A stretch of 64,000 nucleotides of DNA from positions 49,865-113,864 of the forward strand of contig JAGFBZ010000017.1 in assembly GCA_018398805.1 (NCBI GenBank), given 5' to 3'. Of the stretch, positions 1 through 64,000 are shown piece after piece. Source of the stretch: Hirundichthys speculiger. Lineage: Eukaryota; Chordata; Actinopteri; Beloniformes; Exocoetidae. A program made the translations under genes and the position numbers. Numbering within the stretch: the stretch's first letter is position 1; each line of letters starts with the position of its first letter. The notes under the pieces were generated by a model. It worked only from the letters and a program-made list of their open reading frames with translations, had not been told where the DNA came from and ran no database searches.

Positions 1-3000
1 AAGGGGGTCAAGAGACGGAGGTCAACAGACGGGGTCAACAGACAGGGCTCAACAGACGGGGCCAACAGACGGGGGTCAACAGACGGGGGTCCAACAGACG
101 GGGTCAACAACGGGGTCAACAGACAGGGCTCAACAGACGCGGGTCAACAGAAGGGGTCAACGGACGGGGTCATAGACGGGGTCAACAGATGGGCCTTAAT
201 AGATGGGGGTCAACAGACGGGGTCAACAGATGGGGCTTAATAGACGGGGGTCAACGACGGGGTCAACAGATGGGGGTCAACATGGGGGGTCAACAGGGTC
301 AACAGACGGGGTCAACAGACGGGGGTCAACAGATGGGATTTAATAGACGGGGTCAACGGACGGGGATTATTAGACGGGGTCAACAGACAGGTTTAACGGA
401 TGGGGGTCAACAGACGGGGTCAACAGACGGGGGTCAACGGATGGGGCTTAATAGACGGGGGTCAACAGAAGGGGCTCAACAGACGGGGTCAACAGACAGG
501 CTTAACAGACGGGGGTCAACAGACAGGGCTCAACAGACGGGGCCAGCAGAAGGGGTCAACGGACGGGTCAATAGACGGGGTCAACAGATGGGGCTTAATA
601 GATGGGGGTCACAGACGGGGTCAACAGATGGGGCTTAATAGACGGGGGTCAACAGACAGAGTCAACAAATGGGGCTGGGGTTCAACAGACAGACGGGGCT
701 CAACAGACGGGGCTCAACAGACGTGGGCTTAATAGAAGGGGGTCAAGAGACGGAGGTCCAACAGACGGGGTCAACAGACAGGGCTCAACAGACGGGGCCA
801 ACAGACGGGGGTCAACAGACGGGGGTACGGGGCCAACAGACGGGTCAACAGACGGGGTCACAGACAGGGCCAACAGACGCGGTCAACAGAAGGGGTCAAC
901 GGACGGGTCATAGACGGGGTCAACAGATTGGGCTTAATAGACGGGGGTCAACAGACGGGGTCAACAGATGGGGCTTATAGACGGGGGGGGGGTCAACAGA
1001 TGGGGGTCAACAGATGGGGGTCAACAGGGGGGTCAACAGACGGGGGTCAACAGACGGGGTCAACAGATGGGGTTCAATAGACGGGGTCAACGGACGGGGC
1101 TTATTAGACGGGGGTCAACAGACGGGTTTAACGGACGGGGGGACGGGGTCAACAGACGGGGTCAACAGACGGGGGGGATGGGGCTTAATAGACGGGGGTC
1201 AACAGAAGGGGCTCAACAGACGGGGGTCAACAGACAGGGGACGGGGTCAACAGACGGGGCTCAACACGGGGCCAGAGAAGGGGTCACAACGGACGGGTCA
1301 ATAGACGGGGTCAACAGATGGGCTTAATAGATGGGGGTCAACAACGGGGTCACAGATGGGGCTTAATTGACGGGGGTCAACAGACAGAGTCAACAAATGG
1401 GGCTCAACAGACAGGGCTCAACAGACGGGGGTCAACAGACGGGGGCTCACAGACGGGGCTCAACAGACAGGGGCTTACATAGAAGGGGGGTCAAGAGACG
1501 GAGGTCAACAAACGGGGTCAACAGACAGGGCTCAACAGACGGGGCCAACAGACGGGGGTCAACAGACGGGGGGTAACAGACGGGGCCAACAGACGGGGTC
1601 AACAGACAGGGCTCAACATGCGGGTCAACAGAAGGGGTCAAACGGACTGGTCAATAGACGGGGTCAACAGAGGGGCTTAATAGACGGAGGTCAACAGACG
1701 GGGTCACAGATGGGGCTTAATAGACGGGGTCAACAGACGGGGTCAACAGATGGGGGTCAACAGATGGGGGTCAACGGCGGGGTCAACAGACGGGGGTCAA
1801 CAGACGGGGTCAACAGATGGGGTTCAATAGACGGGGTCAACGGACGGGGCTTATTAGACGGGGGTCAACAGACGGGTTTAACGGACGGGGGTCAACCGAC
1901 GGGGTCAACAGACGGGGGTCAATAGACGGGGTCAACAGACGGGGGTCAACGGATGGGGCTTAATAGACGGGGGTCAACAGAAGGGGCTCAACAGACGGGG
2001 TCAACAGACAGGGCTTAACAGACGGGGGTCAACAGACAGGGCTCAACAGACGGGGCCAACAGACGGGGCTCAGCAGACGGGGGTTTAATAGACCGGGGTC
2101 AACAGACAGGGCTCAACAGACGGGGTATAATAGACGGGGGTCACTAGACGGGGTCAACAGACAGGGTCAACAAACGGCTCAACAGAACGGTGGTCAACAG
2201 ACGGGGTCAACATACAGACAGGGCTCAACAGACGGGGTTTAATAGACGGGGCTTACTAGACGGGGTCATCAGACAGGGTCAACAAATGGGGTTCAACAGA
2301 TCGGGGTCAACAGACGGGGTCAACAGACAGGGCTCAACAGACGGGGCTCAACAGACGGGGGTCAACAGACGGGGTCAACAGACAGGGCTCAACAGACGGG
2401 GTTTAATAGACGGGGCTTACTAGACGGGGTCAACAGATAGGGTCAACAAATGGGGCTCAACAGACAGGGCTCAACAGACGGGGGTCAACAGACGGGGCTC
2501 AACAGACGGGGGCTTAATAGACGGGGTCAACAGACGGGGTCAACATGACAGGGCTCAACAGACGGGGGCCAACAGACGGGGGTCAACAGGGGGTAACAGA
2601 CGGGGCCAACAGACGGTGTCAACAGACAGGGCTCAACAGACGCGGGTCAACAGAAGGGGTCATCGGACGGGTCAATAGACGGGGTCAACAGATGGGGCTT
2701 AATAGACGGGGGTCAACAGACGGGGTCAACAGATGGGGCTTAATAGACGGGGGTCAACAGACGGGGTCAACAGATGGGGGTCAACAGATGGGGGTCAACA
2801 GGCGGGGTCAACAGACGGGGGTCAACAGACGGGGGTCAACAGATGGGGTTCAATAGACGGGGTCAACGGACGGGGCTTATTAGACGGGGGTCAACAGACG
2901 GGTTTAACGGACGGGGGGTCAACGGACGGGGGTCAACAGACGGGGTCAACAGTCAACGGGGTCACAACAGACGGGGTACGGGGCTTCAACACGACGGGGG

Positions 3001-6000
3001 TCAACGGATGGGGCTCAACAGACGGGGGTCAACAGACGGGGGTCAACAGACGGGGTCACAACAGGTCAACACGGGGTCAACAGACGGGGGTCAACAGACG
3101 GGGTCAACAGACGGGGCTTAATAGACGGGGTCAACAGACGGGGTCAACACACGGGGCTTCAACAGACGGGGGTCAACAGACGGAGGGCTTAACAGACGGG
3201 GTCAACAGACGGGGTCACAGACGGGGCTCAAACAACGGGGGTCAACAGACGGGGGCTCAACAGACGGGGGCTCAACAGACGGGGTCAACAGGGGTCAAAC
3301 AGATGGGTACTAGAGGGGCTCAACAGACGGGGCTCAACAGACGGGGGTCAACACGTCAACAGAAACAGACGGGGGTCAACAGACGGGGGTCAACAACAGG
3401 GGACGGGGCTCAACAGACGGGCTCAACAGACGGGGGTCAACGGGGTCAACGGGGTCAACAGACGGGGCTCAACAGACGGGGTCAACAGACAGGGTCACAG
3501 ACGGGGTCAACAACGGGGGTCAACAGACGGGGACGGGGTCAACAGACGGGGTTAACAGACGGGGGCTAACGACGGGGGTCAACAGACGGGGCTCACCAGA
3601 CGGGGTCAACAACATCAACGAGGGTCAAACAGAAGGGGTCACACGGGACGGGGTCAACAGATGGGATGGGGGAATAGACGGGGGGGTCACCAGACGGAGT
3701 CAACAGGGGTTCAATAACGGGTCAACGGACGGGGCTGGGGGTAATAGACGGGGGTCAACGGGGGACGGGGGCAACAGACGGGGGTCAACGGACGGGGTCA
3801 ACAGACGGAGTCAACAGACGGGAGTCAACGGACGGGGTCAACGACGCGGGTCAACACAGACGGGGGACAACAGACGGGGGTCAACAGGTGGGGTCAACAG
3901 ATGGGTCAACCAGACGGGGTCAACAGACGGGGTTCAATAGACGGGGTCAACGGACGGGGCTTAATAGATGGGGGTCAATGGGGGACGGGGCTTAATAGAC
4001 GGGGGGGTCAACAGAAGGGGGTCAACGGACGGGGCTCAACAGACGGGGGTCAACAGACGGGGTCAACAGACGGGGCTTAATAGATGGGGGTCAACAGACG
4101 GGTCAACAGACAGGGCTCAACAGACGGGGGTCAACAGATGGAGGTCAACAGACGGGGTCAACAGACGGGGCTTACTACACGGGGGTCAACAGACGGGGTC
4201 ACAGACGGGGTCAACAGACGGGGCGGGGTTAACAGACAGGGCAAACAGACGGGGGTCACAGACGGGGGTCAACAGACAGACGGGGTCAAGGGGTCAACAG
4301 ACGGGGTCAACAGGGGTCAACAACAGACAGGGCTTAACATACGGAGGTCAACACAGGGCTCAACAGACGGGGCCAACAGACGGGGGTCAACAGAGGGGGT
4401 CAAGAGACGGGCGTCAACAGACGGGGCTTAAACAGACGGGGGTCAACAGACGGGGCTTAACAACAGACGGGCTTAACAGACGGGGTCCAACATAGACGGG
4501 GGTCAACAGAAGGGGCTCAAACAGGGGCTTCAACCAGACAGGGCTCAACAGACGGGGGTCAACTGGGTCAACAGACGGGTCAACAAACGGGGCTCAACAG
4601 ACGGGGGTCAACAGACGGGGACTCAACAGACGGGGCTCAACAGACAGAGGGTTATAATAGACGGGGTTACTAGACTGACAGGGTCAACAGGGACAGGGTC
4701 AACAAACGGGGGCTCAACAGACGGGGGACGGGGTCAACAGACGGGTCAACAGACAGGGCTCAACAGACGGGGCTCAACAAAGAACAACAGACGGGGTCAA
4801 CAGACGGGGTCAACAGACAGGGCTCAACAGACGGGGTTCAAAAACGGGGGTCACTAGACGGGGCGGGTCAACAGACAGAGGTCAACAATGGGGCTCAACA
4901 GACAGGGCTCAACAAACAGGGGGCTAACAGACGGGGCTCAACAGACGGGGTCAACAGACGGGGCTAATAGAGGGGTTCAAGAGGGAGGTCAACAGACGGG
5001 GTCAACAGACAGGGCTCAACAAACAGGGGGTCAACAGACGGGGGTCAACAGACGGGGGGCCAACAAACGGGGTCAACAGACGGGCTCAAACGCGGGGTCA
5101 ACATAGGGGTCAACGGGGTCAATAGAGGGGTCACAGATGGGGCTTAATAGACGGGGGTCAACAGACGGGGTCAACAGATGGGGCTTAATAGACGGGGGTC
5201 AACAGACGGGGTCAACAGATGGGGGTCAACAGATGGGGGGGGTCCAACAACGGGGGTCAACAGACGGGGGTCAACAGACGGGGGTCAACAGATGGGGTTC
5301 AATAGATGGGTTCAATAGACGGGGTCAACGGACGGCGCTTATTAGACGGGGGTCAACAGAACGGGTTTTAACGGACGGGGTCAACGGACAGGGTCAACAG
5401 ACAGGGGTCAACAGACGGGGTCAACAGACGGGGGTCAACGGATGGGGCTTAATAGACGGGGGTCAACAGAAGGGGCTCAACAGACGGGGTCAACAGACAG
5501 GGCTTAACAGACGGGGGTCAACAGACAGGGGCTCAACAGACGGGGGCCAACAGACGGGGGTCAACAGACGGGGCTCAGCAGACGGGGCTTAATAGACTGG
5601 GGTCAACAGACAGGGCTCAACCAGACGGGGTAATAGACGGGGGTCACTAGACGGGGTCAACAGACAGGGTCAACAAACGGGGCTCAACAGACGGGGGTCA
5701 ACAGACGGGGTCAACAGACAGGGCTCAACAGACGGGGTTTCAAATAGACGGGGCTTACTGGTCAACAGACGGGTCAACAGACGGGGTCAACACGACGGGG
5801 TCAACAGACGGGGACGGGGTCACAGACAGGGCTCAACAGACGGGGGTTGACGGGGTAACAGAGTCAACGACAGGGCTTTAGCTTACTAGACAGGGTCAAC
5901 AGACAGGGTCAACAAATGGGGTTCAACAGATTGGGTCAACAGACGGGGTCAACAGACGGGGTCAACAGACAGGGTTCAACAGACGGGGCTCAACAGACGG

Positions 6001-9000
6001 GGCTCAACAGACGGGGGTCAACAGACGGGGTCAACAGACAGTGCTCAACAGATGGGGTTTAATAGACGGGGCTTACTAGACGGGGTCAACAGACAGGGTC
6101 AACAAATGGGGCTCAACAGACAGGGCTCAACAGACGGGGGTCAACAGACGGGGCTCAACAGACGGGGCTCAACAGACAATGCTCAACAGACGGGGCTTAA
6201 TAGAAGGGGGTCAAGAGACGGAGGTCAACAGACGGGGTCAACAGACAGGGCTCAACAGACGGGGCCAACAGACGGGGGTCAACAGACGGGGGTAACAGAC
6301 GGGGCCAACAGACGGGGCCAACAGACGGGGTCAACAGACGGGGTCAACAGACAGGGCTCAACAGACGCGGGTCAACAGAAGGGGTCAACGGACGGGGTCA
6401 ATAGACGGGGTCAACAGATGGGGCTTAATAGATGGGGGTCAACAGACGGGGTCAACAGATGGGGCTTAATAGACGGGGGTCAACAGACGGGGTCAACAGA
6501 TGGGGGTCAACAGATGGGGGTCAACAGGCGGGGTCAACAGACGGGGGTCAACAGACGGGGGTCAACAGATGGGATTTAATAGACGGGGTCAACGGACGGG
6601 GATTATTAGACGGGGGTCAACAGACAGGTTTAACGGATGGGGGTCAACAGACGGGGTCAACAGACGGGGGTCAACGGATGGGGCTTAATAGACGGGGGTC
6701 AACAGAAGGGGCTCAACAGACGGGGTCAACAGACAGGGCTTAACAGACGGGGGTCAACAGACAGGGCTCAACAGACGGGGCCAGCAGAAGGGGTCAACGG
6801 ACGGGTCAATAGACGGGGGTCAACAGATGGGGCTTAATAGATGGGGGTCAACAGACGTGGTCAACAGATGGGGCTTAATAGACGGGGGTCAACAGACAGT
6901 CAACAAATGGGGTCAACAGACAGGGCTCAACAGACGGGGGCTCAACAGACGGGGCTCAACAGACGGGGCTCAACAGACGGGGCTCAACAGACGGGGCTTA
7001 ATAGAAGGGGGTCAAGAGACGGAGGTCAACAGACGGGGTCAACAGACAGGGCTCAACAGACGGGGCCAACAGACGGGGGTCAACAGACGGGGGTAACAGA
7101 CGGGGCCAACAGACGGGGTCAACAGACAGGGCTCAACAGACGCGGGTCAACAGAAGGGGTCAACGGACGGGTCAATAGACGGGGTCAACAGATGGGGCTT
7201 AACGGAGGTCAACAGACGGGGTCAACAGATGGGGCTTAATAGACGGGGGACGGGGGTCAACAGATGGGGGGTCAACAGATGGGGGTCAACAGGCGGGGTC
7301 AACAGACGGGGGTCAACAGACGGGGGTCAACAGATGGGGTTCAATAGACGGGGTCAACGGACGGGGCTTATTAGACGGGGGTCAACAGACGGGTTTAACG
7401 GACGGGGGTCAACCGACGGGGTCAACAGACGGGGTCAACAGACGGGGGTCAACGGATGGGGCTTAATAGACGGGGGTCAACAGAAGGGGCTCAACAGACG
7501 GGGGTCAACAGACAGGGCTTAACAGACGGGGGTCAACAGACAGGGCTCAACAGACGGGGCCAGCAGAAGGGGTCAACGGACGGGTCAATAGACGGGGTCA
7601 ACAGATGGGGCTTAATAGATGGGGGTCAACAGACGGGGTCAACAGATGGGGCTTAATAGACGGGGGTCAACAGACAGAGTCAACAAATGGGGCTCAACAG
7701 ACAGGGCTCAACAGACGGGGGTCAACAGACGGGGCTCAACAGACGGGGCTCAACAGACGGGGCTCAACAGACGGGGCTTAATAGAAGGGGGTCAAGAGAC
7801 GGAGGTCAACAAACGGGGTCAACAGACAGGGCTCAACAGACGGGGCCAACAGACGGGGTCAACAGACGGGGGTAACAGACGGGGCCAACAGACGGGGTCA
7901 ACAGACAGGGCTCAACAGACGCGGGTCAACAGAAGGGGTCAACGGACGGGTCAATAGACGGGGTCAACAGATGGGGCTTAATAGACGGGGACGGGGTCAA
8001 CAGATGGGGCTTAATAGACGGGGGTCAACAGGGTCAACGGGGTCAACAGATGGGGGTCAACAGGCGGGGTCAACAGACGGGGGTCAACAGACGGGGGTCA
8101 ACAGATGGGGTTCAATAGACGGGGTCAACGGACGGGGCTTATTAGACGGGGGTCAACAGACGGGTTTAACGGACGGGGGTCAACCGACGGGGTCAACAGA
8201 CGGGGGTCAACAGACGGGGTCAACAGACGGGGGTCAACGGATGGGGCTTAATAGACGGGGGTCAACAGAAGGGGCTCAACAGACGGGGTCAACAGACAGG
8301 GCTTAACAGACGGGGGTCAACAGACAGGGCTCAACAGACGGGGCCAACAGACGGGGCTCAGCAGACGGGGTTTAATAGACCGGGGTCAACAGACAGGGCT
8401 CAACAGACGGGGTATAATAGACGGGGGTCACTAGACGGGGTCAACAGACAGGGTCAACAAACGAGGCTCAACAGACGGGGGTCAACAGACGGGGTCAACA
8501 GACAGGGCTCAACAGACGGGGTTTAATAGACGGGGCTTACTAGACGGGGTCATTCAGACAGGGTCAACAAATGGGGTTCAACAGATCGGGGTCAACAGAC
8601 GGGGTCAACAGACAGGGCTCAACAGACGGGGGCTCAACAGACGGGGGTCAACAGACAGGGCTCAACAGACGGGGTTTAATAGACGGGGCTTACTAGACGG
8701 GGTCAACAGATAGGGTCAACAAATGGGGCTCAACAGACAGGGCTCAACAGACGGGGCTCAACAGACGGGGCTCAACAGACGGGGCTTAATAGAAGGGGGT
8801 CAAGAGACGGAGGTCAACAGACGGGGTCAACAGACAGGGCTCAACAGACGGGGCCAACAGACGGGGTCAACAGACGGGGGGTAACAGACGGGGCCAACAG
8901 ACGGTGTCAACAGACAGGGCTCAACAGACGCGGGTCAACAGAAGGGGTCATCGGACGGGTCAATAGACGGGGTCAACAGATGGGGCTTAATAGACGGGGG

Positions 9001-12000
9001 TCAACAGACGGGGTCAACAGATGGGGCTTAATAGACGGGGGGTCAACAGACGGGGTCACAGATGGGGGTCAACAGATGGGGGTCAACAGGCGGGGTCAAC
9101 AGACGGGGGTCAACAGACGGGGGTCAACAGATGGGGTTCAATAGACGGGGTCAACGGACGGGGCTTATTAGACGGGGGTCAACAGACGGGTTTAACGGAC
9201 GGGGGTCAACGGACGGGGTCAACCAGACGGGGGTCAACAGACGGGGTCAACAGACGGTGTCAACAGACGGGGGTCAACGGATGGGGCTTAATAGACGGGG
9301 GTCAACAGAAGGGGGTCAACGGATGGGGCTCAACAGACGGGGGTCAACAGACGGGGTCAACAGACGGGGGTCAACAGACGGGGTCACAGACGGGGGTCAA
9401 CAGACGGGTCAACAGACGGGGTCAACATACGGGGTCAACAGACGGAGCTTAATAGACGGGGGTCAACAGACGGGGTCAACACACGGGGGGCTTAACAGAC
9501 GGGGGTCAACAGACGGAGCTTAACAGACGGGGGTCAACAGACGGGGGTCAACAGACGGGGCTCAACAGACGGGGGTCAACAGACGGGGGTCAACAGACGG
9601 GGGCTCAACAGACGGGGGTCAACAGACGGGGGTCAACAGAGGGGGTCAACAGACGGGGGCTCAACAGACAGGGCTCAACAGACGGGGGTCAACAGACGGG
9701 CTCAACAGACGGGTCTCAACAGACGGGGTCAACAGACGGGGGTCAACAGACGGGGCTCAACGGGGTCAAACAGACGGGGTCAACAGGGGGCTCAACAGAC
9801 GGGGCTCAACAGACGGGGCTCAACAGACGGGGGTCAACAGACGGTCTCAACAGACGGGTCTCAACAGACGGAGGTCAAAAGACGGGGGTCAACAGAGGGG
9901 GCTCAACAGACGGGGGTCAACAGACGGGGCTCACCAGACGGGGGTCAACAGACGGGGTCAACAGAGGGGTCAATAGATGGGGTCAACAGACGGGGCTTAA
10001 TAGACGGGGGTCAACAGACGGGATCAACAGATGGGATCAACAGACGGGGGTCAACAGATGGGGGACAACAGACGGGGGTCAACAGGTGGGGGTCAACAGA
10101 TGGGTCACCAGACGGAGGTCAACAGACGGGGTTCAATAGACGGGGTCAACGGACGGGGCTTAATAGACGGGGGTCACACAGACGGGGGACGGGGGTCAAC
10201 GGACGACGGGGTCAACAGACGGGAGTCAACAGGACGGGAGTCAACGACGGGGTCAAACGGACGACGGGTCAACAGACGGGGGTAAACAGACGGGGGTCAA
10301 CAGATGGGTCAACAGACGGGAGGGGGGTCAACAGACGGGGTTCAATAGACGGGGTCAACGGACGGGGCTTAATAGATGGGGGTCAATGGACGGGGCTTAA
10401 TAGACGGGGGTCAACAGAAGGGGGTCAACGGACGGGGCTCAAACAGAGAAGGGGGTCAACAGACGGGGGTCAACAGACGGGGCTTAATAGATGGGGGTCA
10501 ACAACGGGTCAACAACAGGGCTCAAACAGACGGGGTCAACAGATGGAGGTCAGACGGGGTCAACAGACGGGGCTTACTCACGGGGGTCAACAGACGGGGT
10601 CAACAGACGGGGCTTAACAGACTGGGGTCAACGACGGGGGCTTCAACAGACGGGGGTCAACAGACAGGGGCTTACAACAGACGGGGTCAAACAGATGGGG
10701 GTCAACACAGGGGGATCAACAGAAGGGGCGGGGTCAACAGACGGGGGTCAACAGACAGGGCTTAACAGACGGAGGTCAACAGACAGGGCTCAACAGGGGG
10801 CCAACAGACGGGGGTCAACAGACGGGGTAACAGACGGGGCTCAACAGAGGGGGCCTTAACATACGGGGGTCAACAGACGGGGCTTAACAGACGGGGGGCT
10901 TACAGACGGGGTCAACAGACGGGCAACAGACGGGGGTCACAGGGTCAACAGAACGGGGGTCAACAGAAGGGGTCAACAGACGGGGTCAACAGACAGGGCT
11001 TAACAGACGGGGGTCAACAGACAGGCTCAACAGACGGGTATAATAGACGGGGGTCACTAGGACGGGGTCAACAGGACAGGGTCAACAAACGGGGCTCAAC
11101 GACGGGTGGTCAACAGAGGGTCAACAATGGGGGCTCAAACAGACGGGGTCAACAGACGGGTCAACAGGGACACGGGGGTCAACAGACGGGATCAACAGAC
11201 AGGGCTCAACAGACGGGGTTTAATAGACGGGGCTTACTAGACGGGGTCAACAGACAGGGTCAACAATGGGGCTCAACAGACAGGGCTCAACAGACGGGGG
11301 TCAACACGGGGCTCAACAGACGGGGCTCAACAGAAGGGGGGGTCAAGAGACGGAGGTCAACAGACGGGGTCAACAGACAGGGCTCACACATACGGGGACA
11401 ACAGACGGGGGTCAACAGACGGGGTAACAGACGGGGCCAACAGACGGGGGGGGTCAACAGACAGGGCTCAACAGACGCGGGTCAACAGAAGGGATCAACG
11501 GACGGGTCAATAGACGGGGTCAACAGATATGGGGCTTAATAGACGGGGTCAACAACGGGGTCAACAGAGGGCTTAAAGGGGGGTCAACAGACGGGGTCAA
11601 CAGATGGGGGTCAACAGGACGGGGTCAACAGACGGGGGTCAACAGAGGGACGGGTGGTCAACAGACGGGAGTCAACAGATGGGGTTCAATAGACGGGGGT
11701 CAACGGACGGGCTTATTAGACGGGGGGTCAACAGGGGGGTCAACGGACGGGGGTCAGACGGGGACGGGGTCAACAGACGGGGGTCAACAACAGAGGGGGG
11801 GGGGTCAACGGGGGCAGATGGGGTAACAGACGGGGGTCAACAGAGGGGGTCAACAACGGATGGGGGCGGGTCAACGAGGGGACGGGGTCAACAGACGGGG
11901 TCAAGTCAACAGACGGGGGTCACAGACGGGGTCAACAGAACAGACGGGGGTCAAAAGACGGGGTCAACAGACGGGGTCAACACTAAAACGGGACGGGGTC

Positions 12001-12734
12001 AACAGACGGGGCTCAACAGACGGGGCTCAACAGACGGGTCAACAGACGGGGGTCAACACAGGGCTCAACAGGGTCAACAGCGGGGTTCAACAGACGGGGT
12101 CAACACGGGGTCACGGGGTAACAGACGGGGCTCAACAGACGGGGGTCAACAACGGGGGTCAAACCAGACGGGGTCAACAGACGGGGTCAACAGACGGGGT
12201 CAAAAGAGGGGTCAACAGGGGGCTCAACGACGGGGCTCAACAGACGGGCTCAACAGACGGGGTCAACAGACGGGTCTCAACCAGACGGGTCTCACAGACG
12301 GGTCAACAGACGGGGTCAACAGACGGGGGTTAACGAGGGGCTCAACAGACGGGGCTCAACAGACGGGGGTCAACAGACGGGGCTCAACAGACGGGGTCAA
12401 CAGACGGGGGTCAACAGAGGGGGCTCAACAGACGGGGCTCAACAGACAGGGCTCAACAGACGGGGGTCAACAGACGGGTTCAACAGATGGGGCTCAGCAG
12501 ACGGGGCTCAACAGACGGGGCTCAACAGACGGGGCCAACAGACGGGGGTCAACAGACGGGGCTTAACAGACAGGGTTTAACAGACGGGTGTCAACAGACG
12601 GGGGTCAACAGACGGGGGTCAACAGACGGGGTCAACAGACGGGTCAATAGACGGGATCAACGGACGGGGCTTAATAGATTGGGGTCAACAGAAGGGGTCA
12701 ACAGACGGGTGTCAACAGACGGGGTCAACAGACG
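1..12734. repeat. Minisatellite A, 13-14 bp unit, G-rich on + strand
   Basis: The whole interval is a tandem array of a 13-14 bp unit with core GGGGTCAACAGAC. Variants include GGCTCAACAGAC, GGCTTAATAGAC and GGGTCAACGGAC. The length alternates because the G run is 3 to 6 bases. The array ends abruptly at about 12734, where ordinary AT-rich DNA begins. The left end lies outside the window. The rare variant GGGGCTTATTAGAC (or GGGGATTATTAGAC) recurs at about 362, 1096, 1846, 2872, 5334, 6598, 7363, 8134, 9160 and 11709, which reveals a higher-order structure. Many + strand frames stay open because the common unit contains no stop in any phase; the proteins would be low-complexity (NRRGQQTGSTDG-like) and are not called as genes. 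Units are irregular, with small indels, at about 3.0-5.1 kb and 10.2-12.35 kb. Confidence 0.97.
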
Positions 12735-14128
12735 CTTCGGGGCCTTTTTAGGGGAAAAAAGAAAAAAATGAAAATTTCAGAGATTATTTCTACAAATTGG
12801 AGAGAAACTGTTTTCAGATCAAAACAGAGAGGTAAATGTATCTGAATTATCACAGATGTGTTATTTGTTTCAACGTACTGTAATGTTTTTAGTTAATCAA
12901 TTATTTTAGTTTGGTTTAGTTTTTTTTTTTAAACCTCGCAGATTTATCACCAACACCGGACTTTTACTCTGCCATAAACGGAACCTATCCAGAATTTATT
13001 AGTTCCTTTTTTGCTACTTTACTTTTTTTTTTTTAGTTCATAAAGTGAAATTTTGAGTTGACTATCATCAAAATTCTGAAAATCAGGATTTTCTACACTT
13101 TATTAAATGTCGACTCTTTTTCTTAAACAAATTACAACTTCAGTTTCTGGAAGTTGTAAAAAAATTTGACAGTTTTGACTTCGACAACTAAAACAAATTA
13201 AAGACAAAAATCCTGTTTTATGAACTCACAATTTAAAACAAAATTTAGTTCATAGTTCTTACAACTGTTTTTTTTTCTAGACAACTTGATTTTTGAAACC
13301 CAGAATTTCTGAGTTTACTTTCTTTGCTAGTTTGTGAATTTATAAATAATTTCTGAGTTTCTTGTCACAAAATCTGAGATTGTATAAAAAAAAGTTTTTT
13401 TTTTCTTAGCAATGTTACAACTTTTGTATAAGCAATTAATTTTTTTATGAAGTCTGATTTGCTGACTTTTCTGGCAAATTTGCAGATTTTTTTTTATGGC
13501 TGATTTGTGATCTGAATCTCAGCATGTTCTAGTTTCTATTTTTTATTAACTAATTAGTCAGTTCATGAAATCAAAATTGCCAACTTTTGATTTCAGTATA
13601 TTAGTTTTTAATTAGTTTTTATTAGTAATGATTTTTTTTCCAGAAGGTTTGTAATTTCTAAGGTCAGAAATTCTATAGATTTTTTTTTTTGTGTTTCCAA
13701 ACTGATGTTTATTCTTACACATTTTTGTATTTTTAAGGGTTTTTAAAATTTTTGTTTTATTTTATTCATTTATTAGTTTTTAACAGTATCACACTTTGTT
13801 TTTCCCTCTTCTTTTCTCACAAATCTGTAGCTTTAATCTCATAAATTAAATTTTTTTCGACTGTCCAGAACCATATTTGGAGAAAGCCAAAGCCAGCCTC
13901 ATAGCCACTGTCAAGCATGGTGGCGTAGGTATCATGGTCTGGGGACCATAAACTCGTCTGTAATGTTCTAAGTTGCTGTTCATACAAGGTTTTATTTGTC
14001 ACTGAGACTGGTTACAATTCAATGAATTTTTCTTTAAATTAAGAGTTAGTTTTAATGTTTGTATATGATGTATTTTTTGCAGTAAAACTCAGTTCTTATT
14101 CCTAAACACAGTCTTCTCTCTCCTCTAG
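12735..14128. other. AT-rich intron or 5' gene-flanking DNA
   Basis: Non-coding sequence with many T runs and loosely repetitive motifs of the type AAAATTTGTGATTT. It ends in a pyrimidine tract and AG at 14127-14128, which is the acceptor of the first recognisable ccdc142 exon. A short Tc1 transposase relic lies near 13.9 kb. Nothing else is recognised. Confidence 0.7.
13860..13965 (+). pseudogene. Tc1/mariner transposase fragment
   Basis: The + strand translation at 13904-13948 reads ATVKHGGVGIMVWGP. This is the strongly conserved 'VKHGGGSIMVWG' block of Tc1-like transposases, located just after the middle catalytic aspartate. Flanking frames are closed and no terminal inverted repeat is visible, so this is a short dead relic in the intron. 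It is too short to assign to a particular Tc1 family. Confidence 0.75.
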
Positions 14129-15294
14129 AATCCGTCCAGCTGCTCCTCATTCCGGGTCAGTCTGTCATCCCTGAGCCAGGAGCTCCGGGTCCATCTGAGC
14201 CACTGGTTCTGTCTGCTCTCCAGAGTCTGCTCCGACCTGTACCTGAGACGGGCTGTCGCTCAGCACAGCGGTCTGCTGCAGAAAATGAAACAGACTCTGA
14301 GCCTGCTCGGTCTACAGGTCCTGGTTCTGATGGAGCAGTACGTGTACGCTGTTCTGTTGGCTGTAGGCCAGGCTGAACCGGACTCTGTGCCCAGGGAGGT
14401 CCTGGAGGATGTTGTAGCAGGAGCGGAGCTGTACAACCAGGCGGTGGAGGAGCAGCACAGCGCCCCCCAGTGGAGGGAGGCGGTACTGAAGCAGGCGCAG
14501 CGTTCCACACCGTCTCCGGTTCTGTCACAGACCCGGCGGCGTCATCCGAGACCTGTCTCAGTCAGAGACCTCATTACCATTCTCGCCGCACATCACGCAC
14601 AAACAACAGCCAATCAGCTGCTCAGCTGGACTTCTGAGCAGAGCTGCCAGATGTTTGTGGCCCCGCCCACCCTCAGAGCGTGCTCAGATGGCAGTGCTGG
14701 TCCAGTGAACTGGTCCAGCTGTGGGAAGCCTGACTGGACCCAGGAACAGAGACAGCACACCAACCTCACTGACCGGCCCTCGATGCCATCCTCGTCTGCT
14801 CCTGACTCCGACCCTCATCTGGACCCAACCGTCCTGAAACACCACCGACCCAGACAAGGCAGCCGGTGCCGGCGCCAACCACACCCGTCCCAGTCTGGTG
14901 CCAGTCACGTTTGTGTGGAAACGTTTGACCTGCACCAACAGACCAGTTCCTCCCTCCGGGTCTCAGCCCCGCCTCCTCCGAGGCTTCTCCAGGTGGACGG
15001 CTCCTCAGCAGAGGCGCTGTTTCAGGTTCTGGTTTCCTCCAGGGACCTACTGGTTCCACTCGTACCTCACAGACCAGCAGGAGAACCAGTAGAACACCAG
15101 AACCCAGTTACAGCAGCAGATGTGCTTAACTGGAAGATGGACTCGGTGAGTTTAGGTGCTCCAGTCAGCAATGCTGACCACTCAGAGGTTCTGAATGGAC
15201 CCGCTGAGACCGTGAACAGGTGCCAGAATGTGGAAGGATCCCAGCCGGACCAGGCTGAACTTGATCTGGCTGCAAGGCCAGATGTTCCTGACAG
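14129..15294 (+). CDS. ccdc142: ccdc142 large exon (visible exon 1)
   Basis: The acceptor is a pyrimidine-rich tract ending TCCTCTAG at 14128 and the donor is CAG|GTGAGG at 15295. The frame is open for 388 codons and leaves two bases (AG), which are completed by the first base of the exon at 30301. The first 140 or so residues are leucine-rich and probably helical, for example MKQTLSLLGLQVLVLMEQYV at 14285. Residues encoded by about 14700-15290 are rich in Ser, Pro, Gln and His and look weakly conserved. The ATG at 14285 is internal, because the frame is open back to the acceptor, so it should not be taken as the gene start. Codon use is GC-rich compared with the AT-rich introns on both sides. 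The exact acceptor is inferred from sequence, not from a transcript. Confidence 0.85.
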
Positions 15295-15924
15295 GTGAGG
15301 TCATGGAGAACCAGTCTCATTGGTTCTGTAATTGAATGTTACAGTTTGGAGAAAGTTCATACAAAAAGTTGTAGTATTCACTTAAAAAAAAAAAAAAAAA
15401 GATTTTTACAACCTTAATGTGGTCTATAAAAGTTGTGATTTTACACCAAAACGTTGTGAATTTTTGTCAAAAAGTAACAATTTTGTAAATTACATGATTT
15501 GTTAACAAAAACTGTCACAATTTTATGACAAAAATCTTTTTTTTACAACAAACTTGCTAAATTTTTCAATGTGCAGTTTAAAAAAAAAGTTTTTTCAGAT
15601 GTTAGTAATAATTATTTTTATAACGTGTAAGTCACACTTTTGTGAAATTTGAGATTGTATGACAAAAATTGGCTTTTTAGAACAAAAAGTTGCAATGTTT
15701 TGAAATTTGCAGTTTTACAGCAAAAAAAATTATGATTTTAGGACAGAGAGTTGTATTTATATAAAATTCACAATTTCACAACATGAAATCATGATTTTAT
15801 GTCAAAAAGCTTCAGTACAGGAAAATAAAATAGATATTTTACACTTAAAAGTTGCAGTATTAAGTTAAAAAGTTGTGACTTTGTGAAAATTGTGATTCTG
15901 ATGATAAAAAACAATGTATTTCCA
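15295..15924. other. AT-rich intronic DNA with degenerate repeats
   Basis: This is the start of intron 1. It holds a loose repeat of the type AAAAGTTGTGATTTTA, with A and T runs. Related degenerate sequence occurs at about 13.0-13.7 kb and 40.36-40.49 kb. For example, the 'GGACAGA..TGTA.TTATAT.AAAT' pattern is seen near 15740 and near 40450. No coding potential is seen. Confidence 0.6.
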
Positions 15925-16300
15925 TCCTGGAACTCTGGACCGGCTCTATACCCTCATTAGGGTTCTGGAGCGATCATGTGAGTTTACCCAGCAGGTCCAG
16001 GTGTGGACTTGGAGAAGGCATGTCCTTCAGGGGGACCTCTGGGGGGTGCTCCAGAAGTACGACGTCTGTTGCTGTTGGCCTTTCAGTAAAGAGAGGGAGG
16101 GTTTTGGGTGGTCCCAACACCACCAGAGCTGCTCAGAATCAGACGGACAGAATCAGAGCAGTGGTCCGGTTCAAAAGTGATATCAGGAATCCATCTCTGC
16201 TTTTAGTGGGTCATGCAGTTCTGGCCAGCACCATCAAGTCACCATGTTCAGCTGGAGCAGTTCTCAGCTGAGAGTGAAGACGCAGATCTGAGAGACCCTC
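15925..16300 (+). mobile_element. LINE (non-LTR retrotransposon) reverse transcriptase fragment
   Basis: The + strand near 15990-16065 reads GTGGACTTGGAGAAGGCA and then GGGGGGTGCTCCAGAAGTA. This matches the nucleotide pattern encoding the 'DLEKAFDRVPRGVLWGVLREYG' reverse transcriptase block of a LINE family abundant in teleosts, with indels breaking the frame. It is a decayed fragment. The LINE clade is not certain. It continues to the right after an inserted 25-bp minisatellite. Confidence 0.65.
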
Positions 16301-16680
16301 CCCCAGGCCCGGCACTAGGGTGGCACCCCAGGAATGGCTCTAGGGTGGCACCCCAGGAATGGCTCTAGGGTTGCGCCCCAGGCCTAGCTCTAGGGTTGCG
16401 CCCCAGGAATGGCTCTAGGATGGCGCCCCAGGCCTGGCTCTATAGTGGTGCCCCAGGCCCGGCTCTAGGGTGGCGCCCCAGGCCCGGCTCTAGGGTGGCG
16501 CCCTAGGCTTGGCTCTAGGGTGGCGCCCCAGGCCCGGCTTTAGGGCGGCGCCCCAGGCTCGGCATTAGGGCAGAGCCCCAGGCCCGGCTCTAGGTCGGCG
16601 CCCCAGGCCCGGCTTTAAGGCGGCGCCCCAGGCCCGGCTCTAGGGCGGCACCCCAGGCCCGGCTCTAGGGTGGCGCCCCA
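16301..16680. repeat. 25-bp minisatellite, about 15 copies
   Basis: Tandem units carry the core GGCTCTAGGGTGGCGCCCCA followed by GGCCC. Variation is light, for example GGTGGCACCCCAGGAATGG in the first copies. The period is 25 bp over 380 bp. Most units contain the palindrome GGCGCC. The array sits between two LINE pieces, which suggests that it expanded inside or beside the LINE insertion. Confidence 0.95.
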
Positions 16681-16824
16681 GCCCTCCTAATCCTGATCAG
16701 GACCCCAGACATCCAGCTCCTGATAGACTTCTCTCTACACAAGTCAGTGGAATTGATCTTAGTCTGGCCCGTCCCCCAGGACCAGTTTACTTACCAGTAT
16801 CGCTCCTGGGAGCATTTTGGGGCA
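16681..16824. other. Unassigned intronic DNA between minisatellite and LINE piece
   Basis: Ordinary single-copy-looking sequence, possibly more LINE. No motif is recognised with confidence. Confidence 0.4.
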
Positions 16825-17003
16825 CGTCAGCTTATCCGCCATTATGTGGTGGGCGGTGCACAGACTGGTCGACAGCTGTGGGTAGTGACTGGAAGACTGA
16901 GATGGAGGATTCAGCTGCAGGGTGGCTGGACTCTCCGTTAGAGATAAGGAGAGAGACTCGGAGCAGAGTCACTGCTCCTCCACATGAAGAGGAGGTCACC
17001 ACC
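16825..17003 (+). mobile_element. LINE C-terminal coding fragment, + orientation (segment U)
   Basis: The stretch GCAGGGTGGCTGGACTCTCC, followed by TTAGAGATAAGGAGAG and a block ending CACATGAAGAGGAG, corresponds to the teleost LINE region that encodes the residues just before the conserved 'RSQLRWLGHLVRMP' block. The match is from memory of this widespread family. The fragment stops where the next LINE segment (segment V, 29993-30045, opposite strand) would be expected to begin. Confidence 0.7.
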
Positions 17004-17110
17004 TCCTCCTCTCCATGATGCACCATGATACACCATCAGGAGGACGCAATGGTGTTCCCAGGCCAGTCCAGAGATGTAATCTCTTGAGAGTGTCCTGGGT
17101 CTGCCTCAGG
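17004..17110 (-). mobile_element. LINE coding fragment, - orientation (segment W), left edge of satellite B
   Basis: Read on the minus strand, this segment translates as GRPRTLSRDYISGLAWE directly after the last satellite B unit (...CPTRRRP). It matches the LINE C-terminal motif 'GRRPRGRPRTRWRDYISRLAWERLG'. One stop codon and several substitutions mark it as dead. It is the downstream continuation, in LINE sense, of the sequence from which satellite B was amplified. Confidence 0.8.
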
Positions 17111-20100
17111 GCCTCCTCCTGGTTGGACATGTCTGAAACGCCTCCTCCTGGTTGGACATGTCTAAAACGCCTCCTCCTGGTTGGACGTGTCTGAAACGCC
17201 TCCTCCTGGTTGGACGTGTCTGAAATGCCTCCTCCTGTTTGGACGTGTCTGAAACGCCTCCTCCTGGTTGGACGTGTCTAAAACGCCTCCTCCTGGTTTG
17301 ACGTGTCTGAAATGCCTCCTCCTGGTTGGACGTGTCTGAAACGCCTCCTCCTGGTTGGACGTGTCTGAAACGCCTCCTCCTGGTTGGACGTGTCTGAAAC
17401 GCCTCCTCCTGGTTGGACGTGTCTGAAACACCTCCTCCTGGTTGGACGTGTCTGAAACGCCTCCTCCTGGCTGGACGTGTCTGAAACACACCTCCTCCTG
17501 GTTGGACGTGTCTGAAACACCTCCTCCTGGTTGGACATGTCTAAAACGCCTCCTCCTGGTTGGACATGTCTAAAACGCCTCCTCCTGGTTGGACGTGTCT
17601 GAAACGCCTCCTCCTGGTTGGACGTGTCTAGAACAACTCCTCCTGGTTGGACATGTCTGAAACACCTCCTCCTGGCTGGACGTGTCTGAAACACCTCCTC
17701 CTGGTTTGACGTGTCTGAAACACCTCCTACTGGCTGGACATGTCTAAAACACCTTCTCCTGGTTTGACGTGTCTGAAACACCTCCTCCTGGTTGGACATG
17801 TCTGAAACACCTCCTCCTGGCTGGACATGTCTGAAACACCTCCTCCTGGTTGGACATTTCTGAAACACTTCCTCCTGGTTGGACATGTCTGAAACACCTC
17901 GTCCTGGCTGGTCATGCCTGAAACACACCTCCTCCTGGTTGGACGAGTCTGAAACACCTCCTCCTGGTTGGACGTGTCTAAAACGCCTCCTCCTGGTTTG
18001 ACGTGTCTGAAATGCCTCCTCCTGGTTGGACGTGTCTGAAACGCCTCCTCCTGGTTGGACGTGTCTGAAACGCCTCCTCCTGGTTGGACGTGTCTGAGAC
18101 GCCTCCTCCTGGTTGGACGTGTCTGAAACACCTCCTCCTGGTTGGATGTGTCTGAAACGCCTCCCCCTGGTTGAACGTGTCTGAAACGCCTCCTCCTGGT
18201 TAGACGTGTCTGAAACGCCTCCCCCTGGTTGGACGTGTCTGAAACACCTCCTCCTGGTTGGACGTGTCTGAAACACCTCCTCCTTGCTGGACGTGTCTGA
18301 AACGCCTCCTCCCGGTTAGATGTGTATGAAACGCCTCTTCCCGGTTGGATGTGTCTGAAACGCCTCCCCCTGGTTGGACGTGTCTGAAACACCTCCTCCT
18401 GGTTGGACGTGTCTGAAACACCTCCTCCTTGCTGGACGTGTCTGAAACACCTCCTCCTGGTTGGACGTGTCTGAAAAACGCCTCCTCCTAGTTGGACGTG
18501 TCTAAAACGCCTCCTCCTGGTTGGACGTGTCTGAAACGCCTCCTCCTGATTGGACGTGTCTGAAACGCCTCCATCTGGTTGGACGTGTCTGAAACACCTC
18601 CTCCTGGCTGGATGGACATGTCTGAAACGCCTCCTCCTGGTTGGACGTGTCTGAAACGCATCCCCCTGGTTGGACGTGTCTGAAACGCCTCCTCCTGGTT
18701 GGACGTGTCTGAAACGCCTCCTCCCGGTTGGACGTGTCTGAAACGCCTCCTCCCGGTTGGAAGTGTCTGAAACGCCTCCTCCTGGTTGGACGTGTATGAA
18801 ACGCCTACTCCCGGTTGGACATGTCTGAAACGCCTCCTCCCGGTTGGATGTGTATGAAACGCCTCCTCCCGGTTGGATGTGTCTGAAACGCCTCCTCCTG
18901 GCTGGACGTGTCTGAAACACCTCCTCCTGGTTTGACGTGTCTGAAACGCCTCCTCCTGGTTGGACGTGTCTGAAACGCCTCCTCCTGGTTTGACGTGTCT
19001 GAAACGCCTCCTCCTGGTTGGACGTGTCTGAAACGCCTCCTCCTGGTTGGACGTGTCTGAAACACCTCCTCCTGGTTGGACGTGTCTGAAACGCCTCCTC
19101 CTGGTTGGACGTGTCTGAAACGCCTCCTCCTGGTTGGACGTGTCTGAAACACCTCCTCCTAGTTGGACATTTTTAAAACGCCTCCTCCTGGTTGGACATG
19201 TCTAAAACGCCTCCTCCTGGTTGGACGTGTCTGAAACGCCTCCTCCTGGTTGGACGTGTCTAGAACAACTCCTCCTGGTTGGACATGTCTGAAACACCTC
19301 CTCCTGGCTGGACGTGTCTGAAACACCTCCTCCTGGTTTGACGTGTCTGAAACACCTCCTACTGGCTGGACATGTCTAAAACACCTTCTCCTGGTTTGAC
19401 GTGTCTGAAACACCTCCTCCTGGTTGGACATGTCTGAAACACCTCCTCCTGGTTGGACATGTCTGAAACACCTCCTCCTGGTTGGACATTTCTGAAACAC
19501 TTCCTCCTGGTTGGACATGTCTGAAACACCTCGTCCTGGCTGGTCATGCCTGAAACACACCTCCTCCTGGTTGGACGTGTCTGAAACACCTCCTCCTGGT
19601 TGGACGTGTCTGAAACGCCTCCTCCTGGTTGGACGTGTCTGAAACGCCTCCTCCTGGTTGGACGTGTCTGAAACGCCTCCTCCTGGTTGGACGTGTCTGA
19701 AAACGCCTCCTCCTGGTTTGACGTGTCTGAAACGCCTCCTCCTGGTTGGACGTGTCTGAAACGCCTCCTCCTGGTTGGACGTGTCTGAAACGCCTCCTCC
19801 TGGTTGGACGTGTCTGAAACGCCTCCTCCTGGTTGGACGTGTCTGAAACACCTCCTCCTGGTTGGATGTGTCTGAAACGCCTCTCCCTGGTTGTCTGAAC
19901 GTGTCTGAAACGCCTCCTCCTGGTTGGACGTGTCTGAAATGAAACGCCTCCTCCTCCTGGTTGGACGTGTCTGAAACACCTCCTCCTGGTTGGACGTGTC
20001 TGAAACGCCTCCTCCTGGTTGGACGTGTCTGAAAAACGCCTCCTCCTGGTTGGACGTGTCTGAAAACGCCTCCTCCTGGTTGGACGTGTCTGAAACGCCT

Positions 20101-23100
20101 CCTCCTGGTTGGACGTGTCTGAAACGCCTCCTCCTGGTTGGACGTGTCTGAAACGCCTCCTCCTGGTTGGACGTGTCTGAAACGCCTCCTCCTGGTTGGA
20201 TGGACGTGTCTGAAACGCCTCCTCCTGGTTGGACGTGTCTGAAACGCCTCCTCCCGGTTGGACGTGTCTGAAACGCCTCCTCCTGGTTGGACGTGTCTGA
20301 AACGCCTCCTCCCGGTTGGACGTGTCTGAAACGCCTCCTCCTGGTTGGACGTGTCTGAAACACGCCTCCTCCTGGTTTGGACGTGTCTGAAACGCCTCCT
20401 CCTGGTTGGACGTGTCTGAAACGCCTCCTCCTGGTTGGACGTGTCTGAAACGCCTCCTCCTGGTTGGACGTGTCTGAAACGCCTCCTCCTGGTGGACGTG
20501 TCTGAAACACCTCCTCCTGGTTTGGACGTGTCTGAAACGCCTCCTCCTGGTTGGACGTGTCTGAAAACGCCTCCTCCTGGTTGGACGTGTCTGAAAAACG
20601 CCTCCTCCTCCTGGTTGGACGTGTCTGAAACGCCTCCTCCTGGTTGGACGTGTCTGAAACGCCTCCTCCTGGTTGGACGTGTCTGAAACACCTCCTCCTG
20701 GTTGGACGTGTCTGAAACGCCTCCTCCTGGTTGGATGACGTGTCTGAAACGCCTCCTCCCTGGTTGGACGTGTCTGAAACGCCTCCTCCTGGTTGGACGT
20801 GTCTGAAACGCCTCCTCCTGGTTGGACGTGTCTGAAACGCCTCCTCCTGTTTGGACGTGTCTGAAACGCCTCCTCCTGGTTGGACGTGTCTGAAAACGCC
20901 TCCTCCTGGTTGGACGTGTCTGAAACGCCTCCTCCTCCTGGTTGGACGTGTCTGAAAACGCCTCCTCCTGGTTGGACGTGTCTGAAACGCCTCCTCCTGG
21001 TTCCTCTGTTGACGTGTCTGAAACGCCTCCTCCTGGTTGGACGTGTCTGAAACGCCTCCTCCTGGTTGGACGTGTCTGAAACACCTCCTCCTGGTTGGAC
21101 GTGTCTGAAACGCCTCCTCCTGGTTTGACGTGTCTGAAATGCCTCCTCCTGGTTGGACGTGTCTGAAACGCCTCCTCCTGGTTTGACGTGTCTGAAACAC
21201 CTCCTCCTGGTTGGACGTGTCTGAAACACCTCCTCCTGGTTGGACATGTCTGAAACACTTCCTCCTAGTTGGACATGTCTGAAACACCTCGTCCTGGCTG
21301 GTCATGTCTGAAACACACCTCCTCCTGGTTGGACGAGTCTGAAACACCTCCTCCTAGTTGGAAATTTCTAAAACGCCTCCACCTGGTTGGACATGTCTAA
21401 AACGCCTCCTCCTGGTTGGACGTGTCTGAAACGCCTCCTCCTGGTTGGACATGTCTGAAACACCTCCTCCTGGTTGGACGTGTCTAGAACAACTCCTCCT
21501 GGTTGGACATGTCTGAAACACCTCCTCCTGGCTGGACGTGTCTGAAACACCTCCTCCTGGTTTGACGTGTCTGAAACACCTCCTCCTACCTGGACATGTC
21601 TAAAACACCTTCTCCTGGTTTGACGTGTCTGAAACACCTCCTCCTTGTTGGACATGTCTGAAACACCTTCCTCCTGGCTGGACATGTCTGAAACACCTCC
21701 TCCTGGTTGGACATGTCTGAAACACTTCCTCCTGGTTGGACATGTCTGAAACACCTCGTCCTGGCTGGTCATGCCTGAAACACACCTCCTCCTGGTTGGA
21801 CGTGTCTGAAACACCTCCTACTGGTTGGACATGTCTAAAACGCCTCCTCCTGGTTGGACGGGTCTGAAACGCCTCCTCCTGGTGGACGTCTGAAACATCC
21901 TCCTGGTTTGGACGTGTCTGAAACGCCTCCTCCTGGTTGGACGTGTCTGAAAACGCCTCCTCCTGGTTTGACGTGTCTGAAACGCCTCCTCCTGGTTGGA
22001 CGTGTCTGAAACGCCTCCTCCGGTTGGATGTGTATGAAACGCCTCTTCCCGGTTGGATGTGTCTGAAATGCCTCCCCCTGGTTGGACGTGTCTGAAACCC
22101 CTCCTCCTGGTTGGACGTGTCTGAAACACCTCCTCCTTGCTGGACGTGTCTGAAACGCCTCCTCCTGGTTGGACGTGTCTGAAACGCCTCCTCCTGGTTG
22201 GACGTGTCTAAAACGCCTCCTCCTGGTTGGACGTGTCTGAAACGCCTCCCCCTGGTTGGACGTGTCTGAAACGCCTCCATCTGGTTGGACATGTCTGAAA
22301 CACCTCCTCCTGGTTGGATGGACGTGTCTGAAACGCCTCCCCCTGGTTGGACGTGTCTGAAACGCCTCCCCCTGGTTGGACGTGTCTGAAACGCCTCCTC
22401 CCGGTTGGACGTGTCTGAAACGCCTCCTCCGGGTGGAACGTGTCTGAAACGCCTCCTCCCGGTTGGACGTGTCTGAAACGCTTCCTCCCGGTTGGATGTG
22501 TATGAAACGCCTCCTCCCGGTTGGATGTGTCTGAAACGCCTCCTCCTGGTTGGACGTGTCTGAAACGCCTCTTCCCGGTTGGACGTGTCTAAAACGCCTC
22601 CTCCTGGCTGGACGTGTCTGAAACACCTTCTCCTCGTTCGACGTGTCTGAAACGCCTCCTCCTGGTTGGACATGTCTAAACCGCCTCCTCCTGGTTTGAC
22701 GTGTCTGAAACACCTCCTCCTGTTTGGACGTGTCTGAAACGCCTCCTCCTGGTTGGACGTGTCTGAAACGCCTCCTCCTGGTTGGACGTGTCTGAAACGC
22801 CTCCTCCTGGTTGGACGTGTCTGAAACGCCTCCTCCTGGTTGGACGTGTCTAAAACACCTCCTCCTAGTTGGACGTGTCTGAAACTCCTCCTCCTGGTTG
22901 GACGTGTCTGAATCGCCTCCTCCTGGTTGGACGTGTCTGAAACACCTCCTGTTTGGACGTGTCTGAAACGCCTCCTCCTGGTTGGACATGTCTGAAACAC
23001 CTCCTCCTGGTTGGACGTGTCTAGAACAACTTCTCCTGGTTGGACATGTCTGAAACACCTCCTCCTGGTTGGACGTGTCTGAAACACCTCCTCCTGGTTT

Positions 23101-26100
23101 GACGTGTCTGAAACACCTCCTCCTGCCTGGACATGTCTAAAACACCTTCTCCTGGTTTGACGTGTCTGAAACACCTCCTCCTTGTTGGACATGTCTGAAA
23201 CACCTCGTCCTGGCTGGACATGTCTGAAACACCTCCTCCTGGTTGGACATGTCTGAAACACTTCCTTCTGGTTGGACATGTCTGAAACACCTCGTCCTGG
23301 CTGGTCATGCCTGAAACACACCTCCTCCTGGTTGGACGTGTCTGAAACACCTCCTACTGGTTGGACATGTCTAAAACGCCTCCTCCTGGTTGGACGGGTC
23401 TGAAACGCCTCCTCCTGGTTGGACGTGTCTGAAACACCTCCTCCTGTTGGACGTGTCTGAAACGCCTCCTCCTGGTTGGACGTGTCTAAAACGCCTCCTC
23501 CTGGTTTGACGTGTCTGAAATGCCTCCTCCTGGTTGGACGTGTCTGAAACGCCTCCTCCCGGTTGGATGTGTATGAAACGCCTCTTCCCGGTTGGATGTG
23601 TCTGAAATGCCTCCCCCTGGTTGGACGTGTCTGAAACGCCTCCTCCTGGTTAGACGTGTCTGAAACGCCTCCTCCCGGTTGGACGTGTCTAAAACGCCTC
23701 CTCCTGGCTGGACGTGTCTGAAACACCTTCTCCTGGTTCGACGTGTCTGAAACGCCTCCTCCTGGTTGGACATGTCTAAACCGCCTCCTCCTGGTTTGAC
23801 GTGTCTGAAACACCTCCTTCTGTTTGGACGTGTCTGAAACGCCTCCTCCTGGTTGGACGTGTCTGAAATGCCTCCTCCTGGTTGGACGTGTCTGAAACGC
23901 CTCCTCCTGGTTGGACGTGTCTGAAATGCCTCCTCCTGGTTGGACGTGTCTAAAACACCTCCTCCTGGTTGGACGTGTCTGAAACTCCTCCTCCTGGTGT
24001 TGTTGACGTGTCTGAAACACCTCCTGGTTTGGACGTGTCTGAAACGCCTCCTCCTGGTTGGACGTGTCTGAAACGCCTCCTCCTGGTTGGACGTGTCTGA
24101 AAACGCCTCCTCCTGGTTGGACGTGTCTGAATGGTCTGAAAACCTCCTCCTGGTTGGACGTGTCTGAAACGCCCTCCTGGTTGGACGTGTCTGAAAACGC
24201 CTCCTCCTGGTTGGACGTGTCTGAAACACCTCCTCCTAGTTGGACATGTCTGAAACTCCTCCTCCTGGTTGGACGTGTCTGAAACGCCTCCTCCTGGTTG
24301 GACGTGTCTGAAAACACCTCCTGTTTGGACGTGTCTGAAACGCCTCCTCCTGGTTGGTGTGGAAACACCTCCTCCTGGTTTGTCTGAAACACCTCCTCCT
24401 GGTTGGACGTGTCTGAAACACCTCCTCCTGGTTTGACGTGTCTGAAACACCTCCTCCTGCCTGGACATGTCTAAAACACCTTCTCCTGGTTTGACGTGTC
24501 TGAAACACCTCCTCCTTGTTGGACATGTCTGAAACACCTCGTCCTGGCTGGACATGTCTGAAACACCTCCTCCTGGTTGGACATGTCTGAAACACCTTCT
24601 GGTTGGACATGTGAAACACCTCGTCCTGGCTGGTCATGCCTGAAACACACCTCCTCCTGGTTGGACGTGTCTGAAACACCTCCTACTGGTTGGACATGTC
24701 TAAAACGCCTCCTCCTGGTTGGACGGGTCTGAAACGCCTCCTCCTGGTTGGACGTTTCTGAAACACCTCCTCCTGTTTGGACGTGTCTGAAAAGCCTCCT
24801 CCTGGTTGGACGTGTCTAAAACGCCTCCTCCTGGTTTGACGTGTCTGAAATGCCTCCTCCTGGTTGGACGTGTCTGAAACGCCTCCTCCCGGTTGGATGT
24901 GTATGAAACGCCTCTTCCCGGTTGGATGTGTCTGAAATGCCTCCCCCTGGTTGGACGTGTCTGAAACCCCTCCTCCTGGTTGGACGTGTCTGAAACACCT
25001 CCTCCTCTGGCTGGACGTGTCTGAAACGCCTCCTCCTGGTTGGACGTGTCTGAAACGCCTCCTCCTGGTTGGACGTGTCTAAAACGCCTCCTCCTGGTTG
25101 GACGTGTCTGAAACGCCTCCCTCCTGGTTTGGACGTGTCTGAAACGCCTCCTCTGGTTGGACGTGTCTGAAACGCCTCCTCCTGGTTGGACGTGTCTGAA
25201 AACGGTCTGAAACGCCTCCCCCTGGTTGGACGTGTCTGAAACGCCTCCTCCCGGTTGGACGTGTCTGAAACGCCTCCTCCCGGTTGGACGTGTCTGAAAC
25301 GCCTCCTCCCGGTTGGATGTGTATGAAACGCCTCCTCCCGGTTGGATGTGTCTGAAACGCCTCTTCCCGGTTGGACGTGTCTGAAACGCCTCCTCCCGGT
25401 TGGACGTGTCTGAAACGCCTCTTCCCGGTTGGACGTGTCTAAAACGCCTCCTCCTGGTTGGACGTGTCTGAAACACCTTCTCCTCGTTCGACGTGTCTGA
25501 AACGCCTCCTCCTGGTTGGACATGTCTAAACCGCCTCCTCCTAGTTTGACGTGTCTGAAACACCTCCTTCTGTTTGGACGTGTCTGAAACGCCTCCTCCT
25601 GGTTGGACGTGTCTGAAATGCCTCCTCCTGGTTGGACGTGTCTGAAACGCCTCCTCCTGGTTGGACGTGTCTGAAACGCCTCCTCCTGGTTGGACGTGTC
25701 TGAAAACACCTCCTCCTAGTTGGACGTGTCTGAAACTCCTCCTCCTGGTTGGACGTGTCTGAATCGCCTCCTCCTGGTTGGACGTGTCTGAAACACCTCC
25801 TGTTTGGACGTGTCTGAAACGCCTCCATCTGGTTGGACATGTCTGAAACACCTCCTCCTGGTTGGATGGACGTGTCTGAAACGCCTCCCCTGGTTGGACG
25901 TGTCTGAAAACGCCTCCCTGGTTGGACGTGTCTGAAACGCCTCCTCCCGGTTGGACGTGTCTGAAAAAGCCTCCTCCCTGGTTGAACGTGTCTGAAACGC
26001 CTCCTCCCGGTTGGACGTGTCTGAAACGCTTCCTCCCGGTTGGATGTGTATGAAACGCCTCCTCCCGGTTGGATGTGTCTGAAACGCCTCCTCCTGGTTG

Positions 26101-29100
26101 GACGTGTCTGAAACGCCTCTTCCCGGTTGGACGTGTCTAAAACGCCTCCTCCTGGCTGGACGTGTCTGAAACACCTTCTCCTCGTTCGACGTGTCTGAAA
26201 CGCCTCCTCCTGGTTGGACATGTCTAAACCGCCTCCTCCTAGTTTGACGTGTCTGAAACACCTCCTCTGTTTGGACGTGTCTGAAACGCCTCCTCCTGGT
26301 TGGACGTGTCTGAAACGCCTCCTCCTGGTTGGACGTGTCTGAAACGCCTCCTCCTGGTTGGACGTGTCTGAAACACCTCCTCCTGGTTGGACGTGTCTGA
26401 AACGCCTCCTCCTGGTTGGACGTGTCTGAATCGCCTCCTCCTGGTTGGACGTGTCTGAAACCCCTCCTGTTTGGACGTGTCTGAAACGCCTCCTCCTGGT
26501 TGGACGTGTCTGAAACGCCTCCTCCTGGTTGGACGTGTCTGAAACGCCTCTCCTGGTTGGACGTGTCTGAAAACGCCTCCTCCTGGTTGGACGTGTCTGA
26601 AGTCCTCCTCCTGGTTGGACGTGTCTGAAATGCCTCCTCCTGGTGACTGGACGTGTCTGGAAACGCCTCCTCCTGGTTGGACGTGTCTGAAAAACGCCTT
26701 CCTCCTGGTTGGACGTGTCTGAAAACCTGCCTCCCCTGGTTGGACGTGTCTGAAACCGCCTCCTCCTGGTTTTGTGTGTCTGAAACGCCTCCTCCTGGTT
26801 GGATGTGTCTGAAATGCCTCCTCCTGGTTGGACGTGTCTGAAACGCCTCCTCCTTGTTGGACGTGTCTGAAAACGCCTCCTCCTGGTTTGGACGTGTCTG
26901 AAAAAACAAAAAAACCCCTCCCTGGTTGGACGTGTCTGAAAACGCCTCCTCCGGTTGGACGTGTCTGAAACCTCCTCCTGGTGGAACGTGTCTGAAAACG
27001 CCTCCTCCTGGTTGGACGTGTCTGAAACGCCTCCTCCCGGTTGGACGTGTATGAAACGCCTACTCCCGGTTGGACATGACTGAAACGCCTCCTCCCGGTT
27101 GGATGTGTATGAAACGCCTCTTCCCGGTTGGATGTGTCTTAAAAGCCTCCCCCTGGTTGGACGTGTCTGAAACCCCTCCTCCTGGTTGGACGTGTCTGAA
27201 ACACCTCCTCCTTGTTGGACGTGTCTGAAACGCCTCCTCCTGGTTGGACGTGTCTGAAACGCCTCCTCCTGGTTGGGACCTAAAACGCCTCCTCCTGGTT
27301 GGACGTGTCTGAAACGCCTCCTCCTGGTTGGACGTGTCTGAAACGCCTCCCCCTGGTTGACGTGTCTGAAACGCCTCCTCTGGTTGGACATGTCTGAAAC
27401 GCCTCCTCCTGGTTGGATGGACGTGTCTGAAACGCCTCCCCCTGGTTGGACGTGTCTGAAAACGCCTCCCCCTGGTTGGACGTGTTGTCTGAAACGCCTC
27501 TCTCCCGGTTAGACGTCCCCTGTGGAAACGTGTCTGAAACGCCTCCTCCCGGTTGGAACGTGTCTGAAACGCCTCTCCCTGGTTGGACGTGTCTGAAACG
27601 CCTTCCTCCTGGTTGGATGTGTATGAAAACGCCTCCTCCGGTTGGACGTGTCTGAAACGCCTCCTCCTGGTTGGACGTGTCTGAAACGCCTCCTCCCGGT
27701 TGGACGTGTCTAAAACGCCTCCTCCTGGCTGGACGTGTTTGAAACAAACCTCCTCCTCGTTCGACGTGTCTGAAACGCCTCCTCCTGGTTGGACATGTCT
27801 AAACCGCCTCCTCCTAGTTTGACGGTGTCTGAAACACACCTCCTCCTGGTTGGACGTGTCTGAAAACCTCATCCTGGTTGGACTGTCTGAAACGCCTCCT
27901 TCCTGGTTGGACGTGTCTGAAACGCCTCCTCTGGTGGACGTGTCGTCTCCAAACGACTCCTCTGAATGGTGGTCTGGGTGTGAAAACTCCTCCTGGTTTG
28001 TCTGAAACGCCTTCCTGGTTGGAGTGTATGAAAAACACTCCTCCTGGTTGGACGTGTCTGAAGTCCTCCTGTGGACGTGTTGGAAAATCCTCTGGTTGGA
28101 CTGTCTGAAACGCCTCCTGGTTGGTTGTCTGAACGTGTCTGAAACGCCTCCTCCTGACGTTGGACGTGTCTGAAACGCCTCCCCTGACGCCTCCTCTCTG
28201 GTTGGACGGTCTGAAACGCCTCCTGGACCTGGACGTTTGTCATGTGAAAAACTAAACCTCTCCGGTTGGACGGTCCGCCTCCTCCTGTCTGGACTGTGTG
28301 AAACACCCTCCTGGTTGGACGTGTCTGAAACGCCTCCTCCTGGTTGGACGTGTCCTGAAAAGCCTCCTCTGGTTTGGACGTGTCTGAAACGCCTCCTCCT
28401 GGTTGGACGTGTCTGAAAACGCCTCCTCCTGGTTGGACGTGTCTGAAACGCCTCCTCCTGGTTGGACGTGTCTGAAGTTGGACGTCTCCTCCTGGTTGGA
28501 CGTGTCTGAAACTCCTGAAACGCCTCCTCTGGTTGGACGTGTCTGAAACACCTCCTCCTGGTTGGACGTGTCTGAAACGCCTCCTCCTGGTTGGACGTGT
28601 CTGAAACGCCTCCTCCTGGTTGGACGTGTCTGAAACGCCTCCTCCTGGTTGGACGTGTCTGAAAAACACCTCCTCCTGGTTGGACGTGTCTGAAACCGCC
28701 TCCTCCTGGTTGGACGTGTCTGAAACACCTCCTCCTGGTTGGATGGATGTGTCTGAAACGCCTCCTCCTGGTTGGACGTGTCTGAAACGCCTCCTCCTGG
28801 TTGGACGTGTCTGAAACGCCTCCTCCTGGTTGGACGTGTCTGAAACGCCTCCTCCTGGTTGGACGTGTCTGAAACGCCTCCTCCTGGTTGGACGTGTCTG
28901 AAACGCCTCCTCCTGGTTGGACGTGTCTGAAACGCCTCCTCCTGGTTGGACGTGTCTGAGACGCCTCCTCCTGGTTGGACGTGTCTGAAACGCCTCCTCC
29001 TGGTTGGACGTGTCTGAACGCCTCCTCTGGTTCTGAAACGCCTCTCCTGGTTGTTGAACCCGGGTGGACGTGTCTGAAACGCCTCCTCCTGGTTGGACGT

Positions 29101-29992
29101 GTCTGAAACGCCTCCTCCTGGTTGGACGTGTCTGAAAGCCTCCCTCCTCCTGGTTGGACGTGTCTGAAACACCTCCTCCTGTTTGGACGTGTCTAAAACG
29201 TCTCCTCCCGGTTTGACGTGTCTGAAACGCCTCCCCCTGGTTGGACGTGTCTGAAACGCCTCCTCCCAGTTGGACGTGTCTGAAACGCCTCCTCCCGGTT
29301 GGACGTGTATGAAACGCCTTCTCCCGGTTGGACGTGTATGAAACGCCTCTTCCCGGTTGGACGTGTCTGAAACGCCTCCTCCTGGCTGGACGTGTCTGAA
29401 ACACCTCCTCCTGGTTTGACGTGTGTGAAACACCTCCTCCTGGTTGGACGTGTCTAAATCACCTCCTCCTTGTTTGACGTGTCTGAAAAGCCTCCTCCTG
29501 GTTGGACGTGTCTGAAACACCTCCCCCTGGTTGGACGTGTCTGAAACGCCTCCTCCCGGTTGGACGTGTATGAAACGCCTCCTCCCGGTTGGACGTGTAT
29601 GAAACGCCTCTTCCCGGTTGGACTCGTCTGAAACGCCTCCTCCTGGCTGGACGTGTCTGAAACACCTCCTCCTGGTTTGACGTGTGTGAAACACCTCCTC
29701 CTGGTTGGACGTGTCTAAACCGCCTCCTCCTGGTTTGACGTGTCTGAAACGCCTCCTCCTGGTTGGACGTGTCTGAAACGCCTCCTCCTGGTTGGAAGTG
29801 TCTGAAACGCCTCCTCCTGGTTGGATGGACGTGTCTGAAACGCCTCCTCCTGGTTGGACGTGTCTAAACCGCCTCCTCCTGGTTTGATGTGTCTGAAACG
29901 CCTCCTCCTGGTTGGACGTGTCTGAAACGCCTCCTCCTGGTTGGACGTGTCTGAAACGCCTCCTCCTGGTTGGACGTGTCTGAAACACCTCC
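17111..29992. repeat. Minisatellite B, 29-bp unit, about 444 copies, LINE-derived
   Basis: A 12.9-kb tandem array of a 29-bp unit whose + strand core is GCCTCCTCCTGGTTGGACGT followed by GTCTGAAAC. On the minus strand the unit encodes VFQTCPTRRR-like peptides that resemble 'VFRACPTGRR' of the flanking LINE. Because 29 is not a multiple of 3, every frame passes through all three phases. The common unit has no stop in any minus-strand phase, so very long antisense frames (up to about 930 codons at 21600-24392) appear in all three frames. Each + strand frame meets TGA once per 87 bp, so the + strand is closed except where indels intervene. Marker variants (GTCCTGGCTGGTCATG at 17901, 19533, 21291, 21758, 23293 and 24623) show large-scale internal duplication. 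Confidence 0.97.
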
Positions 29993-30045
29993 AGACTCAT
30001 GAACAGGTGACCCACCTTAGCTGGCTCCTTCTTATGAATGATAAC
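29993..30045 (-). mobile_element. LINE coding fragment, - orientation (segment V), right edge of satellite B
   Basis: On the minus strand this reads KKEPAKVGHLFMSLEVFQT running straight into the first satellite unit. It corresponds to the LINE block 'RSQLRWLGHLVRMP...GEVFRACPTGRR'. It is the upstream LINE neighbour of the 29-bp unit, on the same strand as the downstream neighbour at 17004-17110. The satellite is therefore enclosed in a single LINE insertion. Confidence 0.8.
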
Positions 30046-30300
30046 CAATAGTTAAGAGCTTGATGTTCCTCACCCAGACCAGGGCCACTGGGGGGCCAAT
30101 GGGGGGTCACTGGGGGGCCACTCTGAAGTCCAAACTAAGGCCTTTCACTTTAAATGTAAACCTTAAGATCCTAAGATATTAATATTAATATAAAGATATT
30201 AATATATAGCAAGTTTAAGATGAATTTACTCAGTAACTGACTGGGGGATTTGGGGGATTGTGACGATAAACTGTGTTTCAGAGACTCTTGTGTTTTCTAG

Positions 30301-30599
30301 CTCTGGACCTCTAAAGGGCGAGGACAAGGACAAACAGAAAGGACTGGTGACCGGGGCGGCAGTGGTTCCGGACTCTGCTCGCTGGCTTCCCTCCGTTCAG
30401 TGGCTGGACCTGGGTTGGCCTCTGGTCCTGGCTGACCTGCTGGGCCAGTATCGAGCTCTGCTTTGGACTCTGTGCAACAAAGCCCTGTGGTTGAAGCTGC
30501 ATGTTCCTCCAGCAGGAAGCTCTTCAGGCAGCATCAACCTCCAGGACGACCACAGCAGCGTCCAGATCCTGAACGGGATGGTCCAAGCTTCAGAGACAG
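30301..30599 (+). CDS. ccdc142: ccdc142 exon 2
   Basis: The acceptor is TTGTGTTTTCTAG at 30300. The first base completes the split codon from exon 1 (AG+C, Ser). The exon encodes a charged linker (GEDKDKQKG) and then WLPSVQWLDLGWPLVLADLL and GQYRALLWTLCNKALWLKL, the best-conserved stretch, which resembles the human CCDC142 segment 'WSQYWTLLWAACAQSLDL'. The proposed donor is ACAG|GTCATC at 30600. It is weak at positions +3 to +6 but is the only site that gives the phase needed by exon 3, producing a Gly codon across the junction. Confidence 0.88.
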
Positions 30600-31102
30600 G
30601 TCATCCAGTCCTGGTTACTCACATGGCAGATGTTTGCATCGTTGTGATTGGCTGAGGGGCTGAATGTGGCAGGCAGCTGTATGATGTGGAGCATCACTGT
30701 TGACCTTCATCATGGTGTCAGGAATGGTTTTGAGCTGTTGATGTCAAGACATTATGGTAGAGAAAAGATGCAATAACCTTGAAGTGCACTACAAGCCACA
30801 TCTGCACATGTTTCTGCTTGGTTTAGGTGGTACGGGGTTCAGGTTATTGCTCCAGAACACTTCATCATGTGGACTATGAGGAATCAAACCACTGAAGTTC
30901 AGATTCCTACAGGTCCTACAGCTGCCTTAGAAACACACAAGATGTTAAAATTATCTTCTGATTATTATAAAATTAAAACATGTTCAGATAATGTACAATA
31001 ATGTTAAGAGGCTATCAGAGAATAAGATATATAAGATGCAGTATAATACTATAAGATATGATACAATATACTACAGCATATGAAAATAAGATGCAATGTA
31101 AT
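30600..31102. other. Intron 2, left part
   Basis: Non-coding. From about 30950 it becomes a degenerate AT-rich repeat of the type ATAAGATATGATACAATA. The same degenerate repeat returns at 32.2-32.5, 33.0-33.15 and 37.5-37.9 kb. Confidence 0.6.
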
Positions 31103-32200
31103 ATTTAGATTAGGGCTGGGCAAAGATTAAAATTTTTAATTGCGATTAATCGCATTATTTCCATGATTAATCACGATTAATCGCATTGTATAAGCAAAAT
31201 CAAATGATGAATTCAAAAGTAGTGTAAAGGTCACTTTTATTTAAATGTTCTGCTGCCATATGAACTAAAGTGCCATAACATTTGTTGTTCAAACACTTTT
31301 AACATCAACACTTGTCAGTAACACATATTTAGTGTAAATCTCATCTTAAAAAATGTAAAATAAAATAAAGCTTATTGCCACTGCCAGGGCGTTAATGTCA
31401 TCCTGTTTTTATAAAAAAAAAAAAAAAAACCAGAACATTAAAACAGGTAATTTCTGAGGTAACAGCAGAAACTTTTAACGAGGAGTTCAACTGGTCAGTT
31501 GTTACAAATAACCTTGTTTCTGTTGAATCCTCCATCTGGGAGAACTTTAAAATGAAAATGTCCATGTTAAAGTTCAGTAACTTTACCAATCCGTGTATCA
31601 ATCAAAAATTTAAAAAATTAAAAAGTGACATTTTATTAAGTTTTTCGTTTTTTAATCTAACACAAAAAAAACCCCAAAAATGTCTGTTTTTTTATATTTC
31701 AATTTTAGACTTGGATCAAAAATACGAAATTAAAAAAAACGGTCCACAGAACTGAATTAGTTTTATAATGGAGGACTGGACTTTCTGTTGTCATTACACA
31801 TCTGTGCCACTAGATGGAGCCGCACTGCAGTAACCAGCTAGAGAACAGCAGGACAGTGAACACATGGAGCAGATCTGATGGAACATGGAGGAATGACGCC
31901 AAAGTTTTGTTGCAGAACAGAATCTTTTTTTTTTTCAGACAGAATTGTTAATATCGCTACCTGAGTTGCTACCTGAACTGTAAAGTTCACTGATTTTTAC
32001 CGTTCTCCATGTCTGTTTTAGCTTTGCTGCATATTTACCTGCCAATTCTCTCCCGGTTCAGCAGCAGCCAGTAACAGACTTTTCAAAACAAAAGCATGTG
32101 AGCAACATGCGTTAACGCGCGATAAAATAAATGTCGGCGTTAATAAATTGAAGCGTTAACGTGATAATAACGCGTTAACTTGCCCAGCCCTAATTTAGAT
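31103..32200. mobile_element. Non-autonomous hAT element with 8-bp target duplication
   Basis: The element at 31111-32192 begins TAGGGCTGGGCAA and ends TTGCCCAGCCCTA, perfect 13-bp terminal inverted repeats. It is flanked on both sides by the 8-bp direct repeat ATTTAGAT (31103-31110 and 32193-32200). TIRs plus an 8-bp duplication are diagnostic of the hAT superfamily. Repeated GATTAATCG-type motifs lie next to the left end, and GCGTTAAC-type motifs lie next to the right end; these look like subterminal transposase-binding repeats. No transposase frame is present, so it would have to move in trans. Confidence 0.9.
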
Positions 32201-32636
32201 ACAATATATTATAAGATGCTACCAAATGCAGTACAATAAAATAAGATATACGATGTGACTCATATCTCATAGGATATGATGTGATGTACAATGTCATAAA
32301 ATCTAATAAAATATTACGATATATGACACATTAACAAGATGATAAATATAAGATACAGTGTCATAAGACACAATTTAATAGGATGTGCTAAGATATGATA
32401 TAATACAGTAAAACATGATATAAGATACAATAAGATATGAGGTGCAATTTGAAATACTTTATTAATCCTCAAACAGAAATTAATTTAATTACAATATGAT
32501 ATGATAAAATATGATGTGATATATTATGATTTGGCAGGATACAGCAACATCAACAACAACAAAAACGTACTTATATGTCTCCTTTCTCATCCAGGAACCA
32601 CTCAATGCACTTTTACAAGGCTTCTCACACTGTCTC

Positions 32637-32685
<49 letters not shown>

Positions 32686-32700
32686 CACACACACATACAC
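32637..32700. repeat. (CT)n-(CA)n microsatellite
   Basis: A compound dinucleotide tract: CT repeats followed directly by CA repeats with a few interruptions. Confidence 0.95.
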
Positions 32701-32857
32701 AATAGACCGAATTATTCCTATAAATTACATTGGATTATAACTCATGTACATGCAGCCTAGGGGGCATTTAGTATTAGCAGTTAGCCTCAGCAACATGTTT
32801 TTGGAGTGTGGGAGGAAACCCACACATACGTAGGGAGAACAATACTAAACTATACTA

Positions 32858-32900
<43 letters not shown>
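32858..32900. repeat. (ATT)n microsatellite
   Basis: About 14 nearly uninterrupted TTA/ATT triplets. Confidence 0.95.
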
Positions 32901-32903
<3 letters not shown>

Positions 32904-33736
32904 AATGGAGCCTCCACACAGAAAGACCAGCTAAACCCTCTAGTTGAACCTTGTTGCTGTGAAGTGTCAGTGCTAACGTCGTGAAGATACAACATAATAT
33001 GATGCATGTAAGATATGATACTATATGATTCAGTAGTTCAAGATATGATATATATACAAGATGATAAAATGAGAAATAATAAAATAGAAAATGAAAAGAT
33101 ATGATATGGTAAGATACAGTATGATGCAATTACATATGATATGATATAACACAGAAAGACACAATGAGAAATGTTAAAAGATAAAGCTGTAACCCCTAAA
33201 ATCAGGAAGACCATATGGTGCACCAAAAAAATCTGTGATTCTTAAAAACCCAATTTTATGCTTTTGATTTGAAGTCATTTAAACTTAGGAAATAATCAAT
33301 AAACATGTTCCAGTGTGTTCAAAATACAATTTTCCTTCAAGAATTCATTGTCCTGACCTCAGTTAAAATCTGAGCTGAAGAAGAAATCATCCCATCATCC
33401 AATGTAAACAGCTGATCTGTCCAGAACTTGTTACTTACAGTCACAAATGTCATGTAAAAGTCACTGTCATGGAGGTACTGGAGCCTGATCACTACATTTG
33501 GATCGGATTTGGATCGGATTTGGAACGTTTAACTCCATTACTTAAGTTCTTCAGAAAATCATCTGTGGTTGTTTCCACCCTGAACACTGAGAAAACAGCA
33601 TCACTGATTATTCAGACCTTATTAAAATATGATGAATGTACCAGGCTACTGGAAGCATGAACATGGACCAGAACAGAACATCTGGGCCTGAATGTGGAGC
33701 ACTGTGCTGGTTCTGACTACTCTGGTTCTGTCATAG

Positions 33737-33823
33737 GTCTGCTTCCACAGGAGTCCAGGATGATGCTGAAGGACCTCAGTCATCATCTGTTTGTCCTTTC
33801 TGCACATGCGCAATGGAACCAAG
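33737..33823 (+). CDS. ccdc142: ccdc142 exon 3
   Basis: This is an 87-bp exon with acceptor TGGTTCTGTCATAG at 33736 and donor AAG|GTCAGT at 33824. It joins exon 2 through a split Gly codon (G+GT) and encodes LLPQESRMMLKDLSHHLF and then LSAHAQWNQ. This aligns with the human segment 'LPQECEKELASLCHRLLH...WSWDQG'. A second AG (CTTCCACAG at 33750) is out of phase and would shift the frame, so the upstream acceptor was chosen. Confidence 0.87.
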
Positions 33824-33992
33824 GTCAGTACCAGACAGAACCACTGTGGGACCAGTCAGGTTCAGAAGAGTGGAAGCCTAAAGTCTAAGCAGATCAATCA
33901 TCTGATTAATTAAGATTCAGATCCTGTTCAGAGTCTGAGCGGAGTACATTTACTTCTGACATCCTGTTGGACTGAACTACTGGAAACACCGA

Positions 33993-34741
33993 TGCAACTG
34001 CAGGCTACAGAGAGATATAACGCATGTTAGAGAGATAAAACTGCAGGTTACAGAGAGATGTAACTGCATGTTAGAGAGATGAAACTGCAGGTTACAGAGA
34101 GATGTAATTGCATGTTAGAGAGATGAAACTGCAGGTTACAGAGAGATGTAACTGCATGTTAGAGAGATGAAACTGCAGGTTACAGAGTGATAAGACTGCG
34201 GGTTACAGAGAGATGTAACAGCATGTTAGAGAGATGAAACTGCAGTTTACAGAGTGATAAGACTGTGGGTTACAGAGAGATGTAACGGCATGTTAGAGAA
34301 ATGAAACTGCAGGTTACAGAGTGATAAGACTGGGGGTTACAGAGAGATGTAACTGCATGTTAGAGAGATGTAAAAGCATGTTGGAGAGATGTGACTGCAG
34401 GTTACAGAGAGATGTAATGGCATGTTACAGAGAGATGTAACAGCATGTTACAGAGAGATGTAACAGTATGTTAGAGAGATGTGACTGCAGGTTACAGAGA
34501 GATGTAATGGCATGTTAGAGAGATGTGACTGCGGGTTAAAGAGAGATGTAACTGCATGTTACAGAGAGATGTAACGGCATGTTAGAGAGATGTGACTGCA
34601 GGTTACAGAGAGATGTAATGGCATGTTAGAGAGATGTGACTGCAGGTTACAGAGCGATGTAACGGCATGTTAGAGAGATGTGACTGCAGGTTACAGAGAG
34701 ATGTAACGGCATTGTTAGAGAGATGTGACTGCAGGTTACAG
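33993..34741. repeat. Minisatellite E, left arm, about 22-bp unit
   Basis: Tandem units of about 22 bp alternate between GTTACAGAGAGATGTAACTG and TGTTAGAGAGATGAAACTGC, so the working period is a dimer of about 43-44 bp. It is interrupted at 34742 by a 900-bp insertion and resumes at 35642 in the same orientation. Confidence 0.93.
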
Positions 34742-35641
34742 CATGGTTTCCTGCAGACCTTATTTGGCCAGGCGCCCCGCCTGGCCTGAAATCTCAAGCA
34801 CCGGGCTACAATGTCGGGCAAAAAAAAAAATGCAATGCATGCAAGCGACACGGCAGCGCTTGAGAACTGATCAGCGCACATAGGTTTGTGTTATAATGAA
34901 TTAATGTTGATTCTCTAGTGCTGCGCTGTTTGCCTGCAGTGCATTCTGCGCCACCTCTCTCTCTCTCTTTCACACACACACACACACCTACACACACACA
35001 GTGATAACCTCTCTGTCGATCACTCACATTTGACAGCTCACGTCTCGTCTCACTTCAATACAAGTTTTCCTCCGCTCGCTTTTATGTTGGTCCGTAATTA
35101 TTTATAGTCAGTAGAGATTCTGGTAAACTTCTGGTAAACAGTGCGACCTCTCACTGCCGTTTTTTTTTTTTTTTTGGTTCGCCAATTCATTAAAGTGACA
35201 CACGCACACACTAATCAACATTATGTTTCACTTTGTCTATAAAAGAAAAAAAAGAACATTAGGTATTTAAACTAACTAACTAAATAAATAAAGACCAATG
35301 GGCGCACTGCCTGTCATCTGGACTCCAAGCACACGTAGCTTCACTTGACAGCTGTCACTCTGAGGTGATTGATGACCAGTCCGCCCAGTCAAAAAGGTAA
35401 CGCCTACTATGTAATTTACTGGTATGCAATTGATCAGTAGTAGAGTAAATGAGACATAGTCATTTGGTTAAGAAACTGAGGTAGCCTACACTTTATAGTG
35501 TTTTCCATCATCATGTTTGTGGGTTTGTTGTTAAACAACTTCTTTCATATTTTGAGGGCAAAAATAATAATTGAACAATCTAATTAATTAAGTAATTTAT
35601 CCTTTTTTTTGGTTCTCGGCTACTGTTCTCGGCTTGAACCG
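34742..35641. mobile_element. Unclassified 900-bp insertion within minisatellite E
   Basis: This is unique-looking sequence between two arms of the same minisatellite. The 8 bp GGTTACAG stands on both sides (34734-34741 and 35642-35649), which fits an 8-bp target duplication; but the host repeat itself contains this word, so the evidence is weak. Near the left end is a hairpin (GGCCAGGCG, 3-base spacer, CGCCTGGCC, from about 34766). It also holds CA repeats and a T17 tract. No clear terminal inverted repeat or coding frame is seen. Confidence 0.5.
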
Positions 35642-36767
35642 GGTTACAGAGAGATAAGACTGCGGGTTACAGAGAGATGTAATGGCATGTTAGAGAGATA
35701 AAACTGCAGGTTACAGAGAGATGTAATGGCATGTTACAGATAGATGGAACAGCATGTTAGAGAGATTAAACTGCATGTTACAGAGAGATTAAACTACATG
35801 TTACAGAGAGATGTAACTGCAGGTTACAGAGTAATGTAACTGCGGGTTACAGAGAGATGTAACTGCGGGTTACAGAGAGATGTAACGGCATGTTAGACAG
35901 ATAAAACTGCATGTTACAGAGAGATGTAACGGCATGTTAGAGAGATAAAACTGCAGGTTACAGAGAGATGTTTAGGCATGTTAGAGAGAGATGTAACAGC
36001 ATGTTCGACAGATAAAACTGCAGGTTACAGAGAGATGTTTAGGCATGTTAGAGAGATAAAACTGCAGGTTACAGAGAGATGTTTAGGCATGTTAGAGAGA
36101 GATGTAACAGCATGTTAGATAGATAAAACTGCAGGTTACAGAGAGATGTAATGGGATGTTACAGAGAGATGTAACAGCATGTTACTGAGAGATGAAACTA
36201 CAGGTTATAGAGAAATGTAAGTGCATGTTACAGAGTGATGTAACGGCATGTTAGAGAGATAAAACTGCATGTTACAGAGAGATGAAACTACATGTTACAG
36301 AGTGATGTAACTGCAAGTTACAGAGTGATGTAACTGCAAGTTACAGAGTGATGTAACTGCAAGTTACAGAGTGATGTAACTGCAGGTTACAGAGTGATGT
36401 AACTGCGGGTTACAGAGAAATGTGACTGCGGGTTACAGAGAGATAAGACTGCGGGTTACAGAGAGATGTAACAGCATGTTAGAGAGATAAAACTGCAGGT
36501 TACAGAGAGATGTAATGGCATGTTACAGATAGATGGAACAGCATGTTAGAGAGATTAAACTGCATGTTACAGAGAGATGAAACTACATGTTACAGAGAGA
36601 TGTAACTGCAGGTTACTGAGTGATGTAACTGTGGGTTACAGAGAGATGTAACTGCGGGTTACAGAGAGATGTAACGGCATGTTGGAGAGATGTGACTGCA
36701 GGTTAGAGGGATTAAACTGTATGTTACAGAGAGATGTAACTGCAGGTTACAGAGCGATGGCAGAGAG
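35642..36767. repeat. Minisatellite E, right arm
   Basis: Continuation of the 22-bp/44-bp array with the same GTTACAGAGAGATGTAAC and TGTTAGAGAGAT half-units. A local higher-order repeat is visible: blocks near 35.68-35.86 kb and 36.47-36.65 kb share the order and variants of their half-units. Confidence 0.93.
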
Positions 36768-36825
36768 GTTACCTGCAGTTACGTTACTCTAACGTACAGT
36801 AACATCTCTCTTTAACCTGCAGCCT
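36768..36825. repeat. Inverted units at the edge of minisatellite E
   Basis: The sequence AACATCTCTCTTTAACCTGC and the preceding GTTACCTGCAGTTACGTTA are reverse complements of the array's own unit. The array therefore ends in a short head-to-head inversion that could form a hairpin with the neighbouring direct units. Confidence 0.8.
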
Positions 36826-38044
36826 GTTACAACTGTTACAACTTCCTGAGATCATTGTGCCAGAGTGCAACATGTGACCATGCCACAGGACTGGACACTG
36901 ATCAGAATCAGTCCAACTGATTAAGGTCAGTGCAACTAATCAGTCTGTCCAACTGATCTGAATCAGTCTAACTGATCTTTAAAGATTGATGTTAGAGAGA
37001 TTTGACTGAGAGGAAACTGAATTGAATAATATTTTATTTATCCTCAAAGGGAAATCATGTTCTCGTATAAATTGGTGATATAATAATGATAAGTTAGCCA
37101 ATTTTATTTTATTTTTTTTAACAAACTTGGAAAGTCTTATTTTTATACCAAGTCTGATTTATTTGTGGTGATTCAGCTGATGATGTCATATGCAGTGTCA
37201 TTGGGTGACTTATGTGAAGTCTAAGCAGACTGAAGCTCTGAAGCAGAAGTTGATTGTTCAGGGTGGATGATGCTCTTTCACAGTTGCATATCCAGGATGC
37301 AATCATTTGTTATTCACAAGCACTGCAACCCCTCCTCCTTCACCTTTACCTCACCTTTACTGTCTGCTCTTTGTTGGCCTTTGATAAATGCTGATTGACA
37401 TTCATCAATTAACAGAGTTCAACCTGTATTCAATCTATTTCCATAAACATGAGCGATTCATTTATAATTGTTGTATAGCAGAAAACATAACCTCCTTGGG
37501 GGAGGTAAAAATATATGATGTGATGCAAAATGATATAAGACCCAATAAGAATTTAGAAAATTTGATATAAGATATAATGTTATATAATGGAAAACAAAAT
37601 CCGATACAATCGAATATATGGCAACACAAAACACGATAGTCTATAATAACGACAGTATGAGATGCTACCAAATATAAAACCATAAAATGAGATACGATAA
37701 GATAAAAATATGAGCTATGGTAATAAAGGACACAATACTATTAGATTATTATATTGTATTAAGAATTAAAAAAGGATGTTAAAGGATTTGATAATAATAA
37801 GAGACTTAAGATATAAGAAGATACAATAGTAAGAAGAAATCATTAGATACTTCAAAAATATGAAACAATAAAATACATTATGATGCAATTACATATGATA
37901 TGGTAAGATGTAATAAGAAGCAACCTTAAAATCATAAAACTACAAACAAATCTGATTCTAGTTTGATTACTGCAACTGCCCTTGGTACACATCCAGTTAA
38001 AAGAGATCCAAGATTACAGAACCAGTTATGGGAAGAATTTCTCT
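36826..38044. other. Intron 3, right-middle part
   Basis: Non-coding. It holds a TTTATTTATCCTCAAAGGGAAAT motif that resembles a teleost retroelement tail near 37033, a short copy of the AACATAACCTCCTTGG...GGAGGT motif at about 37484-37507 (shared with the Helitron-like repeat at 39.8 kb), and degenerate ATAAGATATGATG repeat DNA at 37.5-37.93 kb. Confidence 0.6.
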
Positions 38045-38155
38045 AAGTAGCTGAGAAGAGTTGGAGCAGGCAGCCCGTCCACAGAGGTCCCAGGTTCAAC
38101 TCCCAGCCTGTGAGCCTCCCTGGTCTCTCTCTGACCTCATTTCCTGTCTCTAACC
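38045..38155 (+). mobile_element. tRNA-derived SINE fragment
   Basis: Contains GGTTCAACTCC, a good match to the RNA polymerase III B box (GGTTCRANNCC), in the context GAGGTCCCAGGTTCAACTCC. It is followed by CTCTCTCTGACCTCATTTCC. This order is typical of a tRNA-derived SINE widespread in teleosts. It is only a fragment: the A box end is decayed and no target duplication is visible. Confidence 0.6.
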
Positions 38156-38517
38156 CTAACCCTAAGCTCAGAAGGAAGAGGATCCAGTAGCACATAGATG
38201 GTTCTGAGTGGGTGACAACTGACATTAACTCACAAATATCAATGGGAGAGAAGTAGTCTGGGTCAGAACCAGTTGGTATTTTGCTACTGGTAACTTTATT
38301 ATCCTTGAGGGCCAATCTTTAATACAGCCAACAGTGTTCCTGTTAAAAATTCATACACCTCCGGAGAAGCACACGGTTACATGTCACTTAATGGCGTTAA
38401 CCGGTCCAAGGGTGGCAGGTGAAACCGAGTTTTTATCTCCAACCTGATGGCAGCAGCTTAAAGTCATTAATGTTCGTGTGAACTGATTATGTTTCTTCAT
38501 GTTTGTTTTTTTTCCAG
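38156..38517. other. Intron 3, right end
   Basis: No feature seen apart from the pyrimidine tract and TTTTTTTTCCAG acceptor of exon 4 at 38517. Confidence 0.6.
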
Positions 38518-38700
38518 TGATGTGCAGAGCTCTGAGTTCATCTCTGAAGGATAAATGTCTCAGGAGTGAAGGGGGCGACCATGTGACCTCCACCTCGGTG
38601 CGACGAGGAGGCGGAGTCACGTCCCTGACCATGGAGATCCTCCTGCTGCCCCGCCCTCTGCTGTCATCTCTGAGCCGCCACTCAGGCCCACCCTCCTCCG
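38518..38700 (+). CDS. ccdc142: ccdc142 exon 4
   Basis: The acceptor is TTTTTTTTCCAG and the proposed donor CCG|GTAGAA at 38701. It is joined to exon 3 through a split Val codon. It encodes MCRALSSSLKDKCLRSEG, then a Gly/Thr/Ser-rich loop, then MEILLLPRPLLSSLSRHSG. This follows the human order 'FCQALGSALGG...ELLQQLFPPLLDALREPR'. The donor is chosen because it leaves one base (G) that combines with GT at the start of exon 5 to give Gly. Confidence 0.87.
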
Positions 38701-39260
38701 GTAGAACCAGAACCACACACTGCGGGGTCCTCTGTGTTAAAGCTGCGGCTGATCCATGACCCAACATGTCCAGAACTTTAATAGTGTTTCAGCGTCTGGA
38801 GGTCATGTGACCCTCCTGAACCAGAAGCACCATGGTCCGGTTTAGCAGAGGTTTGGTCCGTCCTGAGTGACCTCAGGTCCTGCTGGGATGACGTGATTTA
38901 GTTCAGAAGATTTTTATCCTTATTTTTAGTTTTGGTTCCCAATGATCACAAATCCAGTGTAATAAAGAACAAGAAAACAATTTCAACTACATGTAATTTC
39001 CTGAAACCACAGCCACTCAGTGGTTTTCTTCTTACTGGTTTACTTGATGTTTCTCTCCTCCAAATCCACCGTGAAAACTAAACACAAATAATTATAAATA
39101 TTAATTCAACGCAGAATAATCTTCTATAAAAGCAGATACAGTACAAAGATTAGACAGACAAATACCTCGTTCACTGCATGCTGCAAAAAGGGACTAATGT
39201 TAAAGTTGTGACCAACATGAACTTTCATCAGGGCGTGAGACCAGTGCCTGCTGCTCACAA
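38701..39260. other. Intron 4, left part
   Basis: No repeat or gene is recognised in this stretch. Confidence 0.5.
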
Positions 39261-39320
39261 CCCCCCCCCCCCCCCCCCCCCCCCCCCGACACACACACAC
39301 ACACACACACGCACACAGAG
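39261..39320. repeat. Poly-C (27) plus (CA)n tract
   Basis: An uninterrupted run of 27 C bases at 39261-39287 is followed by a CA dinucleotide repeat. Such long homopolymers are unstable and also hard to sequence, so the exact length is uncertain. Confidence 0.95.
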
Positions 39321-39462
39321 CACGTGCACAGAGCCAGGCCTTGTACTGGTACTTCAAAATAAGAGCATTTTATATACACTGAAGGAAATAATGGAAAGCA
39401 ATAAAACTGGAACTTAAATGAGCTCTCTCTTGGTCTTAGAGAAGATAAATGAACATGTTAAA

Positions 39463-39872
39463 CTAGAAATGCACTCGGAGAGCGCAGACCTCCGAGTGCA
39501 ACAGTTCCCCCATATAACCATTTACAGATTGCGATAAAATCCGCGTTCTGGATCAGCCTTTGAAATTTGATAGAGGTTCCCATTGTCAATCCCTGAGTCA
39601 ATTTCATGAGTTTTGGGCAATAATTAACGGAGATATTGAGAAACAAAATTTTCGGCCCCATTGACCGCAGTGTTATTGAAAATTTGAAAGTGATCCAGAA
39701 TCCAGGATTTCTTCAGGATTACACCCAAAATGAAATCAGTTCTTCCTTTTCACATTTCTGACAACTCCTGAAAATGTCATCAAAATCCATCCATAACTTT
39801 TTGAGATATCTTGAACACAGACAGACAGATAAACACCAGCAAAAACATAACCTCCTTGGTGGAGGTAATAAT
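39463..39872 (-). mobile_element. Dispersed Helitron-like non-autonomous repeat
   Basis: Read on the minus strand, the element starts near ATTACCTCCACCAAGGAGGT and ends with a hairpin (GCACTCGGAG, loop, CTCCGAGTGC), then ATTTCTAG and T. A 3' hairpin a few bases before CTAG is the hallmark of Helitrons. The family is common in teleosts, and a second short piece of its 5' end lies near 37484. The expected 5' TC is not evident, so the superfamily is a proposal. Confidence 0.5.
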
Positions 39873-39882
39873 TATTTAACAA

Positions 39883-40355
39883 TACAGTAATCCCTCACAC
39901 TTCACGGTTAATGGGGCTGTGACCCCCCCCGCGAATGGTGAAAACCGTGATGTGGATGTACATGTACATGTATATGTACATACAGTGTACAGTATACAGT
40001 ATACATACAGTATAATGTACGAGTGTACCTTCTACAGAAGGTACACTCACTTTGATGATCTCTCCTCTTTGACGAGAGACAGAGATGGAGATGAGGGGTC
40101 GCGTGTCAGCCAATCAGCTACAGACATCTGACACCACAGTAGCAGCCAATCACAGGCCTCGATATTCGTTCATAGGGCCTCCCCTGTCGGCTCTTGTTGC
40201 TTCCTGAGACTCGTTCCTTGATGTGATGGGTTTCGCTTCAGCCTCGTGCGCTTTGTTTGAATTTTTTTCAAATTCTTTTTCAAATATTTTTTTTGATGAA
40301 TATTTTTGAAACCTCCGCGATGTACTGAGACCGGGAAGTGTGAGGGATTACTGTA
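39883..40355. mobile_element. Tigger/pogo-type mariner MITE
   Basis: The ends CAGTAATCCCTCACACTTC (39885) and GAAGTGTGAGGGATTACTG (to 40353) are perfect inverted repeats. TA is present on both sides, as expected for mariner-superfamily insertion. The CAGTAATCCCTC start is typical of Tigger-like elements. The 469-bp length and lack of a transposase frame make it a MITE. It includes a small array of GTACAGTATAC motifs. Confidence 0.85.
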
Positions 40356-40863
40356 CAATGGTATTATGACAAAAAAACAATCTTTTAACAATAAAAATGT
40401 TGTGACACTGTGGAATTGGAGAATTTACAGGAAAAGCTCTTGATTTCAGGACAGAAAACTGTAGTTATATTAAATACACAATTTGACATCTGATCTGAGA
40501 ACGATCTAAAGATGATCTGATGAGGGTTTGAGGATGGTCTGAGGACTAGATCACCGGTCACCATGGCAACCTGAACACATCTATACACACACGTGGAAGC
40601 ACAACAAACTACTGGAAAGAAAATGGAGCACAGTTAGAGTAATGAGGTCCTCCTAATAAACTATTCTATTCTATTCTATTCTATTCTATTCTATTCAATG
40701 ATTTGATGCTAGAACTCAGTAAACCATCAGAGGGGGGGTCTGTACTGCATCCCAGAGCTGGTCTCTTAGATTCTTCTCACTGAGGACAAACGAGTCCAGA
40801 ACATCTGCTCTGCTCATGAGAATGGAACTGAATGGCTGCTGATCACAGGTCACCTGTCCACAG
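40356..40863. other. Intron 4, right end
   Basis: Contains degenerate AT-rich repeat DNA like that in intron 1, a CTATT pentanucleotide tract at 40661-40696 and the exon 5 acceptor (CACCTGTCCACAG). Nothing else is recognised. Confidence 0.6.
40661..40696. repeat. (CTATT)n microsatellite
   Basis: Seven perfect CTATT pentanucleotides. Confidence 0.95.
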
Positions 40864-41030
40864 GTGTGCTCTGCCTCCAGCCCTCCAGCTGTGCACTGCA
40901 GAGGCGGACCATGGCTCTGCTGCTGGCCTCGGTCCAGATGTCCTCCGTCTGGGTGGGCTCCAAGGCCCTCCAGTTCCTGTCGTCATGGAGTCTCCAGAAG
41001 TTCCTGCTCATCACCCAGGGAGACCTCCAG
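40864..41030 (+). CDS. ccdc142: ccdc142 exon 5
   Basis: The acceptor is CACCTGTCCACAG and the donor is strong, CAG|GTAGGT. It encodes VLCLQPSSCALQRRTMALLL and then LQFLSSWSLQKFLLITQGDL. The second block aligns residue for residue in pattern with the human CCDC142 segment 'QYLAAWAPASFLLLIQKDL', the clearest family match in the window. The exon ends in phase 0, and the frame continues into exon 6. Confidence 0.92.
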
Positions 41031-41430
41031 GTAGGTTCTGGTGTCATCTCTGATCCCTGCACACATTCATACACACCTGAGGCAGCATGTCAGGTCTTCA
41101 TGACACTGTTGAACTCAGGTCTGGAGGTTAAAGTCTGGAGAGAATCCTGAATGTAAGTGTTGTAAAACTGGAGTTTAAATGGATGTTCTGAAGGAGACAT
41201 ATGACTGTAGTTATTATACACATCATACACTGATACAGTGTATGATGTGTATAATAAAAATGTGTATTGTAAAAATGAACAATTTTTGTTGTGAACGTTT
41301 GTTTTGACATTTGCAAAATCTCAACCTTTTGACAAACTAGGGAGGTAGCACAGCTGAACCCTCTCTGGAGATGGAAACCTTGAACCAGCAGTTGAACATC
41401 TAGGGTCTCATGGGGTTTGTCTCTATCAGT
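41031..41430. other. Intron 5, left part
   Basis: Non-coding. Its one striking feature is a perfect long hairpin at 41211-41257. A Tc1 element begins at about 41.4 kb. Confidence 0.6.
41211..41257. repeat. Perfect 22-bp inverted repeat with 3-base loop
   Basis: The left arm 41211-41232 starts TTATTATACACATCATACAC, and the right arm 41236-41257 is its exact reverse complement. The spacer is ATA. No mismatch occurs in 22 pairs. It could be a relic of a palindromic transposon end or a hairpin formed by local template switching. Confidence 0.95.
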
Positions 41431-42742
41431 TTAACACATCCAGAGACTAAATTCTTGTCCATTCTTCCTGTAAAACAGCTGGAGCTCAGTGAGGTTGGAT
41501 GGAGAGCGTTTGTGAACAGCAGTCTTCAGCTCTTTCCACAGATTCTGGACTGGATTCAGGTCTGGACTTTGACTTGGCCGTTCTAATACCTGGATACGTT
41601 TATTTGTGGTCCGTTCCATTGTAGATTTGTCTTCATGTTTTGGATCATTGTCCTGTTGGGAGATAAATCTCCGTCCCAGTCTCAGGTCTTCTGCAGACTC
41701 CAACAGGTTTTCTCCCAGAATGCTCCTATATTTGGCTCCATCCATCTTCCATCAGTTTTAACCATCTTCCCTGTCCCTGCTGAAGAAAAGCAGGTCCAGT
41801 CCATGATGCTGCCACTACCATGTTTGACAGTGGGGATGGTGTGTTCAGGGTGATCAGCTGTTGCTTTTACTCCAAACATATCATTTTGCAATGTGGCCAG
41901 AAAGTTTGATTTTGGTTTCATCTGACCAGAGCTCCTTCTTCCACATGTTTGGTGAGTCTCCAGGTGGCTTATGTCAAACTTTAAACCAGACTTTTTATGG
42001 ATATCTCTGAGAAATGTCTTTCTTCTTGCCACTCTTCCATAAAGGCCAGATTTGTTCAGTGCAGACTGATTGTTGTCCTCTGGACAGACTGTCCCACCTC
42101 AGCTGTAGATCAGTTCATCCAGAGTGATCATGGGCCTCTTGGCTGCATCTCTGATCAGTCTTCTCCTTGTTCCAGATGAAAGTTTAGAGGGACGGCCGGG
42201 TCTTGGTAGATCTGCCTGATATCTGTATCTGTCTGATACTCCTTCCATTTCAATATGATTGCTTGCTTAGTGCTCCTTGAGATGTTTAAAGCTTGGGAAA
42301 CTTTTAGTATCCACATCCTGCTTTAAACTTCTCCACAACAACCTGCCTGGTGTGTTACTTGGTCTCCATGATGCTCTCTGAGCTTTAACCAGAACCCTGA
42401 GACTATCACAGAGCAGGTGCATTTATACGGAGACTTGATTCCACACAGGTGGATTCTATTAAACATCATCAGTCATTCAGGACAACATTGGATCATTCAG
42501 AGATCCTCACTGAACTTCTGGAGTCAGTTTGCTGCTCTGAAAGTAAAGGAGACCAATAATATTGAACGCCCCACTTTTCAGTTTTTTATTTGTTAAAAAA
42601 GTTTAAAATATCCATGATTGTGTCCCACTTGTTGTTGTTTCTTGATAAAAAATTTAAAATTAATATCTTTATGTTTGAAGCCTGAAATGTGGCAAAAGGT
42701 TGAAAAGTTCAAGGGGGGCGAATACTTTCGAAAGGCACTGTA
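41400..42742 (-). mobile_element. Tc1/mariner transposon remnant
   Basis: The right end (5' end of the transposase strand) is AGGGGGGCGAATACTTTCGA followed by AAGGCACTG, then TA at 42741. This matches the CAGTGCCTT...AAAGTATTCG TIR family of teleost Tc1 elements. No matching left TIR is found next to the transposase 3' end, so the left end is truncated or diverged. Its left limit is approximate. Confidence 0.8.
41431..42380 (-). pseudogene. Tc1-like transposase, broken
   Basis: On the minus strand, blocks of Tc1 transposase occur in order: [19 protein letters not shown] (helix-turn-helix side), then [20 protein letters not shown] near the second aspartate, then QQDNDPKHEDKSTME, and RPSQSPDLNPVQNLWKELK with the final acidic residue of the DDE triad. 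The frame changes between 41682 and 41745, and further stops occur towards the N-terminus, so it is dead. In the IMVWGC-type block the usual G/C are replaced by D/T. Confidence 0.9.
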
Positions 42743-42861
42743 ACAGTCCTGTTGTTTCCCTATTTCATCCATTTTACTCCCTGAGAATGTCACACTCTCC
42801 TCTTCAACTCGTCTTCATTTCACTTCAAACCCAAGTCTGACTGTGGTGTTGTTCACTGCAG

Positions 42862-43014
42862 GTTTGGACAGAGTCGTTACACCTGATGGTCCATCAGGCC
42901 ATGTCTCTGGTGATGAACTCAGACTCTGACCATCACTCCACCATCTGGAACCACCACCAGCGTCAGCTGGGACAGCAACTGGGAGCTCTGGATGAGACGG
43001 TGTCCAATCTGCAG
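42862..43014 (+). CDS. ccdc142: ccdc142 exon 6
   Basis: A 153-bp phase-0 exon with acceptor TGTTGTTCACTGCAG and donor CTGCAG|GTGACC. It encodes VWTESLHLMVHQAMSLVMNS, then HHQRQLGQQLGALDETVSNL. This helical, Gln/Leu-rich segment matches the human order 'LHEAEALYSLASEESLALEVEQQLGLEIQKLTAQIQ'. The donor overlaps the first unit of satellite C. Confidence 0.9.
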
Positions 43015-46000
43015 GTGACCTGGAACACTCGCACAACAAATGCTCTCTAAAACTGGTGACATTCGCCCAACCAATGCTCTGTAAAACTGGTGACATTCAC
43101 CCAACAAACACTCCTTAAAACTGGTGACGTTCACCCAACAAACGCTCCTTAAAACTGGTGACATTCACCCAACAAAAGCTCTCTAAAACTGGCGACATTC
43201 ACCCGACAAACGCTCTCTAAAACTGGTAACGTTCACCCGACAAACGCTCTCTAAAACTGGCGATGTTCACCCGACAAACGCTCTCTAAAACTCGCGACAT
43301 TACCCAACAAACGCTCTCTAAAACTGGCGACATTCACCCGACAAACGTTCTCTAAAACTGGCGACATTCACCCAACAAACGTTCTGTAAAACTGGTGGCA
43401 TTCACCCAACAAACGCTCTCTAAAACTGGTGACATTCACCCAACAAACGCTCTCTAAAACTGGCGACATTCACCAAACAAACGCTCTGTAAAACTGGTAA
43501 CATTCACCCAACAAACGCTCTCTAAAACTGGCGATGTTCGCCCGACAAACGCTCTCTAAAACTGGTGACGTTCACCCGAAAAACGCTCTCTAAAACCGGT
43601 GACGTTCACCCGACAAACGCTCTCTAAAACTGGTAACGTTCACCCGACAAACGCTCTCTAAAACTGGCAAAGTTCACCCGACAAACGCTCTCTAAAACTG
43701 GCGACATTCACCCAACAAACGCTCTCTAAAACTGGTAACATTCACCAACAAACGCTCTCTAAAACTGGTGACATTCGCCCAACAAATGCTCTGTAAAACT
43801 GGTGACATTCACCCAACAAACGCTCTGTAAAACTGGTGACGTTCACCAAACAAAAGCTCTGTAAAACTGGTGACGTTCACCCAACAAACGCTCTCTAAAA
43901 CTGGTGACATTCACCCAACAAACGCTCTCTAAAACTGTTGACATTCACCCAACAAACGCTCTCTAAAACTGGTGACATTCACCCGACAAACGCTCTCTAC
44001 AACTGGTGACATTCACCCAACAAAACCTCTCTAAAACTGGCGACATTCACCCGACAAATGCTCTCTAAAACTAGCGACATTCACCCGACAAACGCTTTTA
44101 AAAACTGGCGACATTCACCCGACAAACGCTCTCTAAAACTAGCGACATTCACCCGACAAACGCTCTCTAAAACTGCCGTCATTCACCCGACAAACGCTCT
44201 CTAAAACTGGCGACATTCACCCGACAAACGCTCTCTAAAACTGGCGACATTCACCCGACAAACGCTCTCTAAAACTGGCGACATTCACCCGACAAACGCT
44301 CTTTAAAACTGGCGACATTCACCCGACAAACGCTCTGTAAAACTGGCGACATTCACCCGACAAACGCTCTGTAAAACTGGCAACATTCACCCGACAAACG
44401 CTCTCTAAAACTGGGGACATTCTCCCAACAATCGCTCTGTAAAACTGGCGACATTCACCCGACAAACGCTCTCTAAAACTGGCGACATTCACCCGACAAA
44501 CGCTCTCTAAAACTGGCGACATTCACCCGACAAACGCTCTCTAAAACTGGCGACATTCACCCGACAAACGCTCTGTAAAACTGGCGACATTCACCCGACA
44601 AACGCTCTGTAAAACTGGCGACATTCACCCGACAAACGCTCTGTAAAACTGGCGACATTCACCCGACAAACGCTCTGTAAAACTGGCGACATTCACCCGA
44701 CAAACGCTGTGTAAAACTGGCGACGTTCACCCACCAAACGCTCTCTAAAACTGGCGACGATCACCCGACAACCGCTCTCTAAAACTGGCGACGTTCACCC
44801 GACAAACGCTCTCTAAAACTGGCGACGTTCACCCGACAAACGCTCTCTAAAACTGGCGACGTTCACCCGACAAACGCTCTCTAAAACTGCCGTCGTTCAC
44901 CCGACAAACTCTCTCTAAAACTGGCGACTTTCACCCGACAAACGCTTTCTAAAACTGGCGACATTCACCCGACAAACGCTCTCTAAAACTGGCGACATTC
45001 ACCCGACAAACGCTCTCTAAAACTGGCGACATTCACCCGACAGACGCTCTCTAAAACTGGCAACATTCACCCGACAAACGCTCTCTAAAACTGGCGACAT
45101 TCACCCAACAATCGCTCTGTAAAACTGGCGACATTCACTCAACAATCGCTCTGTAAAACTGGCGACATTCACCCAACAATCGCTCTGTAAAACTGGCGAA
45201 ATTCACCCGACAAACGCTCTCTAAAACTGGTGACATTCACCCAACAAACGCTATGTAAAACTGGTGACATTCACCCAACAAACGCTATGTAAAACTGGTG
45301 ACATTCACCCAACAAACGCTCTGTAAAACTGGTGACATTCACCCGACAAACGCTCTCTAAAACTGGCGACATTCACCCGACAAAACCTCTCTAAAACTGG
45401 CGACATTCACCCGACAAACGCTCTCCAAAACTGGCGACATTCAGCCGACAAACGCTCTCTAAAACTGGCGACATTCAGCCGACAAACGCTCTCTAAAACT
45501 GGCGACATTCACCCGACAAACGCTCTCTAAAACTGGCGACGTTCACCCGACAAACGCTCTCCAAAACTGGCGACGTTCGCCCGACAAACGCTCTCTAAAA
45601 CTGGCGTATTCGCCCGACAAACGCTCTCTAAAACTGGTGACGTTCGCCCAACAAACGCTCTCTAAAACTGGTGACGTTCACCCAACAAACGCTCTCTAAA
45701 ACTGGTAACGTTCACCCGACAAATGCTCTCTAAAACTGGTGACATTCACCCAACAAACGCTATGTAAAACTGGTGACATTCACCCAACAAACGCTCAAAC
45801 TGGTGACTTCACCCAACAACGCTCTGTAAAACTGGTGACATTCACCCAACAAACGCTCTCTAAAACTGGCGACATTCACCCAACAAACGCTCTCTAAAAC
45901 TGGCGACATTCACCCGACAAAGGCTCTCTAAAACTGGCGACATTTACCCGACAAACGCTCTCTACAACTGGCGACATTCAACCGAAAAAACCTCTCTAAA

Positions 46001-48371
46001 ACTGGTGACATTCACCCGACAAACGCTCTCTAAAACTGGCGACATTCAGCCGACAAACGCTCTCTAAAACTGGCGACATTCACCCGACAAACGCTCTCTA
46101 AAACTGGCGACATTCACCCGACAAACGCTCTCTAAAACTGGCGACATTTACCCGACAATGGCTCTCTAAAACTGGCGACATTCACCCGACAAACGCTCTC
46201 TAAAACTGGCGACATTCACCCGACAAACGCTCTCTAAAACTGGTGACATTCACCCGACAAACTCTCTCTAAAACTGGCGACATTCACCCAACAAACGCTC
46301 TGTAAAACTGGTGATATTCACCCAGCAATCGCTTTGTAAAACTGGTAACATTCACCCAACAACGCTCTCTAAAACTGGCAACATTCACCCGACAAACGCT
46401 GTCAAACTGGAGACATTTAGCCGACAAACGCTCTCTAAAACTGGCGACATTCACCCAACAATAGCTCTCTAAAACTGGCGACATTCACCCGACAAACGCT
46501 CTCTAAAACTGGGGACATTCTCCCAACAATCGCTCTGTAAAACTGGCGACATTCACCCGACAAACGCTCTCTAAAACTGGCGACATTCACCCGACAAACG
46601 CTCTAAAACTGGCGACATTCACCCGACAAATGCTCTCTAAAACTGGCGACATTCACCCGACAAACGCTCTGTAAAACTGGCGACATTCACCCTACAAATG
46701 CTCTGTAAAACTGGCGTCATTCACCCGACAAACGCTCTGTAAAACTGGCGACATTCACCCAACAAATGCTCTGTAAAACTGGCGACATTCACCCGACAAA
46801 CGCTGTGTAAAACTGGCGACGTTCACCCACCAAACGCTCTCTAAAACTGGCGACGATCACCCGACAAACGCTCTCTAAAACTGGCGACGTTCACCCGACA
46901 AACGCTCTCTAAAACTGGCGACGTTCACCCGACAAACGCTCTCTAAAACTGCCTTCCTTCACCCGACAAACGCTCTCTAAAACTGGCGACGTTCACCCGA
47001 CAAACGCTCTCTAAAACTGGCGACTTTCACCCGACAAACGCTCTCTAAAACTGGCAAAGTTCACCCGACAAACGCTCTCTAAAACTGGCGACATTCACCC
47101 GACAATCGCTCTCTAAAACTGGCGACATTCACCCGACAAACGCTCTCTAAAACTGGCGACATTAGGCCGACAAACGCTCTTTAAAACTGGCGACATTCAC
47201 CCGACAAACGCTCTCTCTAAACTGGCGACATTTACCCGACAAACGCTCTCTAAAACTGGCGACATTCACCCGACAAAACGCTCTCTAAAACTGGCGACAT
47301 TCACCCGACAAACGCTCTCTAAAACTGGCGACATTCACCCGACAAAACGCTCTCTAAAACTGGCGACATTCACCCGACAAACGCTCTCTAAAACTGGCGA
47401 CATTCACCCCGACAAACGCTCTCTAAAACTGGGACATTCACCCGACAAAAACGCTCTCTAAAACTGGCGACATTTACCCGACAAACGCTCTCTAAAACTG
47501 GCGACATTCACCCGACAAACGCTCTCTAAAACTGGCGACAGTCACCCAACAAACGCTCTGTAAAACTGGTGACATTCACCCAACAAACGCTCTCTAAAAC
47601 TGGTGACATTCGCCCAACAAACGCTCTGTAAAACTGGTGACATTCACCCAACAAACGCTCTGTAAAACTGGTGACGTTCACCCAACAAAAGCTCTCTAAA
47701 AGTGGTGGCGTTCACCCAACAAACGCTCTCTAAAACTGGTGACATTCACCCAACAAACGCTCTCTAAAACTGGTGACATTCACCCAACAAACGCTCTCTA
47801 AAACTGGTGACATTCACCAACAAACGCTCTCTAAAACTGGTGACATTCACCCAACAAACGCTCTCTACAACTGGTGACATTCACCCAACAAAACCTCTCT
47901 AAAACTGGCGACATTCACCCTAAAAACGCTCTCTAAAACTGGCGACATTCACCCGACAAACGCTTTTTAAAACTGTCGACATTCACCCGACAAACGCTCT
48001 CTTAAACTGGCGACATTCACCCGACAAACGCTCTCTAAAACTGGTGACATTCAGCCGACAAACGCTCTCTAAAACTGGCGACGTTCGCCCGACAAACGCT
48101 CTCTAAAACTGGCGACGTTCGCCCGACAAACGCTCTCTAAAACTGGTGACGTTCGCCCGTCAAACGCTCTCTAAAACTGGTAACGTTCACCCGACAAACG
48201 TTCTCTAAAACTGGCGACATTCACCCAACAAACGCTCTCTAAAAACTGGTGACATTCACCCAACAAACGCTATGTAAAACTGGTGACATTCACCCAACAA
48301 ACGCTCTGTAAAACTGGTGACATTCACCCGACAAACGCTCTCTAAAACTGGCGACATTCACCCAACAAACG
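43015..48371. repeat. Minisatellite C, left arm, 34-bp unit
   Basis: Tandem 34-bp units with the cores AACGCTCTCTAAAACTGG and CGACATTCACCCGAC, about 157 copies. The array starts at the first base of intron 6. The first unit (43015-43055) begins with the donor bases GTGAC and differs from the second unit (from 43056) by one 7-bp insertion and four substitutions. Early units read CTGGTGACATT, whereas most later ones read CTGGCGACATT. No protein is implied, since frames are short and repetitive. Confidence 0.97.
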
Positions 48372-49003
48372 CATGGGCGGATTCTACCGGGGTGGCATAG
48401 GGTGGCAAATGCCACCCTAAAATTAACCCTTGCCACCCCAGCTGCCACCCCCAGTTGGCAGCAATGAATTCAGAGAAAAGTTATGGCCAATTTTAACATT
48501 TACGAGCCTGAAGCTCCGATATCCAACTACAATGAATGCAGCACAAGAGAACTCGAGAGCGGCACGAGACTCCTTTGAGCCAGGAGTCGTGAGGAAGGGA
48601 GACACAGGCAGAAAGAGGTTAAAACTGATAAACCATCTATCAAATAATGAAATAATAATGAAATGACTGTCAGGGCATAAAATCGCGACCAACTGGTCGC
48701 AAAACGCGACCCAAATTTTAACGATTTCGACCGTTTTTTTTCTGCCCTGTCGCCAGTGGCGAGGGCCACAAAATCCAAAATCCACCATCAACTTAGGAAA
48801 AAAAATTATTTTTTTTATGATTTCTGCACATTTGTCATGTGTCACCAAGGTAAACATATCTAAATAACTTAACCGCCTAACCCAGCGATGGACAGGTGGC
48901 CTTTTGCATTCGTCGGTCTTCAGTTTTGTCCATCACTGAATCTACTCCACAGCAAAATGGATCATTTTGGTAAATAACCTCATAAAAATACACAACAGAA
49001 TAG

Positions 49004-50417
49004 TTAACACTAGAACCAAGATTCCAAACTTCATTTTCACCCCATCGCTGCAACAGCGTCAGTGATGCGAAACATGTCATTTATAATAGTTGTAACGTGG
49101 CTCATTCCTGAATATTTCTGAAATAATAATGATGGACACTTGTCAAAATAAGTGTTTAAAATGTATATTTTTGCGAGCTTTTTTTCTATGTGGTAGAACG
49201 CTGCGCGTGCTCACTCAGCCACACAAATAAATACATCGGTACGTTCATCAACAAACTGTAGGAGCTGAATGTTAACAATAACATGACAACAACAGCAATC
49301 GAATGACAGACTATTTACAATACAAAACCACAGATTTCAGATGTAAATCACAGATATTTTAATAATTTTGGAAGAACGGATTAACGCTGCGTGCTCTCCC
49401 TCACGCACACATGACTCCATTCCCAGCCCTCCTCTCCACCGGCGCGGCTCCGCCACCGTACAGGTACAGGTGTGCTATATCACCTGGTCCATCAAGTACA
49501 TGAACGCATTCACAGGGTCGTCAATGTTGCGGCGCGCGTATGCAGTTGGACCACCTCTCTCCACCGGGACATTTTTGGACTGGGCTCTCCCGGTCCACAG
49601 TCCCAGCTTTATGGGTCCAAACGGTTCTGTCTTTGGCTGCCTCATGTAGCTGACACACACAGGTTGAGCTCTGATCAATGTAAATATTTATGATTAGATC
49701 AGTCAGAGTCGTAGCCAGCCTCGCTAATATACCAAATGATTAGAACCAGAGGAAACTAAAACGCTTGACTTCTCAATTTACCTGTCAGAGTATTTCCCGC
49801 GAGCCCCCACTGTGTCTGAGGACTGAATGTATGTGGCGGTGACCCCCTCACTTATAGAAGCTGGGGTCTTTTTCATAAATTCACCTCCTCATCCTCAGTT
49901 GATGTCGTATCACCTGGTAAAAAATGACGGGTCATCGCCCCCCCCCCCCCCCCCCACCGATTCCTCCTCACTCACATCTGCCGTTATCTCCGCTCTTTCT
50001 GACTCAAATCCTGGTCCAACAGCCAGACTGTTGTTTTTGTTGGATTCATGTCTTTAAATTTTTGCTGTTTGCTTGAAAGATTTAGTGATGACAATAACTG
50101 TCAAAGTCCGATAACGCCACAAAGTTTGAGCGTTGCCAAGCAACGGGCAGTGGGGCGCGGAGGGGCGTGGCGCAAAAAATGACAGCTGTATACAGCGTTT
50201 GAGGGGGTGAAAATTACCCCCTCTGCGGTTCCAGGTATAAATGGTCATATTCGTTTTTCTTTTCATCACACACTCACCAGAATTCAATGAATGATTAATA
50301 AATCCATTTTAGAAAAAGTCATGAACTTACAGATGTAGGGGTTTTATTTTAACAGAAATACAAACATTTGAAAATGCTAGGATGTAAAAATGACCTACTT
50401 GGCGGTTCTGGTGTTAA
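49004..50417 (-). mobile_element. piggyBac-type transposon remnant
   Basis: TTAA occurs at both ends (49004-49007 and 50414-50417). The termini CACTAGAACC and GGTTCTGGTG are imperfect inverted repeats, as in teleost piggyBac/Looper elements. On the minus strand the interior encodes an acidic stretch and then GGPTAYARRNIDDPVNAFMY, which I associate with piggyBac transposases. The transposase is incomplete and interrupted by stops and a poly-C tract at about 49939. Confidence 0.72.
49475..50057 (-). pseudogene. piggyBac-like transposase fragment
   Basis: Two minus-strand blocks lie in the right order: an acidic region (best preserved in the third tandem copy, 53738-53890, as SERAEITADVSEEESVGGGG and TSTEDEEVNL) and a later block with KTEPFGPIKLGLWTGRAQSK and GGPTAYARRNIDDPVNAF. 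The catalytic core is incomplete, so the protein is not functional. Family assignment is supported by the TTAA ends. Confidence 0.6.
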
Positions 50418-50873
50418 CAAAAAAGAAATAATATTAGTTTTCATAGTAACCATCATGGAAACAGAATAAAATGCGCTTTTCATGCTTGTAAATGCTTCTG
50501 AAAATGTAGTGATAGTAGACGATAATAGGGTTTTTCATAAATGACAATGCTGCTGGTGCCATATTAACCCCTGACGTATGGGGCGACGAAAAACACTGGC
50601 GACCAAAATTGCTAGCTGGCTACCAACTTCAAAAACCTGGTAGCCAGGGGCGACTTGGTAAAAATTCTAATTTTATGCCCTGACTGTGCGAGTTTACTTG
50701 TAATGCTGATTTTAAGATGACAAAAATCAGGTTTAAGAACATTATTATTTCGCCAACTATACATATAATGTTAGCTAGGTCTGACTCATTTGTGTAAAGT
50801 AGGCTACAAAACCTAATATTGATTCAATGTCTGTCAAGGAAAACATTGTAAAGTTACTTTGAATCTTACAGAA

Positions 50874-51005
50874 ATGAAGAGGAAAGGCAGCATATATAGT
50901 TTTTTCACACCAAAGAGACAGGCCAGAGAAATACTAAATGAATTGAACAGTGTAGACCGAGGGGATGAGGTGGAAGTAGAGAGAGAGAATACCACGAGGA
51001 GGAAG
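50874..51005 (+). pseudogene. hAT-type transposase N-terminal fragment
   Basis: ATG at 50874 opens MKRKGSIYSFFTPKRQAREI followed by an acidic stretch, then is lost. It belongs to the right part of the outer element. The second tandem copy starts at 52814 with the same sequence but shifts frame near 52920 after losing two bases of a GA run. Too short for a firm family call. Confidence 0.5.
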
Positions 51006-53951
51006 GATGTAACATCTCAATTAAGTGAGATCACATTTTTATGGTCACTTATTCCTAATATTAACTGTTTCACATGAAACCTGTTACCTCAAATACAAGA
51101 CATTGATTGCATGAGATTAAGTTTGTATGAGTTTGTAAATGGCACCCCGTGCCCTTATGTAGTAGTGAACCTACAGTATATCTACATGTGGGATTCATGT
51201 TCTAAATTATGTATAAAGTCCTGCAAGCAGAAATACTTAAGTGTAAAATTATATTGTCTACTATTTCTCATCAAACTGCGATAACTGCCTCAGTATATAT
51301 ACGCCTGCCATATGTTGCCACCCCTCAAAAATCCCTGCCCCCCTGCCCCCCTCTTGCCACCCCATAAATATTTTTCTAGATCCGCCCCTGGCTCCGCCAC
51401 CGTACAGGTACAGGTGTGCTATATCACCTGGTCCATCAAGTACATGAACGCATTCACAGGGTCGTCAATGTTGCGGCGCGCGTATGCAGTTGGACTACCT
51501 CTCTCCACCGGGACATTTTTGGACTGGGCTCTCCCGGTCCACAGTCCCAGCTTTATGGGTCCAAACGGTTCTGTCTTTGGCCGCCTCATGTAGCTGACAC
51601 ACAGGTTGAGCTCTGATCAATGTAAATATTTATGATTAGATCAGTCAGAGTCGTAGCCTCGCTAATATACCAAATGATTAGAACCAGAGGAAAACTAAAA
51701 CGCTTGACTTCTCAATTTACCTGTCAGAGTATTTCCGCGAGCCCCCACTGTGTCTGAGGACTGAATGTATGTGGCGGTGACCCCTCACTTATAGAAGCTG
51801 GGGTATTTTTCCTTTTTCATAAATTCACCTCCTCATCCTCAGTTGATGTCGTATCACCTGGTAAAAATGACGGGTCATCGCCCCCCCCCCCCCACCGATT
51901 CCTCCTCACTCACATCTGCCGTTATCTCCGCTCTTTCTGACTCAAATCCTGGTCCAACAGCCAGACTGTTGTTTTTTTGGATTCATGTCTTAAATTTTGC
52001 TGTTTGCTTGAAAGATTTAGTGATGACAATAACTGTCAAAGTCCGATAACGCCACAAAGTTTGAGCGTTGCCAAGCAACGGGCAGTGGGGCGCGGAGGGG
52101 CGTGGCGCAAAAAATGACAGCTGTATACAGCGTTTGAGGGGGTGAAAATTACCCCCCCTCTGCGGTTCCAGGTATAAATGGTCATATTCATTTTTCTTTT
52201 CATCACACACTCACCAGAATTCAATGAATGATTAATAAATCCATTTTAGAAAAAGTCATGAACTTACAGATGTAGGGGTTTTATTTTAACAGAAATACAA
52301 ACATTTGAAAATGCTAGGATGTAAAAATGACCTACTTGGCGGTTTCTGGTGTTAACAAAAAAAGAAATAATATTAGTTTTCATAGTAACCATCATGGAAA
52401 CAGAATAAAATGCGCTTTCATGCTTGTAAATGCTTCTGAAATGTAGTGATAGTAGACGATAATAGGGGTTTTTCATAAATGACAATGCTGCTGGTGCCAT
52501 ATTAACCCCTGACGTATGGGGCGACGAAAAACACTGGCGACCAAAATTGCTAGCTGGCTACCAACTTCAAAAACCTGGTAGCCAGGGGCGACTTGGTAAA
52601 AATTCTAATTTTATGCCCTGACTGTGCGAGTTTACTTGTAATGCTGATTTTAAGATGACAAAAATCAGGTTTAAGAACATTATTATTTCGCCAACTATAC
52701 ATATAATGTTAGCTAGGTCTGACTCATTTGTGTAAAGTAGGCTACAAAAACCTAATATTGATTCAATGTCTTGTCAAGGAAAACATTGTAAAGTTACTTT
52801 GAATCTTACAGAAATGAAGAGGAAAGGCAGCATATATAGTTTTTTCACACCAAAGAGACAGGCCAGAGAAATACTAAATGAATTGAACAGTGTAGACCGA
52901 GGGGATGAGGTGGAAGTAGAGAGAGAATACCACGAGGAGGAAGGATGTAACATCTCAATTAAGTGAGATCACATTTTATGGTCACTTATTCCTAATATTA
53001 ACTGTTTCACATGAAACCTGTTACCTCAAATACAAGACATTGATTGCATGAGATTAAGTTTGTATGAGTTTGTAAATGGCACCCCGTGCCCTTATGTAGT
53101 GAACCTACAGTATATCTACATGTGGGATTCATGTTCTAAATTATGTATAAAGTCCTGCAAGCAGAAATACTTAAGTGTAAATTATATTGTCTACTATTTC
53201 TCATCAAACTGCGATAACTGCCTCAGTATATATACGCCTGCCATATGTTGCCACCCCTCAAAAATCCCTGCCCCCCTCTTGCCACCCCATAAATATTTTT
53301 CTAGATCCGCCCCTGGCTCCGCCACCGTACAGGTACAGGTGTGCTATATCACCTGGTCCATCAAGTACATGAACGCATTCACAGGGTCGTCAATGTTGCG
53401 GCGCGCGTATGCAGTTGGACTACCTCTCTCCACCGGGACATTTTTGGACTGGGCTCCCTCTCCCGGTCCACAGTCCCAGCTTTATGGGTCCAAACGGTTC
53501 TGTCTTTGGCCGCCTCATGTAGCTGACACACAGGTTGAGCTCTGATCAATGTAAATATTTATGATTAGATCAGTCAGAGTCGTAGCCTCGCTAATATACC
53601 AAATGATTAGAACCAGAGGAAACTAAAACGCTTGACTTCTCAATTTACCTGTCAGAGTATTTCCGCGAGCCCCCACTGTGTCTGAGGACTGAATGTATGT
53701 GGCGGTGACCCCTCACTTATAGAAGCTGGGGTCTTTTTCATAAATTCACCTCCTCATCCTCAGTTGATGTCGTATCACCTGGTAAAAATGACGGGTCATC
53801 GCCCCCCCCCCCCACCGATTCCTCCTCACTCACATCTGCCGTTATCTCCGCTCTTTCTGACTCAAATCCTGGTCCAACAGCCAGACTGTTGTTTTTGTTG
53901 GATTCATGTCTTAAATTTTGCTGTTTGCTTGAAAGATTTAGTGATGACAAT

Positions 53952-56900
53952 AACAAACGCTCTCTAAAACTGAAGACATTCACCCGACAAACGCTCTCTA
54001 AAACTGGCGACATTCACCCGACAAACGCTCTCTACAACTGGCGACATTCACCCAACAAACGCTCTCTAAAACTGGTGACATTCACCCAACAAACGCTCTC
54101 TAAAACTGGCGACATTCACCCAACAAACGCTCTCTAAAACTGGCGACATTCACCCGACAAAGGCTCTCTAAAACTGGGCGACATTTACCCGACAAACGCT
54201 CTCTACAACTGGCGACATTCAACCAACAAAACCTCTCTAAAACTGGCGACATTCACCCGACAAATGCTCTCTAAAACTGGCGACATTCAGCCGACAACGC
54301 TCTCTCTCTAAAACTGGCGACATTCACCCAACAATAGCTCTCTAAAACTGGCGACATTCACCCGACAAACGCTCTCTCTAAAACTGGCGACATTCACCCG
54401 ACAAACGCTCTCTAAAACTGGCGACGTTCACCGGACAAACGCTCTCCAAAACTGGCGACGTTCGCCCGACAAACGCTCTCTAAAAACTGGCGACATTCGC
54501 CCGACAAACGCTCTCTAAAACTGGTGACGTTCGCCCAACAAATGCTCTCTAAAACTGGTGACGTTCACCCAACAAACGCTCTCTCTAAAACTGGTAACGT
54601 TCACCCGACAAACGCTCTCTAAAACTGGTGACATTCACCCAACAAACGCTATATAAAACTGGTGACATTCACCCAACAAACGCTCTGTAAAACTGGTGAC
54701 ATTCACCCAACAAACGCTCTCTAAAACTGGTGACATTCACCCAACAAACGCTCTCTAAAACTGGCGACATTCACCCAACAACGCTCTCTAAAACTGGCGA
54801 CATTCACCCGACGAAGGCTCTCTAAACTGGCGACATTTACCCGACAACGCTCTATAAAACTGGCGACATTCACCGACAAAACGCTCTAAAACTGGCGACA
54901 TTCACCCGACAAACGCTCTCTCTAAAACTGGCGACATTCAGCCGACAAACGCTCTGTAAAACTGGCGACATTCACCCAACAATAGCTCTCTAAAACTGGC
55001 GACATTCACCCGACAAACGCTATGTAAAACTGGCGACATTCACCCGACAAATGCTCTGTAAAACTGGCGACATTCACCCAACAATCGCTCTGTAAAACTG
55101 GCGACATTCACCCGACAAACGCTCTGTAAAACTGGCGACATTCACCCAACAAACGCTCTCTAAAACTGGCGACATTCACCCGACAAACGCTCTCTAAAAC
55201 TGGCGACATTCACCCGACAAACGCTCTCTAAAACTGGCAACATTCACCCAACAAACGCTCTGTAAAACTGGTGACATTCACCCAACAAACGCTCTCTAAA
55301 ACTGGTGACAATCGCCCAACAAACTCTCTGTAAAACTGGCGACATTCACACCGACAAACGCTCTCTAAAACTGGCGACGTTCAACCGACAAACGCTCTCT
55401 AAAACTGGCGATGTTCGCCTGACAAACGCTCTCTAAAACCGGTGACGTTCACCCGACAAACGCTCTCTAAAACTGGTAACGTTCACCCGACAAATGCTCT
55501 CTAAAACTGGCAAAGTTCACCCGACAAACGCTCTCTAAAACTGGCGACATTCACCCAACAAACGCTCTCTAAAACTGGTAACATTCACCAACAAACGCTC
55601 TCTAAAACTGGTGACATTCGCCAAACAAATGCTCTGTAAAACTGGTGACATTCACCCAACAAACGCTCTGTAAAACTGGTGACATTCACCCGACAAACGC
55701 TCTCTAAAACTGGTGACATTCACCCGACAAACTCTCTCTAAAACTGGCGACATTCACCCAACAAACGCTCTCTAAAACTGGGGACATTCACCCAACAAAC
55801 GCTCTGTAAAACTGGTGACATTCACCCAGCAATCGCTTTGTAAAACTGGTAACATTCACCCAACAACGCTCTCTAAAACTGGCAACATTCACCCGACAAA
55901 CGCTGTCAAACTGGAGACATTTAGCCGACAAACGCTCTCTAAAACTGGCGACATTCACCCAACAATAGCTCTCTAAAACTGGCGACATTCACCCGACAAA
56001 CGCTCTCTAAAACTGGCGACGTTCACCCAACAAACGCTCTCTAAAACTGGTGACATTCACCCGACAAACGCTCTATACAACTGGTGATATTCACCCAACA
56101 AAACCTCTCTAAAACTGACGACATTCACCCGACAAATGCTCTCTAAAACTGGCGACATTCACCCGACAAACGCTCTCTAAAACTGGCGACATTCACCCGA
56201 CAAACGCTCTCTAAAACTGGTGACATTCACCCGACAAACGCTCTCTAAAACTGGTGACATTCACCCAACAAACTCTCTCTAAAACTGGCGACATTCACCC
56301 AACAAACGCTCTCTAAAACTGGGGACATTCACCCAACAAACGCTCTGTAAAACTGGCGACATTCACCCAGCAATCGCTTTGTAAAACTGGTAACATTCAC
56401 CCAACAACGCTCTCTAAAACTGGCAACATTCACCCGACAAACGCTGTCAAACTGGCGACATTCAGCCGACAAACGCTCTCTAAAACTGGCAACATTCACC
56501 AGACAAATGCTCTGTAAAACTGGTAACATTCACCCGACAAACGCTCTCTAAAAACTGGCGACATTCACCCAACAATCGCTCTGTAAAACTGGTGACGTTC
56601 ACCCAACAAACGCTCTCTAAAACTGGTGACGTTCACCCAACAAACGCTCTCTAAAACTGGTGACATTCACCCAACAAACGCTCTCTAAAACTGGCGACAT
56701 TCACCCAACAAACGCTCTCTAAAACTGGCGACATTCACCCGACAAATGCTCTCTAAAACTGGCGACATTCACCCGACAAATGCTCTCTAAAACTGGCGAC
56801 ATTCACCCGACAAACGCTCTCTAAAACTGGTGACATTCACCCGACAAACGCTCTCTAAAACTGGTGACATTCACCCAACAAACTCTCTCTAAAACTGGCG

Positions 56901-59900
56901 ACATTCACCCAACAAACGCTCTGTAAAACTGGGGACATTCACCCAACCAACGCTCTGTAAAACTGGCGACATTCACCCAGCAATCGCTTTGTAAAACTGG
57001 TAACATTCACCCAACAACGCTCTCTAAAACTGGCAACATTCACCCGACAAACGCTGTCAAACTGGCGACATTCACCCGACAAACGCTCTGTAAAATTGGT
57101 GACATTCACCCGACAAACGCTCTGTAAAACTGGCGACATTCTTCCGACAAACGCTCTAAAACTGGCGACGTTCAACCGACAAACGCGCTCTCTAAAACTG
57201 GCGATGTTCGCCCGACAAAGGCTCTCTAAAACTGGTGACGTTCACCCGAAAAACGCTCTCAAACCCTCAAAAACCGATGACGTTCACCCGACAAATGCTC
57301 TCTAAAACTGGTAACGTTCACCCGACAAACGCTCTCTAAAACTGGCAAAGTTCACCCGACAAACGCTCTCTAAAACTGGCGACATTCACCCAACAAACGC
57401 TCTCTAAAACTGGTAACATTCACCAACAAACGCTCTCTAAAACTGGTGACATTCGCCCAACAAATGCTCTGTAAAACTGGTGACATTCACCCAACAAACG
57501 CTCTGACGTAAAAAAAACTGGTGACGTTCACCCAACAAACGCTCTCTAAAACTGGTGACGTTCACCCACAAACGCTCTCTAAACTGGTGACATTCCCCAA
57601 CAAACGCTCTCTAAACTGGTGACATTCACCCAACAAACGCTCTCTAAAACTGGTGACATTCACCCGACAAACGCTCTCTACAACTGGTGACATTCACCCA
57701 ACAAAACCTCTCTAAAACTGGCGACATTCACCCGACAAATGCTCTCTAAAACTGGCGACATTCACCCTACAAACGCTTTTAAAAACTGGCGACATTCACC
57801 CGACAAACGCTCTCTAAAACTAGCGACATTCACCCGACAAACGCTCTCTAAAACTGCCGTCATTCACCCGACAAACGCTCTCTACAACTGGTGACATTCA
57901 CCCAACAAAACCTCTCTAAAACTGGCGACATTCACCCGACAAATGCTCTCTAAAACTGGCGACATTCACCCTACAAACGCTTTTAAAAACTGGCGACATT
58001 CACCCGACAAACGCTCTCTAAAACTAGCGACATTCACCCGACAAACGCTCTCTAAAACTGCCGTCATTCACCCGACAAACGCTCTTTAAAACTGGCGTCA
58101 TTCACCCGACAAACGCTCTCTAAAACTGGCAGTTCACACCCGACAAACGCTCTGTAAAACTGGCGACATTCACCCGACAAACGCTCTGTAAAACTGGCGA
58201 CATTCACCCGACAAATGCTCTCTAAAACTGGCGACATTCACCCGACAAACGCTCTCTAAAACTGGCGACATTCACCCGACAAACGCTCTCTAAAACTGGC
58301 GACATTCACCCTGCAAAACGCTTTTCAAAACTGGAGACATTCACCCGACAAACGCTCTCTAAAACTGGTGACATTCACCCGACAAACGCTCTCTCTAAAA
58401 CTGGCGACGTTCACCTGACAAACCCTCTCTAAAACTGGCGACGTTCACCCGACAAACGCTCTCTGCAACTGGTAACGTTCACCCGACAAACGCTCTCTAA
58501 AACTGGCGACATTCACCCAACAAACGCTCTCTAAAACTGGTGACATTCACCCGATAAACACTCTCTAAAACTGGTGACATTCACGAACAAACGCTCTGTA
58601 AAACTGGCGACATTCACCCGACAAACCCTCTCTAAAACTGGTGACATTCTCCCGACAAATGCTTTCTAAAACTGGTGACATTCACCCGACCAACGCTATA
58701 TAAATCTGGTGACATTCACCTAACAAACGCTCTGTAAAACTGGCGACATTCACCCGACAAACCCTCTCTAAAACTGGTGACATTCACCCGACAAACGCTA
58801 TGTAAATCTGGTGTCATTCACCCACCAAACGCTCTCTAAAACTGGCGACGATCACCCGACAACGCTCTCTAAAACTGGCGACGTTCACCCGACAAACGCT
58901 CTCTAAAACTGCGACGTTCACCCGACAAACGCTCTCTAAAACTGGCGACGTTCACCCGACACAAACGCTCTCTAAAACTGGCGACTTTCACCCGACAAAC
59001 GCTCTCTAAAACTGGCGACATTCACCGACAAACGCTCTCTAAACTGGCGACATTCACCCGACAAACGCTCTCTAAAACTGGCGACATTCACCCGACAAAC
59101 GCTCTCTAAAACTGGCGACATTCACCCGACAAACGCTCTGTAAAACTGGCGACATTTCCCCGACAATCGCTCTGTAAAACTGGTGACATTCACCCGACAA
59201 ACGCTCTCTAAAACTGGCGACATTCACCCGACAAACGCTCTCTAAAACTGGCGACATTCACCTGACAAACGCGCTCTCTAAAACTGGCGACATTTACCCG
59301 ACAAACGCTCTCTAAAACTGGCGACATTCACCCGACAATCGCTCTGTAAAACTGGCGACATTCAACTCGACAATCGCTCTGTAAAACTGGCGACATTCAC
59401 CCGACAAACGCTCTGTAAAACTGGCGACATTCACCCGACAAAACGCTCTGTAAAACTGGCGACATTCACCCGACAAACGCTCTCTAAAACTGGCGACATT
59501 CACACCCGACAAACGCTCTCTAAAACTGGCGACATTCACCCGACAAACGCTCTCTAAAACTGGCGACATTCACCCGACAAACGCTTTTCAAAACTGGAGA
59601 CATTCACCCGACAAACGCTCTCTAAAACTGGTGACATTCACCCGACAAACGCTCTCTAAAACTGGCGACGTTCACCTGACAAACCCTCTCTAAAACTGGC
59701 GACGTTTCACCCGACAAACGCTCTCTGCAACTGGTAACGTTCACCCGACAAACGCTCTCTAAAACTGGCGACATTCACCCAACAAACGCTCTCTAAAACT
59801 GGTGACATTCACCCGATAAACACTCTCTAAAACTGGTGACATTCACGAACAAACGCTCTGTAAAACTGGCGACATTCACCCGACAAACCCTCTCTAAAAC

Positions 59901-60503
59901 TGGTGACATTCTCCCGACAAATGCTTTCTAAAACTGGTGACATTCACCCGACCAACGCTATATAAATCTGGTGACATTCACCTAACAAACGCTCTGTAAA
60001 ACTGGCGACATTCACCCGACAAACCCTCTCTAAAACTGGTGACATTCACCCGACAAACGCTATGTAAATCTGGTGTCATTCACCCACCAAACGCTCTCTA
60101 AAACTGGCGACATTCACCCAACAAACGCTCTCTAAAACTGGTGACATTCACCCGATAAACACTCTCTAAAACTGGTGACATTCACGAACAAACGCTCTGT
60201 AAAACTGGCGACATTCACCCGACAAACCCTCTCTAAAACTGGTGACATTCTCCCGACAAATGCTTTCTAAAACTGGTGACATTCACCCGACCAACGCTAT
60301 ATAAATCTGGTGACATTCACCTAACAAACGCTCTGTAAAACTGGCGACATTCACCCGACAAACCCTCTCTAAAACTGGTGACATTCACCCGACAAACGCT
60401 ATGTAAATCTGGTGTCATTCACCCAACAAACGCTCTCTAAAACTGGTGACGTTCACCAGACAAACGCTCTCTAAAACTGGTGACATTCACCAACAAATGC
60501 TGT
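53952..60503. repeat. Minisatellite C, right arm, 34-bp unit
   Basis: Same 34-bp unit and orientation as 43015-48371, about 190 copies. Marker variants show higher-order duplication: CCAGCAATCGCTTTG at 46324 (left arm), 55828, 56369 and 56979; and CCGATAAACACTC at 58553, 59815 and 60154 (spacings 1262 and 339 bp, the latter close to ten units). It ends in a Tc1 fragment. Confidence 0.97.
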
Positions 60504-60520
60504 GGTGTGCAGTGGTGTGA

Positions 60521-62503
60521 CTCTAGAGCATTCTTTTTATTAACCGGGGTGCCGCAGAAACGCATCTGACAGTATGCAAAATAAGCAAAATTAATGAATA
60601 AATAATGTAATATGATAAGTAATTGTCTAAATTAATACTCAAATACTAAGGCAGTGGAATCTTTCATAATAAAAGTCAGGCCCGACGGCACATAGCCTAT
60701 CTGAAAAAAACCTGCAACTTTGGAACGTGAGTCGTGACGTCTACCAATTTGTTACTTTGAGTGGGTTTGATATCGGAGTCGCCATAACATTGCAGCTCAG
60801 AGTTGTGTTACAGACGGTTGCAACAATGGACAAGTTTCTGAAACTAAAACCTCCAGAATCTGACACGTCGGAATCTGAGCCCTCGACATCCTCATCTTCA
60901 TCGTGTGGTCATCCACGGAAGGCGGTAGAGACCACCAAGAAGAAGAAACGGCAGTATGACGAGAATTACCTCAATTTCGGATTTATCTCATCTGGTGAAA
61001 CATCGTGCCCAGAACCACTGTGCCTGCTGTGTGGAATGAAATTGTCCAACCAGGCCATGGTGCCCAGCAAGTTGAAAAGACACCTGACCACCACTCATCC
61101 ATCACAGGCCGATCAAAGCAGGGACTATTTTATTCGTTTGAAAAGCCAGCACAGCCGTCAGGAACAGGTGTTGATCAGGAGTACAAACATTTCTAAAAAT
61201 GCACAGGAGGCTAGCTACATGGTAGCTGAAATAATTGCTAAAGCTAAAAAGCCCCACACAGTTGCAGAGAGACCGTTGTAATGCCTGCATGCATTGCTAT
61301 GGTAAACAAAATGTTGGGTCCACAAGCAGCTAAGGAGATTAAAAAAATACCACTTTCAAATTCTACAATTGGAAGGAGAATAAATGATATGTCAGCAGAC
61401 ATAGAAGAGGTGGTCTTTGAGAAACTCAAACGATGTGGGAAATTCGCTTTGCAAGTTGATGAATCAACTGACGTGAGTGGCCACGCACAACGGGAGAGGA
61501 AATATACCGTGTAACAACAGAATACCTTGAAAAGGGAGGTCTAAATTGGAGTAACTGTATCAGTGTTTGCACGGATGGGGCTGCTGCAATGACGGGCAAT
61601 GTGAAAGGGTTCATCAGCAGGGTCAGAGAGCAAATCAAAAATGTTCGCACAACGCATTGTTTCCTTCACAGAGAGGCATTAGTTGCGAAGACATTGCCAA
61701 AAGAACTTTCGGATGCGCTGGATGGGGCCGTGGACATTGTTAATTTCATAAAGGCACGGCCGTTAAAGTCTCGCCTTTTTTCCATTCTATGTGAGGAAAT
61801 GGGAGCCGAGCATCAAGGTTTGTTGTTGCATACTGCTGTCCGATGGCTCTCCACGCGGAAAGGTTTTGGACAGACTGTAGGAGTTAAGAGAGGAGCTCTT
61901 AGGTGTTCCTATCGGAAGAGAATTCTGCATATGCAGAGCTAGTTGGGGATGCACAGTGGTGCACGAAACTCGCGTACCTGGCCGATATCTTTAAGCACCT
62001 CAATGACCTTAACAGTAAAATGCAAGGAAAGGAGGAAAATCTTCTGAGCTCTTCTGACAAACTGCATGGCTTCAAGTCCAAACTCAGTCTCTGGCGGTCT
62101 CGTGTGGAACAGGGGAAAGTTGAGATGTTCCCTCATTACAGTGAACATCCCAACACCAGAAAATACTGCGACCTTATCTCTCGGCACCTGCAAATCCTGG
62201 AGGAGAGATTTAACACCTACTTTCCAGCCAAGACCTTTGCTGGGTTTGACTGGATCCGTGACCCTTGGAATTCGTGTGCTTTGGAGAGCGCAGCCAACCT
62301 GCCGATGGAGGCGCAGGAACAACTGGCTGAGATGAGAGAGGATCAGACATTACGGATGCAATTTCAAGATATGCCACGGGATAAATTTTGGATATCTGTG
62401 GAAAACATTAAAATAGAAATAAAAAGTTTGGGGTGCCCTCAGATTTTTCATGAATTTAAAGGGTGCCTCGCCTGAAAAAAGGTTGAGAAACACTGCTCTA
62501 GAG
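60521..62503 (+). mobile_element. hAT transposon with CTCTAGAG target duplication (ZBED5-like)
   Basis: The element at 60529-62495 is flanked by the 8-bp direct repeat CTCTAGAG (60521-60528 and 62496-62503). The right end, GGTTGAGAAACACTG, is the reverse complement of the canonical CAGTGTTTCTCAACC terminus of Charlie-type hAT elements. The left end (CATTCTTTTTATTAACCGGG) keeps only the last bases of that repeat. A decayed transposase fills the interior. Confidence 0.9.
60826..62475 (+). pseudogene. ZBED5/FAM200-like hAT transposase, frameshifted and truncated
   Basis: ATG at 60826 opens MDKFLKLKPPESDTSES, followed by a basic stretch (KKKKRQYDENYL) and a BED-type zinc finger (CLLCGMKL...KLKRHLTTTH). 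The next blocks are LSNSTIGRRINDMSADIEEV and FALQVDESTD with the first catalytic aspartate, VCTDGAAAMTGN with the second, and THCFLHREAL, the conserved C..H motif. The frame shifts near 61277, 61490 and 61890. The C-terminal hATC dimerisation region with the last acidic residue is missing: the frame runs from DKFWISVEN into terminal sequence. It matches the teleost 'ZBED5-like' and FAM200-like gene family derived from hAT elements, but this copy cannot be functional. Confidence 0.88.
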
Positions 62504-62580
62504 CACTGGAGGTGTGTTCCCTGGAGTGACAAATCATATGAGAGTTAAGGCAGGTGAGCGAATACTTTTGGCAATATAGT

Positions 62581-63215
62581 GTATGTTTCGCCTGGAGGAC
62601 CTGCAGATCTACTGCTACATATCTATGTTTCACCTGTAGGACCTGCAGATCTACTGCTACATATCTATGTTTCACCTGTAGGACATGCAGATCTACTGCT
62701 ACATATCAACGTTTCAACTGTAGGACCTGCAGATCTACTGCTACATATCTATGTTTCACCTGTAGGACCTGCAGATCTACTGCTACATATCTATGTTTCA
62801 CCATTAGGACCTGCAGATCTACTGCTACATATCTATGTTTCACCTGTAGGACATGCAGATCTACTGCTACATATCTATGTTTCAACTGTAGGACCTGCAG
62901 ATCTACTGCTACATATCTATGTTTCAACTGTAGGACCTGCAGATCTACTGCTACATATCTATGTTTCAACTGTAGGACCTGCAGATCTACTGCTACATAT
63001 CTATGTTTCGCCTGGAGGACCTGCAGATCTACTGCTACATATCTATGTTTCATCATTAGGACCTGCAGATCTACTGCTACATATCTATGTTTCACCTGTA
63101 GGACCTGCAGATCTACTGCTACATATCTATGTTTCACCTGTAGGACCTGCAGATCTACTGCTACATATCTATGTTTCACCTGTAGGACCTGCAGATCTAC
63201 TGCTACATATCTATG
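62581..63215. repeat. Minisatellite D, 42-bp unit, 15 copies
   Basis: A regular 42-bp unit contains GACCTGCAGATCTACTGCTA and CATATCTATGTTTCACCTG, so each unit carries PstI (CTGCAG) and BglII (AGATCT) sites. Forty-two is a multiple of three, which keeps several frames open on both strands for 150-230 codons. The translation is a perfect 14-residue repeat with no family match, so no gene is called. The array starts next to the Tc1 terminus. Confidence 0.96.
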
Positions 63216-63422
63216 TTTTGCTCAGTCAGTTTGCAGGGATCCTTGACTACAGTTTCATTGTTTGTCTACAATGACACAAAAAGATTGATTGGTAATAAAA
63301 CTGCTCTCTTGAGGATGTGCGGATCTAGTCTTAGATATCTATGTCATCTTCAGTGTGGATCTTTCTTTCTTCATCCATCCTGGTGTGCAGAAGCTGTCTG
63401 ATCTTTGATCTTTCTCCATCAG
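63216..63422. other. Intron 6, 3' end
   Basis: Holds further CTGCAG/TTGCAGG and TCTTCAG-type words and the real acceptor of exon 7, a pyrimidine tract ending TTTCTCCATCAG at 63422. No other feature. Confidence 0.6.
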
Positions 63423-63537
63423 AGCTTCTCTGCTCTGCTGCTGAAGACCTTCTCCATCGACTGTAAACGGATATCTGGGGAGATCTTTGAACGCAGCATG
63501 CCCGCTGCGGTCCACTGGAGGCACAGCCAGAGCACAG
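63423..63537 (+). CDS. ccdc142: ccdc142 exon 7
   Basis: A phase-0 start after TTTCTCCATCAG, donor ACAG|GTAGGT at 63538. It encodes SFSALLLKTFSIDCKRISGE and then IFERSMPAAVHWRHSQST, matching the human segment 'LSVFSQECHKQATQGFKLYMPRGRYWR'. It follows exon 6 directly in frame across a 20.4-kb intron. The remaining C-terminal exons are not in the window. Confidence 0.9.
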
Positions 63538-64000
63538 GTAGGTCACACCTGTCCACTTAGCAACAGACGGTTGGCATTTTTACAATTATACAACAACAAG
63601 CCTCAGCTTTTCAAATAAAGACTCTCAGATTTATTACTAGAAGTTGCACTCTCCCCAGAAAAAGTTCGCCATCGTTCTGAATAGATGTCAGCAGCAGGTT
63701 GCTACTTAGGCCAGAAGAATTATGTTGCGCTTGTAGGACTAGATATTACAATCCCTTAGATAATCAGAACTTGGCATTGAGTGGGGGGGAGAGGTAAAAG
63801 CTTCACTGAGGTCTTCAGGTGGGCACCCTCCTTCACCGGTGTTTCGTTGACAGGCCCACGACACCTCCAGAGGGCTCAACAGCGACACCTGGCGTCCCAG
63901 GTGTGCCCCCCTCTGCTTTTACCCCTCCATTTTCATTTTGCAGTCCAGTTGGGATCCTTTCTCTTCATCCAAAGCCAGCTGCTGCTTCGCTCGGCAGCCT
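63538..64000. other. Start of intron 7
   Basis: No conserved CCDC142 block is seen. A pyrimidine-rich tract and TTTTGCAG at 63943 could be an acceptor, but the 57 bases that follow do not resemble the next CCDC142 segment in any frame. Confidence 0.5.

What the first reader, a model, noticed from the sequence alone, without database searches (positions are those of the whole stretch)
17004..30045. Satellite B is a 29-bp piece of LINE coding sequence amplified about 444 times in place
Seen: minus-strand sequence on both sides of the array continues one LINE reading frame. The right edge reads KVGHLFMSLEVFQT into the array, and the left edge reads from CPTRRRP into GRPRTLSRDYISGLAWE. Known: teleost LINEs of one abundant family carry 'LGHLVRMP...GEVFRACPTGRRPRGRPRTRWRDYISRLAWERLG' near the C-terminus. 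The satellite unit covers exactly the VFRACPTGRR stretch. Inference: a 12.9-kb minisatellite was born inside a single LINE insertion in an intron of ccdc142. Cases in which the founder and both flanks are still readable are uncommon.
Basis: partly seen in the sequence, partly recalled or inferred. Interest (0 to 1): 0.85.

Follow-up and report, generated by a model that had tools for sequence, protein, structure and literature searches.

The report
Minisatellite grown from a LINE fragment
In a fish gene's intron, a 29-base scrap of an old jumping gene (LINE) has been copied in place about 440 times into a 12.9-kb tandem array; the LINE around it is still recognisable, and half of it appears to be flipped, which makes a clear example of an already known way that minisatellites arise.

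Summary
The array is real: 17111-29992, minus-strand unit GTTTCAGACACGTCCAACCAGGAGGAGGC, 441 units plus a 6-bp start. The unit matches a fish LINE C-terminal profile at positions 88-98, EVFRACPTGRR (0 of 300 shuffled units as good). The left flank continues the same frame through one stop codon: GRPRTLSRDYISGLAWEH, positions 101-118 (0 of 100 shuffles; tblastn E=1.4e-12). The right flank is weaker: IRRSQLRW, positions 66-73 (0 of 100 shuffles, narrow margin), and 22 nt are missing before the unit. So the array most likely grew in place from LINE coding DNA. The likeliest history is one LINE copy whose distal part was inverted. The founder carries GGAGG twice, exactly 29 bp apart, as the Haber-Louis model expects (about 0.5% by chance). 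Blocks of 212-406 bp recur 1.3-3.5 kb apart in the array. The host intron is in ccdc142. LINE-derived minisatellites are a known kind. Orthologous introns and same-species LINE DNA could not be tested.

The parts
14129..15294 (+). ccdc142 coding exon before the intron
   Evidence: Open frame, AG before and GT after; aligns to Sander lucioperca CCDC142 (P0122, 58% over 172 aa) and to unnamed proteins, the best 61% over 388 aa. No Pfam match of its own
16867..16992 (+). LINE part A: profile positions 14-68 (LWVMTERT...LLLHIER), opposite strand to the array's LINE
   Evidence: Frameshift-tolerant profile score 123.3, best of 100 shuffles 53.2, z 21; tblastn best E 3e-4
16993..17051 (.). Junction stretch between the two LINE parts; not assigned. 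Holds most of an 8-bp inverted repeat with a 4-bp loop (16989-17008, reaching 4 bp into part A) and a 10-bp tandem pair (17015-17034)
   Evidence: Read directly from the sequence
17052..17110 (-). LINE part B, distal side: positions 99-118, P*GRPRTLSRDYISGLAWEH
   Evidence: Score 101.7 for positions 101-118, 0 of 100 shuffles; tblastn E 1.4e-12 together with the last unit; frame through the stop
17111..29992 (-). 29-bp minisatellite, 441 units plus a 6-bp start; unit = LINE positions 88-98 (EVFRACPTGRR)
29988..29992 (-). GGAGG at the proximal edge; its partner GGAGG is at 17112-17116 in the last unit. In the joined founder they are exactly 29 bp apart
29993..30035 (-). LINE part B, proximal side: positions 66-73 (IRRSQLRW), then GHLF and a stretch 22 nt short of the LINE
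   Evidence: Score 49.2, 0 of 100 shuffles, z 4.8, narrow margin; tblastn E 0.004 together with part of the array
30301..30598 (+). Next ccdc142 exon; splices in frame to 15294
   Evidence: Joined reading frame open for 488 aa; P0122 residues 313-402, 60% identity. No Pfam match of its own

Best explanation
A copy of a teleost LINE (probably the Rex3/RTE type) sat in an intron of ccdc142. Its distal coding part now lies inverted next to its proximal part. In the inverted part, a 29-bp stretch bounded by the direct repeat GGAGG was duplicated by slippage or unequal exchange between the two GGAGG copies, leaving flanking LINE sequence on each side. The dimer then grew to about 441 units, in part by duplication of multi-unit blocks. 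The array is non-coding: 29 is not a multiple of 3, and it lies in an intron. No function is needed to explain it. Shown: unit and flank identity (right flank weakly), strand, collinearity, GGAGG spacing, repeated blocks. Inferred: the inversion, its order relative to amplification, the slippage step, and the absence of function.
For: Unit matches LINE positions 88-98, 0 of 300 shuffles; left flank positions 101-118, with the last unit in the same frame without indel; right flank positions 66-73. 632 proteins at E<=1e-3 match the LINE query; of the 120 listed, every one that carries a species name is from a fish. By pattern, 96 of those 120 hold the unit motif once, 24 do not match the pattern, 0 hold it twice, and 0 hold the other two reading frames of the array. 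GGAGG pair at lag 29: the only run of 4 or more among 186 lag positions; chance 0.48%. Part A ends at position 68 and part B begins at 66, and the two show no nucleotide overlap beyond chance. Repeated blocks of 406, 288, 218 and 212 bp at lags 1632, 3548, 1334 and 1536 bp; adjacent non-consensus units are rarely the same type (1.1% at lag 1). ccdc142 homology on both sides of the intron.
Against: The right flank alone is weak: E 0.004, against a background of E 0.007 and 0.016 elsewhere in the window, and two overlapping non-LINE tiles score higher (54 against 49). The internal junction is GGAGGC in 297 of 442 rows and GGAGGT in 126; simple slippage inside GGAGG would first give T, so a base change or a break one base further on is needed. 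Neighbouring units are slightly more alike than average (0.901 at lag 1 against 0.876), so single-unit or few-unit steps also took part. No same-species LINE DNA and no orthologous intron could be read. The LINE 3' end was not found right of the array on the plus strand; target-site duplications were not looked for.
Confidence: 0.85

Rival explanations
1. Two separate LINE insertions lie tail to tail; the array grew in one of them, and no inversion took place.
For: Many proteins of this family are on record from fishes, so two insertions in one intron are not far-fetched; no 3' end was found, so the order of events is not recorded.
Against: Part A ends within about three residues of where part B begins, and the two do not overlap at nucleotide level beyond chance (214 of 300 shuffles as good). 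Two independent truncations would rarely meet so closely: by my rough estimate about 7 in 166 positions of the profile, fewer on a whole LINE.
Confidence: 0.25
2. The LINE already carried a tandem array when it inserted, and the array is multi-locus.
For: Some transposons carry internal tandem repeats (LTR12 in PMC3389668).
Against: By pattern, 0 of 120 held LINE proteins show a second unit or the other array frames. A search with 210 residues translated from the right edge and array found nothing at E<=1e-3 among the 7,993 candidates scored, though such a search is weak for repeats. The window's genome could not be searched.
Confidence: 0.07
3. The array is an unrelated satellite, and its likeness to LINE coding sequence is chance.
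For: The unit is short; the right flank match is weak.
Against: 0 of 300 shuffled units and 0 of 100 shuffled left flanks reach the observed scores; unit and left flank sit at adjacent LINE positions in the same frame.
Confidence: 0.02
4. Array length or composition is partly an assembly artefact.
For: Units around 27.7-28.5 kb are indel-rich: 24 of 26 units in one block have indels, against 0-14 of 26 in the other blocks.
Against: Specific multi-unit blocks are retained at differing lags; both edges are clean.
Confidence: 0.2

Closest known systems
Transposon-derived minisatellites of human (Ahmed and Liang 2012, PMC3389668, section 3 read)
   Same: A stretch inside a transposon copy is tandemly duplicated and expands locally; 300 of 7,276 are flanked by 5-20 bp direct repeats, as here.
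   Different: Of the 6,817 that neither flanking repeats nor a truncated end unit explain, the majority have only two units, and the long example described has 17 units of an Alu. This one has about 441 units from a fish LINE, with part of the LINE on the other strand.
Haber-Louis model of minisatellite birth (as described in PMC6947457 section 3.1 and PMC3389668 section 3.4; the original paper not seen)
   Same: Short direct repeats (5-10 bp) bound the future unit; here GGAGG at exactly the period.
   Different: The junction base is mostly C, not the T that slippage within GGAGG would first give.
LINE ORF2-derived satellites: PROsat (LINE-1, Phodopus), Pvc 20 (LINE-1, harbour seal), HinfI (CR1 3' UTR and partial ORF2, chicken), listed in PMC9659126
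   Same: The tandem unit comes in whole or part from LINE coding sequence.
   Different: Those are listed as satellite DNAs; this is a short-unit array at one intronic place with founder flanks readable. I saw table rows and passages only.
Fish tandem repeats linked to transposons: minisatellites co-localised with transposons in Tetraodon (Fischer et al. 2004) and MALREP of swamp eel (Suntronpong et al. 2020)
   Same: Tandem repeats and transposons linked in fish.
   Different: Seen only as titles in the reference list of PMC7599744; whether any unit is LINE coding sequence was not checked.
Rex3 non-LTR retrotransposon of teleosts (PMC6274825)
   Same: Widespread in teleosts; 7 of 120 held LINE proteins match a loose pattern for read-through into GATG repeats, 3 of them with DGWMDG. 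A figure legend of the review gives GCG(GAA)2(GATG)n as the Rex3 tail; its text in one place says GATC.
   Different: The family name was not tested against a Rex3 reference sequence.

Membership tests
LINE-derived minisatellite | Tandem unit of 10-100 bp, head to tail | tested here: met
   29 bp, 441 units, one orientation
LINE-derived minisatellite | Unit is a stretch of a LINE | tested here: met
   Profile positions 88-98, 0 of 300 shuffles
LINE-derived minisatellite | Both flanks are the adjacent LINE positions in the same order and strand | tested here: met
   Left strong (0 of 100, z 13-16), right weak (0 of 100, z 4.8, narrow margin, and below two background tiles)
LINE-derived minisatellite | Related species show the unexpanded LINE at the same place | not testable with these tools
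   No fish genome could be read; the genome search not answered in nine calls
Haber-Louis minisatellite | Direct repeat of 5-10 bp at the unit's spacing in the founder | tested here: met
   GGAGG, lag 29, chance about 0.5%
Rex3 (RTE clade) LINE | Tail of GATG repeats | tested here: inconclusive
   7 of 120 family proteins match a loose read-through pattern, 3 with DGWMDG; no 3' end was found for this copy
Rex3 (RTE clade) LINE | Reverse transcriptase of the RTE clade | not tested
   Only C-terminal pieces were found here; P0018 and P0089 had no Pfam match at E<=0.1
Twin-primed LINE (5' inversion; definition recalled) | Inverted 5' part precedes the sense 3' part | tested here: not met
   Order read along part B is sense B (66 to 118), then antisense A (68 to 14)

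The most novel reading that the evidence does not exclude
The C-terminal coding region of this abundant fish LINE is a standing nursery for minisatellites. The GGAGG pair spaced 29 bp, encoded by the conserved GEV and GRR codons, would prime the same duplication again and again, so that unrelated fishes carry independently born arrays of this unit at different sites.
Probability: 0.15. Interest if true: 0.6.

Novelty: new member of a known kind. Interest (0 to 1): 0.35.

Why it matters
Here unit, both founder flanks, the short direct repeat at the exact period and an inverted neighbouring LINE piece can all be read in one intron, so the order of insertion, inversion, duplication and growth could be dated by comparing sister species. 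Ahmed and Liang found that known mechanisms explain the start of only 6% of human transposon-derived repeats (abstract); this is a case in which a known mechanism fits. The kind of event itself is well known.

Tried and rejected
Twin priming as the source of the inversion: rejected, because the order of the two LINE parts is the wrong one. Snap-back palindrome at the 16989-17008 inverted repeat: rejected by eye, because the sequence beyond the 8-bp arms is not complementary. Remaining LINE 3' end on the plus strand right of 29993: not found (score 36.4, 8 of 100 shuffles as good). A first profile alignment with lenient gaps gave a high null (2 of 60 shuffles reached the left minus score; the left plus and right minus scores were reached by 0 of 60) and was replaced by stricter penalties. 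A first homology count at the junction left out the 6-bp start and gave 0; corrected. A first unit count by regular expression reported only best matches and was replaced by the alignment. Hairpin-driven expansion: two-unit DNA folds are ordinary (27 and 14 of 200 shuffles fold at least as well). LINE DNA in viral and prokaryote collections with these queries: none (in 17 and 18, 35 and 302 stretches matched a short pattern but none was confirmed). Protein search with translated array: none. Paper searches for a fish LINE-derived minisatellite of this kind listed none that I recognised from titles and abstracts; the listings were partial (20 of 112, 4 of 4, 10 of 20, 0, 10 of 2,713, 7 of 7), one search was too loose to be useful, and papers outside the open library were not searched.

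Full report
What is there. Window 17111-29992 is a head-to-tail array of a 29-bp unit. TRF gives 440.2 copies; a wraparound alignment gives 441 units plus a 6-bp start, GGAGGT, at the right edge, with 126 of 442 rows equal to the consensus in all columns and 326 of 442 rows free of indels; mean identity to consensus is 94.9% over units with no missing column. A 16-bp core of the unit occurs 198 times exactly in this orientation and 0 times in the other, and nowhere else in the window at up to two mismatches.

The unit is LINE coding sequence. A 95-residue query for the C-terminus of a teleost LINE found 632 proteins at E<=1e-3 out of 666 candidates; 120 are listed, and those of the 120 with species names are all from fishes. 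A profile from 110 of these 120 matches the unit at positions 88-98, EVFRACPTGRR against EAFQTRPTRRR, a score that 0 of 300 shuffled units reach; five other tandem units of the window score 25-36 against 51.

The flanks. With the array left out, the left flank on the minus strand reads GRPRTLSRDYISGLAWEH = positions 101-118, 13 of 18 residues like the consensus (counted by eye), 0 of 100 dinucleotide shuffles as good. With the last unit it reads EAFQTCPTRRRP*GRPRTLSRDYISGLAWEH with no indel and one stop; tblastn E is 1.4e-12, and 116 of 120 proteins have a match there at the loose cut-off of E 10. The right flank is weaker: IRRSQLRW = positions 66-73, score 49.2 against a best shuffle of 45.7, and E 0.004 by tblastn with part of the array (87 of 120 proteins at the same loose cut-off). 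Window background reaches E 0.007 and 0.016, and two overlapping non-LINE tiles score 54, so the right flank counts mainly because it falls at the expected place and strand. Between W (73) and V (89) it is 22 nt shorter than the LINE (counted).

At 16867-16992, on the plus strand, lies a second LINE piece, positions 14-68, score 123.3, best of 100 shuffles 53.2, z 21. It ends where the minus-strand part begins (66-68), and the two show no nucleotide overlap beyond chance (214 of 300 shuffles as good). Left to right the order is A sense (14 to 68), B antisense distal (118 to 99), array, B antisense proximal (73 to 66). That is what an inversion of the distal half of a plus-strand LINE would leave. 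Twin priming would give the opposite order. Two LINE copies tail to tail remain possible. 59 bp at the junction (16993-17051) are unassigned; they hold most of an 8-bp inverted repeat and a 10-bp tandem pair.

How it began and grew. Joining the two flanks around one unit gives ...GGAGGTGTTTCAG...CCAGGAGGAGGCCC..., in which GGAGG stands twice exactly 29 bp apart. It is the only run of four or more among 186 positions at that lag; 0.48% of 20,000 shuffles and 0.64% of all founder breakpoints with periods 10-60 have five or more. This is the arrangement of the Haber-Louis model as described in PMC6947457 (abstract, section 3.1, figures and tables read) and PMC3389668 (abstract and section 3 read). 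A snag: slippage within GGAGG would first make GGAGGT junctions, but 297 of 442 rows have C and 126 T. Later growth included block duplication: 406, 288, 218 and 212 bp at lags of 1632, 3548, 1334 and 1536 bp, with at least 199 of 200 bases alike in every 200-bp window, and with 22-84 departures from the consensus, so that they are not mere consensus runs; two further matches, at lags 29 and 58, are. Neighbouring non-consensus units are of the same type in only 1.1% of cases, yet neighbours are slightly more alike than average (0.901 against 0.876), so small steps also took part.

The gene. Exons 14129-15294 and 30301-30598 join in one open frame of 488 aa. Sander lucioperca CCDC142 (P0122) matches both sides in order, 58% and 60% identity; of the 10 proteins found, it alone reaches across the intron. 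The two exons have no Pfam match themselves, but a further ORF, 40770-41150, has the Pfam CCDC142 domain at E 3.6e-11. The array therefore lies in a 15,006-bp intron of a teleost ccdc142. The species was not identified: the best relative is 61% identical and unnamed.

Known or new. LINE-derived and LINE ORF2-derived tandem repeats are known: PROsat, Pvc 20 and chicken HinfI are listed in PMC9659126 (passages seen), and 7,276 transposon-derived repeats, 23% of minisatellites, are counted in human. For fish, titles of papers that link transposons with minisatellites or satellites are in the reference list of PMC7599744 (passages seen). The Rex3 name is a lead only: a GATG-repeat tail is given for Rex3 in a figure legend of PMC6274825, whose text also says GATC (passages seen), and 7 of 120 family proteins match a loose read-through pattern, 3 with DGWMDG. 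I file this as a new member of a known kind, notable for its size, the readable founder and the split LINE.

Limits. No fish genome could be searched: the genome search did not complete, and the viral and prokaryote collections gave no relative with the queries used. So the orthologous intron, same-species LINE DNA and other copies of the array remain unchecked. Target-site duplications were not looked for.

Noticed in passing
window 3-12734: A 12.7-kb array of a 14-bp-type unit (GGGGGTCAACAGAC and variants, about 930 copies by TRF) just before the ccdc142 exon; more degenerate than the 29-bp array (75% against 86% matches).
   Followed up: no
window 43036-48372 and 53953-60491: Two long arrays of the same 34-bp unit (ACAAACGCTCTCTAAAACTGGCGACATTCACCCG) enclose about 5.6 kb that holds the same coding-like stretch three times (in ORFs at 49347, 51285 and 53015).
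   Followed up: no
window 60673-63218: A broken hAT/ZBED-like transposase reading frame (named from memory, not searched) followed directly by a 42-bp, 15-copy array at 62582-63218: perhaps a second transposon-linked minisatellite.
   Followed up: no
window 41431-42098: Tc1-like transposase remnant on the minus strand (named from memory from the ORFs).
   Followed up: no
window 27745-28483: Indel-rich stretch of the 29-bp array: 24 of 26 units in one block carry indels, against 0-14 of 26 in the other blocks; real decay or consensus error.
   Followed up: partly
window 17015-17034: A 10-bp tandem pair (ATGATGCACC/ATGATACACC) right beside the LINE junction, next to an 8-bp inverted repeat.
   Followed up: no
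window 16301-16681: A third small array (25 bp, 15 copies) within 200 bp of the opposite-strand LINE piece. Tiles over it score 54 against the LINE profile, below the highest shuffle of the left flank (65.9), so it is not LINE by this test; its unit alone scores 35.
   Followed up: partly
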